Below, piece by piece: positions 1-64,000 of a stretch of DNA of 64,000 nt (position 1 is the stretch's first letter; the number at the start of each line of letters is the position of its first letter). The position numbers and the translations under genes were made by a program. Source of the DNA: Solanum dulcamara (Eukaryota > Streptophyta > Magnoliopsida > Solanales > Solanaceae); contig NC_077242.1 of assembly GCF_947179165.1 (NCBI RefSeq), positions 28,581,097 to 28,645,096 on the forward strand. Direction: 5' to 3'. The notes beneath the pieces were generated by a model. The model searched no databases and had not been told where the DNA came from. It worked only from the letters and a program-made list of their open reading frames with translations.

Positions 1-1229
1 AACATGATTACAAACTTTCAGGGCTAATTGAGAAAGAATTGACATTCAAAGTATGATCAGATTTAAAGTAGAGCTAAAAGGAGAAGTTGGAAATAAAATT
101 TGAAGAAAATGCACTATAAAGAAGTATGTCCGCATCGCGAACTTGAGCTTCAGTGCTTAAATTCCAAAACTTAGAATTTATTCAACTCAACAGTGTGGTA
201 CGCACCAGGTCCATGTCATGAATCTAGTTTTAGATAGTACAAACTTCTGCCGACATAGAAATTGAAAAATTGCACTGAAATGAAACAAGTCTGCTTCGCG
301 GACTTCATTGCACCTACTTTAATTCCATATATTTAGTGCTTTAAATAGCAGATTGACAGGAAAGGATTGAAGAAGACGAAGGAAGAACTACTTTTGGTGA
401 TATTTTCTTCTTTTTTTCATTGGAATTCAAGTTTTTATGTTAGTAATGATTTATGTAATTATGTTAGAAACAATGAGTGTCTAAATCCACTTGTTCTTGG
501 GTTGAAGCCACAAGATGAAAGTTTAAATCTTATCGCTTTGGTTGAAAATGGGATTTTGTATGAGATTACTCTTATATTCTTGTTTTGATTGGTTTAATTC
601 TTGATTACCATTAGAACAAATTTATTGTCCACCCAGAACTCGGAGGACGGAAATGAGATGGAACACTAGAATATAAGGAGCATATTTTTCCTAGAATTGT
701 CTAGAATAATTCGTGTATAGAATGATCATGAAGCATATCTATTTACCATGTTTGGTTTCTAAACAAGATGATATGATTAATGTATCTTTGTTGGTTCATG
801 CTTATCTCTGCTCAATGATGTAGTTAAGCTGTCAACAAGAGTAGGCAATTAGAGGTCAAAAGATCTTAATTGTAAAATCAACGATGTAAATCAGTAATCA
901 AAAGACCCATTCGATACCAAAGTAAAGGAGGTTAGACTGAAAATCTATGAGTGCTACAACCCTGGGACTCTACTTTAAATTGATAAAATTTCTCTAATAT
1001 CGTTAAATCAGATTTTCATATTATTTTTTGTATAATTATTTTCTATATATAAATGAACTCAACTCTTTGAAAATACACATGAATAATTTGATTCATTAAA
1101 AATCTAACTAACTCCTAATTAAATTTTCTTGTGGATTTGATATCCGGCTCTTAAAAAGAGTCACTATATTACTTTTGAGACCGCGTACACTTGCATGTGC
1201 GTTTGAACGCGAAATGGGGTATAACATCA
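1..1229. other. Degenerate LTR-like DNA, no gene
   Basis: No convincing coding region; the longest open stretch (367-588, 73 codons) has no recognisable motif. The part around 1130-1205 (a 'tttcttgtggatttgata' stretch followed by 'gaccgcgtacacttgca') reads like the 3' end of a Tat/Athila-type Gypsy LTR, but no matching PBS follows. At about 1230 the sequence changes into the LTR of E1, so this looks like an older retrotransposon fragment joined to a truncated LTR. The family guess rests on recall of LTR style only. Confidence 0.35.
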
Positions 1230-2714
1230 AGCTACTCAAAGATTTTATTCAAGGTCAAAGTTTTAATTCACTACAATTTAGGGCTCCTAAGATGGCCCTT
1301 TCACCCATGGGATCCTAAGTTTTCTCTTAAATTCTCTTATCAATTCTTCTTCTAAAAGCCCTAGTTTCATGAATCTGCATTGGGTCTTCTTTTCTATAAT
1401 TATTCTCATGATTATTGATTAAATTATTCATCATTTACACCATATTTCATGGTTTCATGATGAATTTCAATGACTCATGCTATATGCTAGTTTCAAGTAT
1501 GTTTTCAATGAATTATGATCATGAACTTCAAGAGATTTCAATGAAAGCCTTATGAATTATTACAAGGTTTATGAATGACTCATTAAAGATTATGAATGAT
1601 ATTTTAATGGTGCTTTAAGCAAGAATTTATGATGTTATAAGGTAGTTCTCATACAATCATGTTAAAGAGGTGATAAGATAGTTCTCACCAACTCATGGAT
1701 TCTTATGAATCAATCATGTTAATTAGCTATTCTATGATTTTCTTATGATGATGATTTATATCTATTATTGATTTTCCTAATTATTTTAATGACTATATTT
1801 TTATGGTGTTCCGTTAGGATAATGACTAAGCACAAAAGGACTTTAAGGTGGGGTTCAATCTAGTAGCCATTGTAGCTACCCAAGGAAATCTTAGTAGCAA
1901 CATTCAGTCCCTAATTACGTTACCACATAGGTTTATGATGCCATTATGGCGTAGCTAGTGGATTCACATTTAGAAAAAAGTTAGCGAAATACCATCATGG
2001 AGTCTACCCCAGCAAGGTAGCCTTCTCCTTCTTGTTATGGGTACATCAAATTCTATGTTATAGCTAGCATGGTCATATATATCGGTTAAAGGTCCTATAC
2101 CATATCAAGGTAAAAGAAAATATATAAAGTTCTAATGATGATATTTTGATGCATTGACCAATGATTATGATGTTTTAAGATTTTCATGGTTTTACTAATG
2201 TTTTAAGATATAGGTCATGCATCTCATGATTCATATTGATTATTATTCATTATTCATGCATACTTCTCACATACTTAGTACATTTTATATACTAACGCAT
2301 ACTTTTTACAATATAGTGATGGACGATCATCACGCACCTCCTATTAGTAAGCAGACTTGAGCTTGTTTACTTTCATTGTTGGTGAGTCCTCACCATTCGT
2401 GGATAAGACATTATTTTAATTGTGTCAAATAACTTTTGATCTTTCTTATGGTTTCATGGGTGAGCTAGGATCTTTTCTTATGCCTCCATCTAGTTAGTAG
2501 AGGCATGTTAGATGTTATGGTGTCTATGTTGTCTTTCATTTTTAGTTTGAAACTTATGCTCTTTTATTGAGACATTACATCTGCATCTATGTCTCATCTT
2601 TATTGCTTTACTTATCTTATTTATGCTCATGAATTATATGCTAAGAATCTTAGTTGGGGTCCATCGGGATTGTAATCATTGTGTCGTACCTAGGATCTAG
2701 CTTGGATTGTGACA
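1230..2714 (+). mobile_element. E1 5' LTR, 5'-truncated (Gypsy)
   Basis: This stretch aligns by eye with the LTR of E2 at 8010-9285: a shared run beginning 'aatttagggctc', 'catgcta(t/c)atgctagtt', 'gaatcactagc'-type blocks and the terminal 'tgtgaca'. It ends in CA at 2714, followed by a primer-binding site. Relative to the 1934-bp E2 LTR, the first 600-700 bp are missing; the left edge abuts unrelated LTR debris. It contains the palindromic 'acttagtacattttatata' block (2273-2303) found in every LTR family of this window. Confidence 0.7.
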
Positions 2715-2718
2715 AACT

Positions 2719-2730
2719 TGGTGTCAGAGC
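2719..2730 (+). other. E1 primer-binding site
   Basis: TGGTGTCAGAGC lies 4 nt after the LTR end. It differs by one base from TGGTATCAGAGC, the site complementary to the initiator methionine tRNA used by most plant Gypsy elements. Confidence 0.8.
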
Positions 2731-2961
2731 ACAAGGTTTAAGTTTCCTATGGAGTCTAAAATGCTACATTAAGTAGAGTCATGTTCATCAATGTGAAGTG
2801 CTCTACATCTACGAATAAGGGGCTATGAGGCATTTTAGAGAAAAATATCACTTCTTTCATGATATTATCATGCGATGGAGTTCTTTCATGATCTCATTGG
2901 GTGATAGAGTTAAACTCTAAGGATTCTTCCTCTAACACTTTCTCTTTACAATTTCCAAAAT

Positions 2962-4112
2962 ATGTCTCTAAGAAGGAACCCCATCAGAAGGAAAGTTGAG
3001 GAGGAGCAACAAGCTCCAAATGATTCATTGAATGAACAAGTGTCTCATATGGAGTTCTAAGCCTCTTTCCAGGTTCTTGCTCAAGCCATGGTGACTCAAT
3101 TCAATCAAGAGGTAGTAGATCTCATGAACCCAAATTTGGGTTTGGTAGCTAGCTGAGTTTGTGATTTCACCTATTTAAAACCTTCCAAGTTTTATGGATC
3201 TATGGTGGATGAGGATCCATAAAAGTTTATGGAGAGTATTAGTGATATTGTTGACATTATGGGTGTTAGCCTGATGGAAAAAAGCATACTTGACAGCATA
3301 TCAACTCAAAGGGGTTGCTCAAGTTTTGTATGATCAATGAAAAGAGAAAAGAGGTAGAGATGATGGTCTCATTGATTGGGAAGAATTCAAGGATGCTTTT
3401 CTTGACCAATTCTTTCCGTTTGAGACGAGGGCTACCAAGGTGCAAAAGTTCATCAATTTGTGCCAATGTAATATGACTGTGAGGTATTATTCCCTCAAAT
3501 TTACAAAGTTTTCCAAATATGCTCCTTTTATGGTTGTGGATCTAAGGGCTCGTATGAGAAAATTTGTTTCAGGTGTGTTCGATTTGGTGGTCAAAGAGTG
3601 TAGAACTATCATGATTATCAAAAAATAGAAATTGTAAGGCTTATGACACATGTCGAGCAAATCAAGGAGGAAAAGTTAAAGGATAAGTCTAGAAGGGAGT
3701 CCAAGCGGGCTCGAACTGATAGTGGTAATTTCTCTCATGGTAACTCTAGGAATGGTGGTCATCCTCAGTTTATCAAAAGTATTTCAACCAAGCTTTATTA
3801 GACACTCAAGCTCCAAAATTTGATAAGGATAAGGTGATTAATCCTAAGGCACAATGAGGAGCTCTGGTTGGTCGTGTCATCCCTTCATGCAAGAAGTATG
3901 GGAGAAACCACAAGGGAGAAAGCTTAGCAGGATTGGATGTATGCTATAGGTGTAGAAAGTTGGGTCATCATGCGAAGAAGTGCAAGAGTGGTGCTAGACC
4001 TCAGACTAGACTAAACCTTAAGCTACCGATTGCCTGGATCAGCGTGCTACTACTTCAAATGGCGGTCAGTGCCAAAATAGATTTTATGCCCTTCAGACTC
4101 ATCAGGAGTTAG
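2962..4112 (+). pseudogene. gag: E1 Gypsy gag (decayed)
   Basis: Gag packages element RNA in virus-like particles. Starting at ATG 2962 the frame opens MSLRRNPIRRKVEEEQQAP and is then broken by several stops and shifts. Recognisable blocks are the retrotransposon gag region (the 3440-3628 open segment contains RYYSLKFTKFSKYAPF) and a CCHC zinc knuckle at about 3942-3983, reading CYRCRKLGHHAKKC (CX2CX4HX4C, all four ligands present). A 250-bp leader separates it from the PBS. It is clearly non-functional. Its closest relatives in the window are the gags of E2 and E4. Confidence 0.8.
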
Positions 4113-7100
4113 AGGATTTGCCCTATATGGTGACTAGTATGTTGAAAGACTTTGACTTTGATGTTTATGTATTGTTAGATTTGGGTGTTTATCTATCATT
4201 TGTTACTCCTTATCTTGCTATGAAATTCATTGATAGTCCTGAGATCTTTATAGCCTTTTTTAGTATATACTCTTATTGGTGATTCAGTTGTGGATAAAAA
4301 AGTATAGAAACTGTCTAGTTTTAGTTTTTCATAAAGCCACCTATGTTGATCTTGTAGAACTAGATATGACCAATTTTGATGTTATTCTTGATATGGATTG
4401 GCTTTATGCATGCTATGCTTCTATATATTGTAGGACCTATGTGGTAAAGTTTCAGTTTCCAAATAAATCAGTCCTAGAATGGAAAGGTAGTAATTACATA
4501 TTTAAAGGTCAATTCATCTCGTGCCTTAAAGCTCAAAAAATGATTTTTAAGGGTTGCATTTATCATCTAGTTCAAGTTAGAGATACAAATTTCAAATATC
4601 CTACTTTTGAGTCCGTTTTGATTGTTAATGAGTTTTCAAATGTTTTCCCCTATGATCTCCCAAGTATCCCTCCCAAAACGTAATTAGACTTTGGTATCGA
4701 ACTTCTCCTTAATACCCAACCTATCTCTATTCCTCCTTATCAAATGGCCCCAGTAGAATTGAAGGATCGGTTGAAAGATTTGTTGGATAAGGGTTTTACT
4801 AGACCGAGAATCTCTCTATGGGGTACTCTAGTTCTATTTGTTAGTAAGAAGGATGGTTCTCTCCTTATGTTCATTGATTACCGATACTTGAACAAGGTCA
4901 CAATTAAAAATAAGTATTCCATTCCAAGGATTGATGTCTTATTTGATCAACTCCAAAGAGCAAGCTACTTTTCAAAGATTGACCTTCGATCGAATTATCA
5001 TCAACTCCGATTAAGAGAATATGACATTTAAAAGATGGCTTTCAGAACTTGGTATGGTCACTTTTAATTCTTTGTTATCTCTTTTGGAATCATAAATGCT
5101 CCTGCAACTTTTCTAGATTTGATGAATAGGGTGTTCAAGCAATATTTGGATATGTTTGTAATTTTATTCATTGATGATATTCTGATGTATTCTCGGAGTG
5201 ATAAAGAGAATGTTGATCATTTGAGGATTGTCTGTCAACTCCTCAAGGACCGTTAGTTAATTGCTAATCTTAGAAAGTGTAAATTTTGGTTGAGGTATTT
5301 TACTTTCCTTGGCCATATTATCTTCGGTGAAGGTATTATGGTTAATTCTAAGAAGACCAAAATGGTTAAGAATTATCCTAGACCACTATCTCCTTCCAAT
5401 ATTCGGAGTTTCTTGGGCTTAGTCGATTATTATAGATAGTTTGTGGTAGGTTTCTCTTCCATTGCATCGCCCTTGACTACTTTGACTCAAAAGAAGGTGA
5501 AATTCCAATGGCCCAAGGCATGTGAGAAGAGTTTTCAAGAGTTGAAAGATAGACTTACTTCAGCTCTAGTGTTGACTTTGACAAAAGGTTCCAATGGGTT
5601 TATTGTTTGTTGTGATGCTTCATGAGTTGATCTTAGTTGTATTTTAATACAAAATAGTAAAGGAATAGTCTGTGCTTCTAGGAAACTTAAGGTGCATGAG
5701 AAGAACTACCCAACCCATGACTTGCACTTAGAAGCAGTGGTTTTTGCTTTGAAGTTGTGGAGATACTATATTTAGGGTGTCCATGTGGATATATTCACTA
5801 ATCATAAGATTTTGCAATATGTTTCCACTCAAAAGGATTTGAATCTTCGATAAAGGAGATGGCTTTAATTATTGAAGGACTATGACATTCGTGTGTTGTA
5901 CCATTTAGGAAAGGCGAATGTGGTTGCCTACTCTCTTAGTAGATTTTCTATAAACAGTGTTTCCCATATTGATGATGAGAACAAAGAGTTAGTTTGGGAT
6001 GTTCATAGATTAGCCTATTTGGGTGTTCGAATAGTTCATCTGAGGATGGTGGTGTTATTCTTCAAATTGGTTCTGAATCATCTCTTGTGGCGGATGTTAA
6101 GACAAAGCAAGATAATGATCCTACTTTAGTTGAATTGAAGAAAGAGGTTGCCAAAAATGTCATTAAGGCTTTCTCCCAAGGGGGGTATGGTATTTTGAGA
6201 TATCAAAGCCCATAGTTTGCGGTATTCTATTCATCTGGGTTCCACAATGATGTATCATAATTTGAGGAAAGTGTATTGGTGGAATGGCTTGAAAAGAGAT
6301 ACTACAGAGTTTGTGGCTAAGTGTCCTGATTAACAACAAGTGAAAGCTGAGCATTAAAAATCGGGAGGATTGGATCAATATATTCAGATTTCTACTTGGA
6401 GGTTGGAAGCCTTGAATATGAACTTCATTACAATTTTGCCTCGTACTTGTAGGCAACATAATTAGATTTGGGTGGTTATTAACTGAATGACTAAGTCGGA
6501 TCATTTCCTTCCTATTAAGACCTCCTATTCAGCAGAGGACTATGCTAGAATGTATAACGGAGAGTTGGTTAAGATTCACAATTTCCCATTATCTATCATT
6601 TCAGATCGAGGTACTCAGTTTACATCTCAGTTTTGGAGATTTTTCCAAAAGGGTCTTGATACTCAAGTGAAGCTTAGTACATTTTTTCACCAACAGAAGG
6701 ATGGTCAGGCCGAGAGTACCATTCAGACCTTAGAGGAAAAGTTGAGAGCCTGTGTCATTGATTTTAAAGGCAACCGGGATGATTATTTGTCATTGATAGA
6801 GTTTGCCTATAATAACAGCTATTATTTCAGCATTCAGATGGCTCCATTTGAGGCCTTATATGGAAGGAGGTTTAGGTCTCTTATTGGTTGGTACGCTATG
6901 GGTAAAGTTTCTTTGATAGGAACCGAGTTGGTATATGAGGCTATGATAAGGTGAGATCGATTAGAGAAAGATTGAAGGCCTTTCAAAGTCGACAAAAGTC
7001 CTATTCAAATATGAGGAGAAGGGAGCTTGAATTCGAAGTGAATGATTGGGTCTACTTGAAAATTTCACCCATGAAGGGTGTGATTGTTTTGGAAAGAAAG

Positions 7101-7351
7101 GGAATCTTAGTCCTCACTATGTAGGTCAATATCATATTTTAAGGTAGATTGGCAAGGTGTCATATGAGTTGGATTTGCCTTCTAATTTGGCATTGGTGCG
7201 TCCGGTGTTTAATGTGTCTTTATGGAGGAAGTTTGTTGGATCATAGCTCTATTGTGCCTTTGGAAAGCATTGGTGTAAAGGAGAGTCTTTCATATGTGTA
7301 GGTCCCACTTGAGATCCTAGATCGGCAAGTTAGAAAGTTGAGAAACAAGGA
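4113..7351 (+). pseudogene. pol: E1 Gypsy pol (decayed, 3' end cut)
   Basis: Domains run in Gypsy order: protease around 4153 (FDVYVLLDLG, catalytic D-S/T-G seen as DLG), RT at 4744-5240 ([14 protein letters not shown]), RNase H at about 5600-5960 (CCDAS, then a stop), and integrase at about 6180-7340. In integrase the first catalytic Asp of the DDE triad is Asn (MNFIT), while SDRG and the QAES glutamate remain. Many stops interrupt it (e.g. 4681, 5029, 5068, 5623). The chromodomain-proximal motif LDRQVRKLRNK is reached just before the frame is cut at 7351 by the LTR of E2. The remaining 3' part of E1 is not in the window. Confidence 0.85.
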
Positions 7352-9285
7352 TGTAAGATCCCGGGAGTTGGAAAGTTAGAAAACAAGGTTCAAAAGAGGG
7401 AATTTCTAGAAAACACTCAGCATTTTGGCACCAAGTAGTCTTCACAAGACCCTTTATGGGCCATGAAGAGGACCACGGGCCATGAAGAGCCACCGTGGTC
7501 CATGATTTGTCAATTGGGCTTCAGTGGTGATGACCACGAGGGGCCATCAAGAGCCATGGTGAGGACCATAGACCGTTATGGCTCTTATGGTTGACACCCA
7601 TATGCAGGCCTCTATCAGGTCCTGCACCAAAACCCATGTTAATGGACCATATTGTCCTCCACGGACCGTGAAGGTCTCCATGGAGGAAATCTTGAAACCC
7701 TCCCTACACACCCCCAAATTCAAAGTTTAAGTCCAACACCACCAGGACCACCACGTTTTGTAGTATCCTTAACAGACTGTGGTGCGTCTGATAGTGGAAC
7801 CCCTTTCAAAACCATCCTCCAGAAATTGAAGTCCATCACTACAACCCTATATTTCATTAATGAATGTAGATGATTTTTGAGGCTAGATTCTTAACTATTA
7901 ACTAACCTAAATTCCTTTAAACCTCTCATTCTCACAATAATTCCCTAAATCATAAAATCTTATCTCCCAAGTCTTCCCTCAAAAGTCGTCTTCTGCCTCA
8001 ATAAATTCAAATAATTTCTTCAAGGTTAAGCTTTTATTATCTTTAATTTAGGGCTCATAAAGGTCAAGGTATCTGGGATTTCCTTATGATTTCTTTAATC
8101 AAATAGTAATTTCATGATTTAAATTGGGTCTTCTCAATTATGATACTCTTCAATGTTATTAGCCTAATTATGCACAATTCCATCATATTGCATGATAAAT
8201 TTCAATTATCCATGCTACATGCTAGTTTTAGGTATGATTTATGAACTATGATCATGATTTTTAAGTTATTTCAATGAAAGCTTCATGAATGAGTTTAAAG
8301 ATTCTTTATTCAAATCAGTCTATAAATAATGATCCATGATGTTTCAAACAAGATAATGAAAGAGTGAATTAAGATCCTTAAATGTGACTAAAGACTCTAA
8401 TAAAAGAGTGACTCAAGATCGTTGATGAAGAATGTTACTTAAGACTCTAATGATATTTTTATGAAAATGATTCATAATAATGGAAGGCCTACACCCACGT
8501 TACATGAATCACATAATAATGAGCTATTCTTATGAACAAGTTTATGAAGTATGATTATAAAAATCTTATGATTATTACAAGTATGACTTATGATTATGAT
8601 CTGATATATATTTCGTGGGTTGATTTACTTAGCACCGAGTGGTCTTTGAGGTGGGGGTTCGACCTAGGCCCTAGTAGCAACCTCTAGTCCCTTAAACTAT
8701 GTTGCCACCGTAGTTTAGCCAATATGTCCTAACTAGTGGATCCACATATATCACATGATAATGATTGGATGGAGCCTACCTTGCATCCATGATTCATATT
8801 GCTCATGTCTTATGTTTATTGTTCAAGCATCTTCTCACATACTTAGTGCATTCCATGTACTAACACATACTTTTGCCTACATTGTATCATAATATAGGGT
8901 CTGGCGATCATGTTCATCCACCTCCTGCTTGTTGCTAGATTTCATTACTGTTGCATAATTGGTGAGTCCTCATGTTCCGAGGATGAGACATTTACTTACT
9001 TAAGAGTCTATGACTTTCTTTTATCTTTCATATTGGGTGAACTGGGAGATTGTCTCATACCCCCATATAATGGTAGAGGCATGTTAGATAGAAAAGAGTC
9101 TATGTTGTCATTTTCTCATTTTGAGACTTATTCTTTTATTGAGATGTTGCTTCTGTATTGTGATCTTGCTTATTTACTTCCTTTACCTTATGTATGATAT
9201 TGAATTTTATGCTATGAGGCTTGGTTGGGGTCCTTTGGGGTTTCAATCATTATGTTACAACTAGGCCTTATGTCGACTCGTGACA
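7352..9285 (+). mobile_element. E2 5' LTR (Gypsy)
   Basis: This 1934-bp LTR starts TGTAAGATCCCG and ends CGTGACA, immediately before a PBS. It interrupts the chromodomain coding region of E1 mid-codon, so it belongs to E2 rather than being E1's own 3' LTR, and no polypurine tract precedes it. The first 350 bp are rich in short inverted motifs of the type 'cacggaccgtgaaggtc'. The usual LTR block 'tagcaccgagt' is at about 8630 and the terminal palindrome at 8841-8870. Nothing in it appears to code; the 73- and 95-codon open stretches lack motifs. Confidence 0.75.
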
Positions 9286-9289
9286 AACT

Positions 9290-9301
9290 TGGTATCAGAG
9301 C
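9290..9301 (+). other. E2 primer-binding site
   Basis: TGGTATCAGAGC, an exact initiator-Met tRNA-type PBS, lies 4 nt after the LTR end. Confidence 0.9.
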
Positions 9302-9502
9302 ACAGGATTCAAGTGTCTTAGGGAGTCTAACATGCTGTGTCAAGTAGAGTATTTTTCATCAATGTGAAGTGTGCCATATCTATGTATAGGAGGCAATGAG
9401 TCATCTTAGGAAACACTTCACTTCTTTCATGATCTCATTGTGCTATAGAGTTTAACTCTAAGGATTCCTCCCCTAACGCTTTCACTTTGAGATTATAGAG
9501 TC

Positions 9503-10640
9503 ATGCCTCCACAAAGATACATCATCCGTAGGAATGTTGAGAGAGAAGAAAAAAACTCTAAATGACCCTTTAAATGATCAAGTGAGTAATGCGGAGTTTA
9601 GAGCCACTTTTCAAATACTAGACCAATCTGTACTACTCAAGTGAAATAAGGGGTAGATGAACCTCCAAATGTGGCTACACTGACTTCAAAGGTTAGAGAA
9701 TTCATAAGGATGAAGCCTTCTGAGTTTCATAGATCCAAGGTTAATAAGGATCCCCAAAACTTTGCTGATGAGTTGTATAGGATTGTTGAAATTATGGGAG
9801 TGTGTTCGAAGGAGAAAGTGGAATTAGAGGCCTACAAACTCAAAGGTGTTTCTAAAGTGTGGTACAACTAATGGAGAGCCAAAAAGGTTGAAGAGGGTCC
9901 CATAGGTTGGGGAAAAGTTCAAAGTTCCTTTTCTTGATCACTTCTTCCCACTTGAGTTAAGGGAGGCCAAGGTATTGGAATTCATAAACCGCAATCAAGG
10001 AAACATGAGTGGAAGGGATTATTCACTCAAGTTCATGAAGTTGTCCAAGTATGTTCCAAGCTTGGTAGCCGACTCACATGCCTGAATGAGTAAGTTTATC
10101 TCGGGATGTGTCGGACTCGGTGATAAAAGAATGTCTAACTACTATGATCATCAAGGAGATGGACATCTTTAGGCTCATGATTTATGCCGAGCAAATTGAA
10201 AGGGAAAATCTCAAGGAAAGAAATGGAAGGGATTCCAACAAGGCTCAGTTTGATGGTGGATTTTCTCACAACAAATCTAGTAGTGGTAATGGTTGGTCTC
10301 AACAAGGACAAAAGTTTCAAGGCCAAAGTTCTTCACAAGCTTTGAGTCAAAGGTTTTACAAAGATAGGGCCTCAAATCCTATGGCACAAGGTGGTGTTTG
10401 TGGATCTACTCTTCCTAAGTGTACCTAGTGTAGGAGAAATCATGGAGGTAAATGTTTTGTTGGGACGGGTGAATGCTTTGGATGCAGAAATATGGGGAAG
10501 AAGATCTCTAAATATCCTAAAAAGGGGAGAAAGGGGCTTCTTCAAGGTGGTAAAATTCCACAAGGTGGTGGCCCACACAAAAATAGGTTTTATGCACTTC
10601 AAGCTAGGAAAGAAGTTGAGGAGTCTTTCGATGTGGTCAC
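9503..10640 (+). pseudogene. gag: E2 Gypsy gag (decayed)
   Basis: The start at ATG 9503 is by homology with E1 and E4; the frame stops after 20 codons. The segment 9671-9871 carries the conserved gag block (VREFIRMKPSEF, then KDPQNFADELYRI). At about 10474-10517 the zinc knuckle reads CFGCRNMGKKISKY: the first two Cys survive, but the His is Lys and the last Cys is Tyr, so it cannot bind zinc as a CCHC knuckle. The frame shifts between 10428 and 10492. Dead copy. Confidence 0.75.
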
Positions 10641-11341
10641 GGGTATGTTGAAAGTCTTTGACTTTGATGTTTATGCATTGTTAGATCTGGGTACTACTCT
10701 ATCATTTGTTACTCCTTATATTGCTATGAGATTCATTGTTTGTACTAAGATCTTGCTAGGGCCTTCTTCGGTCTATACTCTGGTTGGTGATTCAGTTGTA
10801 GCTAAAAGAGTTTATAGAAATTGTCCAGTTTTAGTTTTTCATAAATTCACTTCAGTTCAACTTGTAGAGCTTGATATCATCAATTTTGATGTTATTCTAG
10901 GAATGGATTGGCTTCATTCATGCTCTTCCTCTATATTTGTAGAACTCGTGTTGTTAAATTTTAGTTTCCTAATATACCAGTCCTAGAATGGAAAGAAAGT
11001 AATTCCATGTTTAAGGGTTAATTCATTTTATTCCTTAAAGCTCGGAAAATAATTTTCAAAGGTTGCATCTATCATCTAGTTCGGGTTAGAGATGCTAACT
11101 CTGAAACTCCTACTCTGAGTCAGTTTTAGTTGTAAATGAGTTTCCCAAAGTTTTTCCCGATGAACTGCTAATTATTCCTTCCGAAGGGGAAATAGACTTC
11201 GATATCGATATCCTCTCTGATACTCAGCCTATCTCTATTTCCTCTTACCAAATGGACCTGATAGAATTGAAAGAGTTAAAGTATCAGTTGAAGGATTTGC
11301 TAGATAAAGATTTCATTAGACCGAGTATCTCTCTATGGGGT
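10641..11341 (+). pseudogene. pol: E2 protease and start of RT (truncated)
   Basis: FDFDVYALLDLGTTLSFVTP marks the aspartic protease (DLG in place of D-S/T-G), followed by the DVILGMDWLHS block typical of Gypsy PR/RT linkers. Frameshifts follow near 10985. The RT N-terminus ([18 protein letters not shown]) ends exactly where a reverse-oriented LTR begins at 11342. Most of RT, plus RNase H, integrase and the 3' LTR of E2, are missing. Confidence 0.75.
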
Positions 11342-13608
11342 TGTCATGACCCGACCTAGGGCTTAGTCGTAACATGGTAATAGGATTTCCAGAGGACTCT
11401 AACCAAGACTCTTAGCATAACATACATTAGCATACATAAGGTACAGAAAATAAATAAGAATCAATGATACGGAAGCATAGTCTTACATAAAACAAATTCT
11501 CAAAACAAGAAACGAAAATAGACTCTCTTACTATCCAACATTCCTCTAATAACTCGATGGAGGCATAAGACAAGATTTTAGCTCACTCATATAGACAACA
11601 TAAGAGAATGAAGTAACAAGCGCCAGGATAAGAAATAAGTGTCATATCCTCGAACTGTGAGGACTCACCAACTGTGAGGACTCACCAATAGTAAAGAGCT
11701 AATAGTAAAACTCTAGCCACGATCGAGAAGAGGATAAACAAGATCGTCGGTCCGTACATTATGAACAAATGTAGGCAAAAAGTATGTATTAGTACATGGA
11801 ATTAACTAAGTATGTGCAAATATTCATGAACAATAAACATAGGACATAATCAATATGAATCATAGGATGCAAGACCAATATCTGTAAAACATGATTATAA
11901 TCATGAAAATATTAAAACATTTATCTTATTGGTAAATGCATTAAAAGAATCTTATAATCATCATAAGACCTCATACCTCAACTGAAATTATGTGAGGTAG
12001 GACCTTTAACCGATATATAAGACCATGCGAAGTAATACATAGAATTCGATGACTCTAGCATCGAGATAGGGGAGACTACCCTGCCATGGCATATTCTATT
12101 AAGTAACCCTTAAATTGGCTATGTGGATCCACTATCTTCTCCATATTTTCATATGTAAACCTACGCGGACAACATAGTTTGGGACTAATGGTTGCTACTA
12201 GGATTTTTTTAGGTAACTAACTATGCTACCGAACTGAACCCCACCTAAAGGTCCTCTCGGTGCTTTGTCAATATCCCAACAGAACTCATAAAACATGATC
12301 ATAAACATCATAGGGAAAGATAATAACTAATATGAATCCATATTTATAAAACATCATAAGAATAGGTCATCTAGCATAATCATCGTAGCATCATCACAGT
12401 AAAATCATAGGATTAGTTCATCTATCAAATAACTCATGCAATACGGGTGTAGGTCTTCCATCATTATATATCTTTAATCATAAATATCATTAGGGACTTA
12501 ACTTGCCCTATCATTATCTTACTTGAAATAATATAGAATCATCATTCATAAAATTCTTTGCATGAAGCATATTTAACTCATTCATAAAGCTTTCATAAAA
12601 TACAACTTGAAAATCATGATCATATCTGAACTGCCTTCTGTAAGGAGCTTGAATCGTTCGTTTACTCTAAGTCTTATTACCGACGCGATGGATTGCTATT
12701 TGAAAACACTTTCAATACAAAAAGAGCTCCTTCCGGCTAATCATACTTGAAACTAATATATAGCATGGGTCATTAAAATTCAACTTGAAATCATCTAATA
12801 TGATATAAATTTTTATAATTAGGCTAATAGCATTGAAATATATCATAATTAAGAAGACTCAATGTAAATCATGAAATTCGGACTTTTAATTGAAGAAATT
12901 ATAAGAGAAATTGAGAAGAAATCTTTGGGATTCCATGGGTGAAAGATACCCATGGATGAATTCCCAAATACCTCGACCTTGATGAGCTCTAAATTGATAA
13001 GAGTGAAAGCTCGACCTTGAAGAACTCTTTTAAATTGATTGAGGGAGAAGAAGACCTTGAGAGAAAACTTGGGAGGGAAGATTTTGTGATTTTGAGAATT
13101 ATGGAAAGAATATGAGGGTTAGAAGAATTAAGGGTAGTTAATAGGTAGGAATCTAGCCCCAAAACCATCCATATTCATTAATGAAAGTATAGGGAATGAC
13201 CAAAGTACCCCTCATTAAAACTGAATTCAAAACCCAAAACGGACCTTCACCACGGCCTTGATATCCAATACGAGACGTGATCCCCATCGTGAAGTGGGAC
13301 TTAGCTTTTTAGAATAAGGGGTGCCTACCAAGGAACACACCACAGACCATAAAAGGTAATACGACTCATGGTTGTCGTCTGTGGCATGAGATTTGAACTC
13401 AAATTTTAGGAGTTGTAGGAAAAGTTTCAGGAATTCCTCCAAAGAGACCTTTACGATCTGTGGAGGTAATTACGGTCTGTTAACCTTGGTCGTGAAGAAG
13501 ATCCTGATGAGGGCCTACGGGAGGTGGTCACCACAAAACCCACCCCGTTCTTTGAAGGCAATTATGACCCATAGTGGTAAGGCATAGTCCGTGCCTAGGA
13601 AAGTTATA
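11342..13608 (-). mobile_element. LTR R, reverse-oriented Gypsy LTR
   Basis: Read on the minus strand, this is an LTR of the E1/E2 group. It ends with a cognate of the E2 terminus ('gttacgactaagccctagg' then GGGTCATGACA) and shares the blocks around 'acagaccgtaattacctcc' and 'ggaggaattcctgaaac'. It has the usual terminal palindrome in reverse at 11781-11815. The right end is not sharp; 13608 is the last base before E3 coding homology. No PBS or PPT adjoins it, and flanking 5-mers do not match (see findings). No coding region is supported. Confidence 0.6.
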
Positions 13609-16122
13609 GAGGGTCGCTCAATGCCAGAACAGGTTCTATGCCTTACATACTCGATAGGATCAAGAGTATTCCCTGATGTAGTCATTGTTATCTTGCGAGT
13701 GTTTCAATTTGATGTTTATGCAATTACACTTTATTTTGTGACTCCTTATATTGCATTAAATTTCGATATTGGTTCCTAAATCCTACACAAACTCTTCTCA
13801 GTCTCTACTACTGTTGATGAGTCAGTCTTAGATAAACAGATATACAAAAATTCCCAATCTCAATTTTTCATAAAGTCACCAATAGTTAATCCAGTAGAGT
13901 TAGACATGCTTGATTTTGATATCGTTCTTGGCATAGACTAATTACATGCTTTTTATGCTTGAGTCTACAATAGAACCAGAGTCTTTATATTTTAGTTCCT
14001 AATGAGCCAATCATAGAATGAAAGGGTAGTACTTCAGTCCATATAGGTTGGTTTGTCTCTTACCTTAAAGGACAGAAAGATGAAATCTAAGGGTTGTATA
14101 TACCATATAATCCAGGTTAAGCATTCTAGTTTTGAAACCCCAACCTTTCAGCTTTTCCCAAAAGTAAATGAATTTCCAGAAGTGCTCCCTGAAGATCTTC
14201 CTAAAGTCCTTCCAAAAGGTGAAATCAACTTTGGAATAGACCTTGTTTCAAATACCCAGCTTATGTCCATCCGCATTGTAGAATGGATCCGACTGAGATT
14301 AAGGAGTCAAAGAATTCGTTAAAAACCTTGTAGATAAAGGTTTCATCAAACCCTGCATCTCTTCACGAGGAGCTCTAGTTTTATTCATGCATAAGAAGGA
14401 TGGTTCTCTTAATATGTGAATAAACTACCGTCGGTTAAATAGGGTCACAATCAATAATAAGTATCCCATCTCCAGAATTGATGACTTATTTGACCTGCGT
14501 CAAGGTGCTAGTTTCTTCTCAAAGATAGACCTCAGATCATGCTACCATCAGCTTAGAGTCAGAGAATATGACATTCTGAAGACAGCCTTCACAAATCAAT
14601 TTGGTCACTATAAATTGATAGTTATGTCTTTAGGAATGGCGAATGCTCCTCTAGCTTTTATGGATTTGTTTAACAGGTTGTTCAAACAATACTTTGACAA
14701 GTTTATTTTCATAGATGACATTCATATTTATTCCTAGAGCGAGGATGAGCATGTAGACAATTTAAGGATTATCTTGCAAATTCTTAAAGACCACCGGTTA
14801 TTTGTTAATTCTAGTAAGTGTGAGTTTTGGTTTTGATATTTAGCATTCCTTGGTTACATAGTCTCTGGGGAGGGTATTCAAGTTTATCCTTAAAAGATCA
14901 AAGCAGTTAAGAACTGAACTGGACCACTTTCTCCCTTAAATATTTAGAGTTTCTTGGGTTTAGCCAGTTATTACAGAAAATTAGTTGAAGGGTTTTCCTC
15001 TATCTGTTTTCCTTTATTCAGTGGTCAGAGTCTTATAACTGCTAAATAAAAGAGAAGAGTTTTCAGGAGTTGAAGACTCGACTTACATCAACTTAGTTTC
15101 TACTCTACCGGAGGGTTCACATGGTTTCGTGGTATATTGTGATGCTTCTAGAATTGGCGTTGATGTTGTGTTGATGCAACATGGGAAGATCATAGCATAT
15201 GCTTCCAAGCAACTCAAGGTTAATGAGAAGAATTACCAGACACACAATCTTGAGTTAGCAGCAGTAGTGTTTGCCTTTAAGATTTGGAGGCACTATCTTT
15301 ATGGTGTTCATGTGGATATGTCTATAGATTATAAGAGTTTTCAATTTGTGTTCAATCAAAAAGACTTAAATCATCATCAAAGGAGATGTCTTGATTTGGT
15401 GAATGATTATAACATCAGCATCCTATACCATCCGGGTAAGGCCAGTGTAGTGGCATATGCTCTTAGCAAGTTGTCTATGAACAATGTTGCTCATGTGGAG
15501 GAGGAAAAGAAAGAGTTGGTTTGTGATGTTCACAAGCTTGCTTTCTTGGGAGTTCACATTGTGGATTCAGCAGATGGTGGATTTATTAATTAAAATGGGA
15601 CAGAATCATCTCTTGTGATGGATGTTAATGCAAAACGGAATGATGATCTAACCTTGGTTGAATTGAAAGAAGTAGTACTTAAAAAGACTATATAGGCTTT
15701 CTATCAAGGGGAGATGACGTACTTTGTTATCAAATTCGGTTATTGTATTCTAAATATTGATGGACTGAGGCAACAGATACTAACAGAAGCTCACAGTTTC
15801 CAATATCTTATTCACCAAGAGCCACTAAGGTGTAACATAATCTATGAGAAGTCTATTGGTAGAATAGTATGAAGAATGATATCGCATAATTTGTGGCTAA
15901 GTGTTTAAATTTTAAACTAAGTACAGTTGAACATAAAAACCCTGGAGGTGGTAGGACTTGAATATGGACTTCATCACAGATTTGTCTCGTATGCATCGAC
16001 ATCATGATTCAATATGGGTGGTTATAGACCAAATGACTAAGTAAACATATTTTATGCAAATTACAACTTCCTAATCAGCTAAGTATTATGCTAGACTTTA
16101 TATTTGGAGTTGGTGAAATTGT
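13609..16122 (+). pseudogene. pol: E3 Gypsy gag end, PR, RT, RNase H, IN start
   Basis: Homology starts at the gag/PR boundary (NRFYAL-type peptide at about 13628). The protease has lost its active-site segment: DVYA runs directly into ITLYFVTPY. RT (about 14290-14960) keeps FSKIDLRS and FIDDI but has several stops. RNase H is the best preserved part (15129-15593, 154 codons open): YCDAS, NLELAAV and SIDYKS keep three acidic residues, but the fourth is lost (VAYALSK for VADALSR). Integrase begins at about 15760 with a degraded HHCC region and MDFITDLSR. It is cut at 16122 by solo LTR A1 and resumes at 34859. Confidence 0.85.
16118..16122 (+). repeat. Left TSD of solo LTR A1
   Basis: ATTGT here is repeated at 34854-34858, directly outside the two ends of A1. 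Removing A1 and one copy restores the E3 integrase reading (leading into YGVPLSII), which confirms the boundaries. Confidence 0.85.
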
Positions 16123-16841
16123 TGTCATATCCCATATTTTTTATACGTTAGATTATTCGTAAGCTGAGGTGGGGTCCACATGTCGAGATTTTTTAGGACA
16201 TATGACAAGTTATATGGATAATATATATGAAGTTAAAAATAACTCAAGAAGGAACCTTGAGCCAAATCAAGGTGGAAGCCATCTAAAAAAATATTTTTTT
16301 AAGTTACGTTTTCGGGTGATCTGACTTCAGGAAGCCATAACCCCTTCAGAATTTAGGAATTTGGGAAAACTTTCAAAATAAAAGTTGTAGATAATTTAAA
16401 TAGATTTTTAAAAATGGGTCGTGGAACTGGATGTGACATTGGTATAAGGAGATATAAACATTTTAAGACATAAAGGTAGACCTGAACAGTAGATTCGGTC
16501 CAACCCAATTTTAAGTCGGATCAGGCCTAATACCCACGCCATTTAAGGAAAATTTTCATCTTTCTCCTTTATTTTTCAGATTAAAATATCCATATATTTC
16601 CATACATATATATAGAGAGAGAGGATCTTAGAGAGAAATACCAATTTTGACCAAAATATGAGCCCCGAATTCTGAAGCTCATGAAGAGAAAAGTGTTGTA
16701 CGTCGCGTTGCCTTCAATTTGAGCTAAAAATCAGCCAAGAAGGAAGTGTTAATATGGTTTCTTCATAATTAAGGTAATATTAAAGTCTTTTTTTCATTTT
16801 TAACAAGTTTAATTAGAGTTTTAACAGATTTTTGTTTTTTT
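16123..16841 (+). mobile_element. Solo LTR A1, left part
   Basis: The LTR starts TGTCATATCCC. It continues for about 0.7 kb without coding potential, including 'tacatatatatagagagaga' near 16604, and ends in a T-run (16829-16841) that is the poly(A) of the minus-strand LINE L2 read on this strand. The remainder lies at ~32811-34853. Combined length is about 2.76 kb. No internal Gypsy domain, PBS or PPT is present between the two parts, only LINE sequence, so this is a solo LTR. Confidence 0.75.
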
Positions 16842-17329
16842 AGGGAACAGACCCTATACGAGGCTCCCACCTCTCATGCACAGTTAGGTGTTGAGCAGCA
16901 CCCCCAAGCCTTAAAATAGATAACAAAAGTAAAAGTACAAGGAGGGGGACATAAAACCTTACCTCCGATCCTATGTTGGTTGATAAGTCGGCTAACCTAC
17001 TAAGGTCGGCTAACTCATCCCCGATACAAAAAGGGCTAACTATAATTAGAAAGCAGTAAACCTATGAGAGGACTCCTCCCAGTGCAAATCGACTAAAAAG
17101 CATAAATGAGGGAGACTCTCCCCTTCCATGAGAAAACAAGAAAGTAACCTACACTAGTCCTATTCAAATATGCTACGAATCAGACATAGCTACATTGAAG
17201 AAGAACAAGTATACGAAACTTCTATCTCTCATGGGATGGGAAAATTCTTTTTATCTTTGCCCTTTTTAGTCTTGTCGTACCAAGTAAATCCAAAGGAACT
17301 ATGTAACCCATCAAGAACCTGATAATCAG
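16842..17329 (-). mobile_element. LINE L2 3' tail (UTR)
   Basis: This is the reverse complement of the L1 tail at 30844-31334, nearly colinear over about 490 bp (e.g. 'gaggctcccacctctc', 'ggttagccgact' blocks, 'cactagtcctattcaa'). It ends in a poly(A) seen as T-rich 16829-16841. Conservation of the tail between copies fits its expected role as the region recognised by the LINE reverse transcriptase. It contains the palindrome AGGGAGACTCTCCC at 17109-17125. Confidence 0.85.
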
Positions 17330-19552
17330 CTAAGAAGGGTGAAAGGAGGAGAAGTATATGGAATTGGAGCATTCAGCAGCCTTGGTATTTTTGATGAAAG
17401 AGGTGCTCCAAGAAGCTTGGAAGCAAGGGGGCTGCTGCAGGTGTGAGTCCCCTGCATTCATGGTTGTTGCCTCCTTTTGTTTGAAGCTTTGTGACCCTGC
17501 ACAAGTAATCAACCAAGCAAGGATCTCCAATAATATTGTTACTAGTAGTGACTGCAGCATGTTGCATCTCAGCCATATAGCTGTTGGTGCTGTGATGTAG
17601 CTTCTACACATAGAGACATACAACAGAAAACAAAAATAGAATTGAAGATTCATTTTTGATGTCTGCTGGATGGATTTCCATATGTTCGGAGTTGTCTTGC
17701 TGATCTGGAATGGTGTTTCTGTAGGCTCTGGTATGTGTGGATGTTGTCTCCCTTTGTCTGAGACTTTGTGTACCTTATGTGCCTGTACATAACAATTAGA
17801 AGAGCAGGGAGCTTCAAGAGTTTTGGGGTGCAATGGATCTGTTGCAGGTGTTGCAGTCAAGGAATTAGTATGGGTGGAGAGTTGATGTGTTGGTGAGGTC
17901 CTATCTTGGAAGGCTGCTGTCTCTATGTTGATGCCTTTTATTTGCCAAGGTGACCCATTAGCTGTTGTACCTACTCAAAAACCATCAAAGGAAAACAACC
18001 AGCCAACAAGACAGAAAAACCAGGATGGGCCTATAGCAGTCTTGTTGTTAATGCATGTTGATGTATCACTCCAGTAACCTACAATAATACAACAAACAAA
18101 CAAAAGCAAGAAAGAACTTGCACAAGCTAGCAAAATAGAAAGGACCTCTAAGAGTGTTTTGGAGCCTGTTTGCTTTTTCAAGGTCGCTCGCCTAACGTCT
18201 ACAATTATCCGATTGAGCTGAAACTCTTTGAGACTTGCAAAAACATGCTTTTCTTTTGTCCTGCAAGATTTTGAGGCATTTTGCACAAGTTGGAGTTTCC
18301 AAATAGCAAATTGCTCCCTCTGTAGGCTTAAGACAGCTAACTTTTTCAAGGTCGCTCGCCTAACGTCTCCAATTATCCGTTTGAGATGAGACTTCTTGGG
18401 CCTTGCCCCTATAGTATTTTCTGCAATCCTGCAAGCTTTGGAGGCCTTGGTGCAGGTCCACATGATCCCAATCACCCTGCACATCATACCATGCTGTGGC
18501 TTGGTCATAGGCTGCTGCAGGTCCTTGGGTAGCTCCATGTTACTTCCATAGTAGAGGGGGTTAAGATGCTTGTTGTTGCTAGCTACTCCCAAGAGGAGAC
18601 CCTTCCTTGTGATCAGGATCATCTCTTAAGAGTACCTGCACAAGATAGACAAACTAAAGGAGAAATCCCATTGCTGATTCCTGTGCTGCATCTCTACAGC
18701 ATTCTTATGTTGTTGTTGCTGCATCTCTGTAATGTAGTTGATGCTGCTGTAGCATCTACATGTGATGTTGTTGAGCTGTTACAGGTATAAAGGTAGTTGT
18801 TGGTGCAGGCAATCCAATCTTAGATGCTGCAATTCCAACACAAGGCTCAAAGTTGCAGGATACTTCCAAGAGTGCTGTACAGCAGAAACATTGGAAGTAC
18901 AATTGCTGTTGGTGTGTCTCCTCTTGTTGTTACTGTTGTTAAAGCATTCCAGGTTCTGTATTGTGGTGTATCTGCACAAACCAACAAATAAAAATAAGAA
19001 AGAACTTGCACAAGCTAACAAAAGGGAAAGGACCTCCAAGAGTGCTTTGAAGCCGGCTAACTTTTTCAAGGTCGCTCGACTAACGTCTCCAATTGTCCGT
19101 TTGAGTTCAAACTTCTTGGGCTCTGCAAATACAGTATTTTCTGTAATCCTGCAACTTTTGGAGGCCTTTTCCACAAGCTGGAAGTTCTAATTTGTGAAAT
19201 GCTCCATCTTGCGACTTAAGTCGGCTAACTTTTTCAAGGTCACTCGACTAACGTCTCCAATTATCCTTTTGAGCTGAAACTTCTTGGGTTCTGCAAGAGT
19301 TGTATTTGCTATAATCCTGCACAATCTGGAGTCATTTTGGTGTAGCATGGTGTATTTGTTGAAGGTTGCTGGTTGCTTCTGGTCTCTGTTGCTGTTGCTG
19401 AGTGGCTGTTGTTGTTGATCAGTTGCAGTCACTGTTGTTGCTGTATTGTGGCATATGCAAGTGATAACTACTCTAGCTCTTACTTCTAGCAGTATGTTCT
19501 TAGTTCTACTGAAGCAGTAAACAAGGGAGACTCTCCCCTTACAATGGGAAAT
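17330..19552 (-). pseudogene. LINE L2 ORF3 (unknown protein), interrupted
   Basis: Unrecognised coding region. Read on the minus strand in one frame it runs from 19552 to a stop at 17330-17332 (741 codons) with only four internal stops, at 19187, 18779, 18626 and 17975, and no frameshift. Its first 13 codons lie at 31394-31356 on the other side of L1, beginning at an ATG 33 nt after the L2 ORF2 stop. It matches L1 ORF3 along its length: KGRVSLVYC near the start, the basic motif KRIIGDVRRATLKK four times (about 19270, 19070, 18380, 18200), and hydrophobic segments such as LLEVLSILLACASSFLLLF. It is older and decayed relative to L1, yet the frame is retained. Confidence 0.7.
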
Positions 19553-19569
19553 AACTAGATGGAAGAAGA
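19553..19569 (+). repeat. Left TSD of LINE L1
   Basis: AACTAGATGGAAGAAGA (17 bp) is repeated without mismatch at 31356-31372 directly after the L1 poly(A). A long, exact duplication is the signature of target-primed reverse transcription and suggests a recent insertion. Confidence 0.9.
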
Positions 19570-19662
19570 GATTAATTAGTGTATAATTTTGGAAAGAAAA
19601 AAATCCTCTCAAACCCTAGTAATCATTATCTCAAAGAAGGGCATTTTAGTCACAAAAACGAA

Positions 19663-22600
19663 ATGGGGTGGGACCCACCTCCGGACCTCGAAAAATTTCG
19701 TTCGAAAGATGGAATCGTAGATTCCGTCGATACGAACACAACGAAAGTTATCTCACTCTCAGATTCCATCTATAGCTCCTCAAATTTGCAAAAGACTGAA
19801 GTGATCACTGTTCATTGTTCGAGTGAGGAGCTGCTGCAAGCTGAAAAAATCATATCCTTGAGAAATCGGGGATTGCTAAAGATTATAAACAATATTGGAG
19901 ATGATTCTTCATCCCATATGCCAAGCACAGTACAAAGTTCACAAAAAAATTTAGTCCCAATTGAGAAAAATGCAGAGGCGCATCAGCTCAGCATCGCCGC
20001 CAATGCGCCACCACTGCGCCTTCAATTTCCAGCCACCTCCGGCGATATTCTAGCCCTCGCACCATCTGGACTTTGTTCGCAAGGACAAGGCGCCCCGATA
20101 GGAACAAAAACCTCTGGCGAAATCAACTCCGGCGAACAAATTGTAGTCGACGCAGGAGCTACGGCAAGCCAAAACGCACAAGATGAATGCCAAAATGTTC
20201 CTCAAGCTGTTTTCAATCTCCTCAGTCATGAGAGCCATCTCGAATCACTGCCACACTCTTCGAATGTATCCTTGAGCTCTGACAACAATGGAGTCGCCGG
20301 AGCTCCGGCCAGCCAATTCAGCCAAGACCAATACCAAAAGGTGAGTAACAGTGTGGAGAAGATTTCTAACTATAACACATGTCTCAAATCTATACAAACA
20401 AGTTCAAATTCAAAAAGTCGTCAAGACGACTTTGGTGGTGCCGGAGCTCCGGCGAACCAATTGGCAAGAGACCAATACCAAAAGACTCATCAAGGAGTCA
20501 TGAAGCTTCCAAGCTATATAGAGTGTCTCGAATCACCATCAACAAGCTCAAATTCAAAAAGTCGTCAAGACTTGCATCTCCCTGAAGAACACTGTAACAG
20601 TGTTGTTCGAGCTGAAGCTGTGGCTGGTGTATTGGATCATGTTCAAAATGACCAACAAGGAAATAGAATGCTAATATTGGAAGGCATTGAAGAAAATGGT
20701 CATGCCCCAAAAGAAATTTCGAAGGGGAACTTCACTGATAAGCAATGGAACAGTGCTCTTGCTGTGGCTCATCCAGGTAAGTCTTCTAACTATTTCAACC
20801 AATATCTAGTCAAAAGTGATGACCATATTAACAATGTTGTTCAAATGCATAGTGACACTGTCGAACCTCATGAACTTAGCTTGCTTGATAATAATGTACA
20901 AAAAGGAAATTTAGCTAATGTTGTTATTGTTAAGCCTACTAATTTGCATCTAGCTCTGACCAAGAATAATGAGGAAATTCAGAATGCTACTCACAATGGT
21001 GATACTGATCTTGTTGTTAAGCACAAGGAGCAGGGGAACATAATACTTGGTAATGTTGAAAAAAACAAACAACCTGACCAGTTGAACAGGGGGCTCAATG
21101 TGAAAACTCAACCTGTCCATAGACCTTATGTTCCTAATAGCAATCCTATGAAAGTGTCTAATAATTTTGATGCTATTAAATCTACTAACAAACCTGCTGC
21201 TCTGAATACTGGAAGCAACCTAGGTTCCAGAAACTCAAACCAACTTAGAGCTCCAAGTTTTAATATTCCAACTCCTAATAATCATGTGGTGCTTCCCAAT
21301 ACTAATTTACCTGCAAAACAAACCCAGCACCCCAATACTAATACTCCAACCCCTCCTAATCCTGTCATCCACCAAACTCTGGCTACTAAGTTGAGAGCCC
21401 AAGAAGCTATGAAAACAGACACTATTGATATTACACCTCCCAAAATTACCACAAAGCAAGGCTATCCAGCTGTAGTATTTACAGAAGAAGACTTCCTGGT
21501 GAAATTGGCTAGTGATTGTAAGTATACTCTAATAGGAAAATTCACAAATACTATGCCTAAGATGGAAACCATTAGAAAGGAATTCATCTTGCAAACAGAA
21601 CTCAGAGGAGGAGTGAAACTTACCCATTTTAACTCTAGGCATCTGTACATAGACTTGGACAATGAGTATGATCACTCTACTGTTTGGTCCAAAGGAAGAA
21701 TGTACATAAATGGCCAACTTATGAGACTCCAACTTTGGACCCCCACCTTCAAGCCTGAAGAAGAAACATCTCTAGTTCCTATATGGGCTATATTACCTGA
21801 ATTACCTTGGCACTGTTATCGTCTTGCAGTGGTAACTCCATTACTATCCCCAATTGGAAAGGTGTTGTTCTTGGATTTGGCAACCTACAAGAAAACAAGG
21901 GGTAGTGTTGCAAAAGTCAAAGTACAAATTGACCTTACAAAACAAAGACCACAACATGTATGGATGGGGTATGGTGAGGATGAAAATGGAGCAGGAAGGT
22001 GGCAGTCTATCCAATATGAGGGGGTGCCAGATTACTGTCAACACTGCAAACATCAAGGTCACACCATTCATGTTTGTACTGTGAAAAGAAGGGATGAAGA
22101 TAATAAGAAAAAACAAGTTCAAGAAGAAGAAGCAAGAAACAAAGATAAATCCAGCAATGAAAAGAACAAGGAACAACAGAACAAGGAGCTAAAACACCAA
22201 GAAGACAAACAAAATAAGGAACAACAAAACACTAGCAAAGCTGGAACTGAAAAAAGAGACCAAGAACATGCAGGTTGGCAAATTCAAAGGAGGAAAGGCA
22301 AAAAAGATGGACAACATAACCAACAACAACCACAACAGCATAAAACACAAGTATCCATGACAAAAGGGGAAAGTTCAGTACCATCCCAGCATATTATCAG
22401 CAGCAGCAAAGAAGGAAAATCTCAACAGCAGGCAGGTATGCTTAATAACTCTAACTTTAATACTTGTAATATCCAAACTTGTAATGTAGACTCTGGAGTC
22501 CAGAGCCTACTCCCCATTCCCCATACAGTATTGGATCCCAGCCCCCATAATCCCATACAGCAGGTATTACATGTTAATGAAGAGAGCAGACCTGCAGACA

Positions 22601-23517
22601 AACAAAAAGAGCAAAATATTACTGCCAGGTGTGCACCAAATACTGGTTTGAATAATGTGGAAAGCAACAAAGCCAATGGAAAAATCCCAGGTATTGACTT
22701 AATGCTCCCACAACCCCATGGCTCCCCCAATTACTTTAATATCTTAAATAGTATTAATGTTGTGGCTGAAGAAGTCTGTGGAGGTCAGGTTGGAGGAATA
22801 CAGGAGCAAATCACTAATCTGCAGGAAGGGGAAACCAAGGGGAGGGAAAATCTATTGGTTGACCATAGGAAAGACCCTAGAGCCCCTGCCACCACTATTC
22901 CAGCAGAGATAAGGTCCAACATGCAATTGCAACAAGATGATGGTCAACAGCTTTCAGAGGACAGTGATAAGGGAGGTGTTGAATTTCCAAAAAATAGTGA
23001 ACAAAATACAGGTGCAGTGATTCAGCTACTGAACAATAAATATACTCTTTCTTTGAGTAAAAAGAAGAGAGAGGCACTGAAGAAAAAGATAGGAAAAAAA
23101 AGTAAAAAATCTCTGTCTGAAAAGACACAACACAGAGCAGGGATTTATGCTTCACCTCTTCAAATTCAATCCAGCTCTACTGAATTGTATGTGCTTAATA
23201 AGAGAGCCATATCAGATGACTTGGAGGATGAATATAGACCTATTCAATCTGAAGATGAAGAGGACCTAGATCAAAAGGAACAAACTCATGATGAGGATGA
23301 GGAAACTAGTGCCTCTCCCATTAGAGCACTGGATGATATCACAGATTCTACAACTCAGGATGAAGTGTTGCAAGTCACTGAGAAGCAGGGTTTATCACCC
23401 AGGGGTCAGCAAGCAAAGAAGAAGAAGAAAAAACAGAAACAAGACATCTCCACCAGTTCAGATAATGCTACTTGTAAGAGTGGCATCAACACAAGGTCCA
23501 AATCCCTGAAACTTTGA
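19663..23517 (+). CDS. ORF1: LINE L1 ORF1: gag-like RNA-binding protein
   Basis: This 1284-aa protein is expected to bind the element's RNA in the ribonucleoprotein. The ATG at 19663 is the first in frame; the frame is open from 19579 but without an earlier ATG. The N-terminal half is low-complexity and contains three tandem 48-residue repeats (residues about 162-305). A DUF4283-like domain follows at about 600-760 (VFTEEDFLVKLASDCKYTLI, LWTPTFKPEEE), then a zinc knuckle CQHCKHQGHTIHVC (CX2CX4HX4C) at about 22037-22078, then a long Lys/Gln/Glu-rich stretch and a basic C-terminus (KKKKKKQKQ). It is about twice the usual length for a plant LINE ORF1. Its TGA overlaps the ORF2 ATG. Confidence 0.9.
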   Translation: MGWDPPPDLEKFRSKDGIVDSVDTNTTKVISLSDSIYSSSNLQKTEVITVHCSSEELLQAEKIISLRNRGLLKIINNIGDDSSSHMPSTVQSSQKNLVPIEKNAEAHQLSIAANAPPLRLQFPATSGDILALAPSGLCSQGQGAPIGTKTSGEINSGEQIVVDAGATASQNAQDECQNVPQAVFNLLSHESHLESLPHSSNVSLSSDNNGVAGAPASQFSQDQYQKVSNSVEKISNYNTCLKSIQTSSNSKSRQDDFGGAGAPANQLARDQYQKTHQGVMKLPSYIECLESPSTSSNSKSRQDLHLPEEHCNSVVRAEAVAGVLDHVQNDQQGNRMLILEGIEENGHAPKEISKGNFTDKQWNSALAVAHPGKSSNYFNQYLVKSDDHINNVVQMHSDTVEPHELSLLDNNVQKGNLANVVIVKPTNLHLALTKNNEEIQNATHNGDTDLVVKHKEQGNIILGNVEKNKQPDQLNRGLNVKTQPVHRPYVPNSNPMKVSNNFDAIKSTNKPAALNTGSNLGSRNSNQLRAPSFNIPTPNNHVVLPNTNLPAKQTQHPNTNTPTPPNPVIHQTLATKLRAQEAMKTDTIDITPPKITTKQGYPAVVFTEEDFLVKLASDCKYTLIGKFTNTMPKMETIRKEFILQTELRGGVKLTHFNSRHLYIDLDNEYDHSTVWSKGRMYINGQLMRLQLWTPTFKPEEETSLVPIWAILPELPWHCYRLAVVTPLLSPIGKVLFLDLATYKKTRGSVAKVKVQIDLTKQRPQHVWMGYGEDENGAGRWQSIQYEGVPDYCQHCKHQGHTIHVCTVKRRDEDNKKKQVQEEEARNKDKSSNEKNKEQQNKELKHQEDKQNKEQQNTSKAGTEKRDQEHAGWQIQRRKGKKDGQHNQQQPQQHKTQVSMTKGESSVPSQHIISSSKEGKSQQQAGMLNNSNFNTCNIQTCNVDSGVQSLLPIPHTVLDPSPHNPIQQVLHVNEESRPADKQKEQNITARCAPNTGLNNVESNKANGKIPGIDLMLPQPHGSPNYFNILNSINVVAEEVCGGQVGGIQEQITNLQEGETKGRENLLVDHRKDPRAPATTIPAEIRSNMQLQQDDGQQLSEDSDKGGVEFPKNSEQNTGAVIQLLNNKYTLSLSKKKREALKKKIGKKSKKSLSEKTQHRAGIYASPLQIQSSSTELYVLNKRAISDDLEDEYRPIQSEDEEDLDQKEQTHDEDEETSASPIRALDDITDSTTQDEVLQVTEKQGLSPRGQQAKKKKKKQKQDISTSSDNATCKSGINTRSKSLKL
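20146..20577 (+). repeat. Three tandem 144-bp repeats in ORF1
   Basis: Units at 20146-20289, 20290-20433 and 20434-20577 encode 48 residues each. Units 2 and 3 are clearly alike (GAGAPAxQ, DQYQK, CLxS, SSNSKSRQD). Unit 1 is more diverged (GATASQNAQDECQ, HLESLPHSSN). The function is unknown. Confidence 0.8.
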
Positions 23518-26500
23518 TGATGAATACAATATGCTGGAATGCAAGGAGTATTGATACTCAAGGTGCCTTGGATAGACTCCAAAAACTCAAGGATTATCAC
23601 AATTTAACTATGCTGGCAATCCTGGAACCATTTGCTAATCAATCACATCTTAACCACTACAGAATTCAGCTGAGAATGGACAGTGCCATTCATAATCCCA
23701 ATAACAAGATTTGGTTGTTTTGGACTAAGGATGTGGACTGCACTATTGTAGACCAAGATGAACAACAGTGTACTTGTGAAATCAAACATGTGGCTAATCC
23801 TAATTCTCATATTATTACATTTGTTTATGCCAAGTGTAAGGATTACCTGAGAAGAACTCTTTGGGATAAAATGCTGCAGTATGCTGACACAGACAAGCCA
23901 TGGTGCATTATGGGAGACTTTAATGTGATCACTGATGTTGATGAAAAACTAGGAGGACAACCACACAACATGAACAAAAGCTTAGAGTTCATAAGTGTAA
24001 TTGAGGCATGTGGTCTCACTGATCTGGGATTCCATGGGCAGAAATTTACATGGTGCAACAACAGGGACATGGAAGTTAGAATTTGGAAGAGACTGGACAG
24101 GGCCATGGTGAATGATAGGTGGTTAGAGATGATGCCCATGACTACTGTGGCTCATCTTGCTTCAACAGGTTCAGATCACTCCCCCCTATTACTTGAATGT
24201 AAGGAGACTCACAGTAATCCTATCAAATACTTCAAGTTCCTCAACTGTTGGGTGGATAATGAGACTTTCCAGTACACTGTTAGAGTCTGTTGGGAAAGAC
24301 CAGTAGAGGGTAATCCAATGAGAATATTCCACTTGAAACTTAAGAGGGTGTCTAACACCCTTAGTAGCTGGTCAAGGCAACAGTATGGGGACATATATGA
24401 AGCTGTCAAAGAGTTTGAAGAGAAGGTAAAGCAAGCTGAAGTTGATCTCATCCAAGACAAGTCTGAGGATAACAAGATCAAGCTGAATCTTGTGAATGCT
24501 CAGTACATTAAATACTTAAAGACTGAACAATCCATCCTTAAACAAAAAACTAAGCTTCAGTGGTTTAAGGAGGGAGATGCCAATTCCAAGTACTTTCATG
24601 CTATTATTAGAGGAAGGAGAAGAAGATTATTCATCCATCAGATTACTGATGAACAGGATAATACTATTCAAGGTGATCAGAATATAGCTACTGCTGCATG
24701 TGACTACTTTGAGAAGATATTTACTGTTAAGGATGATGCTATCAATGAAGATATCCTCAGATGTATCCCCAAATCCATCACAGATAATCAAAACCAAGCT
24801 CTTAATGCTATGCCAACTAAAGAGGAGCTGAAAGAAGCTGTTTTTTCCCTCAGTGATGTATCTGCTGCAGGTCCAGATGGTTTTAATGGCAAGTTCTTCC
24901 AAACTTGCTGGGATATCATCAGTGAAGACTTATTCAATTTGGTGAAATACTTTTTTTGTGGGCATTCTATTCCCAAGTTCATCTCACATGCTTGTTTGGT
25001 TCTACTCCCAAAAGTAGATCATCCTAATAAGTTATCAGATTTCAGGCCTATATCACTAAGTAACTTCACCAATAAAGTTATTTCAAAGATCCTATGTCTC
25101 AGACTTGCTCCTATTCTTCCTCAACTGATCTCTGAAAATCAGTCAGGTTTTGTTAAGGGAAGAAGTATAGCTGAAAACATAATGTTGGCACAGGAAATCA
25201 CTCATAGCATTAAAAAACCAAAGATGGGAGATAATGTTGTGATCAAATTAGACATGGCCAAAGCCTATGACAGGGTGTCCTGGTCATTTATATGTCTAGT
25301 CATGAGAAGGTTTGGATTTGGAGAAGGATTTATTGACATGGTTTGGAGACTTATGGCTAATAACTGGTATTCAGTTATTGTGAATGGAGGTAGGCATGGT
25401 TTCTTCCACTCTACAAGAGGCCTCAAACAGGGAGATCCATTATCCCCAGCCCTATTTATTTTAGGTGCTGAGGTACTATCAAGAATGCTCAATAATCTTC
25501 ATCAACACCATTTGTACAAAGGTTTCCACATGGAGAAGAAAGGTCCATTGATTAATCATTTGAGCTTTGCTGATGATATAATCATTTTCACTTCAACATG
25601 TAGTAACTCTCTCAAGCTGATCATGAAGACACTGGAAGTGTATGAACAGACTTCAGGCCAGCTTATTAACACACAAAAGAGTCAGTGCATGATCCCTCTG
25701 AATACTGATCCTGAGATCACTGAAAGGGTCACTTCTACCACTGGTTTCAAAACAACTCATGGCCCTATTACCTACTTGGGTTGCCCCTTATATATTGGAG
25801 GTCAAAGGATCATATACTTTACTAGTATGGTGTCCAAAGTAACATCCAGAATTAGAGGATGGCATACCAAAATTCTCAGTTATGGGGGGAGAGCTGCTCT
25901 TGTGAAGTATGTGTTGCAGTCCCTCCCAATTCATCTCTTATCTGCTGTGATTCCAACTGCCACTACACTCAAACAAATAAAGTCCCTAATAGCAAAATTT
26001 TTTTGGGGATGGGACAAAGAAAAAAGAAAATACCATTGGGCATCATGGGAGACCCTCAGCTACCCAACAGATGAAGGAGGTGTTGGCATGAAAAATCTGA
26101 AAGATGTCTGCCTAGCAATGCAATATAAACAATGGTGGAATTTTAGGTCTAAGAAGACTCTATGGGGGAGCTTTCTGAGGGCCAAGTATTGCCAAAGGGC
26201 AAATCCAGTAATCAAGAAATGGGACACTGGTCAATCAATTATGTGGAAACACATGATGACAAACAAAGCTGAGATTGAGCCTCATATACAGTGGCACCTT
26301 AACTCAGGCTCTTGCAGCTTTTGGTGGGATGATTGGTTAGGAATTGGCCCCCTAGCTTATCACAAAGACTGTCTACCTAGACTTAACAATACCACTGTCT
26401 CCAAGTTCCTGAAGAATGGAGAATGGGATGAAGAGAAGGTGAGGCAACATGCACCACAGCATCTGATACAGAAGATTCTAAATGTTTCCTTCAAGTACCA

Positions 26501-27677
26501 ACCTGACCTCCCAGATACAGCCTACTGGAAGCTGAATTCAGATGGAAACTTTACATGTGCTTCAGCTTGGAACCAAATCAGGCCTAAAAGGAACAAAACC
26601 ATGACAGACAATAATATATGGCACAAGAATATACCCTTCAAAATATCCTTTCTTATCTGGAGAGCTCTCAGAAGCAAGTTGCCCACCAATGAAAATATTG
26701 AGCACTTTGGTCATGCAGCTGCTCAGTGTTCTTGTTGCTACAGGCCAGGATGGGATACTATAGATCACATTTTTATCTCTGGACACATGGCTAGTCACAT
26801 ATGGAAGTATTTTTCTGACTGTTGGGGTATACAACACAGCAGCAACCCAATGAGGAGCAATATGATGAAATGGTGGCTGGCTAAACCAAATAATGAAGTC
26901 CATAAACTATTATTGCAAGCTACTCCTATATTTATTTGTTGGAACTTATGGAAGAACAGGTGTGCTAGTAAATATGGTGGCAAAAAGTCTAGCAGTACTA
27001 GAGTGAAATTCTCAGTCATCAAAGAACTCTACATGCTGATCTTCACAGATTTCCCTTACATTAGTTGGCCAAATGACTGGAAGGAGCTAATAGCTATGGT
27101 GGAAAGATGCAGCCATGAAATGAAAATCATCCAAGTCAGTTGGCACAAACCAGCATACCATGTGGTTAAACTGAATACTGATGGAAGTGCCTTGGATAAT
27201 CCTGGAAGAATTGGAGCTGGGGGTATCCTAAGAGATCATAAAGGAAACATCCTTTATGCATTTGCTGCACCACTTGGAATTGGTTCTAACAACCAAGCTG
27301 AGGTACAAGCTGCAGTCATAGGCATTACTTGGTGTATTCAACATGGCTACAGCAGGGTTCTACTGGAGGTTGATTCTGAATTACTTGTGAAATGGTTAAA
27401 ACAAGAGATCACATCTCCCTGGAACATCAGGAAATACATCACAAACCTGCAGGAGATGATCATAATGCTGGATCTCTTTCAATGTAAGCACATCTATAGG
27501 GAGGCTAATTTTGTTGCTGATACACTCTCCAAGCATAGCCACAGTGTAGATAGCATGGCTCAATTCTACAGTGTTCAACAGCTTCCTAAGGAAACAAGAG
27601 GATATTACATCCTAGACAAGATGGGGATGCCAAATTTTAGGAGGACAAAACTGAAGAGGATCAAACAACCTCCTTGA
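23517..27677 (+). CDS. ORF2: LINE L1 ORF2: endonuclease-RT-RNase H
   Basis: This 1386-aa polyprotein would nick target DNA and reverse-transcribe the element RNA at the nick. An APE-type endonuclease spans about residues 1-230 (ICWNARS, AILEPF, MGDFNVI, TGSDHSPLLL with the SDH catalytic triad end). RT spans about 430-800 (DFRPISLSNF, SENQSGFVKGRS, KLDMAKAYDRVSW, GDPLSPALF, LSFADDIIIFT with the FADD active site). A zinc-binding RT-associated region lies at about 1000-1090 (IWHKNIPFKISFLIWRALRS, CSCC). RNase H is at about 1215-1340 with all four acidic residues (NTDGS, QAEVQAA, EVDSE, VADTLS). No stop or shift. The ATG overlaps the ORF1 TGA (TGATG); a second ATG follows immediately, so reinitiation is plausible. 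Confidence 0.95.
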   Translation: MMNTICWNARSIDTQGALDRLQKLKDYHNLTMLAILEPFANQSHLNHYRIQLRMDSAIHNPNNKIWLFWTKDVDCTIVDQDEQQCTCEIKHVANPNSHIITFVYAKCKDYLRRTLWDKMLQYADTDKPWCIMGDFNVITDVDEKLGGQPHNMNKSLEFISVIEACGLTDLGFHGQKFTWCNNRDMEVRIWKRLDRAMVNDRWLEMMPMTTVAHLASTGSDHSPLLLECKETHSNPIKYFKFLNCWVDNETFQYTVRVCWERPVEGNPMRIFHLKLKRVSNTLSSWSRQQYGDIYEAVKEFEEKVKQAEVDLIQDKSEDNKIKLNLVNAQYIKYLKTEQSILKQKTKLQWFKEGDANSKYFHAIIRGRRRRLFIHQITDEQDNTIQGDQNIATAACDYFEKIFTVKDDAINEDILRCIPKSITDNQNQALNAMPTKEELKEAVFSLSDVSAAGPDGFNGKFFQTCWDIISEDLFNLVKYFFCGHSIPKFISHACLVLLPKVDHPNKLSDFRPISLSNFTNKVISKILCLRLAPILPQLISENQSGFVKGRSIAENIMLAQEITHSIKKPKMGDNVVIKLDMAKAYDRVSWSFICLVMRRFGFGEGFIDMVWRLMANNWYSVIVNGGRHGFFHSTRGLKQGDPLSPALFILGAEVLSRMLNNLHQHHLYKGFHMEKKGPLINHLSFADDIIIFTSTCSNSLKLIMKTLEVYEQTSGQLINTQKSQCMIPLNTDPEITERVTSTTGFKTTHGPITYLGCPLYIGGQRIIYFTSMVSKVTSRIRGWHTKILSYGGRAALVKYVLQSLPIHLLSAVIPTATTLKQIKSLIAKFFWGWDKEKRKYHWASWETLSYPTDEGGVGMKNLKDVCLAMQYKQWWNFRSKKTLWGSFLRAKYCQRANPVIKKWDTGQSIMWKHMMTNKAEIEPHIQWHLNSGSCSFWWDDWLGIGPLAYHKDCLPRLNNTTVSKFLKNGEWDEEKVRQHAPQHLIQKILNVSFKYQPDLPDTAYWKLNSDGNFTCASAWNQIRPKRNKTMTDNNIWHKNIPFKISFLIWRALRSKLPTNENIEHFGHAAAQCSCCYRPGWDTIDHIFISGHMASHIWKYFSDCWGIQHSSNPMRSNMMKWWLAKPNNEVHKLLLQATPIFICWNLWKNRCASKYGGKKSSSTRVKFSVIKELYMLIFTDFPYISWPNDWKELIAMVERCSHEMKIIQVSWHKPAYHVVKLNTDGSALDNPGRIGAGGILRDHKGNILYAFAAPLGIGSNNQAEVQAAVIGITWCIQHGYSRVLLEVDSELLVKWLKQEITSPWNIRKYITNLQEMIIMLDLFQCKHIYREANFVADTLSKHSHSVDSMAQFYSVQQLPKETRGYYILDKMGMPNFRRTKLKRIKQPP

Positions 27678-27711
27678 TTTGCATACCAATAATAGTAGTA
27701 CAGAACTCCCT

Positions 27712-30700
27712 ATGTATAAATTCATAGGTAGGAGTTTTGTAAAGGGGACAATCTCCCTTACTTATTGCATTCCTAGAGCAATCAACCTACCCCTAGAGGT
27801 AAGGATTAGAATAGATAGCTTCTTTTTTCTTTTCATTCTTGCTTGTGTAGGTATCAGTAGATTTGGAAAATGGGAACCAACAATTGCAAGCCAGGCAAGG
27901 AAAGCTGTAGTGATGCAGCACAGGAACCAGCAATGGGAATCAGCAATCAGGAACCAACTACAAGTAATTAGAATATTGCAGAATTGCTTGTATGTGTGTT
28001 TTTCTGTTGGTGGGTGCAGGTACCATAGGGAGCTGGTTCTGAGTACAACTAAGGGTCCTCTCTTGGGAGAAGCCTGCAACAACATGCAATTTAACCTCAT
28101 TTACTATGGAAGTCACATGGAGCTACAAAAGAGTCTCCAGCAGCCTGTACACCTATCCTTCTTGTTTGGCTTCTTGTCACTTGTCTTTACAGGTTCAAAG
28201 TATCTCAACAAAAGAGAAGCAACAACCTGGCATGCTAGGACTTCACCAAATATTCAGCCTCTCACTAATGCTAACACCTTCCCTGCAACACCTGTAACTG
28301 AGATTCAGCAGGGTAAGATGTGCAGGGTGAGTTGCAGCAGGTGGACTTGTTCAATGCCCCCCAAACTTTGCAGGATGTTAGAATATATTATTTTGACAAG
28401 CCCCAAGAAGTTTCAGCCCAAACGGATAATTGGAGGCGTTAGGCGAGCGACATGGAAACATTCAGCTGCCTTAGGCCTAAAGAGAGGGTCTTTAGTAATT
28501 TGGACCCTCCAACTTGGGAAACAAGTCTTCAAACTTTTCAGGACTAAAGGAGAGGATACATATGCTAAATCCATAAAGTTTCAACCCAAATGGACAATTG
28601 GAGACGTTAGTCGAGCGACTTGGAAAATGATAACACTCTCCAAAGCTCTTACTGAGGTCCCTTCTTTATTGCTAGTCTGTGTACATTATTTTTTGTTTGG
28701 GCTTGTTTGTTGTATTATTGCAGGTGTCTGGAGTAATATATTAGCATTCTTCAACAACAAATACATAGACAAGAGCACAAAAACAACTTCCAAACACCCT
28801 GCAACCTCTAAGCTTCAGCAGGGCAGCAGGTGCAGGGTGTGGAGTAGCATGTGGACTTGTCCAATGCCCCCCAAACTTTGCAGGAAGTTAGAATATATTA
28901 TTTTGACAAGCCCCAAGAAGTTTCAGCCCAAACGGATAAATGGAGGCGTTAGGCGAGCGACATGGAAACATTCAGCTGCCTTAAGCCTAAAGAGAGGGTC
29001 TTTAGTAATTTGGACCCTCCAACTTGGGAAACAAGTCTTCAAACTTTGCAGGACTAAAGGATAGGATATACATGCTAACTCCATAAAGTTTCAATTCAAA
29101 TGGATAATTGGAGACGTTAGTCGAGCGGCTTGGAAAATGATAACACTCTCCAAAGCTCTTACTGAGGTCCCCTCTCTATTGATAGTCTGTGTATATTATG
29201 TTTTGTTTGGGCTTGTTTGTTGTATTATTGCAGGTGTCTGGAGCAATATATTAGCATTCTTCAACAACAAATACATAGACAAGAGCACAACAACATCTTC
29301 CAAACCCCCTGCAACCTCTAAGCCTCAGCAGGGCAGTAGGTGCAGGGTAGGGAGTAACTTGTGGACTTGTCCAAAGTCTCCCAAACTTTGCAGGATGGTA
29401 GCATATATATTTTTGATAAGGCCCAAGAAATTTCAGCCAAAACGGATAATTTTAGACGTTAGGCGAGCGAGCTTGAAACAATCAGCTGTCTTAAGCTTAA
29501 AAAGGAAGAAATTTGCTAAATGGAAGCTCCAACTTGGGAATCAAGCCTTCAAACTTTGCAAGGCTAAAGTAAAGAATATATATGCAAACCTCATGAAATT
29601 TCAGCTCAAACGGATAAGTGGAGACGTTAGTCGAGCGACATGGAAAATGCTAACAGGCTCCAAAATCCTATTTGAGATCCATTCCTCTCTACTAACCTGT
29701 ATATGTCTATGCTTGTCTTTGGTTACTTGCTGTGTATTTGCAGGTTGTTGGAGACTTACACCAACATGCTTTAACATCAAAATCATAGAGGACAACATCT
29801 GCAGCAGCTCAACACCTGCAGCAGCCCAACACCTGCAACACCTGCAGCAGCTCAACACTTGTTTGCTTTGTTGCTTGTCTTTGGTTGACTTTCTTTGCTT
29901 AGAACCTATTTGGCACTGCTATGAGGGCTGCAGTAACCTTGGGCTTATATGGAGTAGCACACTTAGCTGGCCAACCACACTCTCTATTATCAACACACCC
30001 CAGCACCAACCTGCAGCAGACAAGGAACAAATCCAATCCACCTATGCCTTCTCTAATAACTCTAATAACACAACACTTGCAGCAGCTCCTTTCTTGCTGG
30101 TTCTTGTTTGTGGTGTAGATGCAGATGTCAGGATGAACTCATCAACATGTGTTTCCAACACCTACATAGAGCACAGCACAGATACAACCACCAAAACAAA
30201 TACCTTCACTAAGAGGCCTACACAAGGACTATGCAGAGCAGCAACTTCCTTCTGGATTTTGTGGTTGTTTGGTTGCTTGTATTTGGCTGTTTGTCTTGTT
30301 GGTTGTGTTTGTCTATGCAGGTACCTCAGCTTCACCCCCCTCCAGGAGAATGCATTGATCTCCATGACCAGTCATTCTCAGCTTCACCAATGCAGCTGGC
30401 AGACTGCTAAAAGGACTGCAGTATCTTGGGGCTGCTTTGGAGCAGCACCCTCAGCTTGCCAAACACATTCTCCACTACTAACACACTCCAGCAACAACTC
30501 CATCAACCTGCAGCAGACAAGAAACATATACAAGTTTGTTGGTTTTGTTATTTTGTGCAGGTGCTCCAAGAGGCCTAACCACCTCAAAACAAAGACCAAC
30601 AAGCAGCCTAGGGAACCTGCAGCCACCTGCAGATTGGCAGCCTTGGATGCATTCCATCAACAGCTGCAACAGCTCCACCAACTTGCAGCAGCCAAGGAAC

Positions 30701-30843
30701 AAATACAAGCTAATGCTACAGCAGCTTGCACACCTCTTTGGTTGAATGTATTGTTGGTCTTGTTTGGCTGTGCAGGTACAGGTCTGCAGCAACCATACAT
30801 TTGGACCACCATGCAGCTACTTCCTTCCTTTCAACCTCCATAG
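27712..30843 (+). CDS. LINE L1 ORF3: unknown, repeats and hydrophobic segments
   Basis: Function not recognised. From ATG 27712, 34 nt after the ORF2 stop, one frame runs 1043 codons to a stop at 30841-30843 with a single internal TAG (29062-29064, where the sister repeat has GAG). The other two forward frames show only short open stretches. The middle holds three 170-residue tandem repeats, each with CRV...WTC...KLCR, two basic motifs of the form KFQPKRIIGDVSRATWK, and a hydrophobic stretch (e.g. LLLVCVHYFLFGLVCCIIAG). More hydrophobic segments occur near residues 36-49, 847-870 and 1010-1023; the C-terminal third is Gln/Ala/Ser/Thr-rich. L2 keeps the same frame, start and stop positions. 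Alternative: a non-coding 3' region that lacks stops through repeat structure. Confidence 0.6.
28321..29850 (+). repeat. Three 510-bp tandem repeats in L1 ORF3
   Basis: Anchors such as 'tgcagggt' recur at 28321, 28831 and 29341, and 'attgcaggtgtctgg' at 28717 and 29227 with a diverged third at 29737, so the period is 510 bp (170 codons). Units 1 and 2 are nearly identical; unit 3 is more diverged. Each unit contains two related half-modules about 168 bp apart ('ggcgttaggcgagcgac' and 'gacgttagtcgagcgac'). Confidence 0.9.
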
Positions 30844-31334
30844 CTGGTAATCATGATGCTGATACAAAGGCACACTTCACCTGGATTTACTTGGTACGAC
30901 AAGACTAAAAGGAGCAAAGATGAAAGGAATTTCCCATCCCATGCGAGATAGAAGTTTCGTATGCTTGTTCTTCTTCAATGTAGCTATGTCTGGTACGTAG
31001 CATAGTTGAATAGGACTAGTGTAGGTTACTTTTCTTTTTTCTCATGGAAGGGGAGAGTCTCCCTCATTTATGCTTTCATAGTTGAATTGTACCGGGAGGA
31101 GTCCTCTCACAGGTTTAATGCTTTCTAGTTATAGTTAGTTTCTTTTTTGTATCGGGGATGAGTTAGCCGACCTTAATAGGTTAGCCGACTTATGAACCAC
31201 CATAGGATCGGAGGTAAGGTTTATGTCCCCCTCCTTGTATTTTTATTTTGATTATTTATGTTAAGGCTTGGGGGTGTTGCTTAACCCCTGACTGTGCACG
31301 AGAGGTGGGAGCCTCGTGTAGGGTCTGTTCCCGT
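30844..31334 (+). other. LINE L1 3' UTR/tail
   Basis: This roughly 490-nt region between the ORF3 stop and poly(A) is nearly identical in reverse complement to 16842-17329 of L2. It is T/C-rich with the palindrome GGGGAGAGTCTCCC at 31050-31063 and ends GGGTCTGTTCCCGT. It probably contains the reverse-transcriptase recognition structure (inference from LINE biology). Confidence 0.8.
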
Positions 31335-31357
31335 AAAAAAAAAAAAAAAAAAAAAAA
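31335..31357 (+). other. LINE L1 poly(A) tail
   Basis: A run of 23 A lies between the conserved tail and the right TSD; the last two A also count as the first two bases of the 17-bp TSD. Confidence 0.95.
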
Positions 31358-31372
31358 CTAGATGGAAGAAGA
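31356..31372 (+). repeat. Right TSD of LINE L1
   Basis: AACTAGATGGAAGAAGA matches 19553-19569 exactly and directly follows the poly(A). Confidence 0.9.
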
Positions 31373-32810
31373 AGAAATAAAACAGAATACTCATAAAAAG
31401 TCCATTACACATTGAGAATGAGATCAGTCAAGAGGATAGTTTGATCCTTTTCAGAGTTTTCCTTCTGAAACTTGTCATTCCTAGCTTGTCCATCTTGATG
31501 TAGCCTTTTGTTTCATATGGTAGCTGCTGGAGATTATAGAAGTGTTGTGTATCATTGAACATTTGGCTGCGTTTTGCAAAGGTATCTGCAGGATGGTTTG
31601 CTTCTCTGAAAATATGTTTGCACTGAAAGAGTTCCAAATGTTGGACCAAGGACTGTATCTTTGTAACATATCTATGAATGCTCCAAGGTGGATTGAGGAC
31701 TTATTTCAGCCACTTAGTCAATAATTCAGAGTCCACTTCCAATATCAGTCTATTATATCCATGTTGAAGGCACCAATTGAGGCCAATAATTGCTGCCTGC
31801 ACCTCTGCTTGGTTATTAGTACCCATTCCCAATGGAGTTGCAAAGGCATATATTAAGTTACCATTGTGGTCTCTTAATATTCCCCCTACTCCAATTTTCC
31901 CAGGGTTGTCCAATGCACTCCCATCAGTATTCAATTTCACAATGGGAGATGGAGGTCTGACCCACATAACTTTGGTCACTGTCATATCTTGTTGACACTG
32001 TTCTATCGTAGGAACCAGTTCCTTCCAGCTCTATAGCCACTTAATGTAGGGGTAAGCAGTGTGTATCAGCATGTATAGGTCCTTGACTATGGAGAATTTA
32101 ACTATAGTAGTACTAGATTTATTTTCTCCATATTTACTTGCACATCTATTCTTCCATATATGCCAACAAACAAAGATAGGAGTGGCTTGCAACATGAGTT
32201 TATAAACCTCATTATTGGCCTTGGCAGTCCACCACTTCATCAGGATGCTTCTCAGTAGGGAGGTCCCTTGTATTATCCCCCATGAGCTAGAGAATTGTTG
32301 CCAAATATGTTTGGCAAAGTTTCCAAAGGAAAATATGTGATCTACATTATCCAATCCTGGTCTGTAACAACAAGAACATGCTGCTGGTGCTGCTCCAAAC
32401 TGGACAAGTTTATCATTAAAGGGGAGTTTCTATCTCACAGCTCTCCATAGTAAGAAAGATACTTTGAAGGGAATGTTAGCGTGCCAAGTGCATCTATTAA
32501 TCAGGGTCTTTGCTCTTTTCTTCCTAACTATTTCCCAAGCTGATTTAGAAGTGAAGTTACCATGTGGAGTCAACTTCCAGCAAGCTTGATCAGCTGTGTT
32601 AGAATGATGGTCTACCTCAGTACTTAGTATCTGCTGCACCAGTTGAGAAGGGGCATATTTTCTGATTTTCTGCACATTCCACTCCCCATTCTCCATGTAA
32701 TCAGATACTCTACTATTATTGAGTCTAGGTAGATGGTTGTTATGATAAGCTAGGGGGCCAATACCCAGCCAATCATCCCATCAGAAGCTGTATGTACCAG
32801 ATTAGAACGG
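31373..32810 (-). pseudogene. ORF2: LINE L2 ORF2 C-terminus, 5'-truncated
   Basis: The minus strand reads as the last ~450 residues of ORF2. It starts in the region matching SFWWDDWLG of L1 (with W to stop at about 32780), then the zinc-binding region (32430-32696, CTWHANIPFKVSFLLWRAVR then stop), and RNase H (31985-31428: LNTDGSALDNPGKIG, NQAEVQAAIIG, LEVDSELLTKWLK, PADTFAK). The ORF2 stop is at 31428-31430, followed 33 nt on by ATG 31394 of the L2 ORF3. L1 has inserted at 31373. Breaks at 32430, 32031, 31701 and smaller changes show it is dead. The 5' truncation (~32810) is typical of LINE insertions; no clear L2 TSD was found. Confidence 0.85.
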
Positions 32811-34853
32811 AGAAAATAGCGTTATAAACTTATTTGTTGTTTTGTTGAGATTTATGGATTAAGGGTTTTTAGGTGGATTAAATGAATGAAATTAGCTGAG
32901 TTATGATGTATAATAATTTTTGATATTATTTTTGATGTTGTTGATGAGTTGTTGTTTCTGAATTTGGATGAATAAAGTGTATGAAGATATCGTATACAAA
33001 GCATATACCGTACTATTTTGTGACGATATTTTAGAGCTGTTTGGTATGATATTTGTGGCTATTTTGCGATGATATTTTGGAAAATGTTTTGTAGTTGTTA
33101 TAAACTATTTTTTGGGCTGAAATATCAGGGAATTGGCTGTAGTTGTTGTTATTTTTATACTATGGATACGCAAAAATAAATAGTGTATACAAGCATTGAC
33201 ATCTGAATGTATATTGGGCTGTTTTGGAAGTAACTTAAGGATGGATTTAATTCTAGTTTGATATAAAATTGTTGGTATTTTTGTTGTTGATATTTTAATT
33301 GGTGTTTGACTAAATTGGAATTTCAAGGATTATTAAGTTTGCAGGACAAATATTGCCCGATTTTTGTTAAGTTTCATTCGTACTTGGATTAGTTAGTAAA
33401 TGGTGTGGATATATAATTGTGGCCTATGTCATCTTAATTTTAGACCCACGAGCTCAAGAAGTAGACGTTGGACATTTAGATAGAGTTCAAGGTATGTAAA
33501 TCTACCTTTCTTTCTTTACGCATGAGGCATATGGAACAAATGGACGACGAATGTATAAATTGCAAAGAAGCTCCCATTCTTAGAGACACTAGGATGGCTA
33601 ATATTCTTGATTCCCAGAACTTATATCATTATGTCTTGATACATGTATATGATTCCAGCCATCCTATTTTGGCATAATTCATATTTTGGTATAATTCATA
33701 TTTTGGCATAATTCATATTTTGGTATAATTCATATTTTGGTATAATTTATAATGACATTTGAAGGGTACTTGAGATGACTACGGTCTTGATTTTCAAATA
33801 ATGATTTATTTTGATTATTCTATTGAATCTCAGAGGATAATCTAATTGTATATGATTGCTCGTGATATTCCACTCGTGCATACTGTTATTGTATTATTCA
33901 CCGAGTTTTGGCCCGGGTATGTTGTCATGTACAGTGTCACTACATTATTCACTGAGTCCCTCACTGGAGGGTCGGGTACGTGATATGATAATACGATATT
34001 ATGATGATATGATTATGACACCTAATCCCATGATGGGCCGGGTACGGTATACGTGTACACAACTTTATTCACTGAGTCCCTTACTAGAGGGCCAAGTATG
34101 GTATATGATGATATGATTATGGCACCGAGTCCCATAATGGGTCGGGTATGGTATATGTTAATGATATGCATGATTTTGTTTCGTAAGGCACAGGTACAGT
34201 GATTCCTTGATTATCATACTTGTCTCTTGGAGTCCCTACTTCAGTTATGATCTTTCTTAATATATTTCTTGCTTTATTTACTCAGTACATATTTCGTACT
34301 GACCCCCTTTCTTTAGGGGGCTGCATTTCATGCCTGCAGGTACAGATACTTGGTTTGGTAGCCCTCCATTCTAGGACTTCTGCTGAGCTGTTTGGAGTGC
34401 TCCATTGTTCCGGAGCCTAAGTTATTTTGGTATTGATATTTTGATGTAAACTTATCTATGTATATCCAAGGGTACAGCGGGGCCCTGTTCCGTTATGTTT
34501 CGCTATGATATTCTTAGAGGTCTGTACATACATACCTGTGGGTTGCATATATAAGTTTTGCTCGGGTGTTTCTATATGATTTGATATAGATATCTCCGTA
34601 TATAATAGAAGCCTTGTCGTCTTACGTAATGTATTGGTAACATAATGGTAGCCTTGTCGTCTTGTGTATTATATGATAATTTGGTTAACTGTGACTCCTC
34701 AAGAGATAGATTCATGATATGTGTCATTGTAAATCCTTAATGGCTTATTAAGCTTCCTATAGTTCTTGGTTTCAGTCTGACAATATGTAACAGGTATGTG
34801 TACAAGTGTCCATCTCGGGCACTAATCACGGCCTATGGGGTTGGGTCGTGATA
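32811..34853 (+). mobile_element. Solo LTR A1, right part
   Basis: Continuation of the LTR begun at 16123, ending GGGTCGTGATA (terminal CA mutated to TA) at 34853 and followed by TSD ATTGT (34854-34858). It holds a 5 x 17-bp array (33666-33750), a 120-bp duplication (about 33910-34160) with small hairpins such as 'gtcccatgatgggc', and the shared palindromic block 'actcagtacatatttcgta' (34279-34305). Nothing appears to code. Confidence 0.75.
33666..33750 (+). repeat. 5 x 17-bp minisatellite in LTR A1
   Basis: Five head-to-tail copies of ATTTTGG(C/T)ATAATTCAT, the last with one substitution. Confidence 0.9.
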
Positions 34854-34858
34854 ATTGT

Positions 34859-35136
34859 ATGGAGTCCCTTTATCCATTATTTTAGACAGAGGTACTCAAT
34901 TCACTTCTCAGTTTTGGAAGTCGTTTTAGAAAGGTCTTAGTGCTCAGGTTTAAGCTCATCATATCTTTTCATCCGCAAATAGATGGTTAGTATAAATGAA
35001 ACACTCAAACCTTGGAGGATACTTTGAGAGCTTATATGATCGACATTAAGGGTAATTAGGATAATCATTTACCTTTGATTGAGTTTGCTTGTCACAAAAG
35101 CTACCACTCCAACATTCAGATAGCTCTATTTGAGGC
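34859..35136 (+). pseudogene. pol: E3 integrase core, middle fragment
   Basis: Resumes the E3 integrase after A1: peptides YGVPLSIIL, DRGTQFTSQFWKSF (second catalytic Asp), then degraded sequence through ESALI-type region to the PFE(V/A)LYG block, where it is cut at 35136 by solo LTR B1. Stops and frame changes occur near 34927. Confidence 0.8.
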
Positions 35137-36855
35137 TGTATTGACCTCCAAGGTTATTTTTGTACTTTTGAATATTTTTACCATTCTACCCCTCTCTCCC
35201 TCGTAGCTTCTTTATATCCCTTGTGTGATTTGGGATGGGTGGCACTCTCCTTGAGGTGGTTGGGTGACCTTGGTGCGAGTTTTTCTCTTTTCAGATGTTT
35301 AAAGTGAAAAGAGTTGACTTTAGTCAACATATGGAGATTCAGTCGTCGTATGGAAATTCAAACAGTTTAATCAACTCCGAAAGGTCTATTTTGGTCTAGA
35401 AAGGAAGTTGGCTCAGGTTTTAAAGTCTTCATTTTTAGTTTGTGTGATTTTTTTCGTTTTAACTTTAAAGTTTTGGCATAGTTTTACTTTGGTCAATATT
35501 TTGGGTAAACGCACTCGGATGAAAATTATGTCGGTATGGTTAGCTCTAGAACGCTGAGCTTGTTCGACCTTTGGTTTGATTCCCAAGGTGCTTGCAATGA
35601 ATTTTTGTCCTTTTGGGTGCTATAAGTATTTTCTATATAAGTGTTGACTTTGGTTAACATTCTAATGAGACGGACTTCGTTAGTTATTTCATCGATTCTA
35701 TTGAGTTTGAAATGTCATTTTCAATAGGGTATCATGGTTTGTTTGCATCAATGGGGTTCTGAATGAGTTTTGAGCTCCCATCGAGGAACTTTTTCCCCTT
35801 AGTGAGCTGCTGGTGTTCAGCTGCTGGTGCAACTAAACTTTCTTCTCCATCCTCAGCGTTTGCATGAGGAGCTCCGCATTCGCGGAGTTCACTGGGTCAT
35901 TTACCTGCATTCGCAGAGCTAGCCTTCATATTCGCGAAGGCCAAAATGGCTGGCATCAGTGAGGTTAAAGACCCGTTTTCATCCTTCCCAATTTCATTTC
36001 CAACATATACACAACTCAATTTTGGGAGCAGGAGCTTCTTTGGGTAAAATTTGATAATTCTTATTCCATTGCATTGGAAACTCTTACGGGGACATTCCAA
36101 AACCCTTCCTCATCCTAAATCCTAATAAGTCCCGCATAGTTTCATCATTTTCTTCCATTTTTTACCATCTTAGAGCTTGAATATTGTGGGGATTATTTGA
36201 GCCTTTTTGGTGCTCGAATTGTGCCCATTTTGGGGGCACAAGTTCCTTACGCTATTTGGGACCTTGTGACGGAGTTGGTTTATCAATTTCGTTCACAGGT
36301 TCCAATGTTGAATTTTGAACCAATTTTGATTTTATTTTTAATTGTGGTAAAATGGGTATCGTTGGCTTTGTTTTGATGGTGTTTTAATTTTGTTCTCACT
36401 TCTGCATCTTTTGATACAGCTCCCAGTTTGAGTCACCCACGGCGAGCTCCTGATCATCTATAGCTATGCCAGATCTGGATAGTGGTAAGCTCGCGGCATT
36501 CAAAGATTTGCTACTTTTTTTGTTTTGTACTGACCTACATTTGTATTTTTAGATAGTTAGTTTTGTATTGTATATATATTGTTAGCTTTTGTACTTATCA
36601 GCTCCTGTATAGGTGACACCAGGTCCGGGGATTGGACATCATTTCTTCATTTCAATCACTTTCGGGCCTTTTTATATCGTACTTACATATCTATACCATG
36701 GCTCGATCTCTTTGTTATATTATTTTTGCTTCTACCCTCTTATGTTATTACTTATTTATTAAATTGATGTCCGACTTCCGCATTGTAGGTTGGGTTTGGG
36801 TTGCCTACCAGGGGTATTGGTAGGCACCATCATGGCCCAAGTTTGGGTCGTGACA
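35137..36855 (+). mobile_element. Solo LTR B1 (Gypsy)
   Basis: A 1719-bp insert starting TGTATTGACCTCC and ending GGGTCGTGACA, without internal domains, PBS or PPT. It sits in the E3 codons for the integrase block PFE-LYGRR. Flanking 5-mers GAGGC (left) and TAGGT (right) fit a decayed GAGGT duplication. No coding region is supported; the 60-75-codon stretches at 36579-36823 have no motif. Confidence 0.65.
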
Positions 36856-37622
36856 TAGGTGCTCTATGGTAGGAGGTGTAGGTCTCCTATAGAGTTGTTT
36901 GAAGTTGGAGAAATGGCTTCCAAAGGGCTTGGGTCAATTCATGAGTCTGTGAATAAAGTTTGACTTATTAGATGTAGGTTAAGAATGGCTAAGAGTCGAT
37001 AAAAATCTTACGTAGATGTGAGGAGAAGAGAGGTTGAGTTTGTTGATGGTGATTAGGTATATCTAAAGATTTTGCCCATGAAGGGCTGATGAGGTTTGGT
37101 AATAAAGGAAAGTCTATTCCCCATTATGTAGGTCCTTACCATATTGTGAGGCATTTCGGTAATATGGCCTATGAGTTGGATTACCCCGCAGAGCTAGCAC
37201 CAGCCCATCTAGTATTTCATATGTCCTTATTGAAGAAGTGCATTGGTGATCCGACTTCAGTTGTGCCTTTAGATAATGTTGATGTGAAGGATAGTCTCTC
37301 TTACGAATAGGTCCCTGTTGAGATTCTTGACCGTCAGGTTCATTAATTAAGAAATAAGGAAGTCGCTTCAGTAAAAGTCCTTTGGAGGAATCAATTAGTT
37401 GAGGGGTCTACTTTGCAAGAAAAAATATATATGATGGTCAAGTTCTCCCACCTCTTTCCTTCCAGTTTAGTTTCAGCGAGGGGTAATAGCCCATTTATAG
37501 TACTCTATTCAGATTCGTACCTTTCAATTTTTCCCATGTCTAAGTATAAATGCATCATAAAATCAGATCCGTCTTCATGTATCAGTTTGGAGTCAGTCAC
37601 TCCATCAATTTTTAGTATTTAG
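36856..37622 (+). pseudogene. pol: E3 integrase end and chromodomain
   Basis: Begins with the LYGRRCRSPIELFEVGE block, then the GPY/F region (37089-37310: MRFGNKGKSIPHYVGPYHIV, HPVFHMSLLKK-like), and the chromodomain start (ILDRQVH, stop, LRNKEVASVKVLWRNQLVE). It loses similarity in the C-terminus. The chromodomain with the VRxLRxKEVASVKVLWRNQ motif places E3, like E1, E4 and E5, in the chromovirus (Tekay/Del-like) branch. Confidence 0.8.
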
Positions 37623-37696
37623 TATTCAGCTTTGGGATTGAAGACCTTTCCCTACTCTTTTCATCTTAGTTAGACTCCATTTGAGGATGAATGTAC

Positions 37697-37709
37697 CCAA
37701 GGGGGATAT
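37697..37709 (+). other. E3 polypurine tract
   Basis: A purine-rich run 'aagggggatat' immediately precedes TGTAACACCC of the 3' LTR. It is preceded by 'catttgaggatgaatgt', the usual sequence before the PPT in this group (E4 has 'attcgaggacgaatg'). Confidence 0.85.
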
Positions 37710-39585
37710 TGTAACACCCAAAAGTTATAAAGTCAATATTAAACCTTGAAAGTTCAGAAAATTAAAGTCTGCATATTTTTGGAATTTATGAGCAGTATCA
37801 ACAGACCATAAATGAAACCACGGGCGTAGATAAAGCTCGTAGATGAACTTCAGAAATAGGAAAAGTTGGTATGAATTTTTATGAGTCAAGTTTATACTTT
37901 GTAAACCCTTTTATGGGTCATAGACCTGAGTCTTAGATCAACTTCAGAGACATGTAATTTCATCTGAATGGGACGGGCTAAGTCTATGGGTCGTAAACCC
38001 ATTTACAGATCGTAGATTAGGCTCGTAAAGCAAGTCCTAAAAAAGATTTTCCTATGAGAACTATAGATGGCTTTTACGGATCTTAAAGTGAACCACAAAC
38101 TATGGTTGGGTCTCGTGGTGTGAACTTCAGAAACTCAAATTTTATTCTAATTTCTATAAACGGGGATTTATGTTTCATAAATGGAACTATGGACCATAGA
38201 TAGCCTCGTAGAACCTGTCAAACTCAGTTTTCAATTAGGGTTATTTTGGTCTTTTGTCACTATTTTAATCCCTAAATTATATCAGTTTAACCTATTCTAA
38301 GTGGGATTAAAGGAGATTAGTCAATAAAAACCCTCCATTTTCATGCATAACCCACAAATTCAGAATTATTACTATCAAGATTTCTTTCAAGCAACGAACC
38401 ATAGCTCAAGTCTCTCATCCAAGAATTCAAGCCAGTATCTTCATTCTAGGTAAGTGGAATTACATCAATGGGTATCTTTTCACCTATTGAGTCCCAAAGA
38501 AACCCCTGCTTTTCAATTTATGATTTCTACAAAACCTAGGGTTTTATAATTACATGAATTTTCAATGAAATTCTGTTCTTCTTCATGAATAGCCTTTGTT
38601 AGCATATTTTTACTTATAATTATGCACTTTAAATAGAATTTTAATAAACTATCAGAATATAACATATTTTTGTCTCACACTTATGTTCTTTCATATGCAT
38701 ATTTCAGATTATCAAATTTCATGATTTAAGATGCTTTGGATAAAGTGTCTCCCAAATATTATCAGTTTTACTAAAATGCATGAGCTACTCAGTTATTATC
38801 AATTTATCATCATGTGTCAGTATTATCAGACTATTATGTCTTTTGTTAATTGCATGTTTTCATTGGGATTTTTACTTAGCACCGAGCTGACGTAGAGATG
38901 AAGGTTCACCCATTAGTTGAGGACTGAGACCTTTAGTAGCAATTCTGATATTCCAGAACTACGTGCCAGCTTAAGATCATAAGGATCACCCGTTAGTTGA
39001 GGATTGGTTCCTTAGTTTTTAACAGACATTAGCTTAGATGTACCACATTAGCTCAGATCAAACTTTATACCCTAGAAAGGTATATTGGGCCTTTTTTATG
39101 GAGATTATACATCAAACTTGATGTAGTAGCATACATAGTTATATATCGGTTTATAGTATCTCCCACAGTTCAGTGTCAATTGTTGCTTGACCTTGTATTC
39201 ATTTATTTAGACTTTCAGTATGTTTTTAGTTGCACGTTTACTACTTGGTCCTTGCATCATTTCATGTTATTCAGTATAGTGCTTCAGATTCAGCTATTAT
39301 ATTTATCATGCATATCCTACATACTCAATATATTGAAAGTACTAACTGCATACTTTCTGCGTATATTATTTAATAATATAGGTTCGGACATTCAGCATTT
39401 AGGTCGCGGTTAGTACGACTCTCGATTAGCATAGTAGCACTTTTGGTGAGTCTTTATCAATAGAGGACAACCTCTATAGTTGTTTCAGTACTATGACATG
39501 TCATGTTTGATGAGTTTAAGGTATATATAATTTAATTACTATTAGTATTTTTTTGCATTAGCTATTCATAATATATTATTTGACA
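37710..39585 (+). mobile_element. E3 3' LTR, right end unclear
   Basis: Starts TGTAACACCC right after the PPT. It contains the LTR signature 'cttagcaccgag' (about 38876), the palindromic block near 39321-39352 and the 'ggtgagtc' block at 39444. In E1 and E2 the LTR continues ~330 bp past 'ggtgagtc' to a CGTGACA end; here that end is absent and sequence identity fades by about 39560. The LTR is therefore truncated, perhaps by the CACTA remnant. No coding region seen. Confidence 0.65.
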
Positions 39586-39784
39586 CTACTCACTTCATTT
39601 GCGGACATTGTGTACTTGGATTCTAAATTACAATCAGAAAATTTCCACAACTTTCGAGAAGAAAGTCAATGTCAAAATATTCAACTAGTTTAGGAATACA
39701 CGAAGAAAGAAAAAGAAGCCTAATTGAATTCTACCTCATATTTATGAGGAACTTCTGACTAATTTGAGAATTTAAAATTTAAAC

Positions 39785-40408
39785 CTAAGTATGAAGAAGC
39801 TAAGAAGGACAGGAGAGAAGGAAAAGATAGGTCATTGCACACTAGGGGTACAAAGAGCGAAAGGTCTATATCTAGAAATTGGTAAGTGATATTTTTTACT
39901 TTATATGTTTAAAGTTAATTTAAAATAAAAAGAGTGACTTTGATTACATTTTCTTTGGATGCCAAAAATTTGAGGCATACATCAACTCAAAATGAGTTTG
40001 TTTAGGCTACACATTTAAAAATAAAAGAAGAATGAGATAGATATGGATGCATGGGTCGAGGCTAAGGCTCAATAAGGCTATATAAGTTTTAAATACTTTA
40101 ATACAAAGTAATAATATGACTCTTCATAAATATAGTAACTTTTATCTTTATTTATGCAGACTATTTATCAACGACGCTTGTCGGAGTACAATCAGACTCA
40201 ACAAGACCTAGATGAGCCAACCCAACCTTCAATGGATGTGGCAAATAAAATGTGGACTTTATATGCAGTGAGGGAGGGTCTAAAGGAGAGAGTCTATGGC
40301 CTAGGCTTTAGGAATTCAATACAAGATTCAATTAGTAGTGGATGGTGTTGGCACTCATGGCAGACCGAGATAGTTGAAATTGTTCAAATTGTTACTACAA
40401 CACAATAA
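39785..40408 (+). pseudogene. Plant transposase fragment (En/Spm-type)
   Basis: Two exons seem visible. Exon 1 ends GKDRSLHTRGTKSERSIS near 39890, resembling the SLHTxGxKS motif of plant En/Spm 'transposase_24' proteins. A GT-AG intron of 268 bp (39892-40159, GTAAGTG...TTTATGCAG) follows. Exon 2 reads YQRRLSEYNQTQQDLDEPTQ, then RVYGLGFRNS, the VYGLG motif of that family, and stops at 40408. The N-terminus and catalytic part are missing. Family assignment is from motif recall. Confidence 0.5.
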
Positions 40409-40681
40409 CTCAATAAACATACTCATACATTGGCAGAGGCTAAGGCCAAATAGATTGCTCAAAATAGCACCATGTGTAGTCCGTCGAGGCACCGAAGGCA
40501 CACGAGAATAGCCAGATTGGAAGAGCCTCGTGTGGTGTACCACGTTCTCTCACCTAACTTGATGAAGATGATTCATAAGACAATACTAGTAGTGAGTGGA
40601 GTATGTAGACAGTACCCCTTAAGATTCTTGTTATATTTGAACTTTTTTTTGTTATATTTGAACATTATTTTGAAACATTGT

Positions 40682-40700
40682 CTATATATATATATATATG
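40682..40700. repeat. TA microsatellite
   Basis: An uninterrupted 'tatatatatatatata' run within the CACTA remnant, just left of the duplicated segment that starts at 40724. Confidence 0.8.
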
Positions 40701-41338
40701 AAGTTTTTGAATTTTGGTAGATTTTGTGGATCTTTTTGGTGGACCTTTTATATTAAAATAGTTTTATTAGATATTAAGTATGTTGTTGATGTTGTAGCTC
40801 ATTTTGAATTGATTTGACAGCAAATAGTGTTGGTTAATAGTTGTATATCAAATTGCATTTTATTTTGACAAGTGAAAGCAGAAATTACAGGTTTCTACAT
40901 CTGATTAATTTTTTCAGAAAATCAACAGACAAGGTTGATTTGTCTATCATTTTTTTGGGAAAAACAACATGAAGAAACCCCTAGATAAACGACATGGTCC
41001 ATACGTTTGTTCTAGAAAATAAAGAACAAACCGATAGACAAAATGGATTGCTTAGGTTTCTTTATCTTACAGTTTTCCATAAAACTAATGGATAGACCAA
41101 TCATGTCCATTAACTTTGCTTTTTCATGTCAGGTGATGATTAAAAAATAAAAATAGAGTAAAAACTAAAGATGACGAACAAGATTGGGATAAAATGACAT
41201 CATCCATTGGTATCAACAAGTGATGAGCCAAAAATTGTTGAGTGTAAGTGCATCAATTTTCACCTAGATTTGTTCAATTAACCAATGGACAGTGTTGATT
41301 TTAGTCCTCAATTTTAGGTATTTTTTAGTAGTGTATTT

Positions 41339-41546
41339 CTCTCTCACCTGAATCCACTCGCTCTCACTCTCCATTTGTTTTTGCTTCTCTCACTCAGTCG
41401 CTCCCTCTTCTCTTCCTCTCTCGGTTCTCTCTCCATCTCTCACCCCCCCTCTTTCTCTGTATTTTTTTATTTCACTATATTACACTCCATAGTAGAGAAG
41501 TACAATTCATTCACATCACTTCTCTCTCCCAATCTCGCTCGCCTCT
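41339..41546 (+). other. CT-rich tract left of E4
   Basis: Pyrimidine-rich sequence (repeated 'ctctctc', 'cactcgctctcac') up to the E4 insertion site, ending in the TSD CCTCT (41542-41546). A second copy is at 50894-51101. No coding potential. The original continuation is found after LTR C at 62129 ('cctctctcctcttgc'). Confidence 0.7.
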
Positions 41547-43693
41547 TGTAACAACCCCTAAAATATTGTTTATCGGTATTTCAATTCCCGACGAAAATAA
41601 TACAGCCTCTGTAATTTGGGCATAACTTTTCATAGGTTGGTCCAAATTAGGTGATTCAAATTTCTGGATAACCAAAACATCCTTACCTACAACTTTAATG
41701 GGGAACATATCTTAATATTCAGAGTATAATTAGGTCAAATAAATTAATCTTTGCAAGATATAGTACTGTGACGGAATTGAGTATTTATAGAAGAAAATTC
41801 ATATCTCACTATAGGTTGCTCCAAATTGGTTGATTCTTGAACGATATGAAACTATACTTCCATATATACAATTCTTATGAAGACACCAAATCCTAATAAG
41901 GAATTAATCTTAATCAAACGCAGCTCCGAAAAAGAGTATTCTGTTAAAAAGAACTCATCTTACCTACCATGGAAAGATCTAGATACATTTGACATCACTC
42001 ATGACATAAATTGTCCTCCATTTAACATCATCCATGACATCAATATATTCCATTAAATTTTCAGATTTTTCTTTATAATTATTTTATTTATTGTTAGGTC
42101 CCTCTTTCCCATCTATAAATACCCACCTTATTTTCTCATTTTATTCATCAAGCTTTCTTAAGCAACTCTTCTCTCTATATACTTCTTCTCAAATATAGTT
42201 TTAGTTTTAGTAGTATAAAAATACTACTCCGGTGATTCTTATACTCCGGGTAGTACACAAAATGCTCCGGCGAGAAGAAAAGGCTAGGGGTCCAAAAGTA
42301 TTCTAATTCAGAGTAAAGTTTCGGATTTAAGGTATGTAAGGCTTTCATAGCATTGGATTGAGTTCATTCATGCGTCCAATATTTAAATTCATTATAATTG
42401 AGTTATATTTGAGTTTTATCCAAATCTTGAATTCTAAATGAATTAATTCTTCTTCTATTGAGTTTGATATATTTATGCATTAATATTATTGTTGTTATCT
42501 CTCATATTATTGGAATTATTGTTCATGGCTACTTTCCCATGAATCCTAATTGATTTGATGTTCATGAATATTTTTACATATTTTTTTGAGTAAAGATGTG
42601 GCTTTTTTATTATTTTCATTGATAAAAAGAAAGTTATATGAATTAATACTATATATGTATTTTATTGAGTTTTGAAAGAGCAAAAGAGTTGAGTTTGAAT
42701 GAATTTGAGCAAATGATATTTTGAGCAAGATGTTTTGATGAGATGTAAATGATATTTTTAGAAGTATAATGATTGATGAACATGAAATGAGATGAGTTTG
42801 ATGATTTAAATTAAAGTCCAATGAGACTAGATGATGAGTTTAATATGAGCACATATTTTGGGAGTAGTATTGAGCACCGAGTTGGGTAAGAGTTTAATTG
42901 ACTCAAACCCCAGAACTACGTAGCCAGCGTAGGATGGAGGCTATGCCTCTTAAGTCCCAAAAAGAGGACTTTGATGAGTGGATCCAAGACGGTGATGTCC
43001 TTTACCCTGACAAGGTATTGGATGGATGTGGCAACGACATCGCTTTGTTGTATCATCGCTAGCTCATAAGTGATGGTTGTCGGTTAGAGAAACTCCCAAC
43101 TGAGTAAGCATTGCTTATTACTATTATTTTTATATTTTAAACTTGCATTACATATTGATGTTGAGATAATGTTGAGTTTTGAGCTGAGTTTTCTCGAGAG
43201 GAGTTTATTGATATATGTCCTTACCTTCCTGCCATTTTACATACTCATACATTCCACGTACTGACGTCATTCTACCTGCATCATTTTATGATGCAGATAC
43301 AGGTGTTAGAGATCCTCAACAAGCATTTCGTTGAAGATCATTATTTTTCAGCTATTTGGTGAGTCCTTCTTGTATTCGGAGGAACTCTTTATCCTTTAAT
43401 TATTGTTGAGTATTATATTTCTTTTAAGGTAGCCATGGACATGTCATTGGCACCATCTAAGAGTATTAGAGGCTTCATAGACAGAGTTTGATGATGTAAT
43501 ACGAGTAGTTCTCCTTAGAAACTACTTCTTCTAAGAATTATCTATTTTTCCTTTGATTATCACAAGCCCACATTAGTATTCTTAAGTCTTCCGCTGATGA
43601 ACAAATGAGTAATGAGACCAAGTGATTCTCTCGAAAGCCAGAGATGGTTTCTGAGTGCCGGCCACGCCTAGGGTACTCTCTCGGGGCGTGACA
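41547..43693 (+). mobile_element. E4 5' LTR (LTR A)
   Basis: 2147 bp, starts TGTAACAACCCC, ends GGGGCGTGACA, preceded by TSD CCTCT and followed by a PBS. 'tctataaataccc' near 42113, a TATA-like box, probably sets transcription start, followed by a T/C-rich leader. It carries the 'gagcaccgagttggg' signature (about 42872) and the palindromic block at 43241-43270. Open stretches on either strand lack motifs. Confidence 0.9.
42113..42121 (+). promoter_or_regulatory. TATA-like box in E4 LTR
   Basis: 'ctataaata' is present in all three copies (42113; B near 49344; C near 51668) in an otherwise plausible U3 promoter position followed by pyrimidine-rich sequence. Function is inferred from position only. 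Confidence 0.45.
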
Positions 43694-43697
43694 AACT

Positions 43698-43709
43698 TGG
43701 TATCAGAGG
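43698..43709 (+). other. E4 primer-binding site
   Basis: TGGTATCAGAGG, initiator-Met tRNA type with the last base changed from C to G, lies 4 nt after the LTR. Confidence 0.85.
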
Positions 43710-43910
43710 ACAAAGTTCAAGAGTCCTAGGGTGTCTATGAAGCCATGTCTAGTAGAGTCTTGTTTATGGGTGTATAGTGCACCACACTTATAATCAGGAA
43801 GTTATAGGACATTAAGAATTATTTCACTTCTTTCATAATCTGAGTTCGTGCGATAGAGTTTAACTCTATAAAAGCTTTCTTTCTAATTTGTGCGTTTACA
43901 CATTTTAGAC

Positions 43911-46900
43911 ATGCCTCCTAAACATTCAGCTAGTCAGAGGAACGCTGCCAGCACTGAGGTTCCACAGTAAGTGATGCCTCCACGGAGAACTAAGGGCCGA
44001 CCTGCAAGTTCTACAGAGGTACCCCAAGTACCTACTGTTCAGACCATTCCTACTTCTGAGAAAGATTTTCGAGAAGCGATTGTTATGCTCACCCAGTTAG
44101 TGGCTGCTCGAAATAGTAGCCAGAGTTCACCAACTCCTAGCTCTAGTTATCAAGAGTCGTCTGCTTCCACGAGGATTAGAGATTTTCTGAGAATGAATCC
44201 GCCGGTCTTCACGGGTTCCAACATTGATGAAGACCCCTAAAATTTCATTGATGAGATGTGGAAGATACTAAAAGCGATGCATTCTACAGAGATCGATGGG
44301 GTTGAGTTGGTGTCTTATCAGCTCCAGGATGTGGCAAATGTCTGGTATAACCAGTGGGAAGAAAGTAGTGGTGAGGATGCAGAGCCTGCTCTTTGGGATG
44401 AGTTTGAAAGAGCATTTCTTGATAACTTCTTTCCCCAAGAGCTACGTGAAGCAAAAATTGAGGAGTTTGTGAACCTCAAGCAGGAGAGTATGACTGTGAA
44501 TGAGTATAGTTTGAAGTTTATTCAGTTGTCCAAATATGCTCCAGAAATGATTCCTCATATGAGGTCTAAGATGAGGAAGTTTGTCTCTGGTCTAGGCAAA
44601 CATGTAAAGAAAGAATGTAAGGCAATGCTAATGATTTATGATATGGATTTTTCTAGATTGATGGTGTATGCTTAGCAGGTTGAGGATGAAAAGAAAAAGG
44701 ATCGAGAGGAACACCTAAGCAAGAAGGCTAAGTCTGCTAGGCATGAGAACGAGCAGAAGCAAGGGAAGGGTAACAAGTCTTTCTTTCAGAAAAGGTCTTC
44801 CAATTATGCACCTTCCCCAACAAATTCTTTCACACCTAATACTAGGTATGATCAGAGATCGCTAAGTCACTAAAACTTCCGATCCCAGGGTTCTCAGTCC
44901 CAATTAAGTGTGGCTCAAGGTTCTAAAAGAAAACCACCATGTGCTAGATATGGGAGGCTCCATTTGGGAGAGTGTCGTGTGGGCACCAATGCTTGCTACG
45001 GATGTGGAAAGATAGGTCACTTCCAGAATGAGTGTCCTTCAAAGAGACAGGGAGATGGAAGTAGTAGAGCTCAGTTTTCTTCTGCAGCTCCATAGAATAG
45101 AGGTAATCATAGAGGTGCAGCTTCAAGTGCAGGTGGGGGAACCAACCGTCTGTATGCTATGGGTAGTTACCAAGACCAAGAGAATGCACCCGATATTGTT
45201 ACTAGTATGCTCTGAGTCCTTTCTTTTGATGTGTATGCATTACTTGATCTGGGTGCTACATTATCTTTTGTGACTCCTTACCTGGCTAGTAAATTTGAAA
45301 TCCTTCCTGAGTGTCTTCTTGAGCCTTTCAGCGTGTCTACTTCTGTTGGTGAGTCTATCTTAGCTGAGAGGGTCTATAGAGATTGTACTGTGTCAATCTA
45401 TCACAGGGATACCATGGCTGACTTAATTGAGTTAGACATGGTTGATTTTGATGTGATTCTTGGTATGGAATGACTTTATTCTTGTTATGCTTCAGTTGAT
45501 TATAGGACCCGAATTGTCAAGTTTCAATCTCCAAATGAGCCTATCTTAGAGTGGAAAGGGAATTCTGTAGTGCCTAGGGGTAAATTTATTTCATACCTTA
45601 AGGCCAGAAAATTAATCTCTAAGGGATGTATATATCATATAGTCCGAGTCAAAAATATTAATTATCAGACTCCATCTCTTGAGTCAGTTCCCATTGTGAA
45701 TGAGTTTCCTGAAGTCTTTCCTGAGGATCTACCCGGAATCCCTCCTGATAGAGAGATAGACTTTGGTATTGATGTCCTTCCTGATACACAACCTATCTCC
45801 ATTCCTCCTTATAGGATGGCTCCTGCTGAGTTAAAAAAGTTGAAAGAACAACTGAAAGACCTCCTAGATAAGGGGTTTATTAGGACAAGTGTCTCACCTT
45901 GGGGCGCTCCTGTCTTATTCGTGCAAAAGAAAGATGGGTCCCTTAGAATGTGTATTGATTACCGACAACTAAACAAGGTCACCATAAAGAACAAGTATCC
46001 TTTCCCCAGAATAGATGATTTATTTGACCAACTTCAGGGTGCCACATGCTTCTCTAAGATAGACCTCAGATCAGGCTATCACCAGTTGAAAGTGAGAGAA
46101 TATGACATCCTGAAGATGGCTTTTCAAACCCGCTATGGTCATTTTGAGTTTCTTGTTATGTCCTTTGGATTGACAAATGCCCCAGCAGTTTTTATGGACC
46201 TCATGAACCGGGTATTCAAGCCATACCTAGATACGTTTGTAATTGTCTTCATCGATGATATTTTGGTCTACTCTAGAAGTAAGAGTGAGCATGCTAATCA
46301 CCTTAGGATTGTCCTTCAAACTCTTAAAGAGGAGGAGTTGTATGCTAAGTTTTCGAAGTGTGAGTTTTGGCTTGAGTCTGTAGCATTCCTAGGCCATATT
46401 ATATCTGGTGATGGAATTCAAGTTGATACTCAAAAGATTGAGGCAGTTAAGAACTGGCCCCGACCCACCTCTCCAACCAACATAAGGAGTTTCTTAGGTT
46501 TGGCTGGTTACTACAGGAGGTTTGTTGAGGGATTTTCATCCATATCCTCACCATTGACTAAGCTGACTTAGAAGAAGGCTAAGTTTCAATGGTCTGATGC
46601 TTGTGAGAAAAGTTTTCAAGAGTTGAAAGCTAGATTGACTACTGCTCCAATACTATCCCTACCCAAAGGAACAGATGGTTTTGTAATCTATTGTGATGCT
46701 TCAAGAGTTGGGTTGGGATGTGTATTGATGCAGAAAGGAAAGGTCATTGCCTATGCCTCCAGGCAGCTTAAGACTCATGAGAGGAACTACCCCACTCATG
46801 ACCTTGAGTTGGAAGTTGTGGTATTTTGTCTTAAAATCTGGCGTCACTATCTTTATGGTGTACATGTGGATGTGTTCACAGACCATAATAGCTTACAGTA

Positions 46901-48637
46901 TGTATTCAGCCAGAAGGAGCTGAATTTGAGACAGAGGAGATGGATAGAGTTGCTCAAGGATTATGACATGAGCATTCTCTACCACCCACGTAAAGCAAAT
47001 ATAGTTGATGATACTCTTAGCAGGTTATCTATAGGGAGTACAACCCATGTGGAAGCAGAAAAGAAGGAGTTGGCAAAGGAAGTGTATAGACTTGCACATT
47101 TGGGAGTTCAACTTATTGACTCTAGTGAGGGTGGTGCAATAGTACGAAATGGAGCTGAATCATCTCTGATTGCAGAGGTGAAAGAAAAGAAAGATCAGGA
47201 TCCCATTCTTCTTCAACTGAAGGATGAGGTTTATAAGCAGAAGGTAATGGCTTTTACCAAAGGGGGAGATGGAGTGTTGAGATATCAAGAAAGATTATAT
47301 GTTCCAAGTATTGATGGTATTCGGGAGAGAATCATGAAAGAAGCACATAATTCTAAGTATTCCATCCATCCAGGTTGAACAAAGATATATCATGACTTGA
47401 GAGAAGTATACTGGTGGAGTGGAATGAAGAGAGATATAGCAGAGTTTGTGTCCAAGTGCCCGAATTGCCAACAAGTTAAAGTTGAGCACCAAAGGCCTTG
47501 TGGAGTAGCTCAGAACATAGAGATCCCAGAATGGAAGTGGAAAATGATCAATATGGACTTCATTACCGGTTTACCACGAACCCACAAACAACATGACTCT
47601 ATTTGGATGATTGTGGATAGGATGACCAAATCGGCCCATTTCTTGTCGGTTAAGACTATGAACACTGCAGAGGATTATGCCAAACTGTATCTTAGAGAGA
47701 TTTTTAGACTGCATGGAGTTCCTTTGTCTATCATCTCTGATAGGGGAGCTCAATTTACTGCTCAGTTTTGGAAGTCATTTCAGAAGGGCTTGGGTTCAAG
47801 AGTGAACCTTAGTACTGCTTTTCATCCGCAAACAGATGGCCAGGCAGAGCGTACGATACAGACTTTGGAGGATATGTTAAGAGCTTGTTTCATTGACTTC
47901 AAAGGTAATTGGGATGATTATTTACCTCTTATTGAGTTTGCATACAATAATAGTTTCCATTCGAGTATTCAAATGGCTCCTTATGAAGCTCTCTATGGGA
48001 GGAGATGTAGATCACCAATTGGGTTGTTCGAAGTTGGTGAAGCTGAGTTGATTGGACCAGACTTGGTTCACCAAGCTATGGAGAAGGTGAAAACCATACA
48101 AGAGAGGTTGAGGACTGCTCAAAGTCGCCAGAAATCCTACACTGATGTTAGGAGAAGAGATTTGGAGTTCGAAGTGTACGATTGGGTATACTTGAAAGTT
48201 TCACCCATGAAGGGTGTGATGAGATTTGGAAAAAAGGGAAGCTTAGTCCCCGCTACATTGGTTCTTATCAGATTATAAGGAGGGTAGGTAACGTAGCTTA
48301 TGAACTGGAGTTGCCCCCAGAATTAGTTGTTATTCATCCCGTGTTTCACATCTCTATGCTTAAGAAGTGTTTGGGAGATCCTTCACTTGTTGTCCCAGCT
48401 GAGAGCATTGGGGTGAAAGCGAGTTTGAGTTATGAAGAGATTTCAGTTCAAATTCTTGATCATCAGGTTCGCAAATTAAGAACTAAGGAAGTGGCATCTG
48501 TCAAAGTCCTATGGCGAAATCAATTTGTTGAAGAGGCTACATGGGAAGCTGAAGAAGATATGAAGTCTAACTATCCTCATCTATTTGTGCCTTCTGATGA
48601 CGATATTCAAGGTAATATTCCTTACTTCTACCTTTGA
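43911..48637 (+). pseudogene. gag-pol: E4 Gypsy gag-pol, one frame with nine stops
   Basis: A single reading frame of 1576 codons encoding gag, protease, RT, RNase H, integrase and chromodomain. It is broken by in-frame stops at 43968, 44238, 44673, 44871, 45093, 45213, 45471, 46569 and 47376, and by a 1-bp loss in a G run near 48236. Gag: CYGCGKIGHFQNEC knuckle (about 44992-45033). PR: YALLDLGATLSFVTP (DLG). [32 protein letters not shown]. RNase H: YCDAS, DLELEVV, FTDHNS, VDDTLSR (all acids kept). IN: CPNCQQVK, MDFITGLP, SDRG, GQAERT (DDE intact). Chromodomain: VRKLRTKEVASVKVLWRNQ. Except for the stops, it is the best preserved Gypsy in the window. It cannot make its own proteins. Confidence 0.95.
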
Positions 48638-48765
48638 GTCGATGTTTATTCTTGAGTTTGAGTCATTGACCATTTGAGTATCAGAGTTTTTGAGAAATTG
48701 ATGTATTGATGATATTCATTCTTTATGTCTCCTATTTTCATCTTCATTCGAGGACGAATGATCCC

Positions 48766-48778
48766 AAGGGGGAGATAT
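48766..48778 (+). other. E4 polypurine tract
   Basis: AAGGGGGAGATAT directly abuts the 3' LTR start TGTAACAACC, 128 bp after the gag-pol stop. Confidence 0.9.
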
Positions 48779-50280
48779 TGTAACAACCCCTAAAATGTTG
48801 TATATCGGTATTTCAATTCCCGAAGAAAATAATACAGCCTCTATAATTTGGGCATAACTTTTCATAGGTTGGTCCAAATTAGGTGATTAAAATTTCTGGG
48901 TAACCACAACATCCTTACCTACAACTTTTATGAATAATATATCTTAATATTCGGAGTATAATTAGGTCAAATAAATTAATCTTTGCAAGATATAGTACTG
49001 TGACGGAATTCAGTGTTTATAGAAGAAATTCATATCTCACTATAGTTTGCTTCAAATTGGTTGATTCTTGAACGATATAAAACTATACTTTCATATCTAC
49101 AATTCTTATGAAGACACCAAATCCTAATAAGGAATTTATCTTAATCAAACGCAGCTTCGAAAAAGAGTATTCTGTTAAAAAGAACTCATTTTACCTACCA
49201 TGGAAAGATCTAGATACATTTGACATCACTCATGACATAAATTGTCCTCCATTTAACATCATCCATGACATCAATATATTCCATTAAATTTTCAGATTTT
49301 TCTTTATAATTATTTTATTTATTGTTAGGTCCCTCTTTCTCACCTATAAATACCCACCTTATTTCCTCATTTTATTCATCAAGCTTTCTTAAGCAACTCT
49401 TCTCTCTATATACTTTTTCTCAAATATAGTTTTAGTTTTAGTAGTATAAAAATACTACTCCGGTGATTCTTATACTCCGGGTAGTACACAAAACGCTCTG
49501 GCGAGAAAAAAAGGCTAGGGGTCCAAAAGTGTTTTAATTCGGAGTAAAGCCTCGGATTTAAGGTATGTAAGACTTTCATAGCATTGGATTGAATTCATCC
49601 ATGCGTCCAATATTTAAATTCATTATAATTGATTTATATTTGAGTTTTATCCAAATCTTGAATTCTAAATGAATTAATTCTTCTTCTATTGAGTTTGATA
49701 TATTTATGCATTAATATTATTGTTGTTATCTCTCATATTATTGGAATTATTGTTCATGGCCACTTTCCCATAAATCCTAATTGATTTGATGTTCATGAAT
49801 ATTTTTACACATTGTTTTGAGTAAAAATGTTGGCTTTTTATTATTTTCATTGATAAAAAGAAAGTTATATGAATTAATACTATATATGTATTTTATTGAG
49901 TTTTGAAAGAGAAAAAGAGTTGAGTTTGAATGAATTTGAGCAAATGATATTTTGAGCAAGATGTTTTGATGAGAAGTAAATGATGTTTTTAGAAGTATAA
50001 TGATTGATGAACATGAAATGAGATGAGTTTGATAATTTAAATTAAAGTCCAATGAGACTAGATGATGAGTTTAATATGAGCACATATTTTGGGAGTAGTA
50101 TTGAGCACCGAGTTGGGTAAGAGTTTAATTGACTCAAACCCCAGAACTACGTAGCCAGCGTAGGATGGAGGCTATGTCTCTTAAGTCCCAAAAAGAGGAC
50201 TTTGATGAGTGGATCCAAGACGGTGATGTCCTTTACCCTGGCAAGGTATTGGGTAGATGTGGCTCTGACATCGCTTCGTT
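48779..50280 (+). mobile_element. E4 3' LTR (LTR B), truncated
   Basis: Matches LTR A from its first base to 50280 (about 1.5 kb; scattered substitutions), then switches abruptly to sequence homologous to 40724 onward at the tetranucleotide TTGT. The last ~640 bp of the LTR are missing here. Confidence 0.9.
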
Positions 50281-51101
50281 GTGGATCTTTTTGGTGGACC
50301 TTTTATATTAAAATAGTTTTATTAGATATTAAGTATGTTGTTGATGTTGTAGCTCATTTTGAATTGATTTGACAGCAAATAGTGTTGGTTAATAGTTGTA
50401 TATCAAATTGCATTTTATTTTGACAAGTGAAAGCAGAAATTACAGGTTTCTACATCTGATTAATTTTTTTAGAAAATCAACAGACAAGGTTGATTTGTCT
50501 ATCATTTTTTTGGGAAAAACAACATGAAGAAACCCCCAGATAAACGACATGGTCCATACGTTTGTTCTAGAAAATAAAGAACAAACCGATAGACAAAATG
50601 GATTGCCTAGGTTTCTTTATCTTACAGTTTTCCATAAAACTAATGGACAGACCGATCATGTCCATTGACGTTGCTTTTTCATGTCAGTTGATGATTAAAA
50701 AATAAAAATAGAGTAAAAATTAAAGATGACGAACAAGATTGGGATAAAATGACATCATCCATTGGTATCAACAAGTGATGAGCCAAAAATTGCTGAGTGT
50801 AAGTGCATCAATTTTCACCTAGATTTGTTCAATTAACCAATGGACAGTGTTGATTTTAGTCCTCGATTTTAGGTAATTTTTAGTAGTGTATTTCTCTCTC
50901 ACCTGAATCCACTCGCTCTCACTCTCCTTTTGTTTTTGCTTCTCTCACTCAGTCGCTCCCTCTTCTCTTCCTCTCTCGGTTCTCTCTCCATCTCTCACCC
51001 CCCCTCTTTCTCTGTATTTTTTTATTTCACTATATTATACTCCATAGTAGAGAAGTACAATTCATTCACATCACTTCTCTCTCCCAATCTCGCTCGCCTC
51101 T
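50279..51101 (+). repeat. Duplicate of E4 left flank
   Basis: This 823-bp stretch matches 40724-41546 with about a dozen differences by eye: the right end of the CACTA remnant, the CT-rich tract and the TSD CCTCT. With LTR C it forms the second copy of a tandem duplication. Confidence 0.9.
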
Positions 51102-53012
51102 TGTAACAACTCCTAAAATATTGTATATCGGTATTTCAATTCCCGACAAAAATAATACAGCCTCTGTAATTTGGGCATAACTTTTCATAGGTTGGTCCAA
51201 ATTAGGTGATTCAAATTTCTGGATAACCACAACATCCTTACCTACAACTTTCATAAAGAACATATCTTAATATTCAGAGTATAATGAGGTAAAATAAATT
51301 AATCTTTGCAAGATATAGTACTGTGATGGAATTGAGTGTTTATAGAAGAAAATTCATATCTCTCTATAGGTTGCTCCAAATTGGTTGATTCTTGAACGAT
51401 ATGAAACTATACTTCCATAAATACAATTCTTATGAAGACACCAAATCCTAATAAGGAATTTATCTTAATCAAACACAGCTCCGAAAAAGAATATTCTGTT
51501 AAAAAGAACTCATCTTACCTACCATGGAAAGATCTAGATACATTTGACATCACTCATGACATAAATTGTCCTCCATTTAACATCATCCATGACATCAATA
51601 TATTCCATTAAATTTTCAGATTTTTCTTTATAATTATTTTATTTATTGTTAGGTCCCTCTTTCCCATCTATAAATACCCATCTTATTTCCTCATTTTATT
51701 CATCAAGCTTTCTTAAGCAACTCTTCTCTCTATATACTTTTTCTCAAATATAGTTTTAGTTTTAGTAGTATAAAAATACTACTCCGGTGATTCTTATACT
51801 CCGGGTAGTACACAAAATGCTCCGGCGAGAAGAAAAGGCTAGGGGTCCAAAAGTGTTTTAATTCGGAGTAAAGCTTCGGATTTAAGGTTTGTAAGGCTTT
51901 CATAGCATTGGATTGAGTTCATCCATGCGCCCAATATTTAAATTCATTATAATTGATTTATATTTGAGTTTTATCCAAATCTTGAATTCTAAATGAAATA
52001 ATTCTTCTTCTATTGAGTTTGATATATTTATGCATTAATATTATTGTTGTTATCTCTCATATTATTGGAATTATTGTTCATTGCCACTTTCGCATGAATC
52101 CTAATTGATTTGATGTTCATAAATATTTTTACACATTATTTTGAGTAAAGATGTTGGCTTTTTTATTATTTTCATTGATAAAAAGAAAGTTATATGAATT
52201 AATACTATATATGTATTTTATTGAGTTTTGAAAGAGCAAAAGAGTTGAGTTTGAATGAATTTGAGCAAATGATATTTTGAGCAAGATGTTTCGATGAGAA
52301 GTAAATGATGTTTTTAGAAGTATAATGATTGATGAACATGAAATGAGATGAGTTTGATGATTTAAATTAAAGTCCAATGAGACTAGATGATGAGTTTAAT
52401 ATGAGCATATATTTTGGGAGTAGTATTGAGCACCGAGTTGGGTAAGAGTTTAATTGACTCAAACCCAAAACTATGTAGCCAGCGTAGGATGGAGGCTATG
52501 TCTCTTAAGTCCCAAAAAGAGGACTTTGATGAGTGGATCCAAGACGGTGATGTCCTTTACCCTGGCAAGATATTGGATGAATGTGGCAACGACATCGCTT
52601 TGTTGTATCATCGCTAGCTCATAAGTGATGGTTGTCGGTTAGAGAAACTCCCAACTGAGTAAGCATTGCTTATTACTATTATTTTTATATTTTAAACTTG
52701 CATTACATATTGATGTTGAGATAATGTTGAGTTTTGAGCTGAGTTTTCTCGAGAGGAGTTTATTGATATATGTCCTTGCCTTCCTGCCATTTTACATACT
52801 CGTACATTCCACGTACTGACGTTATTCGACCTGCATCGTTTTATGATGTAGATACAGATGTTAGAGATCCTCAACAGGCGTTTCGTTGAAGATCATTATT
52901 TTTCAGCTATTTGGTGAGTCCTTCTTATATTCGGAGGAACTCTTTATCCTTTAATTATTGTTGAGTATTATATTTCTTTTAAGGTAGCCATGGACATGTC
53001 ATTGGCACCATC
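51102..53012 (+). mobile_element. LTR C (E4 family), left part
   Basis: Third copy of the E4 LTR, preceded by CCTCT (51097-51101). It is interrupted by E5 after CCATC (53008-53012) and resumes at 61893. Combined length without E5 and one TSD copy is 2147 bp, equal to LTR A. No PBS or coding region follows its end, so it is a solo LTR. Confidence 0.9.
53008..53012 (+). repeat. Left TSD of E5
   Basis: CCATC is repeated at 61888-61892; LTR A reads through uninterrupted ('caccatctaagag'), confirming the insertion point. Confidence 0.95.
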
Positions 53013-55087
53013 TATCACGACCCAAAAACTGAGGTCATGATGGCACACATCTTAAAACCCAATCTGATGTGTAACCCTAAAAATAAAACTCATATAAGAC
53101 TCCCAAAGGGGAAAGTGATGCCACGATTTAAATAAAAAGAAAAAAAAACAATGAAGAAATTATCCCAAAACTTGGTGTCATAAGTATAAAGAGCATCTAA
53201 TACAAGGTTCGAATCTGAAGATACAACATAAGTCTCTGAATAATACAAAAGACTGAAAAATAAAGATAGACTAGTGACGATTCAAATTCTGGGACCTCAC
53301 CACTAATCTGAGAATACACAATCCGCTAGAATATTAACTGCCACGTGGGGTACCCCGACTAGTATCTGCATCAAAAAGGGACACAGAAGTAGGGGTGAGT
53401 ACAATTCACATGTACTCAGTAGGTTTTAGCTGACTGAGTATAAGGAATTAATCAAACCTATTAAATAAACTAAGGAACGCATCCACCTGCATACAGAAAA
53501 GTCTCACTTCGGCATCGGTGCCGCCAGTTTATATATATATTGACGCGAGAAAAGTAAACCCATAATAACAGCTCATAATCACAATTAACCAGATAATTCA
53601 AGCAGTACAAATATCAATGAAATGCAATGCAATATGATGATGCAATGATGTGGTGGTACGGTGGAATCAAGACTGTCGCACAGACTGTCGTATACACCTG
53701 CTGAGCTGTGCTACCAAGCAGGGCCCATGGGGGTCTCACAAACCATATACCTCAATCACAATATCTCATTATCCTTGCCACCTCCTCGTGGTCAAGGATC
53801 ACAATGCATCCACTACCCTGCCGAAAAGCCGCCTCGGTCAGGGACTCAAGATACAAAGGTTGAGATCACAATGCATCCACTACCCTGCCGGAAAACTGCC
53901 TCGGTCAGGGACTCAAGATACAAAGGTTTAAAGGTGTTTCATTTTCTTTTTCAAAAAGAATTTCCATACTTCTCAACTTCCCATGTTTCATGATATGATG
54001 AATGAGGATGAATGCATCAAAACACATATAGCATGGAAGTAATATTCAACTCACATGTGGTATAAGGTTCAAAGTTCTCAAAACTTAACCTACACATGAT
54101 ATTCACCCTCAATAAATAGTAACGGGAAGGAAACACTTTCTTTTAAATATTCACCCCTTTCTCAACAATATTTCAATACTCAAGTATGCTAAAAAAAACC
54201 AACTCAATCTCTCAGGAGGCATCACAAGTCAAATAATATACTCAAGCCTCTCTCTTAGGCAAATCACAAATCACATGCTCTCAAAGCAAATAAGATAACA
54301 AACAAGGCCCCCACACGGGCTATGTAATACGAATAAACCCCCACACGGCAACACATTAATAAATAAGCCCCCCCCACGGGCATCACAATATATATAACAT
54401 TCTCAACTCATACTACAACCCCATCCCAAAGTCTATAACATATGAATGACTAATTACCCCATCTCAATCTCAAAGAAAGATAGCCAAACCTACCTCAATT
54501 GCCGAAACCGCACTCGAATACCTCAACCGGAAAAGCAACTCTCGAATTCAGTGCTCGGAATGACAACCCACTATCAATAATGAAACATACACGTCACAAG
54601 GAGTCCAATGACACCCATATTGATAGGTTTCGGAACTGGGGGTAAAATGGTCAAAAAATTAACTATTTTCGAAAAGGGTCAAATCTAGAAATTTATTGAA
54701 CAATCCCATTCTATTGGTAATAAGGAACTCATGGTGGAAAACCCATACAAATAGAGATCAAAACGAGTTGAAAATCACAATTTTCCTTAAATTCGGATTA
54801 GGGAAGAAACAAAGATTTTTGGGGTTTGAAACTAAAATTTAAGAGTTAAAATCGTCAAAAACTTAATGAAAAGGGAAGGTTTTAGATCAAAAATCACTTA
54901 CCCAACACTTTGCCTCAAAAATCTCTTCTCAAATCACCTCAAGGAGTTCAAGAACTCAAACAAATGATGAAAAATATTGAAATGGGAAGAAAGGGGCATT
55001 TTCTGCCCAAAAAGTTATTGTTCACGCGTGTTACTGTTCACGCGTGTTTTGTACAAATTTTCGAAAATCATCCTCAAGGTCATTACA
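53013..55087 (-). mobile_element. E5 3' LTR
   Basis: 2075 bp. On the plus strand it starts TATCACGACCC (terminal CA mutated) and ends CATTACA, i.e. minus-strand TGTAATGACC...GTGATA. It contains two copies of a 67-bp unit (about 53797-53929), hydrophobic-free T/A-rich sequence and 'gggcatcac'/'cccccacacgg' motifs. The 93- and 110-codon open stretches at 53650-53993 are read-through of the repeat, not genes. Confidence 0.9.
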
Positions 55088-55115
55088 ATATCCACCACTA
55101 AAAAGGATGTTCGTC

Positions 55116-58100
55116 CTAGAACATAAGATAAAATAAAGTACCTGGGGTCTCAAAAAGCTGAGGGTACCGAGCCTGCATATCAGACTCTAACTCCCAAGTC
55201 GCCTCCTCAGCAGGCCGATGCTGCCACTACACCTTGACCGAAGCGACCTCCTTGGTCCTGAGTCTACGAAGCCGCCTATCTAGAATAACTGTCGGCTCCT
55301 CCTCATAAGTCAAATCCGGACTCAACTCTACCGCATCATAAGAAATCACATGAGACTCATCCGGTATGTACTTGCGAAGCATGGAAACATGAAACACCGG
55401 ATGGACAGCTGACAATTTAGGGGGTAAGGCCAACTTATACGCCACTCCACCTACTCTCCTCAGGATTTCAAATGGGCCAACAAACCTTGGGCTAAGCTTG
55501 CCCTTCTTTCCGAACCTCATCACACCCTTCATGGGCGATATTTTAAGCCACACGCAATCACCCACCATGAACTCTAAGGGACGAACCCTCCTATCAGCAT
55601 AACTCTTCTGACGACTTTGAGCTGTCAATAGTCTACCTTGAATCAAATGTACCCGCTCCACAGCATCCCTAAGTAAGTCAGTATCTAATGCATCAACCGC
55701 AACAGAATCAAACCATCCAATGGGTGATCGACACCTACGACCATACAATGCCTCAAATGGTGCCATTTGAATGCTGGAGTGATAACTGTTATTATAGGAA
55801 AACTCTGCTAAGGGCAAGTGTTGGTCCCATCGGGCACCAAAATCAATCACACAAGCCCTAAGCATATCCTCCAACACCTGAATAGTCCGCTCGGACTGAC
55901 CATTGGTTTGGGGATGAAATGCTGAACTCATCTCTAGCCGCGTACCCATACCACGCTGTAATGCCTTCCAAAAGTGAGAGGTGAACACTGAACCCCGATC
56001 CGATACAATAGAGATAGGCACCCCATGCAGCCTAACAATCTCACAAAGATAGATCCTAGCTAACTGATCTACATTGTAGCTAGTCTTCACCGGAAGGAAA
56101 TGGGCTGATTTGGTCAATCGATCCACAATCACCCAGACAGAGTCATACTTACCCAATGCCATGGGTAATCCAGACACAAAGTCCATAGTGATATTCTCTC
56201 ATTTCCACTCAGGAATGGGCATCCTTTGCATAGGACCACTCGGTTTCTGATGCTCATACTTCACTTGTTGGCAATTTAAACACTTAGCCACAAAATCAAT
56301 AATGTCTCTCTTCATGCCACAACACCAATAGTGTTGTTTCAAGTCATGAAACATCTTTGCCACTCCCGGGTGAATCGAATACTTGGAACAATGAGCCTCC
56401 TTCAATATCATACGTACCCATTCACTAACCTTGGGCACAAAAATGCGACCATTAATCCTCAAAACTCCTTCCAAATCAAGAGAGGCTGATTTTGCTTCAC
56501 CACTTAACACTTTTTCTCGAATGGCCCTCAACTTTTCATCTTCAAACTGGTGTGTACGAATTTGGTCCATCAAAGTAGACCTAGCCTCCACAAAGGCCAA
56601 AATACCATGATGTGTTGAAATATAAAGTCGGACCAACTGTCTAGCCAATGACTGAACCTCCAATGCCAAAGGCCTCTCCACAGCCTTAAGAAAGGCCAAA
56701 CTACCCATGCTAGATGCTTTGCGACTCAGGGCATCCGCTACCACATTAGCTTTTCCCGGATGATAAAGTATGGTGATGTCATAGTCTTTTAATAACTCTA
56801 ACCACCTACGCTGCCGCATGTTCAGATTCGGCTGAGAAAAGATATACTTAAGGCTATGGTGGTCAGTATAGATCTCGCAAAGCACTCCATAGAGATAATG
56901 CCTCCACAATTTCAGAACAAACACCACCGCTGCTAACTCTAAGTCATGGGTAGGATAGTTCTTCTCATGTACCTTTAACTGTCGAGAAGCATAAGCTATA
57001 ACTCTACCTTTTTGCATCAATACACCACCCAAGCCGACTCTCGAAGCATCACAAAACACAATAAATGCCACGCCCTCCTCGGGTAAGGCTAGAATAGGTG
57101 TTGAAGTCAATAATTCCTAGAGCTTTTGAAAGCTCGCCTTACACTCCTCAGTCCACTGAAATGTCACGGTCTTTTGAGTTAGCCTAGTCAATGAGGCTGC
57201 AATAGAAGAGAATCCTTGAACAAACCAACGATAGTAGCCTGCCAACCCAATAAAACTCCGAATCTCAGTAACCGAAGTAGGCCTAACCCAATCACGAACC
57301 GCTGCAACTTTGGCTGGATCAACCATAATACCATCTTTGGTCACTATATGACCCAAGAATGTCACGGACTCAAGCCAAAACTCACATTTGGAGAATTTTG
57401 CATACAACTTCTCCTCTCTCAATCTCTGAAGGACTGTCCTCAGGTGCCTACCATGATTCGCCTCATTCTTGGAATAAACCAAGATGTCATCAATAAACAC
57501 GATCACAAACGAGTCCAAATAAGGTCGAAATACCCGGTTCATCAACTCCATAAAAGCAGCCGGGGCATTAGTCAACCCGAAGGACATAACCACAAACTCA
57601 TAATGCCCATAACGAGTCCTAAATGCAGTCTTTGGGATATCAGATTCCCGAACTCTCAACTAATGGTAACCCAAGCTCAAATCAATCTTTGAGAACACCG
57701 ATGCACCTTGAAGCTGGTCAAATAAATCATCAATGCGAGGAAGAGGATACTTGTTCTTTATAGTGACTTTGTTCAACTGTCGATAGTCAATACACATCCT
57801 CATAGTACTATCTTTCTTCTTCACAAATAAAACTGGTGCACCCTACGGTGATACACTAGGTCTAATAAACCCTTTCTTCAATAAATCTTCCAATTGTTCT
57901 TTCAACTCTTTCAATTCTGCCAGAGCCATTTGATAAGGAGAAATAGAGATGGGTTTAGTGTCATGCTCCAAATCAATCACAAAATCGATATCACGGTCAG
58001 GAGGAACTCCCGGCAAGTCTGTAGGAAATACATCCATAAACTTTCTCACCACCCTCGTAGTCTCTATATGAGATGACTCCGTGGTGAGATCACATACATG

Positions 58101-60002
58101 AGCCAAATAAGACAAACAACCCTTATCCATCAAGCGGCAAGTACGAATATAAGATAACACCCCCTTAGGATATGAACTCGGATTACCTTTCCATACCACG
58201 CTAGGTAAACTGGATAAGCTAAGGTCACGGTCTTTGCATAACAATCTAATATAGCATGATAAGGAGATAACCAGTCCATACCCAGTATCACATCAAAATC
58301 AAGCATGTCTAATAAAATCAAGTCTGCACGGGTCTTTCTACCCAAAAATATCACCAAACATCCCTTGTATACCCGATCTACTACTAAAGATTCACCTATT
58401 GGGGTAGAAATAGTAATAGGCACAATAAGGGACTCACTCACATAATCAATACCCACATCAAAATAAGTCGACACATAAGAATAGGTAGACCCTGGGTCAA
58501 ATAATACTGAAGCAGAACAATGGCAAACTGGAACAATACTTGTAATAACTGCATCAGAGGCTTCTGCCTCATATCTACCCGGTATAGCATAGCATAACTG
58601 ACGGTCACCCTTAGCCTGTGAACCCCCATGAGCACCACCTCGTGCTCCACCCTTAGCACCACGGGTGCCACCTCTAGTATTTTGCGAAGAACCTCGAACA
58701 GCTGGAGCATCTGTAGAACGAACAACTGGTGCCCCGGGCCGTCTAGTAGAAGGAGCACATTTGGGGCAATCTTGGGCCTTATGCCCAAACTCATCACACA
58801 CATAACAACCTCGAGGACCTGAACTCCGTGGGGAATAACTAGAAGTGTCAAAACGACCTTCGAAGCTCGAAGAACCCTGAATAGCTGCCTGGACTGGTCT
58901 GCCCTGATAACCATGGGTTCCTGAACCCGAATATTCTCTACCCTTAGAGGAATGATCGCTGAATTGACCCTGCCGACGGAACCTCTTGGCCCCGCCCTGT
59001 CTAGCACATCGGATACTCTCTATCATCCTGGCATGATCAATAATACTCTGAAATGTACCCCCAGATAATACAAGAGAGGTTGTAGCCTCCTGGAGATAAC
59101 CGGCGAATCCCTTCACTAGTTTGCAAATCCGCTCGAACTCGGTGGGAATACTCGACATAGCATAACAAGATAACTCATAGAAGCGAGTCTCGTACTCAGA
59201 TACAGATAGGGAGCCCTGCTCCAGTCTGTCAAACTCATCCCTACACTTATCACGAAGGCTATAAGGCACAAATCTCTCAAGGAACACCTCAGTAAACTGT
59301 TCCCAACTCATCATAGGAGAACTAATAGGTCTACGAGCAAGAACTGACCTCCACCATTCTTTGGCCACTCCCGCAAATTGATATGAAGTGTAAGCAACTC
59401 CATGTGCCTCTAAAATGATAGGTTGAACAACCTACTTGGCACTCAGTCAAAAAGTCATATGCTTTCTCTCTGGCTTTACCATCAAACCTCGGAGGCGCCA
59501 ATCGAACGAACATCTTGAAACTCTTCTGCTCAGCTACCGACATGGCAGCATTAGCAGAAACTGGCGGAGCTGCAAATCTCGGAGGTGCAATAGAAAGCAT
59601 TGAAGATGAAATAGGAGTCTGAAATCCTACACTAGGCCCCTGAACTGGCGGTGTTGCACCAACTATGATAGGAGAACCTACAGCACCTGAAACAATACCA
59701 GAGGTAGGAGCACCATCCAGTCTAGCCAATAGTCGAACCAGTAGCTCCTGAAGAATCGGAGCACTATCGGGAACCACAGGAGGCTGGGATGGCCTCTGCT
59801 CCTCAGTCTTCTGCTCTAAGTCATCCTCATGCTCATACATGGGCTCAGGTGATAGCTCTCTAGCTCGTCCACGAGTAGGTGCCGCTCTCCTTGCTCGGCC
59901 TCATCCCCTGACTCCACCACATCCTCTACCTCGCCCGCATACTGGGGCTCGAGCAGCAGGTGCAGCCTCACCCTCAGTAATTGTGGCTCTAGTCCTTACC
60001 AT
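55116..60002 (-). pseudogene. gag-pol: E5 gag-pol (4 domains intact in sequence, several breaks)
   Basis: From ATG 60002 (MVRTRATITEGEAAPAARAP) to the stop at 55116 is 4887 bp, 1629 codons, but with breaks. Stops: 59901 (CGA to TGA), 57843 region (TGG to TAG in SVSPWGAP), 57660 (YHQL), 57117 (KLKE), 56199 (WKWE), 55227 region. A frameshift at about 59435 is undone by another at about 58215. Gag: CYVCDEFGHKAQDC knuckle (58768-58812). PR: LFDPGSTYSYVS (DPG). [11 protein letters not shown]. RNase [55 protein letters not shown]. Chromodomain: LRRLRTKEVASVKV. All catalytic acids remain, so decay is recent. Confidence 0.95.
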
Positions 60003-60194
60003 CTGTGCAGAAGGAATAGATCAGAGGTATACAACACTTTATATGAATAAATCGCACGAAGGGAGTAAAAAGAAAGAAATTCTCTTATTAAGTATCTTGT
60101 AGCCTCTCGAAAATAAGTGCGGACGTCTACGTAGCAATCCGCAAGACTCTACTAGACACCCTGCTCTTTAATTTATAAGACCGGTGAACCTAGT

Positions 60195-60206
60195 GCTCTG
60201 ATACCA
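60195..60206 (-). other. E5 primer-binding site
   Basis: The plus strand reads GCTCTGATACCA, i.e. TGGTATCAGAGC on the minus strand, 2 nt inside the 5' LTR end at 60209. Confidence 0.95.
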
Positions 60207-60208
60207 AT

Positions 60209-61887
60209 TGTCACGACCCAAAAACTGAGGTCATGATGGCACACATCTCAAAACCCAATCTGATGTGTAACCCTAAAAATAAAACTCATACAAGACTCCC
60301 AAAGGGGAAAGTGATGCCACGATTTAAATAAAAAGAAAAAAAACAACGAGTAAAGTAAACCCATAATAACAGCTCATAATCACAATTAACCAACTAATTC
60401 AAGCAGTACAAATATCAATGAAATGCAATGCAATATGATGATGCAATGATGTGGTGGTACGGTGGAATCAAGACTGTCGCACAGACTGTCGTATACACCT
60501 GCTGAGTTGTGCTACCAAGCAGGGCCCATGGGGGTCTCACAAACCATATACCTCAATCACAATATCTCATTATCCTTGCCACCTCCTCGTGGTCAAGGAT
60601 CACAATGCATCCACTACCCTGCCGGAAAACCGCCTCGGTCAGGGACTCAAGATACAAAGGTTGAGATCACAATGCATCCACTACCCTGCCAGAAAACTGC
60701 CTCGGTCAGGGACTCAAGATACAAAGGTTTAAAGTTGTTTCATTTTCTTTTTCAAAAAAAAATTCCATACTTCTCAACTTCTCATGTTTCATGATATGAT
60801 GAATGAGGATGAATGCATCAAAACACATATAGCATGGAAGTAATATTCAACTCACATGTGGTATAAGGTTCAAAGTTCTCAAAACTTAACCTACACATGA
60901 TATTCACCCTCAATAAATAGTAACGGGAAGGAAACACTTTCTTTTAAATATTCACCCCTTTCTCAACAATATTTCAATACTCAAGTATGCTAAAAAAAAA
61001 CAACTCAATCTCTCAGGCGGCATCACAAGTCAAATAATATACTCAAGCCTCTCTCTTAGGCAAATCACAAATCACATGCTCTCAAAGCAAATAAGATAAC
61101 AAACAAGGCCCCCACACGGGCTATGTAATACGAATAAACCCCCACACGGCAACACATTAATAAATAAGCCCCCCCACGGGCATCACAATATATATAACAT
61201 TCTCAACTCATACTACAATCCCATTCCAAAGTCTATAACATATGAATGACTAATTACCCCATCTCAATCTCAAAGAAAGATAGCCAAACCTACCTCAATT
61301 GCCGAAACCGCACTCGAATACCTCCACCGGACAAGCAACTCTCGAATTCAGTGCTCGGAATGACAACCCACTATCAATAATGAAATATACACGTCACAAG
61401 GAGTCCAATGACACCCATATTGATAGGTTTCAGAACTGGGGGTAAAATGGTCCAAAAATTAACTATTTTCGAAAAGGGTCAAATCTGGAAATTTATTGAA
61501 CAATCCCATTCTATTGATAATAAGGAACTCATGGTGGAAAACCCATAAAAATAAAGATCAAAACGAGTTGAAAATCACAATTTTCCTTAAATTCGGATTA
61601 GGGAAGAAACAAAGATTTTTGGGGTTTGAAACTAAAATTTAAGAGTTAAAATCGTCAAAAACTTAATGAAAAGGGAAGGTTTTGGATCAAAAATCACTTA
61701 CCCAACACTTTGCCTCAAAAATCTCTTCTCAAATCACCTCAAGGAGTTCAAGAACTCAAACAAATGATGGAAAATATTGAAATGGGAAGAAAGGGGCATT
61801 TTCTGCCCAAAAAGTTACTGTTCACGCGTGTTACTGTTCACGCGTGTTTTGTACAAATTTTCGAAAATCACCCTCAAGGTCATTACA
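60209..61887 (-). mobile_element. E5 5' LTR, with internal deletion
   Basis: 1679 bp. It matches the 3' LTR closely but lacks about 395 bp present at ~53155-53555 of that copy; the join is near 60349 ('aacaacgagtaaagtaaa'). The missing part corresponds to the end of the LTR nearest the PBS, including the palindromic block. It contains two 67-bp units (about 60597-60729). Confidence 0.9.
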
Positions 61888-61892
61888 CCATC
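61888..61892 (+). repeat. Right TSD of E5
   Basis: CCATC, identical to 53008-53012. Confidence 0.95.
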
Positions 61893-62128
61893 TAAGAGTA
61901 TTAGAGGCTTCATAGATAGAGTTTGATGATGTAATCGGAGTAGTTCTCCTTAGAAACTACTTCTTCTAAGAATTATCTATTTTTCCTTTGATTATGACAA
62001 GCCCACATTAGTATTCTTAAGTCTTCCGCTGATGAACAAATGAGTAATGAGACCAAGTGGTTCTCTCGGAAGCCAGAGATGGTTTCTGAGTGCCGGCCAT
62101 GCCTAGGGTACCCTCTCGGGGCGTGACA
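61893..62128 (+). mobile_element. LTR C (E4 family), right part
   Basis: Continues 'taagagtattagaggcttc' as in LTR A (43457 onward) and ends GGGGCGTGACA at 62128. It is followed by CCTCT (62129-62133), matching the TSD before LTR C and LTR A. Confidence 0.9.
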
Positions 62129-62214
62129 CCTCTCTCCTCTTGCTATGAATGGTAATTACTCATACTATAGTTATAGATTTCTAATGGAATAACTATCTAA
62201 TTATACAAGCATCC
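62129..62214. other. Original right flank of the E4 insertion
   Basis: Eighty-six bases of non-repetitive-looking sequence beginning with the TSD CCTCT and more CT-rich sequence ('ctcctcttgc'), the natural continuation of the tract at 41339-41546. No gene. Confidence 0.6.
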
Positions 62215-64000
62215 TGTAATGACCTTGAGGGTGATTTTCAAAAATTTGTACAAAAACGTGTGAACAGTAACACGCGTGAACAGTAACTTTTTGGGCAGAA
62301 AATGCCCCTTTCTTCCCATTTCAATAGTTTTCATCATTTGTTTGAGTTCTTGAACTCCTTGAGGTGATTTGAGAAGAGATTTTCGAGGCAAAGTGTTGGG
62401 TAAGTGATTTTTGACCTAAAACCTTCCTTTTTCATTAAGTTTTTGACGATTTTAACTCTTAAATTTTAGTTTCAAACCCCAAAAATCCTTGTTTCTTCCC
62501 TAATCCGAATTTAAGGAAAATTGTGATTTTCAACTCGTTTTGAGCTCTATTTTTATGGGTTTTTCAACCATGAGTTCCTTATTACCAATAGAATGGGATT
62601 GTTCAATAAATTTCCAGATTTGACCCTTTTCGAAAATAGTTAATTTTTGGACTATTTTACCCCCGGTTCCGAAACCTATCAATATGGGTGTCATTGGACT
62701 CCTTGTGACGTGTATGTTTCATTGTTGATAGTGGGTTGTCATTCCGGGCGCTGAATTCGAGAGTTGCTTGTCCGGTGGAGGTATTCGAGTGCGGTTTCGG
62801 CAATTGAGGTAGGTTTGGCTATCTTTCTTTGAGATTGAGATGGGGTAATTAGTCATTCATATGTTATAGACTTTGGGATGGGGTTGTAGTATGAGTTGAG
62901 AATGTTATATATATTGTGATGTCTGTGTGGAGGCTTATTTATTAATGTGTTGTCGTGACGGGGTTTATTTGTATTACATAGCCCGTGTGGGGGCCTTATT
63001 TGTTATCTTATTTGCTTTGAGAGCATGTGATTTGTGATTTGCCTAAGAGAGAGGCTTGAGTATATTATTTGACTTGTGATGCCGCCTGAGAGATTGAGTT
63101 GTTTTTTTTTAGCATACTTGAGTATTGAAATATTGTTGAGAAAGGGGTGAATATTTAAAAGAAAGTGTTTCCTTCCCGTTACTATTTATTGAGGGTGAAT
63201 ATCATGTGTAGGTTAAGTTTTGAGAACTTTGAACCTTATACCACATGTGAGTTGATTATTACTTCCATGCATATGTGTTTTGATGCATTCATCATATCAT
63301 GAAACATGGGAAGTTGAGAAATATGGAAATTCCTTTTGAGAAAGAAAATGAAACACCTTTAAACCTTTGTATCTTGAGTCCCTGACCGAGGCAGTTTTCC
63401 GGCAGGGTAGTGGATGCATTGTGATCCCAACCTTTGTATCTTGAGTCCCTGACCGAGGCAGTTTTCCGGCAGGGTAGTGGATGCATTGTGATCCCAACCT
63501 TTGTATCTTGAGTCCCTGACCGAGGCAGTTTTCCGGCAGGGTAGTGGATGCATTGTGATCCCAACCTTTGTATCTTGAGTCCCTGACCGAGGCAGTTTTC
63601 CGGTAGGGTAGTGGATGCATTGTGATCCTAACCTTTGTATCTTGAATCCCTGACCGAGGCAGTTTTCCGGTAGGGTAGTGGATGCATTGTGATCCCTTGA
63701 CCACGAGGAGGTGGCAAGGATAATGAGATATTGTGATTGAGTTATATGGTCTGCAAGACCCCCATGTGCCTTGCTTGGTAGCACAGCTCAGCAGGTGTAT
63801 ACGACAGTCTGTGCGACAGTCTTGATTCCACCGTACCACCACATCATTGCATCATCATATTGCATTGCATTGCATTGATATTTGTGCTGCTTGAATTATC
63901 TGGTTAATTGTGATTATGAGCTGTTATTATGGGTTTACTTTACTCGCGTCAATATATATATAAATTGGCGGCACCGATGCCGGAGTGGGACTTTTCTGTA
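62215..64000 (+). mobile_element. E6: LTR of the E5 family, cut by window end
   Basis: Starts TGTAATGACC at 62215 and matches the reverse complement of the E5 3' LTR up to the window end (E5 position ~53496). About 290 bp of LTR should remain beyond the window. Orientation is opposite to E5. It differs from E5 by a five-copy 67-bp array where E5 has two. Whether it is a solo LTR or the start of a full element cannot be seen. Minus-strand open stretches up to 181 codons (63297-63842) are read-through of the array. Confidence 0.9.
63362..63696 (+). repeat. 5 x 67-bp minisatellite in E6 LTR
   Basis: Units begin with AACCTTTGTATCTTGA at 63362, 63429, 63496, 63563 and 63630, a strict 67-bp period. 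The last two units share C-to-T changes ('cggtagggtag'). Confidence 0.95.

Follow-up and report, generated by a model that had tools for sequence, protein, structure and literature searches.

A third open frame follows ORF2 in a plant L1-type LINE of Solanum dulcamara and lacks detectable amino-acid constraint in its repeat units

The poplar LINE Celine is described as having two ORFs and a 189-bp 3′ UTR (PMC11288735). In LINEs such as SART1, ORF2 is reported to be translated after ORF1 by stop-restart translation (PMC5972666). Bdelloid LTR elements are described as carrying a captured extra ORF3 beside their replication genes (PMC5408684). EVADE (Ty1/Copia), like the element reported here a plant retroelement, undergoes translation-dependent silencing, with the fate of its RNA depending on splicing and translation, and shows no comparable third frame as described (PMC8892269). 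Plant NMD is described as having long 3′ UTRs and 3′-UTR introns among its features (PMC12259633). Among the matches listed, taken at the level of titles and abstract starts, no plant LINE is described with a third ORF 3′ of its ORF2.

The element L1 and its diverged copy L2 lie in a 64-kb window, the whole stretch of S. dulcamara DNA that was analysed (Table 1). ORF1 of L1 contains DUF4283 (PF14111, E 1.8e-28). ORF2, whose ATG overlaps the ORF1 stop (TGATG), contains a reverse transcriptase (PF00078, E 9.2e-35) and a zf-RVT domain (PF13966, E 1e-21) in Pfam, and its APE-type endonuclease match (PF03372, E 0.002) scores 18.4 bits, under the 24.5 cut-off. Reverse transcriptase with zf-RVT, DUF4283, a poly(A) end and a target-site duplication together support placing L1 among the plant L1-clade LINEs. 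Celine, as described, shares with L1 the DUF4283 in ORF1, poly(A) and target-site duplication, and has endonuclease-reverse transcriptase in ORF2, where L1 has the reverse transcriptase and a candidate endonuclease; L1 differs in its 11.8-kb length and third frame of 3.1 kb (PMC11288735). The third frame, present in both L1 and L2, departs from the usual plan of two ORFs and a short 3′ UTR, with about 3.7 kb in L1 and about 2.8 kb in L2 separating the ORF2 stop from the end of the tail; this departure was not taken as excluding L1 from the clade.

Table 1. Coordinates of features of the two LINE copies within the window
Feature	Position	Strand	Remarks
L1	19570..31357	+	11.8-kb plant L1-type LINE; sits within the 3′ part of L2
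Target-site duplication of L1	19555-19569 and 31358-31372		15 bp, identical each side
ORF1 of L1	19663..23517	+	frame open from 19579, first ATG 19663; DUF4283
ORF2 of L1	23517..27677	+	reverse transcriptase, zf-RVT, RNase H, sub-cut-off endonuclease match
ORF3 of L1	27712..30843	+	1043 codons; stop TAG 30841-30843; one internal TAG 29062-29064
Repeat unit u0	28298..28807	+	510 nt, in L1 ORF3
Repeat unit u1	28808..29317	+	510 nt; differs from u0 by 6.5%; contains the internal TAG
Repeat unit u2	29318..29786	+	in L1 ORF3
55-nt module cores, six in L1	first 28404..28458; others start 28572, 28914, 29082, 29424, 29592	+	each with GTTAGNCGA
T-rich YAG|GT acceptor-like sites, nine in L1 ORF3	27848..30777	+	YAG at 27848, 28017, 28190, 28721, 29231, 29741, 30318, 30558, 30773
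3′ tail of L1	30844..31334	+	untranslated; two GTTAGCCGA motifs
Poly(A) of L1	31335-31357
L2 ORF2 end	31428..32801	-	L2 5′-truncated; 4 internal stops in 454 codons compared
L2 ORF3 start	31358..31412	-	ATG 31412 or 31394, to the L1 insertion point, including one target-site copy
L2 ORF3 remainder	17330..19554	-	in register; contains units A and B; whole L2 ORF3 has 4 internal stops
3′ tail of L2	16829..17329	-

The initial annotation had reported a third frame kept open in both copies, and recomputation confirmed this, with coordinates agreeing to within a few nucleotides. Internal stops in the three forward frames (ORF3 frame first, terminal codon excluded in L1) number 1/63/51 in L1 and 4/46/30 in L2, whose ORF3 comprises 754 codons when read across the L1 insertion. 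Beyond these 1 and 4 stops, the random stops and frameshifts that had been named as contrary evidence were not seen in either copy. An antisense gene over L1 ORF3 was dismissed, the reverse-strand frames containing 44/25/75 stops. None of 1000 dinucleotide shuffles of the L1 stretch had fewer than 35 stops; the minima in local shuffles over 30 nt and 12 nt (1000 each) were 34 and 31, and the L2 shuffle minima were 23, 21 and 20.

Such a frame could in principle arise by chance or through duplication of a repeat that was already open, and because the units are tandem copies with a period of 510 = 3 × 170, openness is indeed partly inherited. However, six blocks, consisting of stretches outside the repeat and one L1 repeat unit taken alone, were each found deficient in stops, at 0/10/13 (195 codons), 0/8/14 (351) and 0/14/8 (153) per frame in L1 and 0/6/6 (87), 2/7/8 (160) and 1/11/9 (237) in L2, and 2000 local shuffles put P(≤observed) for each at between 0 and 0.016. 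Since the blocks outside the repeat are open too, duplication alone does not produce the deficit. On the tree of the five units (u0, u1, u2, L2A and L2B; about 334 substitutions), 2 stops were seen against about 15 expected (14.6-16.4 across three choices of root in neutral simulation, P(≤2) no higher than 0.0003; 15.7 in another run, 0/2000). Shuffling with column make-up kept is a weaker test of the deficit, and gave 2 stops against 4.0 expected for the five units (P 0.077) and 1 against 4.5 for ten modules (P 0.012). From the shuffles, block counts and unit-tree simulation, chance and duplication were dismissed as extremely unlikely. The ten-module column shuffle also contained an unexplained excess of stops in frame 1 (51 vs 41.5). 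Control frame 2 was observed to have a mild stop deficit in four unit pairs (e.g. 12 vs 17.0, P 0.03; 11 vs 16.4, P 0.02).

A comparison of indels with the tail had been proposed earlier. Nine matched ORF3 stretches (133-510 nt, 6-31% diverged), picked as equal-length matches, contained no indels in MAFFT alignments, compared with 6 in 486 nt of tail at 11% divergence; the L1 and L2 tails are 89% identical, and none of these 6 indels is a multiple of three. Frame-changing offsets were observed at the edges of longer-running local matches; in blastn, 3 of the 9 pairs were gap-free and several had 4-12 gaps, mostly cancelling. The sample consists of two DNA copies, the units being paralogous repeats inside them, and one scan each of viral contigs and genome contigs confirmed no further copy.

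In both elements the first AUG encountered past the ORF2 stop opens the ORF3 frame, at 27712 in L1 (34-nt spacer) and at 31412 in L2 (15-nt spacer). The ATG at 31394, previously given as the L2 start, is in frame but is preceded by that at 31412. The ORF3 stops lie about 490 nt (L1) and about 500 nt (L2) from the LINE end, in agreement with the roughly 490 nt first noted for both. L1, with its ORF1/ORF2 overlap, would resemble the SART1-type LINEs, as described, in reinitiation after a stop; unlike SART1, L1 and L2 have a third frame 15-34 nt after ORF2, at which reinitiation is proposed here (PMC5972666). ORF3 might alternatively be a C-terminal extension of ORF2 made by frameshifting or readthrough, as the L1 frame shares 23 nt with the end of ORF2 in +1 and the L2 frame follows the ORF2 stop in frame. 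These same relations, +1 in L1 but 0 in L2, mean that no single recoding event fits both copies, and an extension of this kind was judged very unlikely.

Openness is not accompanied by detectable amino-acid constraint in the repeat units. With stop codons masked as gaps and L2A included as a partial row, the ML dN/dS of the units (repeat units only) was 0.983 (bootstrap 0.72-1.41), the lnL being -1679.9 at dN/dS 1.0 and -1739.9 at 0.2; dN/dS of ORF2 between L1 and L2 was 0.18. Identity by codon position was 114/112/110 of 153 for u2-L2B and 329/365/225 of 454 for ORF2. The BLOSUM value of u2-L2B replacements was equal to random (-0.77 vs -0.88), whereas ORF2 replacements were conservative (0.19 vs -0.69); in control frame 2, replacements were conservative beyond random in some pairs (u0-L2B, P 0.002). 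On a codon-usage scale trained with ORF1 and ORF2, the ORF3 frame scores close to zero. The dS of ORF3 (0.40, u2-L2B) is far under that of ORF2 (1.54), which may reflect either 3′-end exchange or nucleotide constraint. Of the hallmarks of a conserved gene, a frame almost without stops and, in the nine chosen stretches, without indels was found, but dN/dS below 1 and conservative replacements were not found in the repeat units, and the dN/dS test suggested in the initial annotation goes against a conserved protein. Its proposal of an accessory, perhaps membrane-linked protein likewise received no support. TM-like segments are frame-independent (9/7/7 in frames 0/1/2 of L1, 3/4/3 in L2), so that a membrane protein was dismissed on this basis, and a known domain was dismissed because no Pfam family exceeded its cut-off in two pieces of L1 ORF3. 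The bdelloid elements are of LTR type, and the LINE ORF3 differs from what is described there in having neither detected amino-acid constraint nor an above-cut-off Pfam match (PMC5408684).

A very fast-evolving accessory protein, repeat-built, basic and hydrophobic, mostly disordered, in which bulk properties or diversity matter, is a serious rival to selection on openness only, although a doubtful one. The frame is open in both L1 and L2. Six proteins from the databases, relatives of ORF3, contain homologous open frames; five are S. dulcamara gene models, among them the weakly matched P0006 (E 0.045). The gene models may have been selected for their openness, and although 53 of 56 tblastn matches agree with the ORF3 frame, this agreement is partly by construction because the queries were translated in that frame. 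Nonsynonymous codon changes slightly exceed random in L1-L2 unit pairs (80 vs 69.8, 79 vs 72.5 and 73 vs 71.2). A low-complexity repeat in ORF1, necessarily translated because DUF4283 follows it, looks unconstrained too (44 codons, 4 synonymous changes vs 4.1), so disordered protein can give an ORF3-like pattern. However, the dN/dS of about 1 is neither clearly higher nor clearly lower, and the random-like replacements and the hydrophobic segments in every frame do not favor such a protein. The final ORF3 residues of L1 match those of L2 at a few positions only, and the AlphaFold model of the homologue P0003 (6-row alignment) is of low confidence (pLDDT 49.9).

Two nucleotide-level features also weigh against a fast-evolving protein. 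First, third codon positions of the modules are conserved as much as second positions: conservation of the cores, whose 55-nt bounds were set after viewing the alignment, is about equal over codon positions (12/18, 8/18 and 12/19 invariant columns at positions 1/2/3), and the whole 121-column alignment has 13/40, 9/41 and 15/40. Second, one DNA segment is used in different frames, as a duplicated segment of L1 ORF3, 75% identical, is read in two frames with each copy open in its own. It is the longest of three out-of-phase duplicated pairs and the only informative one, the two shorter pairs (43-44 nt) being open in two or three frames. The motif GTTAGNCGA occurs 15 times in the window against 0.49 expected, with 11 matches lying in ORF3 and the other 4 in the tails. 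A conserved RNA fold in the modules was dismissed, since RNAalifold gave -1.67 kcal/mol with almost no covariation. Six of seven single-strand folds were near shuffled energies (z -1.3 to 1.2), the tail piece 31140-31230 gave z -2.2, and Rfam had no match over 16500-33000 at E up to 1.

Ratchet points of recursive splicing have a T-rich tract before AG|GT. In Drosophila they are described as juxtaposed AG|GT within long introns; ORF3 shares the AG|GT, but its sites lie inside an open LINE frame and are putative acceptors (PMC8605326). In raw counts, T-rich YAG sites number 14 in L1 ORF3 (9 followed by GT) and 6 in L2 ORF3 (3 followed by GT); ORF1 and ORF2 each have 0, and the opposite strand of L1 ORF3 has 2. 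This abundance would fit translation of ORF3 from spliced RNA. On that view splicing would indeed occur at the YAG|GT sites, parts of ORF3 would be carried by a subgenomic message of env-like kind or by exitron-like isoforms, and the frame would have to stay open since ribosomes would read the RNA both with and without splicing. Relative to L1, P0001 and P0002 pass into ORF3 at two acceptor-like sites, coming from a piece of the ORF2 endonuclease or from part of a unit in another frame, and these jumps are putative exon junctions. However, the gene models are predictions, P0003 and P0004 continue through module and T-rich segments, and donor-like GTAAG shows no enrichment (ORF3 0.64 per kb, ORF1 0.76, ORF2 0.72). 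In addition, the acceptor-like sites occupy two codon phases, so not every splice would preserve the frame. Spliced-RNA translation is considered unlikely.

The reading preferred here, to which we assign a probability of roughly 45%, is that ORF3 is a real translated frame under selection for openness rather than protein sequence, with a nucleotide-level role and escape from surveillance. The 2.8-3.7 kb between the ORF2 stop and poly(A) would have a mainly nucleotide-level role, through T-rich YAG|GT acceptor-like sites and repeated modules sharing a motif with the LINE tail. Ribosomes finishing ORF2 would restart at the next AUG and continue until about 0.5 kb of RNA is left. Were a stop to arise inside ORF3, a very long, intron-like 3′ UTR would follow it, and host surveillance (NMD or RDR6-type silencing) would eliminate the stop-bearing RNA ahead of copying. 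Because the ORF1 stop itself lies 7.8 kb from the L1 3′ end, NMD sensitivity would not hinge on ORF3 alone. More tentatively, ORF3 may be a 'cover ORF', in which kilobases of RNA-level sequence are kept translatable by selection in cis on each RNA, so that stops and frameshifts are excluded while amino acids drift. In that case such a frame would serve through being translated rather than through any protein.

What does such a frame mean for plant retrotransposons? Open frames are normally taken as evidence of a protein, yet in ORF3 stops are excluded while the amino acids have no detectable protection. If this holds in more copies, ORF3 would offer a natural case in which to test for selection acting on translatability alone, and would bear on how plant retrotransposons cope with mRNA surveillance. 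Gene annotation would be affected as well, since protein annotations already exist for such S. dulcamara loci. Should ORF3 instead encode a very fast-evolving protein, it would still be a third LINE protein, outside the two-ORF plan.

A 15-bp target-site duplication borders L1 on both sides, and the element terminates in a run of 23 A. Its ORF1 contains DUF4283 and its ORF2, overlapping ORF1 at TGATG, contains reverse transcriptase, zf-RVT and RNase H by Pfam, with an endonuclease match scoring under its Pfam cut-off. L2, the LINE in which L1 is nested, is a separate, 5'-truncated copy on the reverse strand; L1 was inserted in its 3' part, and what remains of its ORF2 shares 59% protein identity with L1 ORF2 (454 residues, gap-free). 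The element is assigned as a plant L1-type LINE by reverse transcriptase, zf-RVT, DUF4283, poly(A) and target-site duplication rather than by a reverse transcriptase tree.

Coordinates of the two LINEs, their parts and other features of the window
Feature	Position	Strand	Remark
L1	19570-31357	+	plant L1-type LINE
ORF3 of L1	27712-30843	+	third frame after ORF2
ORF3 of L2	31358-31412; 17330-19554	-	start; remainder
Units u0, u1, u2	28298-28807; 28808-29317; 29318-29786	+	L1 ORF3
Tail of L1	30844-31335	+	3' untranslated end
Tail of L2	16829-17330	-	3' tail
Tail segment with GGGGAGAGTCTCCC	31035-31075	+	L1 tail
Recurrence of tail segment	19512-19554	-	L2 ORF3 start
Direct repeat, 132 nt	20296-20427; 20440-20571		N-terminal part of ORF1
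17-bp repeat TATTTTGGTATAATTCA	33665-33751		about five copies
Ty3/gypsy-like gag-pol frames	45570-48637	+	named from sequence resemblance
Ty3/gypsy-like gag-pol frames	55227-59840	mainly -	named from sequence resemblance
67-bp tandem repeat	53797-53928; 60598-60729; 63362-63696		2, 2 and 5 copies

The near absence of stops from a third frame in both copies, reported in the initial annotation, was confirmed. ORF3 of L1 (1043 codons) contains one internal stop versus 63 and 51 in the other forward frames, and that of L2 (754 codons) contains four versus 46 and 30; none of the dinucleotide and local shuffles (1000 each) approached these low counts. The deficit was found in each of three L1 blocks, one being a single repeat unit, and in each of three L2 blocks lying outside the repeat units, and its presence in all six separate blocks rules out the tandem repeat as the source of openness. 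Stop density in L2 is no higher in ORF3 (4/754 codons) than in the ORF2 remnant (4/454); at the time of L2 insertion, the two were therefore probably open to the same extent.

Past the ORF2 stop, the first AUG belongs to the ORF3 frame in both copies (chance about one in nine), after a spacer of 34 nt in L1 and 15 nt in L2. Because the ORF3 frame relative to ORF2 is +1 in L1 and 0 in L2, a single shared frameshift or readthrough event does not account for both. The ORF3 stop lies about 0.5 kb from the LINE 3' end in both, and the strongly conserved tail starts about 26 nt upstream of this stop. Three protein searches, the first and third limited to scoring the 7989 and 7997 candidates with most shared words, yielded six relatives. 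Five are S. dulcamara gene models, including a weak match (P0006, E 0.045), and the sixth is a protein from an assembled contig. Residue 1 of P0004 aligns at L1 position 27679, directly past the ORF2 stop (alignment of 409 residues), and P0001 is a LINE copy, since it starts with a piece of ORF2 endonuclease. Of 56 matches to ORF3 of L1 or L2, 53 were in the ORF3 frame, an agreement that is partly by construction.

A 510-nt unit occurs in three copies in L1 ORF3 (u0 to u2), with two related units in L2 (L2A and L2B). Codon tests covered these units, one 133-nt and one 39-nt block, the remaining ORF3 being too poorly alignable between copies. In the pairwise null, observed base changes were re-placed at random, and synonymous changes, BLOSUM scores and stops were compared. 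Between u2 and L2B, 13 synonymous codon changes were observed versus 16.2 expected, and replacements were as conservative as random (BLOSUM -0.77 versus -0.88); ORF2 of L1 and L2, treated identically, gave 127 versus 47 and 0.19 versus -0.69, with a dN/dS of 0.18. The maximum-likelihood dN/dS of ORF3 on the five-unit tree was 0.983 (bootstrap 0.72-1.41), fixing it at 0.2 worsened the fit by 60 log units, and Nei-Gojobori values for ORF3 pairs ranged from 0.63 to 1.6 (0.32 in a 12-codon block). Identity by codon position was 114/112/110 of 153 for u2-L2B and 329/365/225 of 454 for ORF2, and ORF3-frame codon usage was near zero on a scale trained with ORF1 and ORF2. Constraint on ORF3 as a protein was thus not detectable in the repeat units, and the proposal of an accessory protein was not upheld. 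The 132-nt repeat of ORF1 also shows changes even over codon positions (13/11/12) and 4 synonymous changes versus 4.1 expected; in this small sample of 44 codons, the region likewise looks unconstrained in sequence. This similar behavior is in keeping with a serious rival explanation, that ORF3 encodes a fast-evolving disordered protein.

Stops are nevertheless avoided in the same units. None was observed in u2-L2B versus 5.6 under random placement, and a deficit was found in seven of nine ORF3 comparisons (P 0.035 or less; weakest L2A-L2B, 1 versus 4.2); u0-u1 (1 versus 1.6) and the 133-nt block (1 versus 1.0), both of little power, showed none. For control frame 2, too, four pairs gave a mild deficit (P 0.02-0.04), and replacements were more conservative than random in some pairs. 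Over about 334 substitutions on the five-unit tree, two stops were observed versus 14.6-16.4 in neutral simulation, depending on the root (P at most 0.0003). A stricter column-shuffle test pointed weakly in the same direction (five units, P 0.077; ten modules, P 0.012); frame 1 of the modules had an unexplained surplus of stops.

The frame was also described as kept without shifts, which holds for the overall frame only. MAFFT alignment of nine matched stretches of ORF3, 133-510 nt long and 6-31% diverged, gave no indels. The 11%-diverged tail, treated alike, had six over 486 nt, and no indel length there was divisible by three. The ORF3 stretches were preselected as equal-length matches, making this result less strict than it appears. 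With blastn, three of the nine were gap-free and mostly cancelling gaps were added to the others, and offsets at the edges of longer-running matches change frame. The ORF3 frame is therefore maintained overall, not base by base. Within L1 ORF3, two segments that are 75% identical (ORF3 nt 2204-2325 and 2692-2822) lie in different reading frames, each open in its own; the frame of the former imposes a stop on the latter, while the former is open in both. Two further out-of-phase pairs are shorter and little informative. As far as sequence indicates, preservation tracks reading frame rather than peptide.

Several nucleotide-level features were found in ORF3. T-rich stretches ending in YAG number 14 in L1 ORF3 (nine then GT) and six in L2 ORF3 (three then GT), counted without shuffle control, versus none in ORF1 or ORF2 and two when L1 ORF3 is read on the reverse strand; they occupy two codon phases. 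The predicted gene models P0001 and P0002, compared with L1, have jumps at two such sites, which are putative exon junctions. Hydrophobic segments, the basis for suggesting a membrane-linked product, are present in all three frames and are probably a by-product of T-rich tracts. A module recurs in ten copies over L1 and L2, with invariant columns of 12/18, 8/18 and 12/19 at codon positions 1, 2 and 3 of its 55-nt core and 13/40, 9/41 and 15/40 over all 121 columns; no conserved RNA fold was found in the modules. The motif GTTAGNCGA has 15 matches in 64 kb versus 0.49 expected, 11 in ORF3 and four in the two tails. The L2 ORF3 start resembles a tail segment (score 45 versus null maximum 32, n=100); the L1 start scored 32, inside its null (maximum 35). 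The L2 match suggests that an old tail lies directly after ORF2 and that the ORF3 region was introduced between two tails.

The dS of u2-L2B is 0.40 versus 1.54 for ORF2, and the tails, 89% identical, differ by 11% only. Possibly, LINE families exchanged their 3' parts later than ORF2 diverged. Alternatively, a nucleotide function may restrain ORF3 synonymous sites; dN relative to the neutral rate would then be as low in ORF3 as in ORF2 (0.31 versus 0.28), and ORF3 would be constrained at both nucleotide and protein level. Even so, equal change over all codon positions argues for constraint on nucleotides.

L1 deviates from the two-ORF plan with a short 3' UTR, exemplified by Celine (189 bp; PMC11288735), and among the literature matches listed, covering little subscription literature, no plant LINE with a third frame past ORF2 was described. 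Two reports place long 3' UTRs and 3'-UTR introns among plant NMD substrates (PMC12259633) and describe a plant retroelement subject to translation-linked silencing (PMC8892269). The openness of ORF3 seems to matter and the sequence of its product does not. Although the ORF1 and ORF2 stops, already distant from the 3' end, count against it, the best-supported mechanism on offer is that ribosomes would restart after ORF2 and traverse sequence with abundant splice-like and tail-like elements; the last stop would thus be placed near the 3' end, and the element would escape host surveillance.
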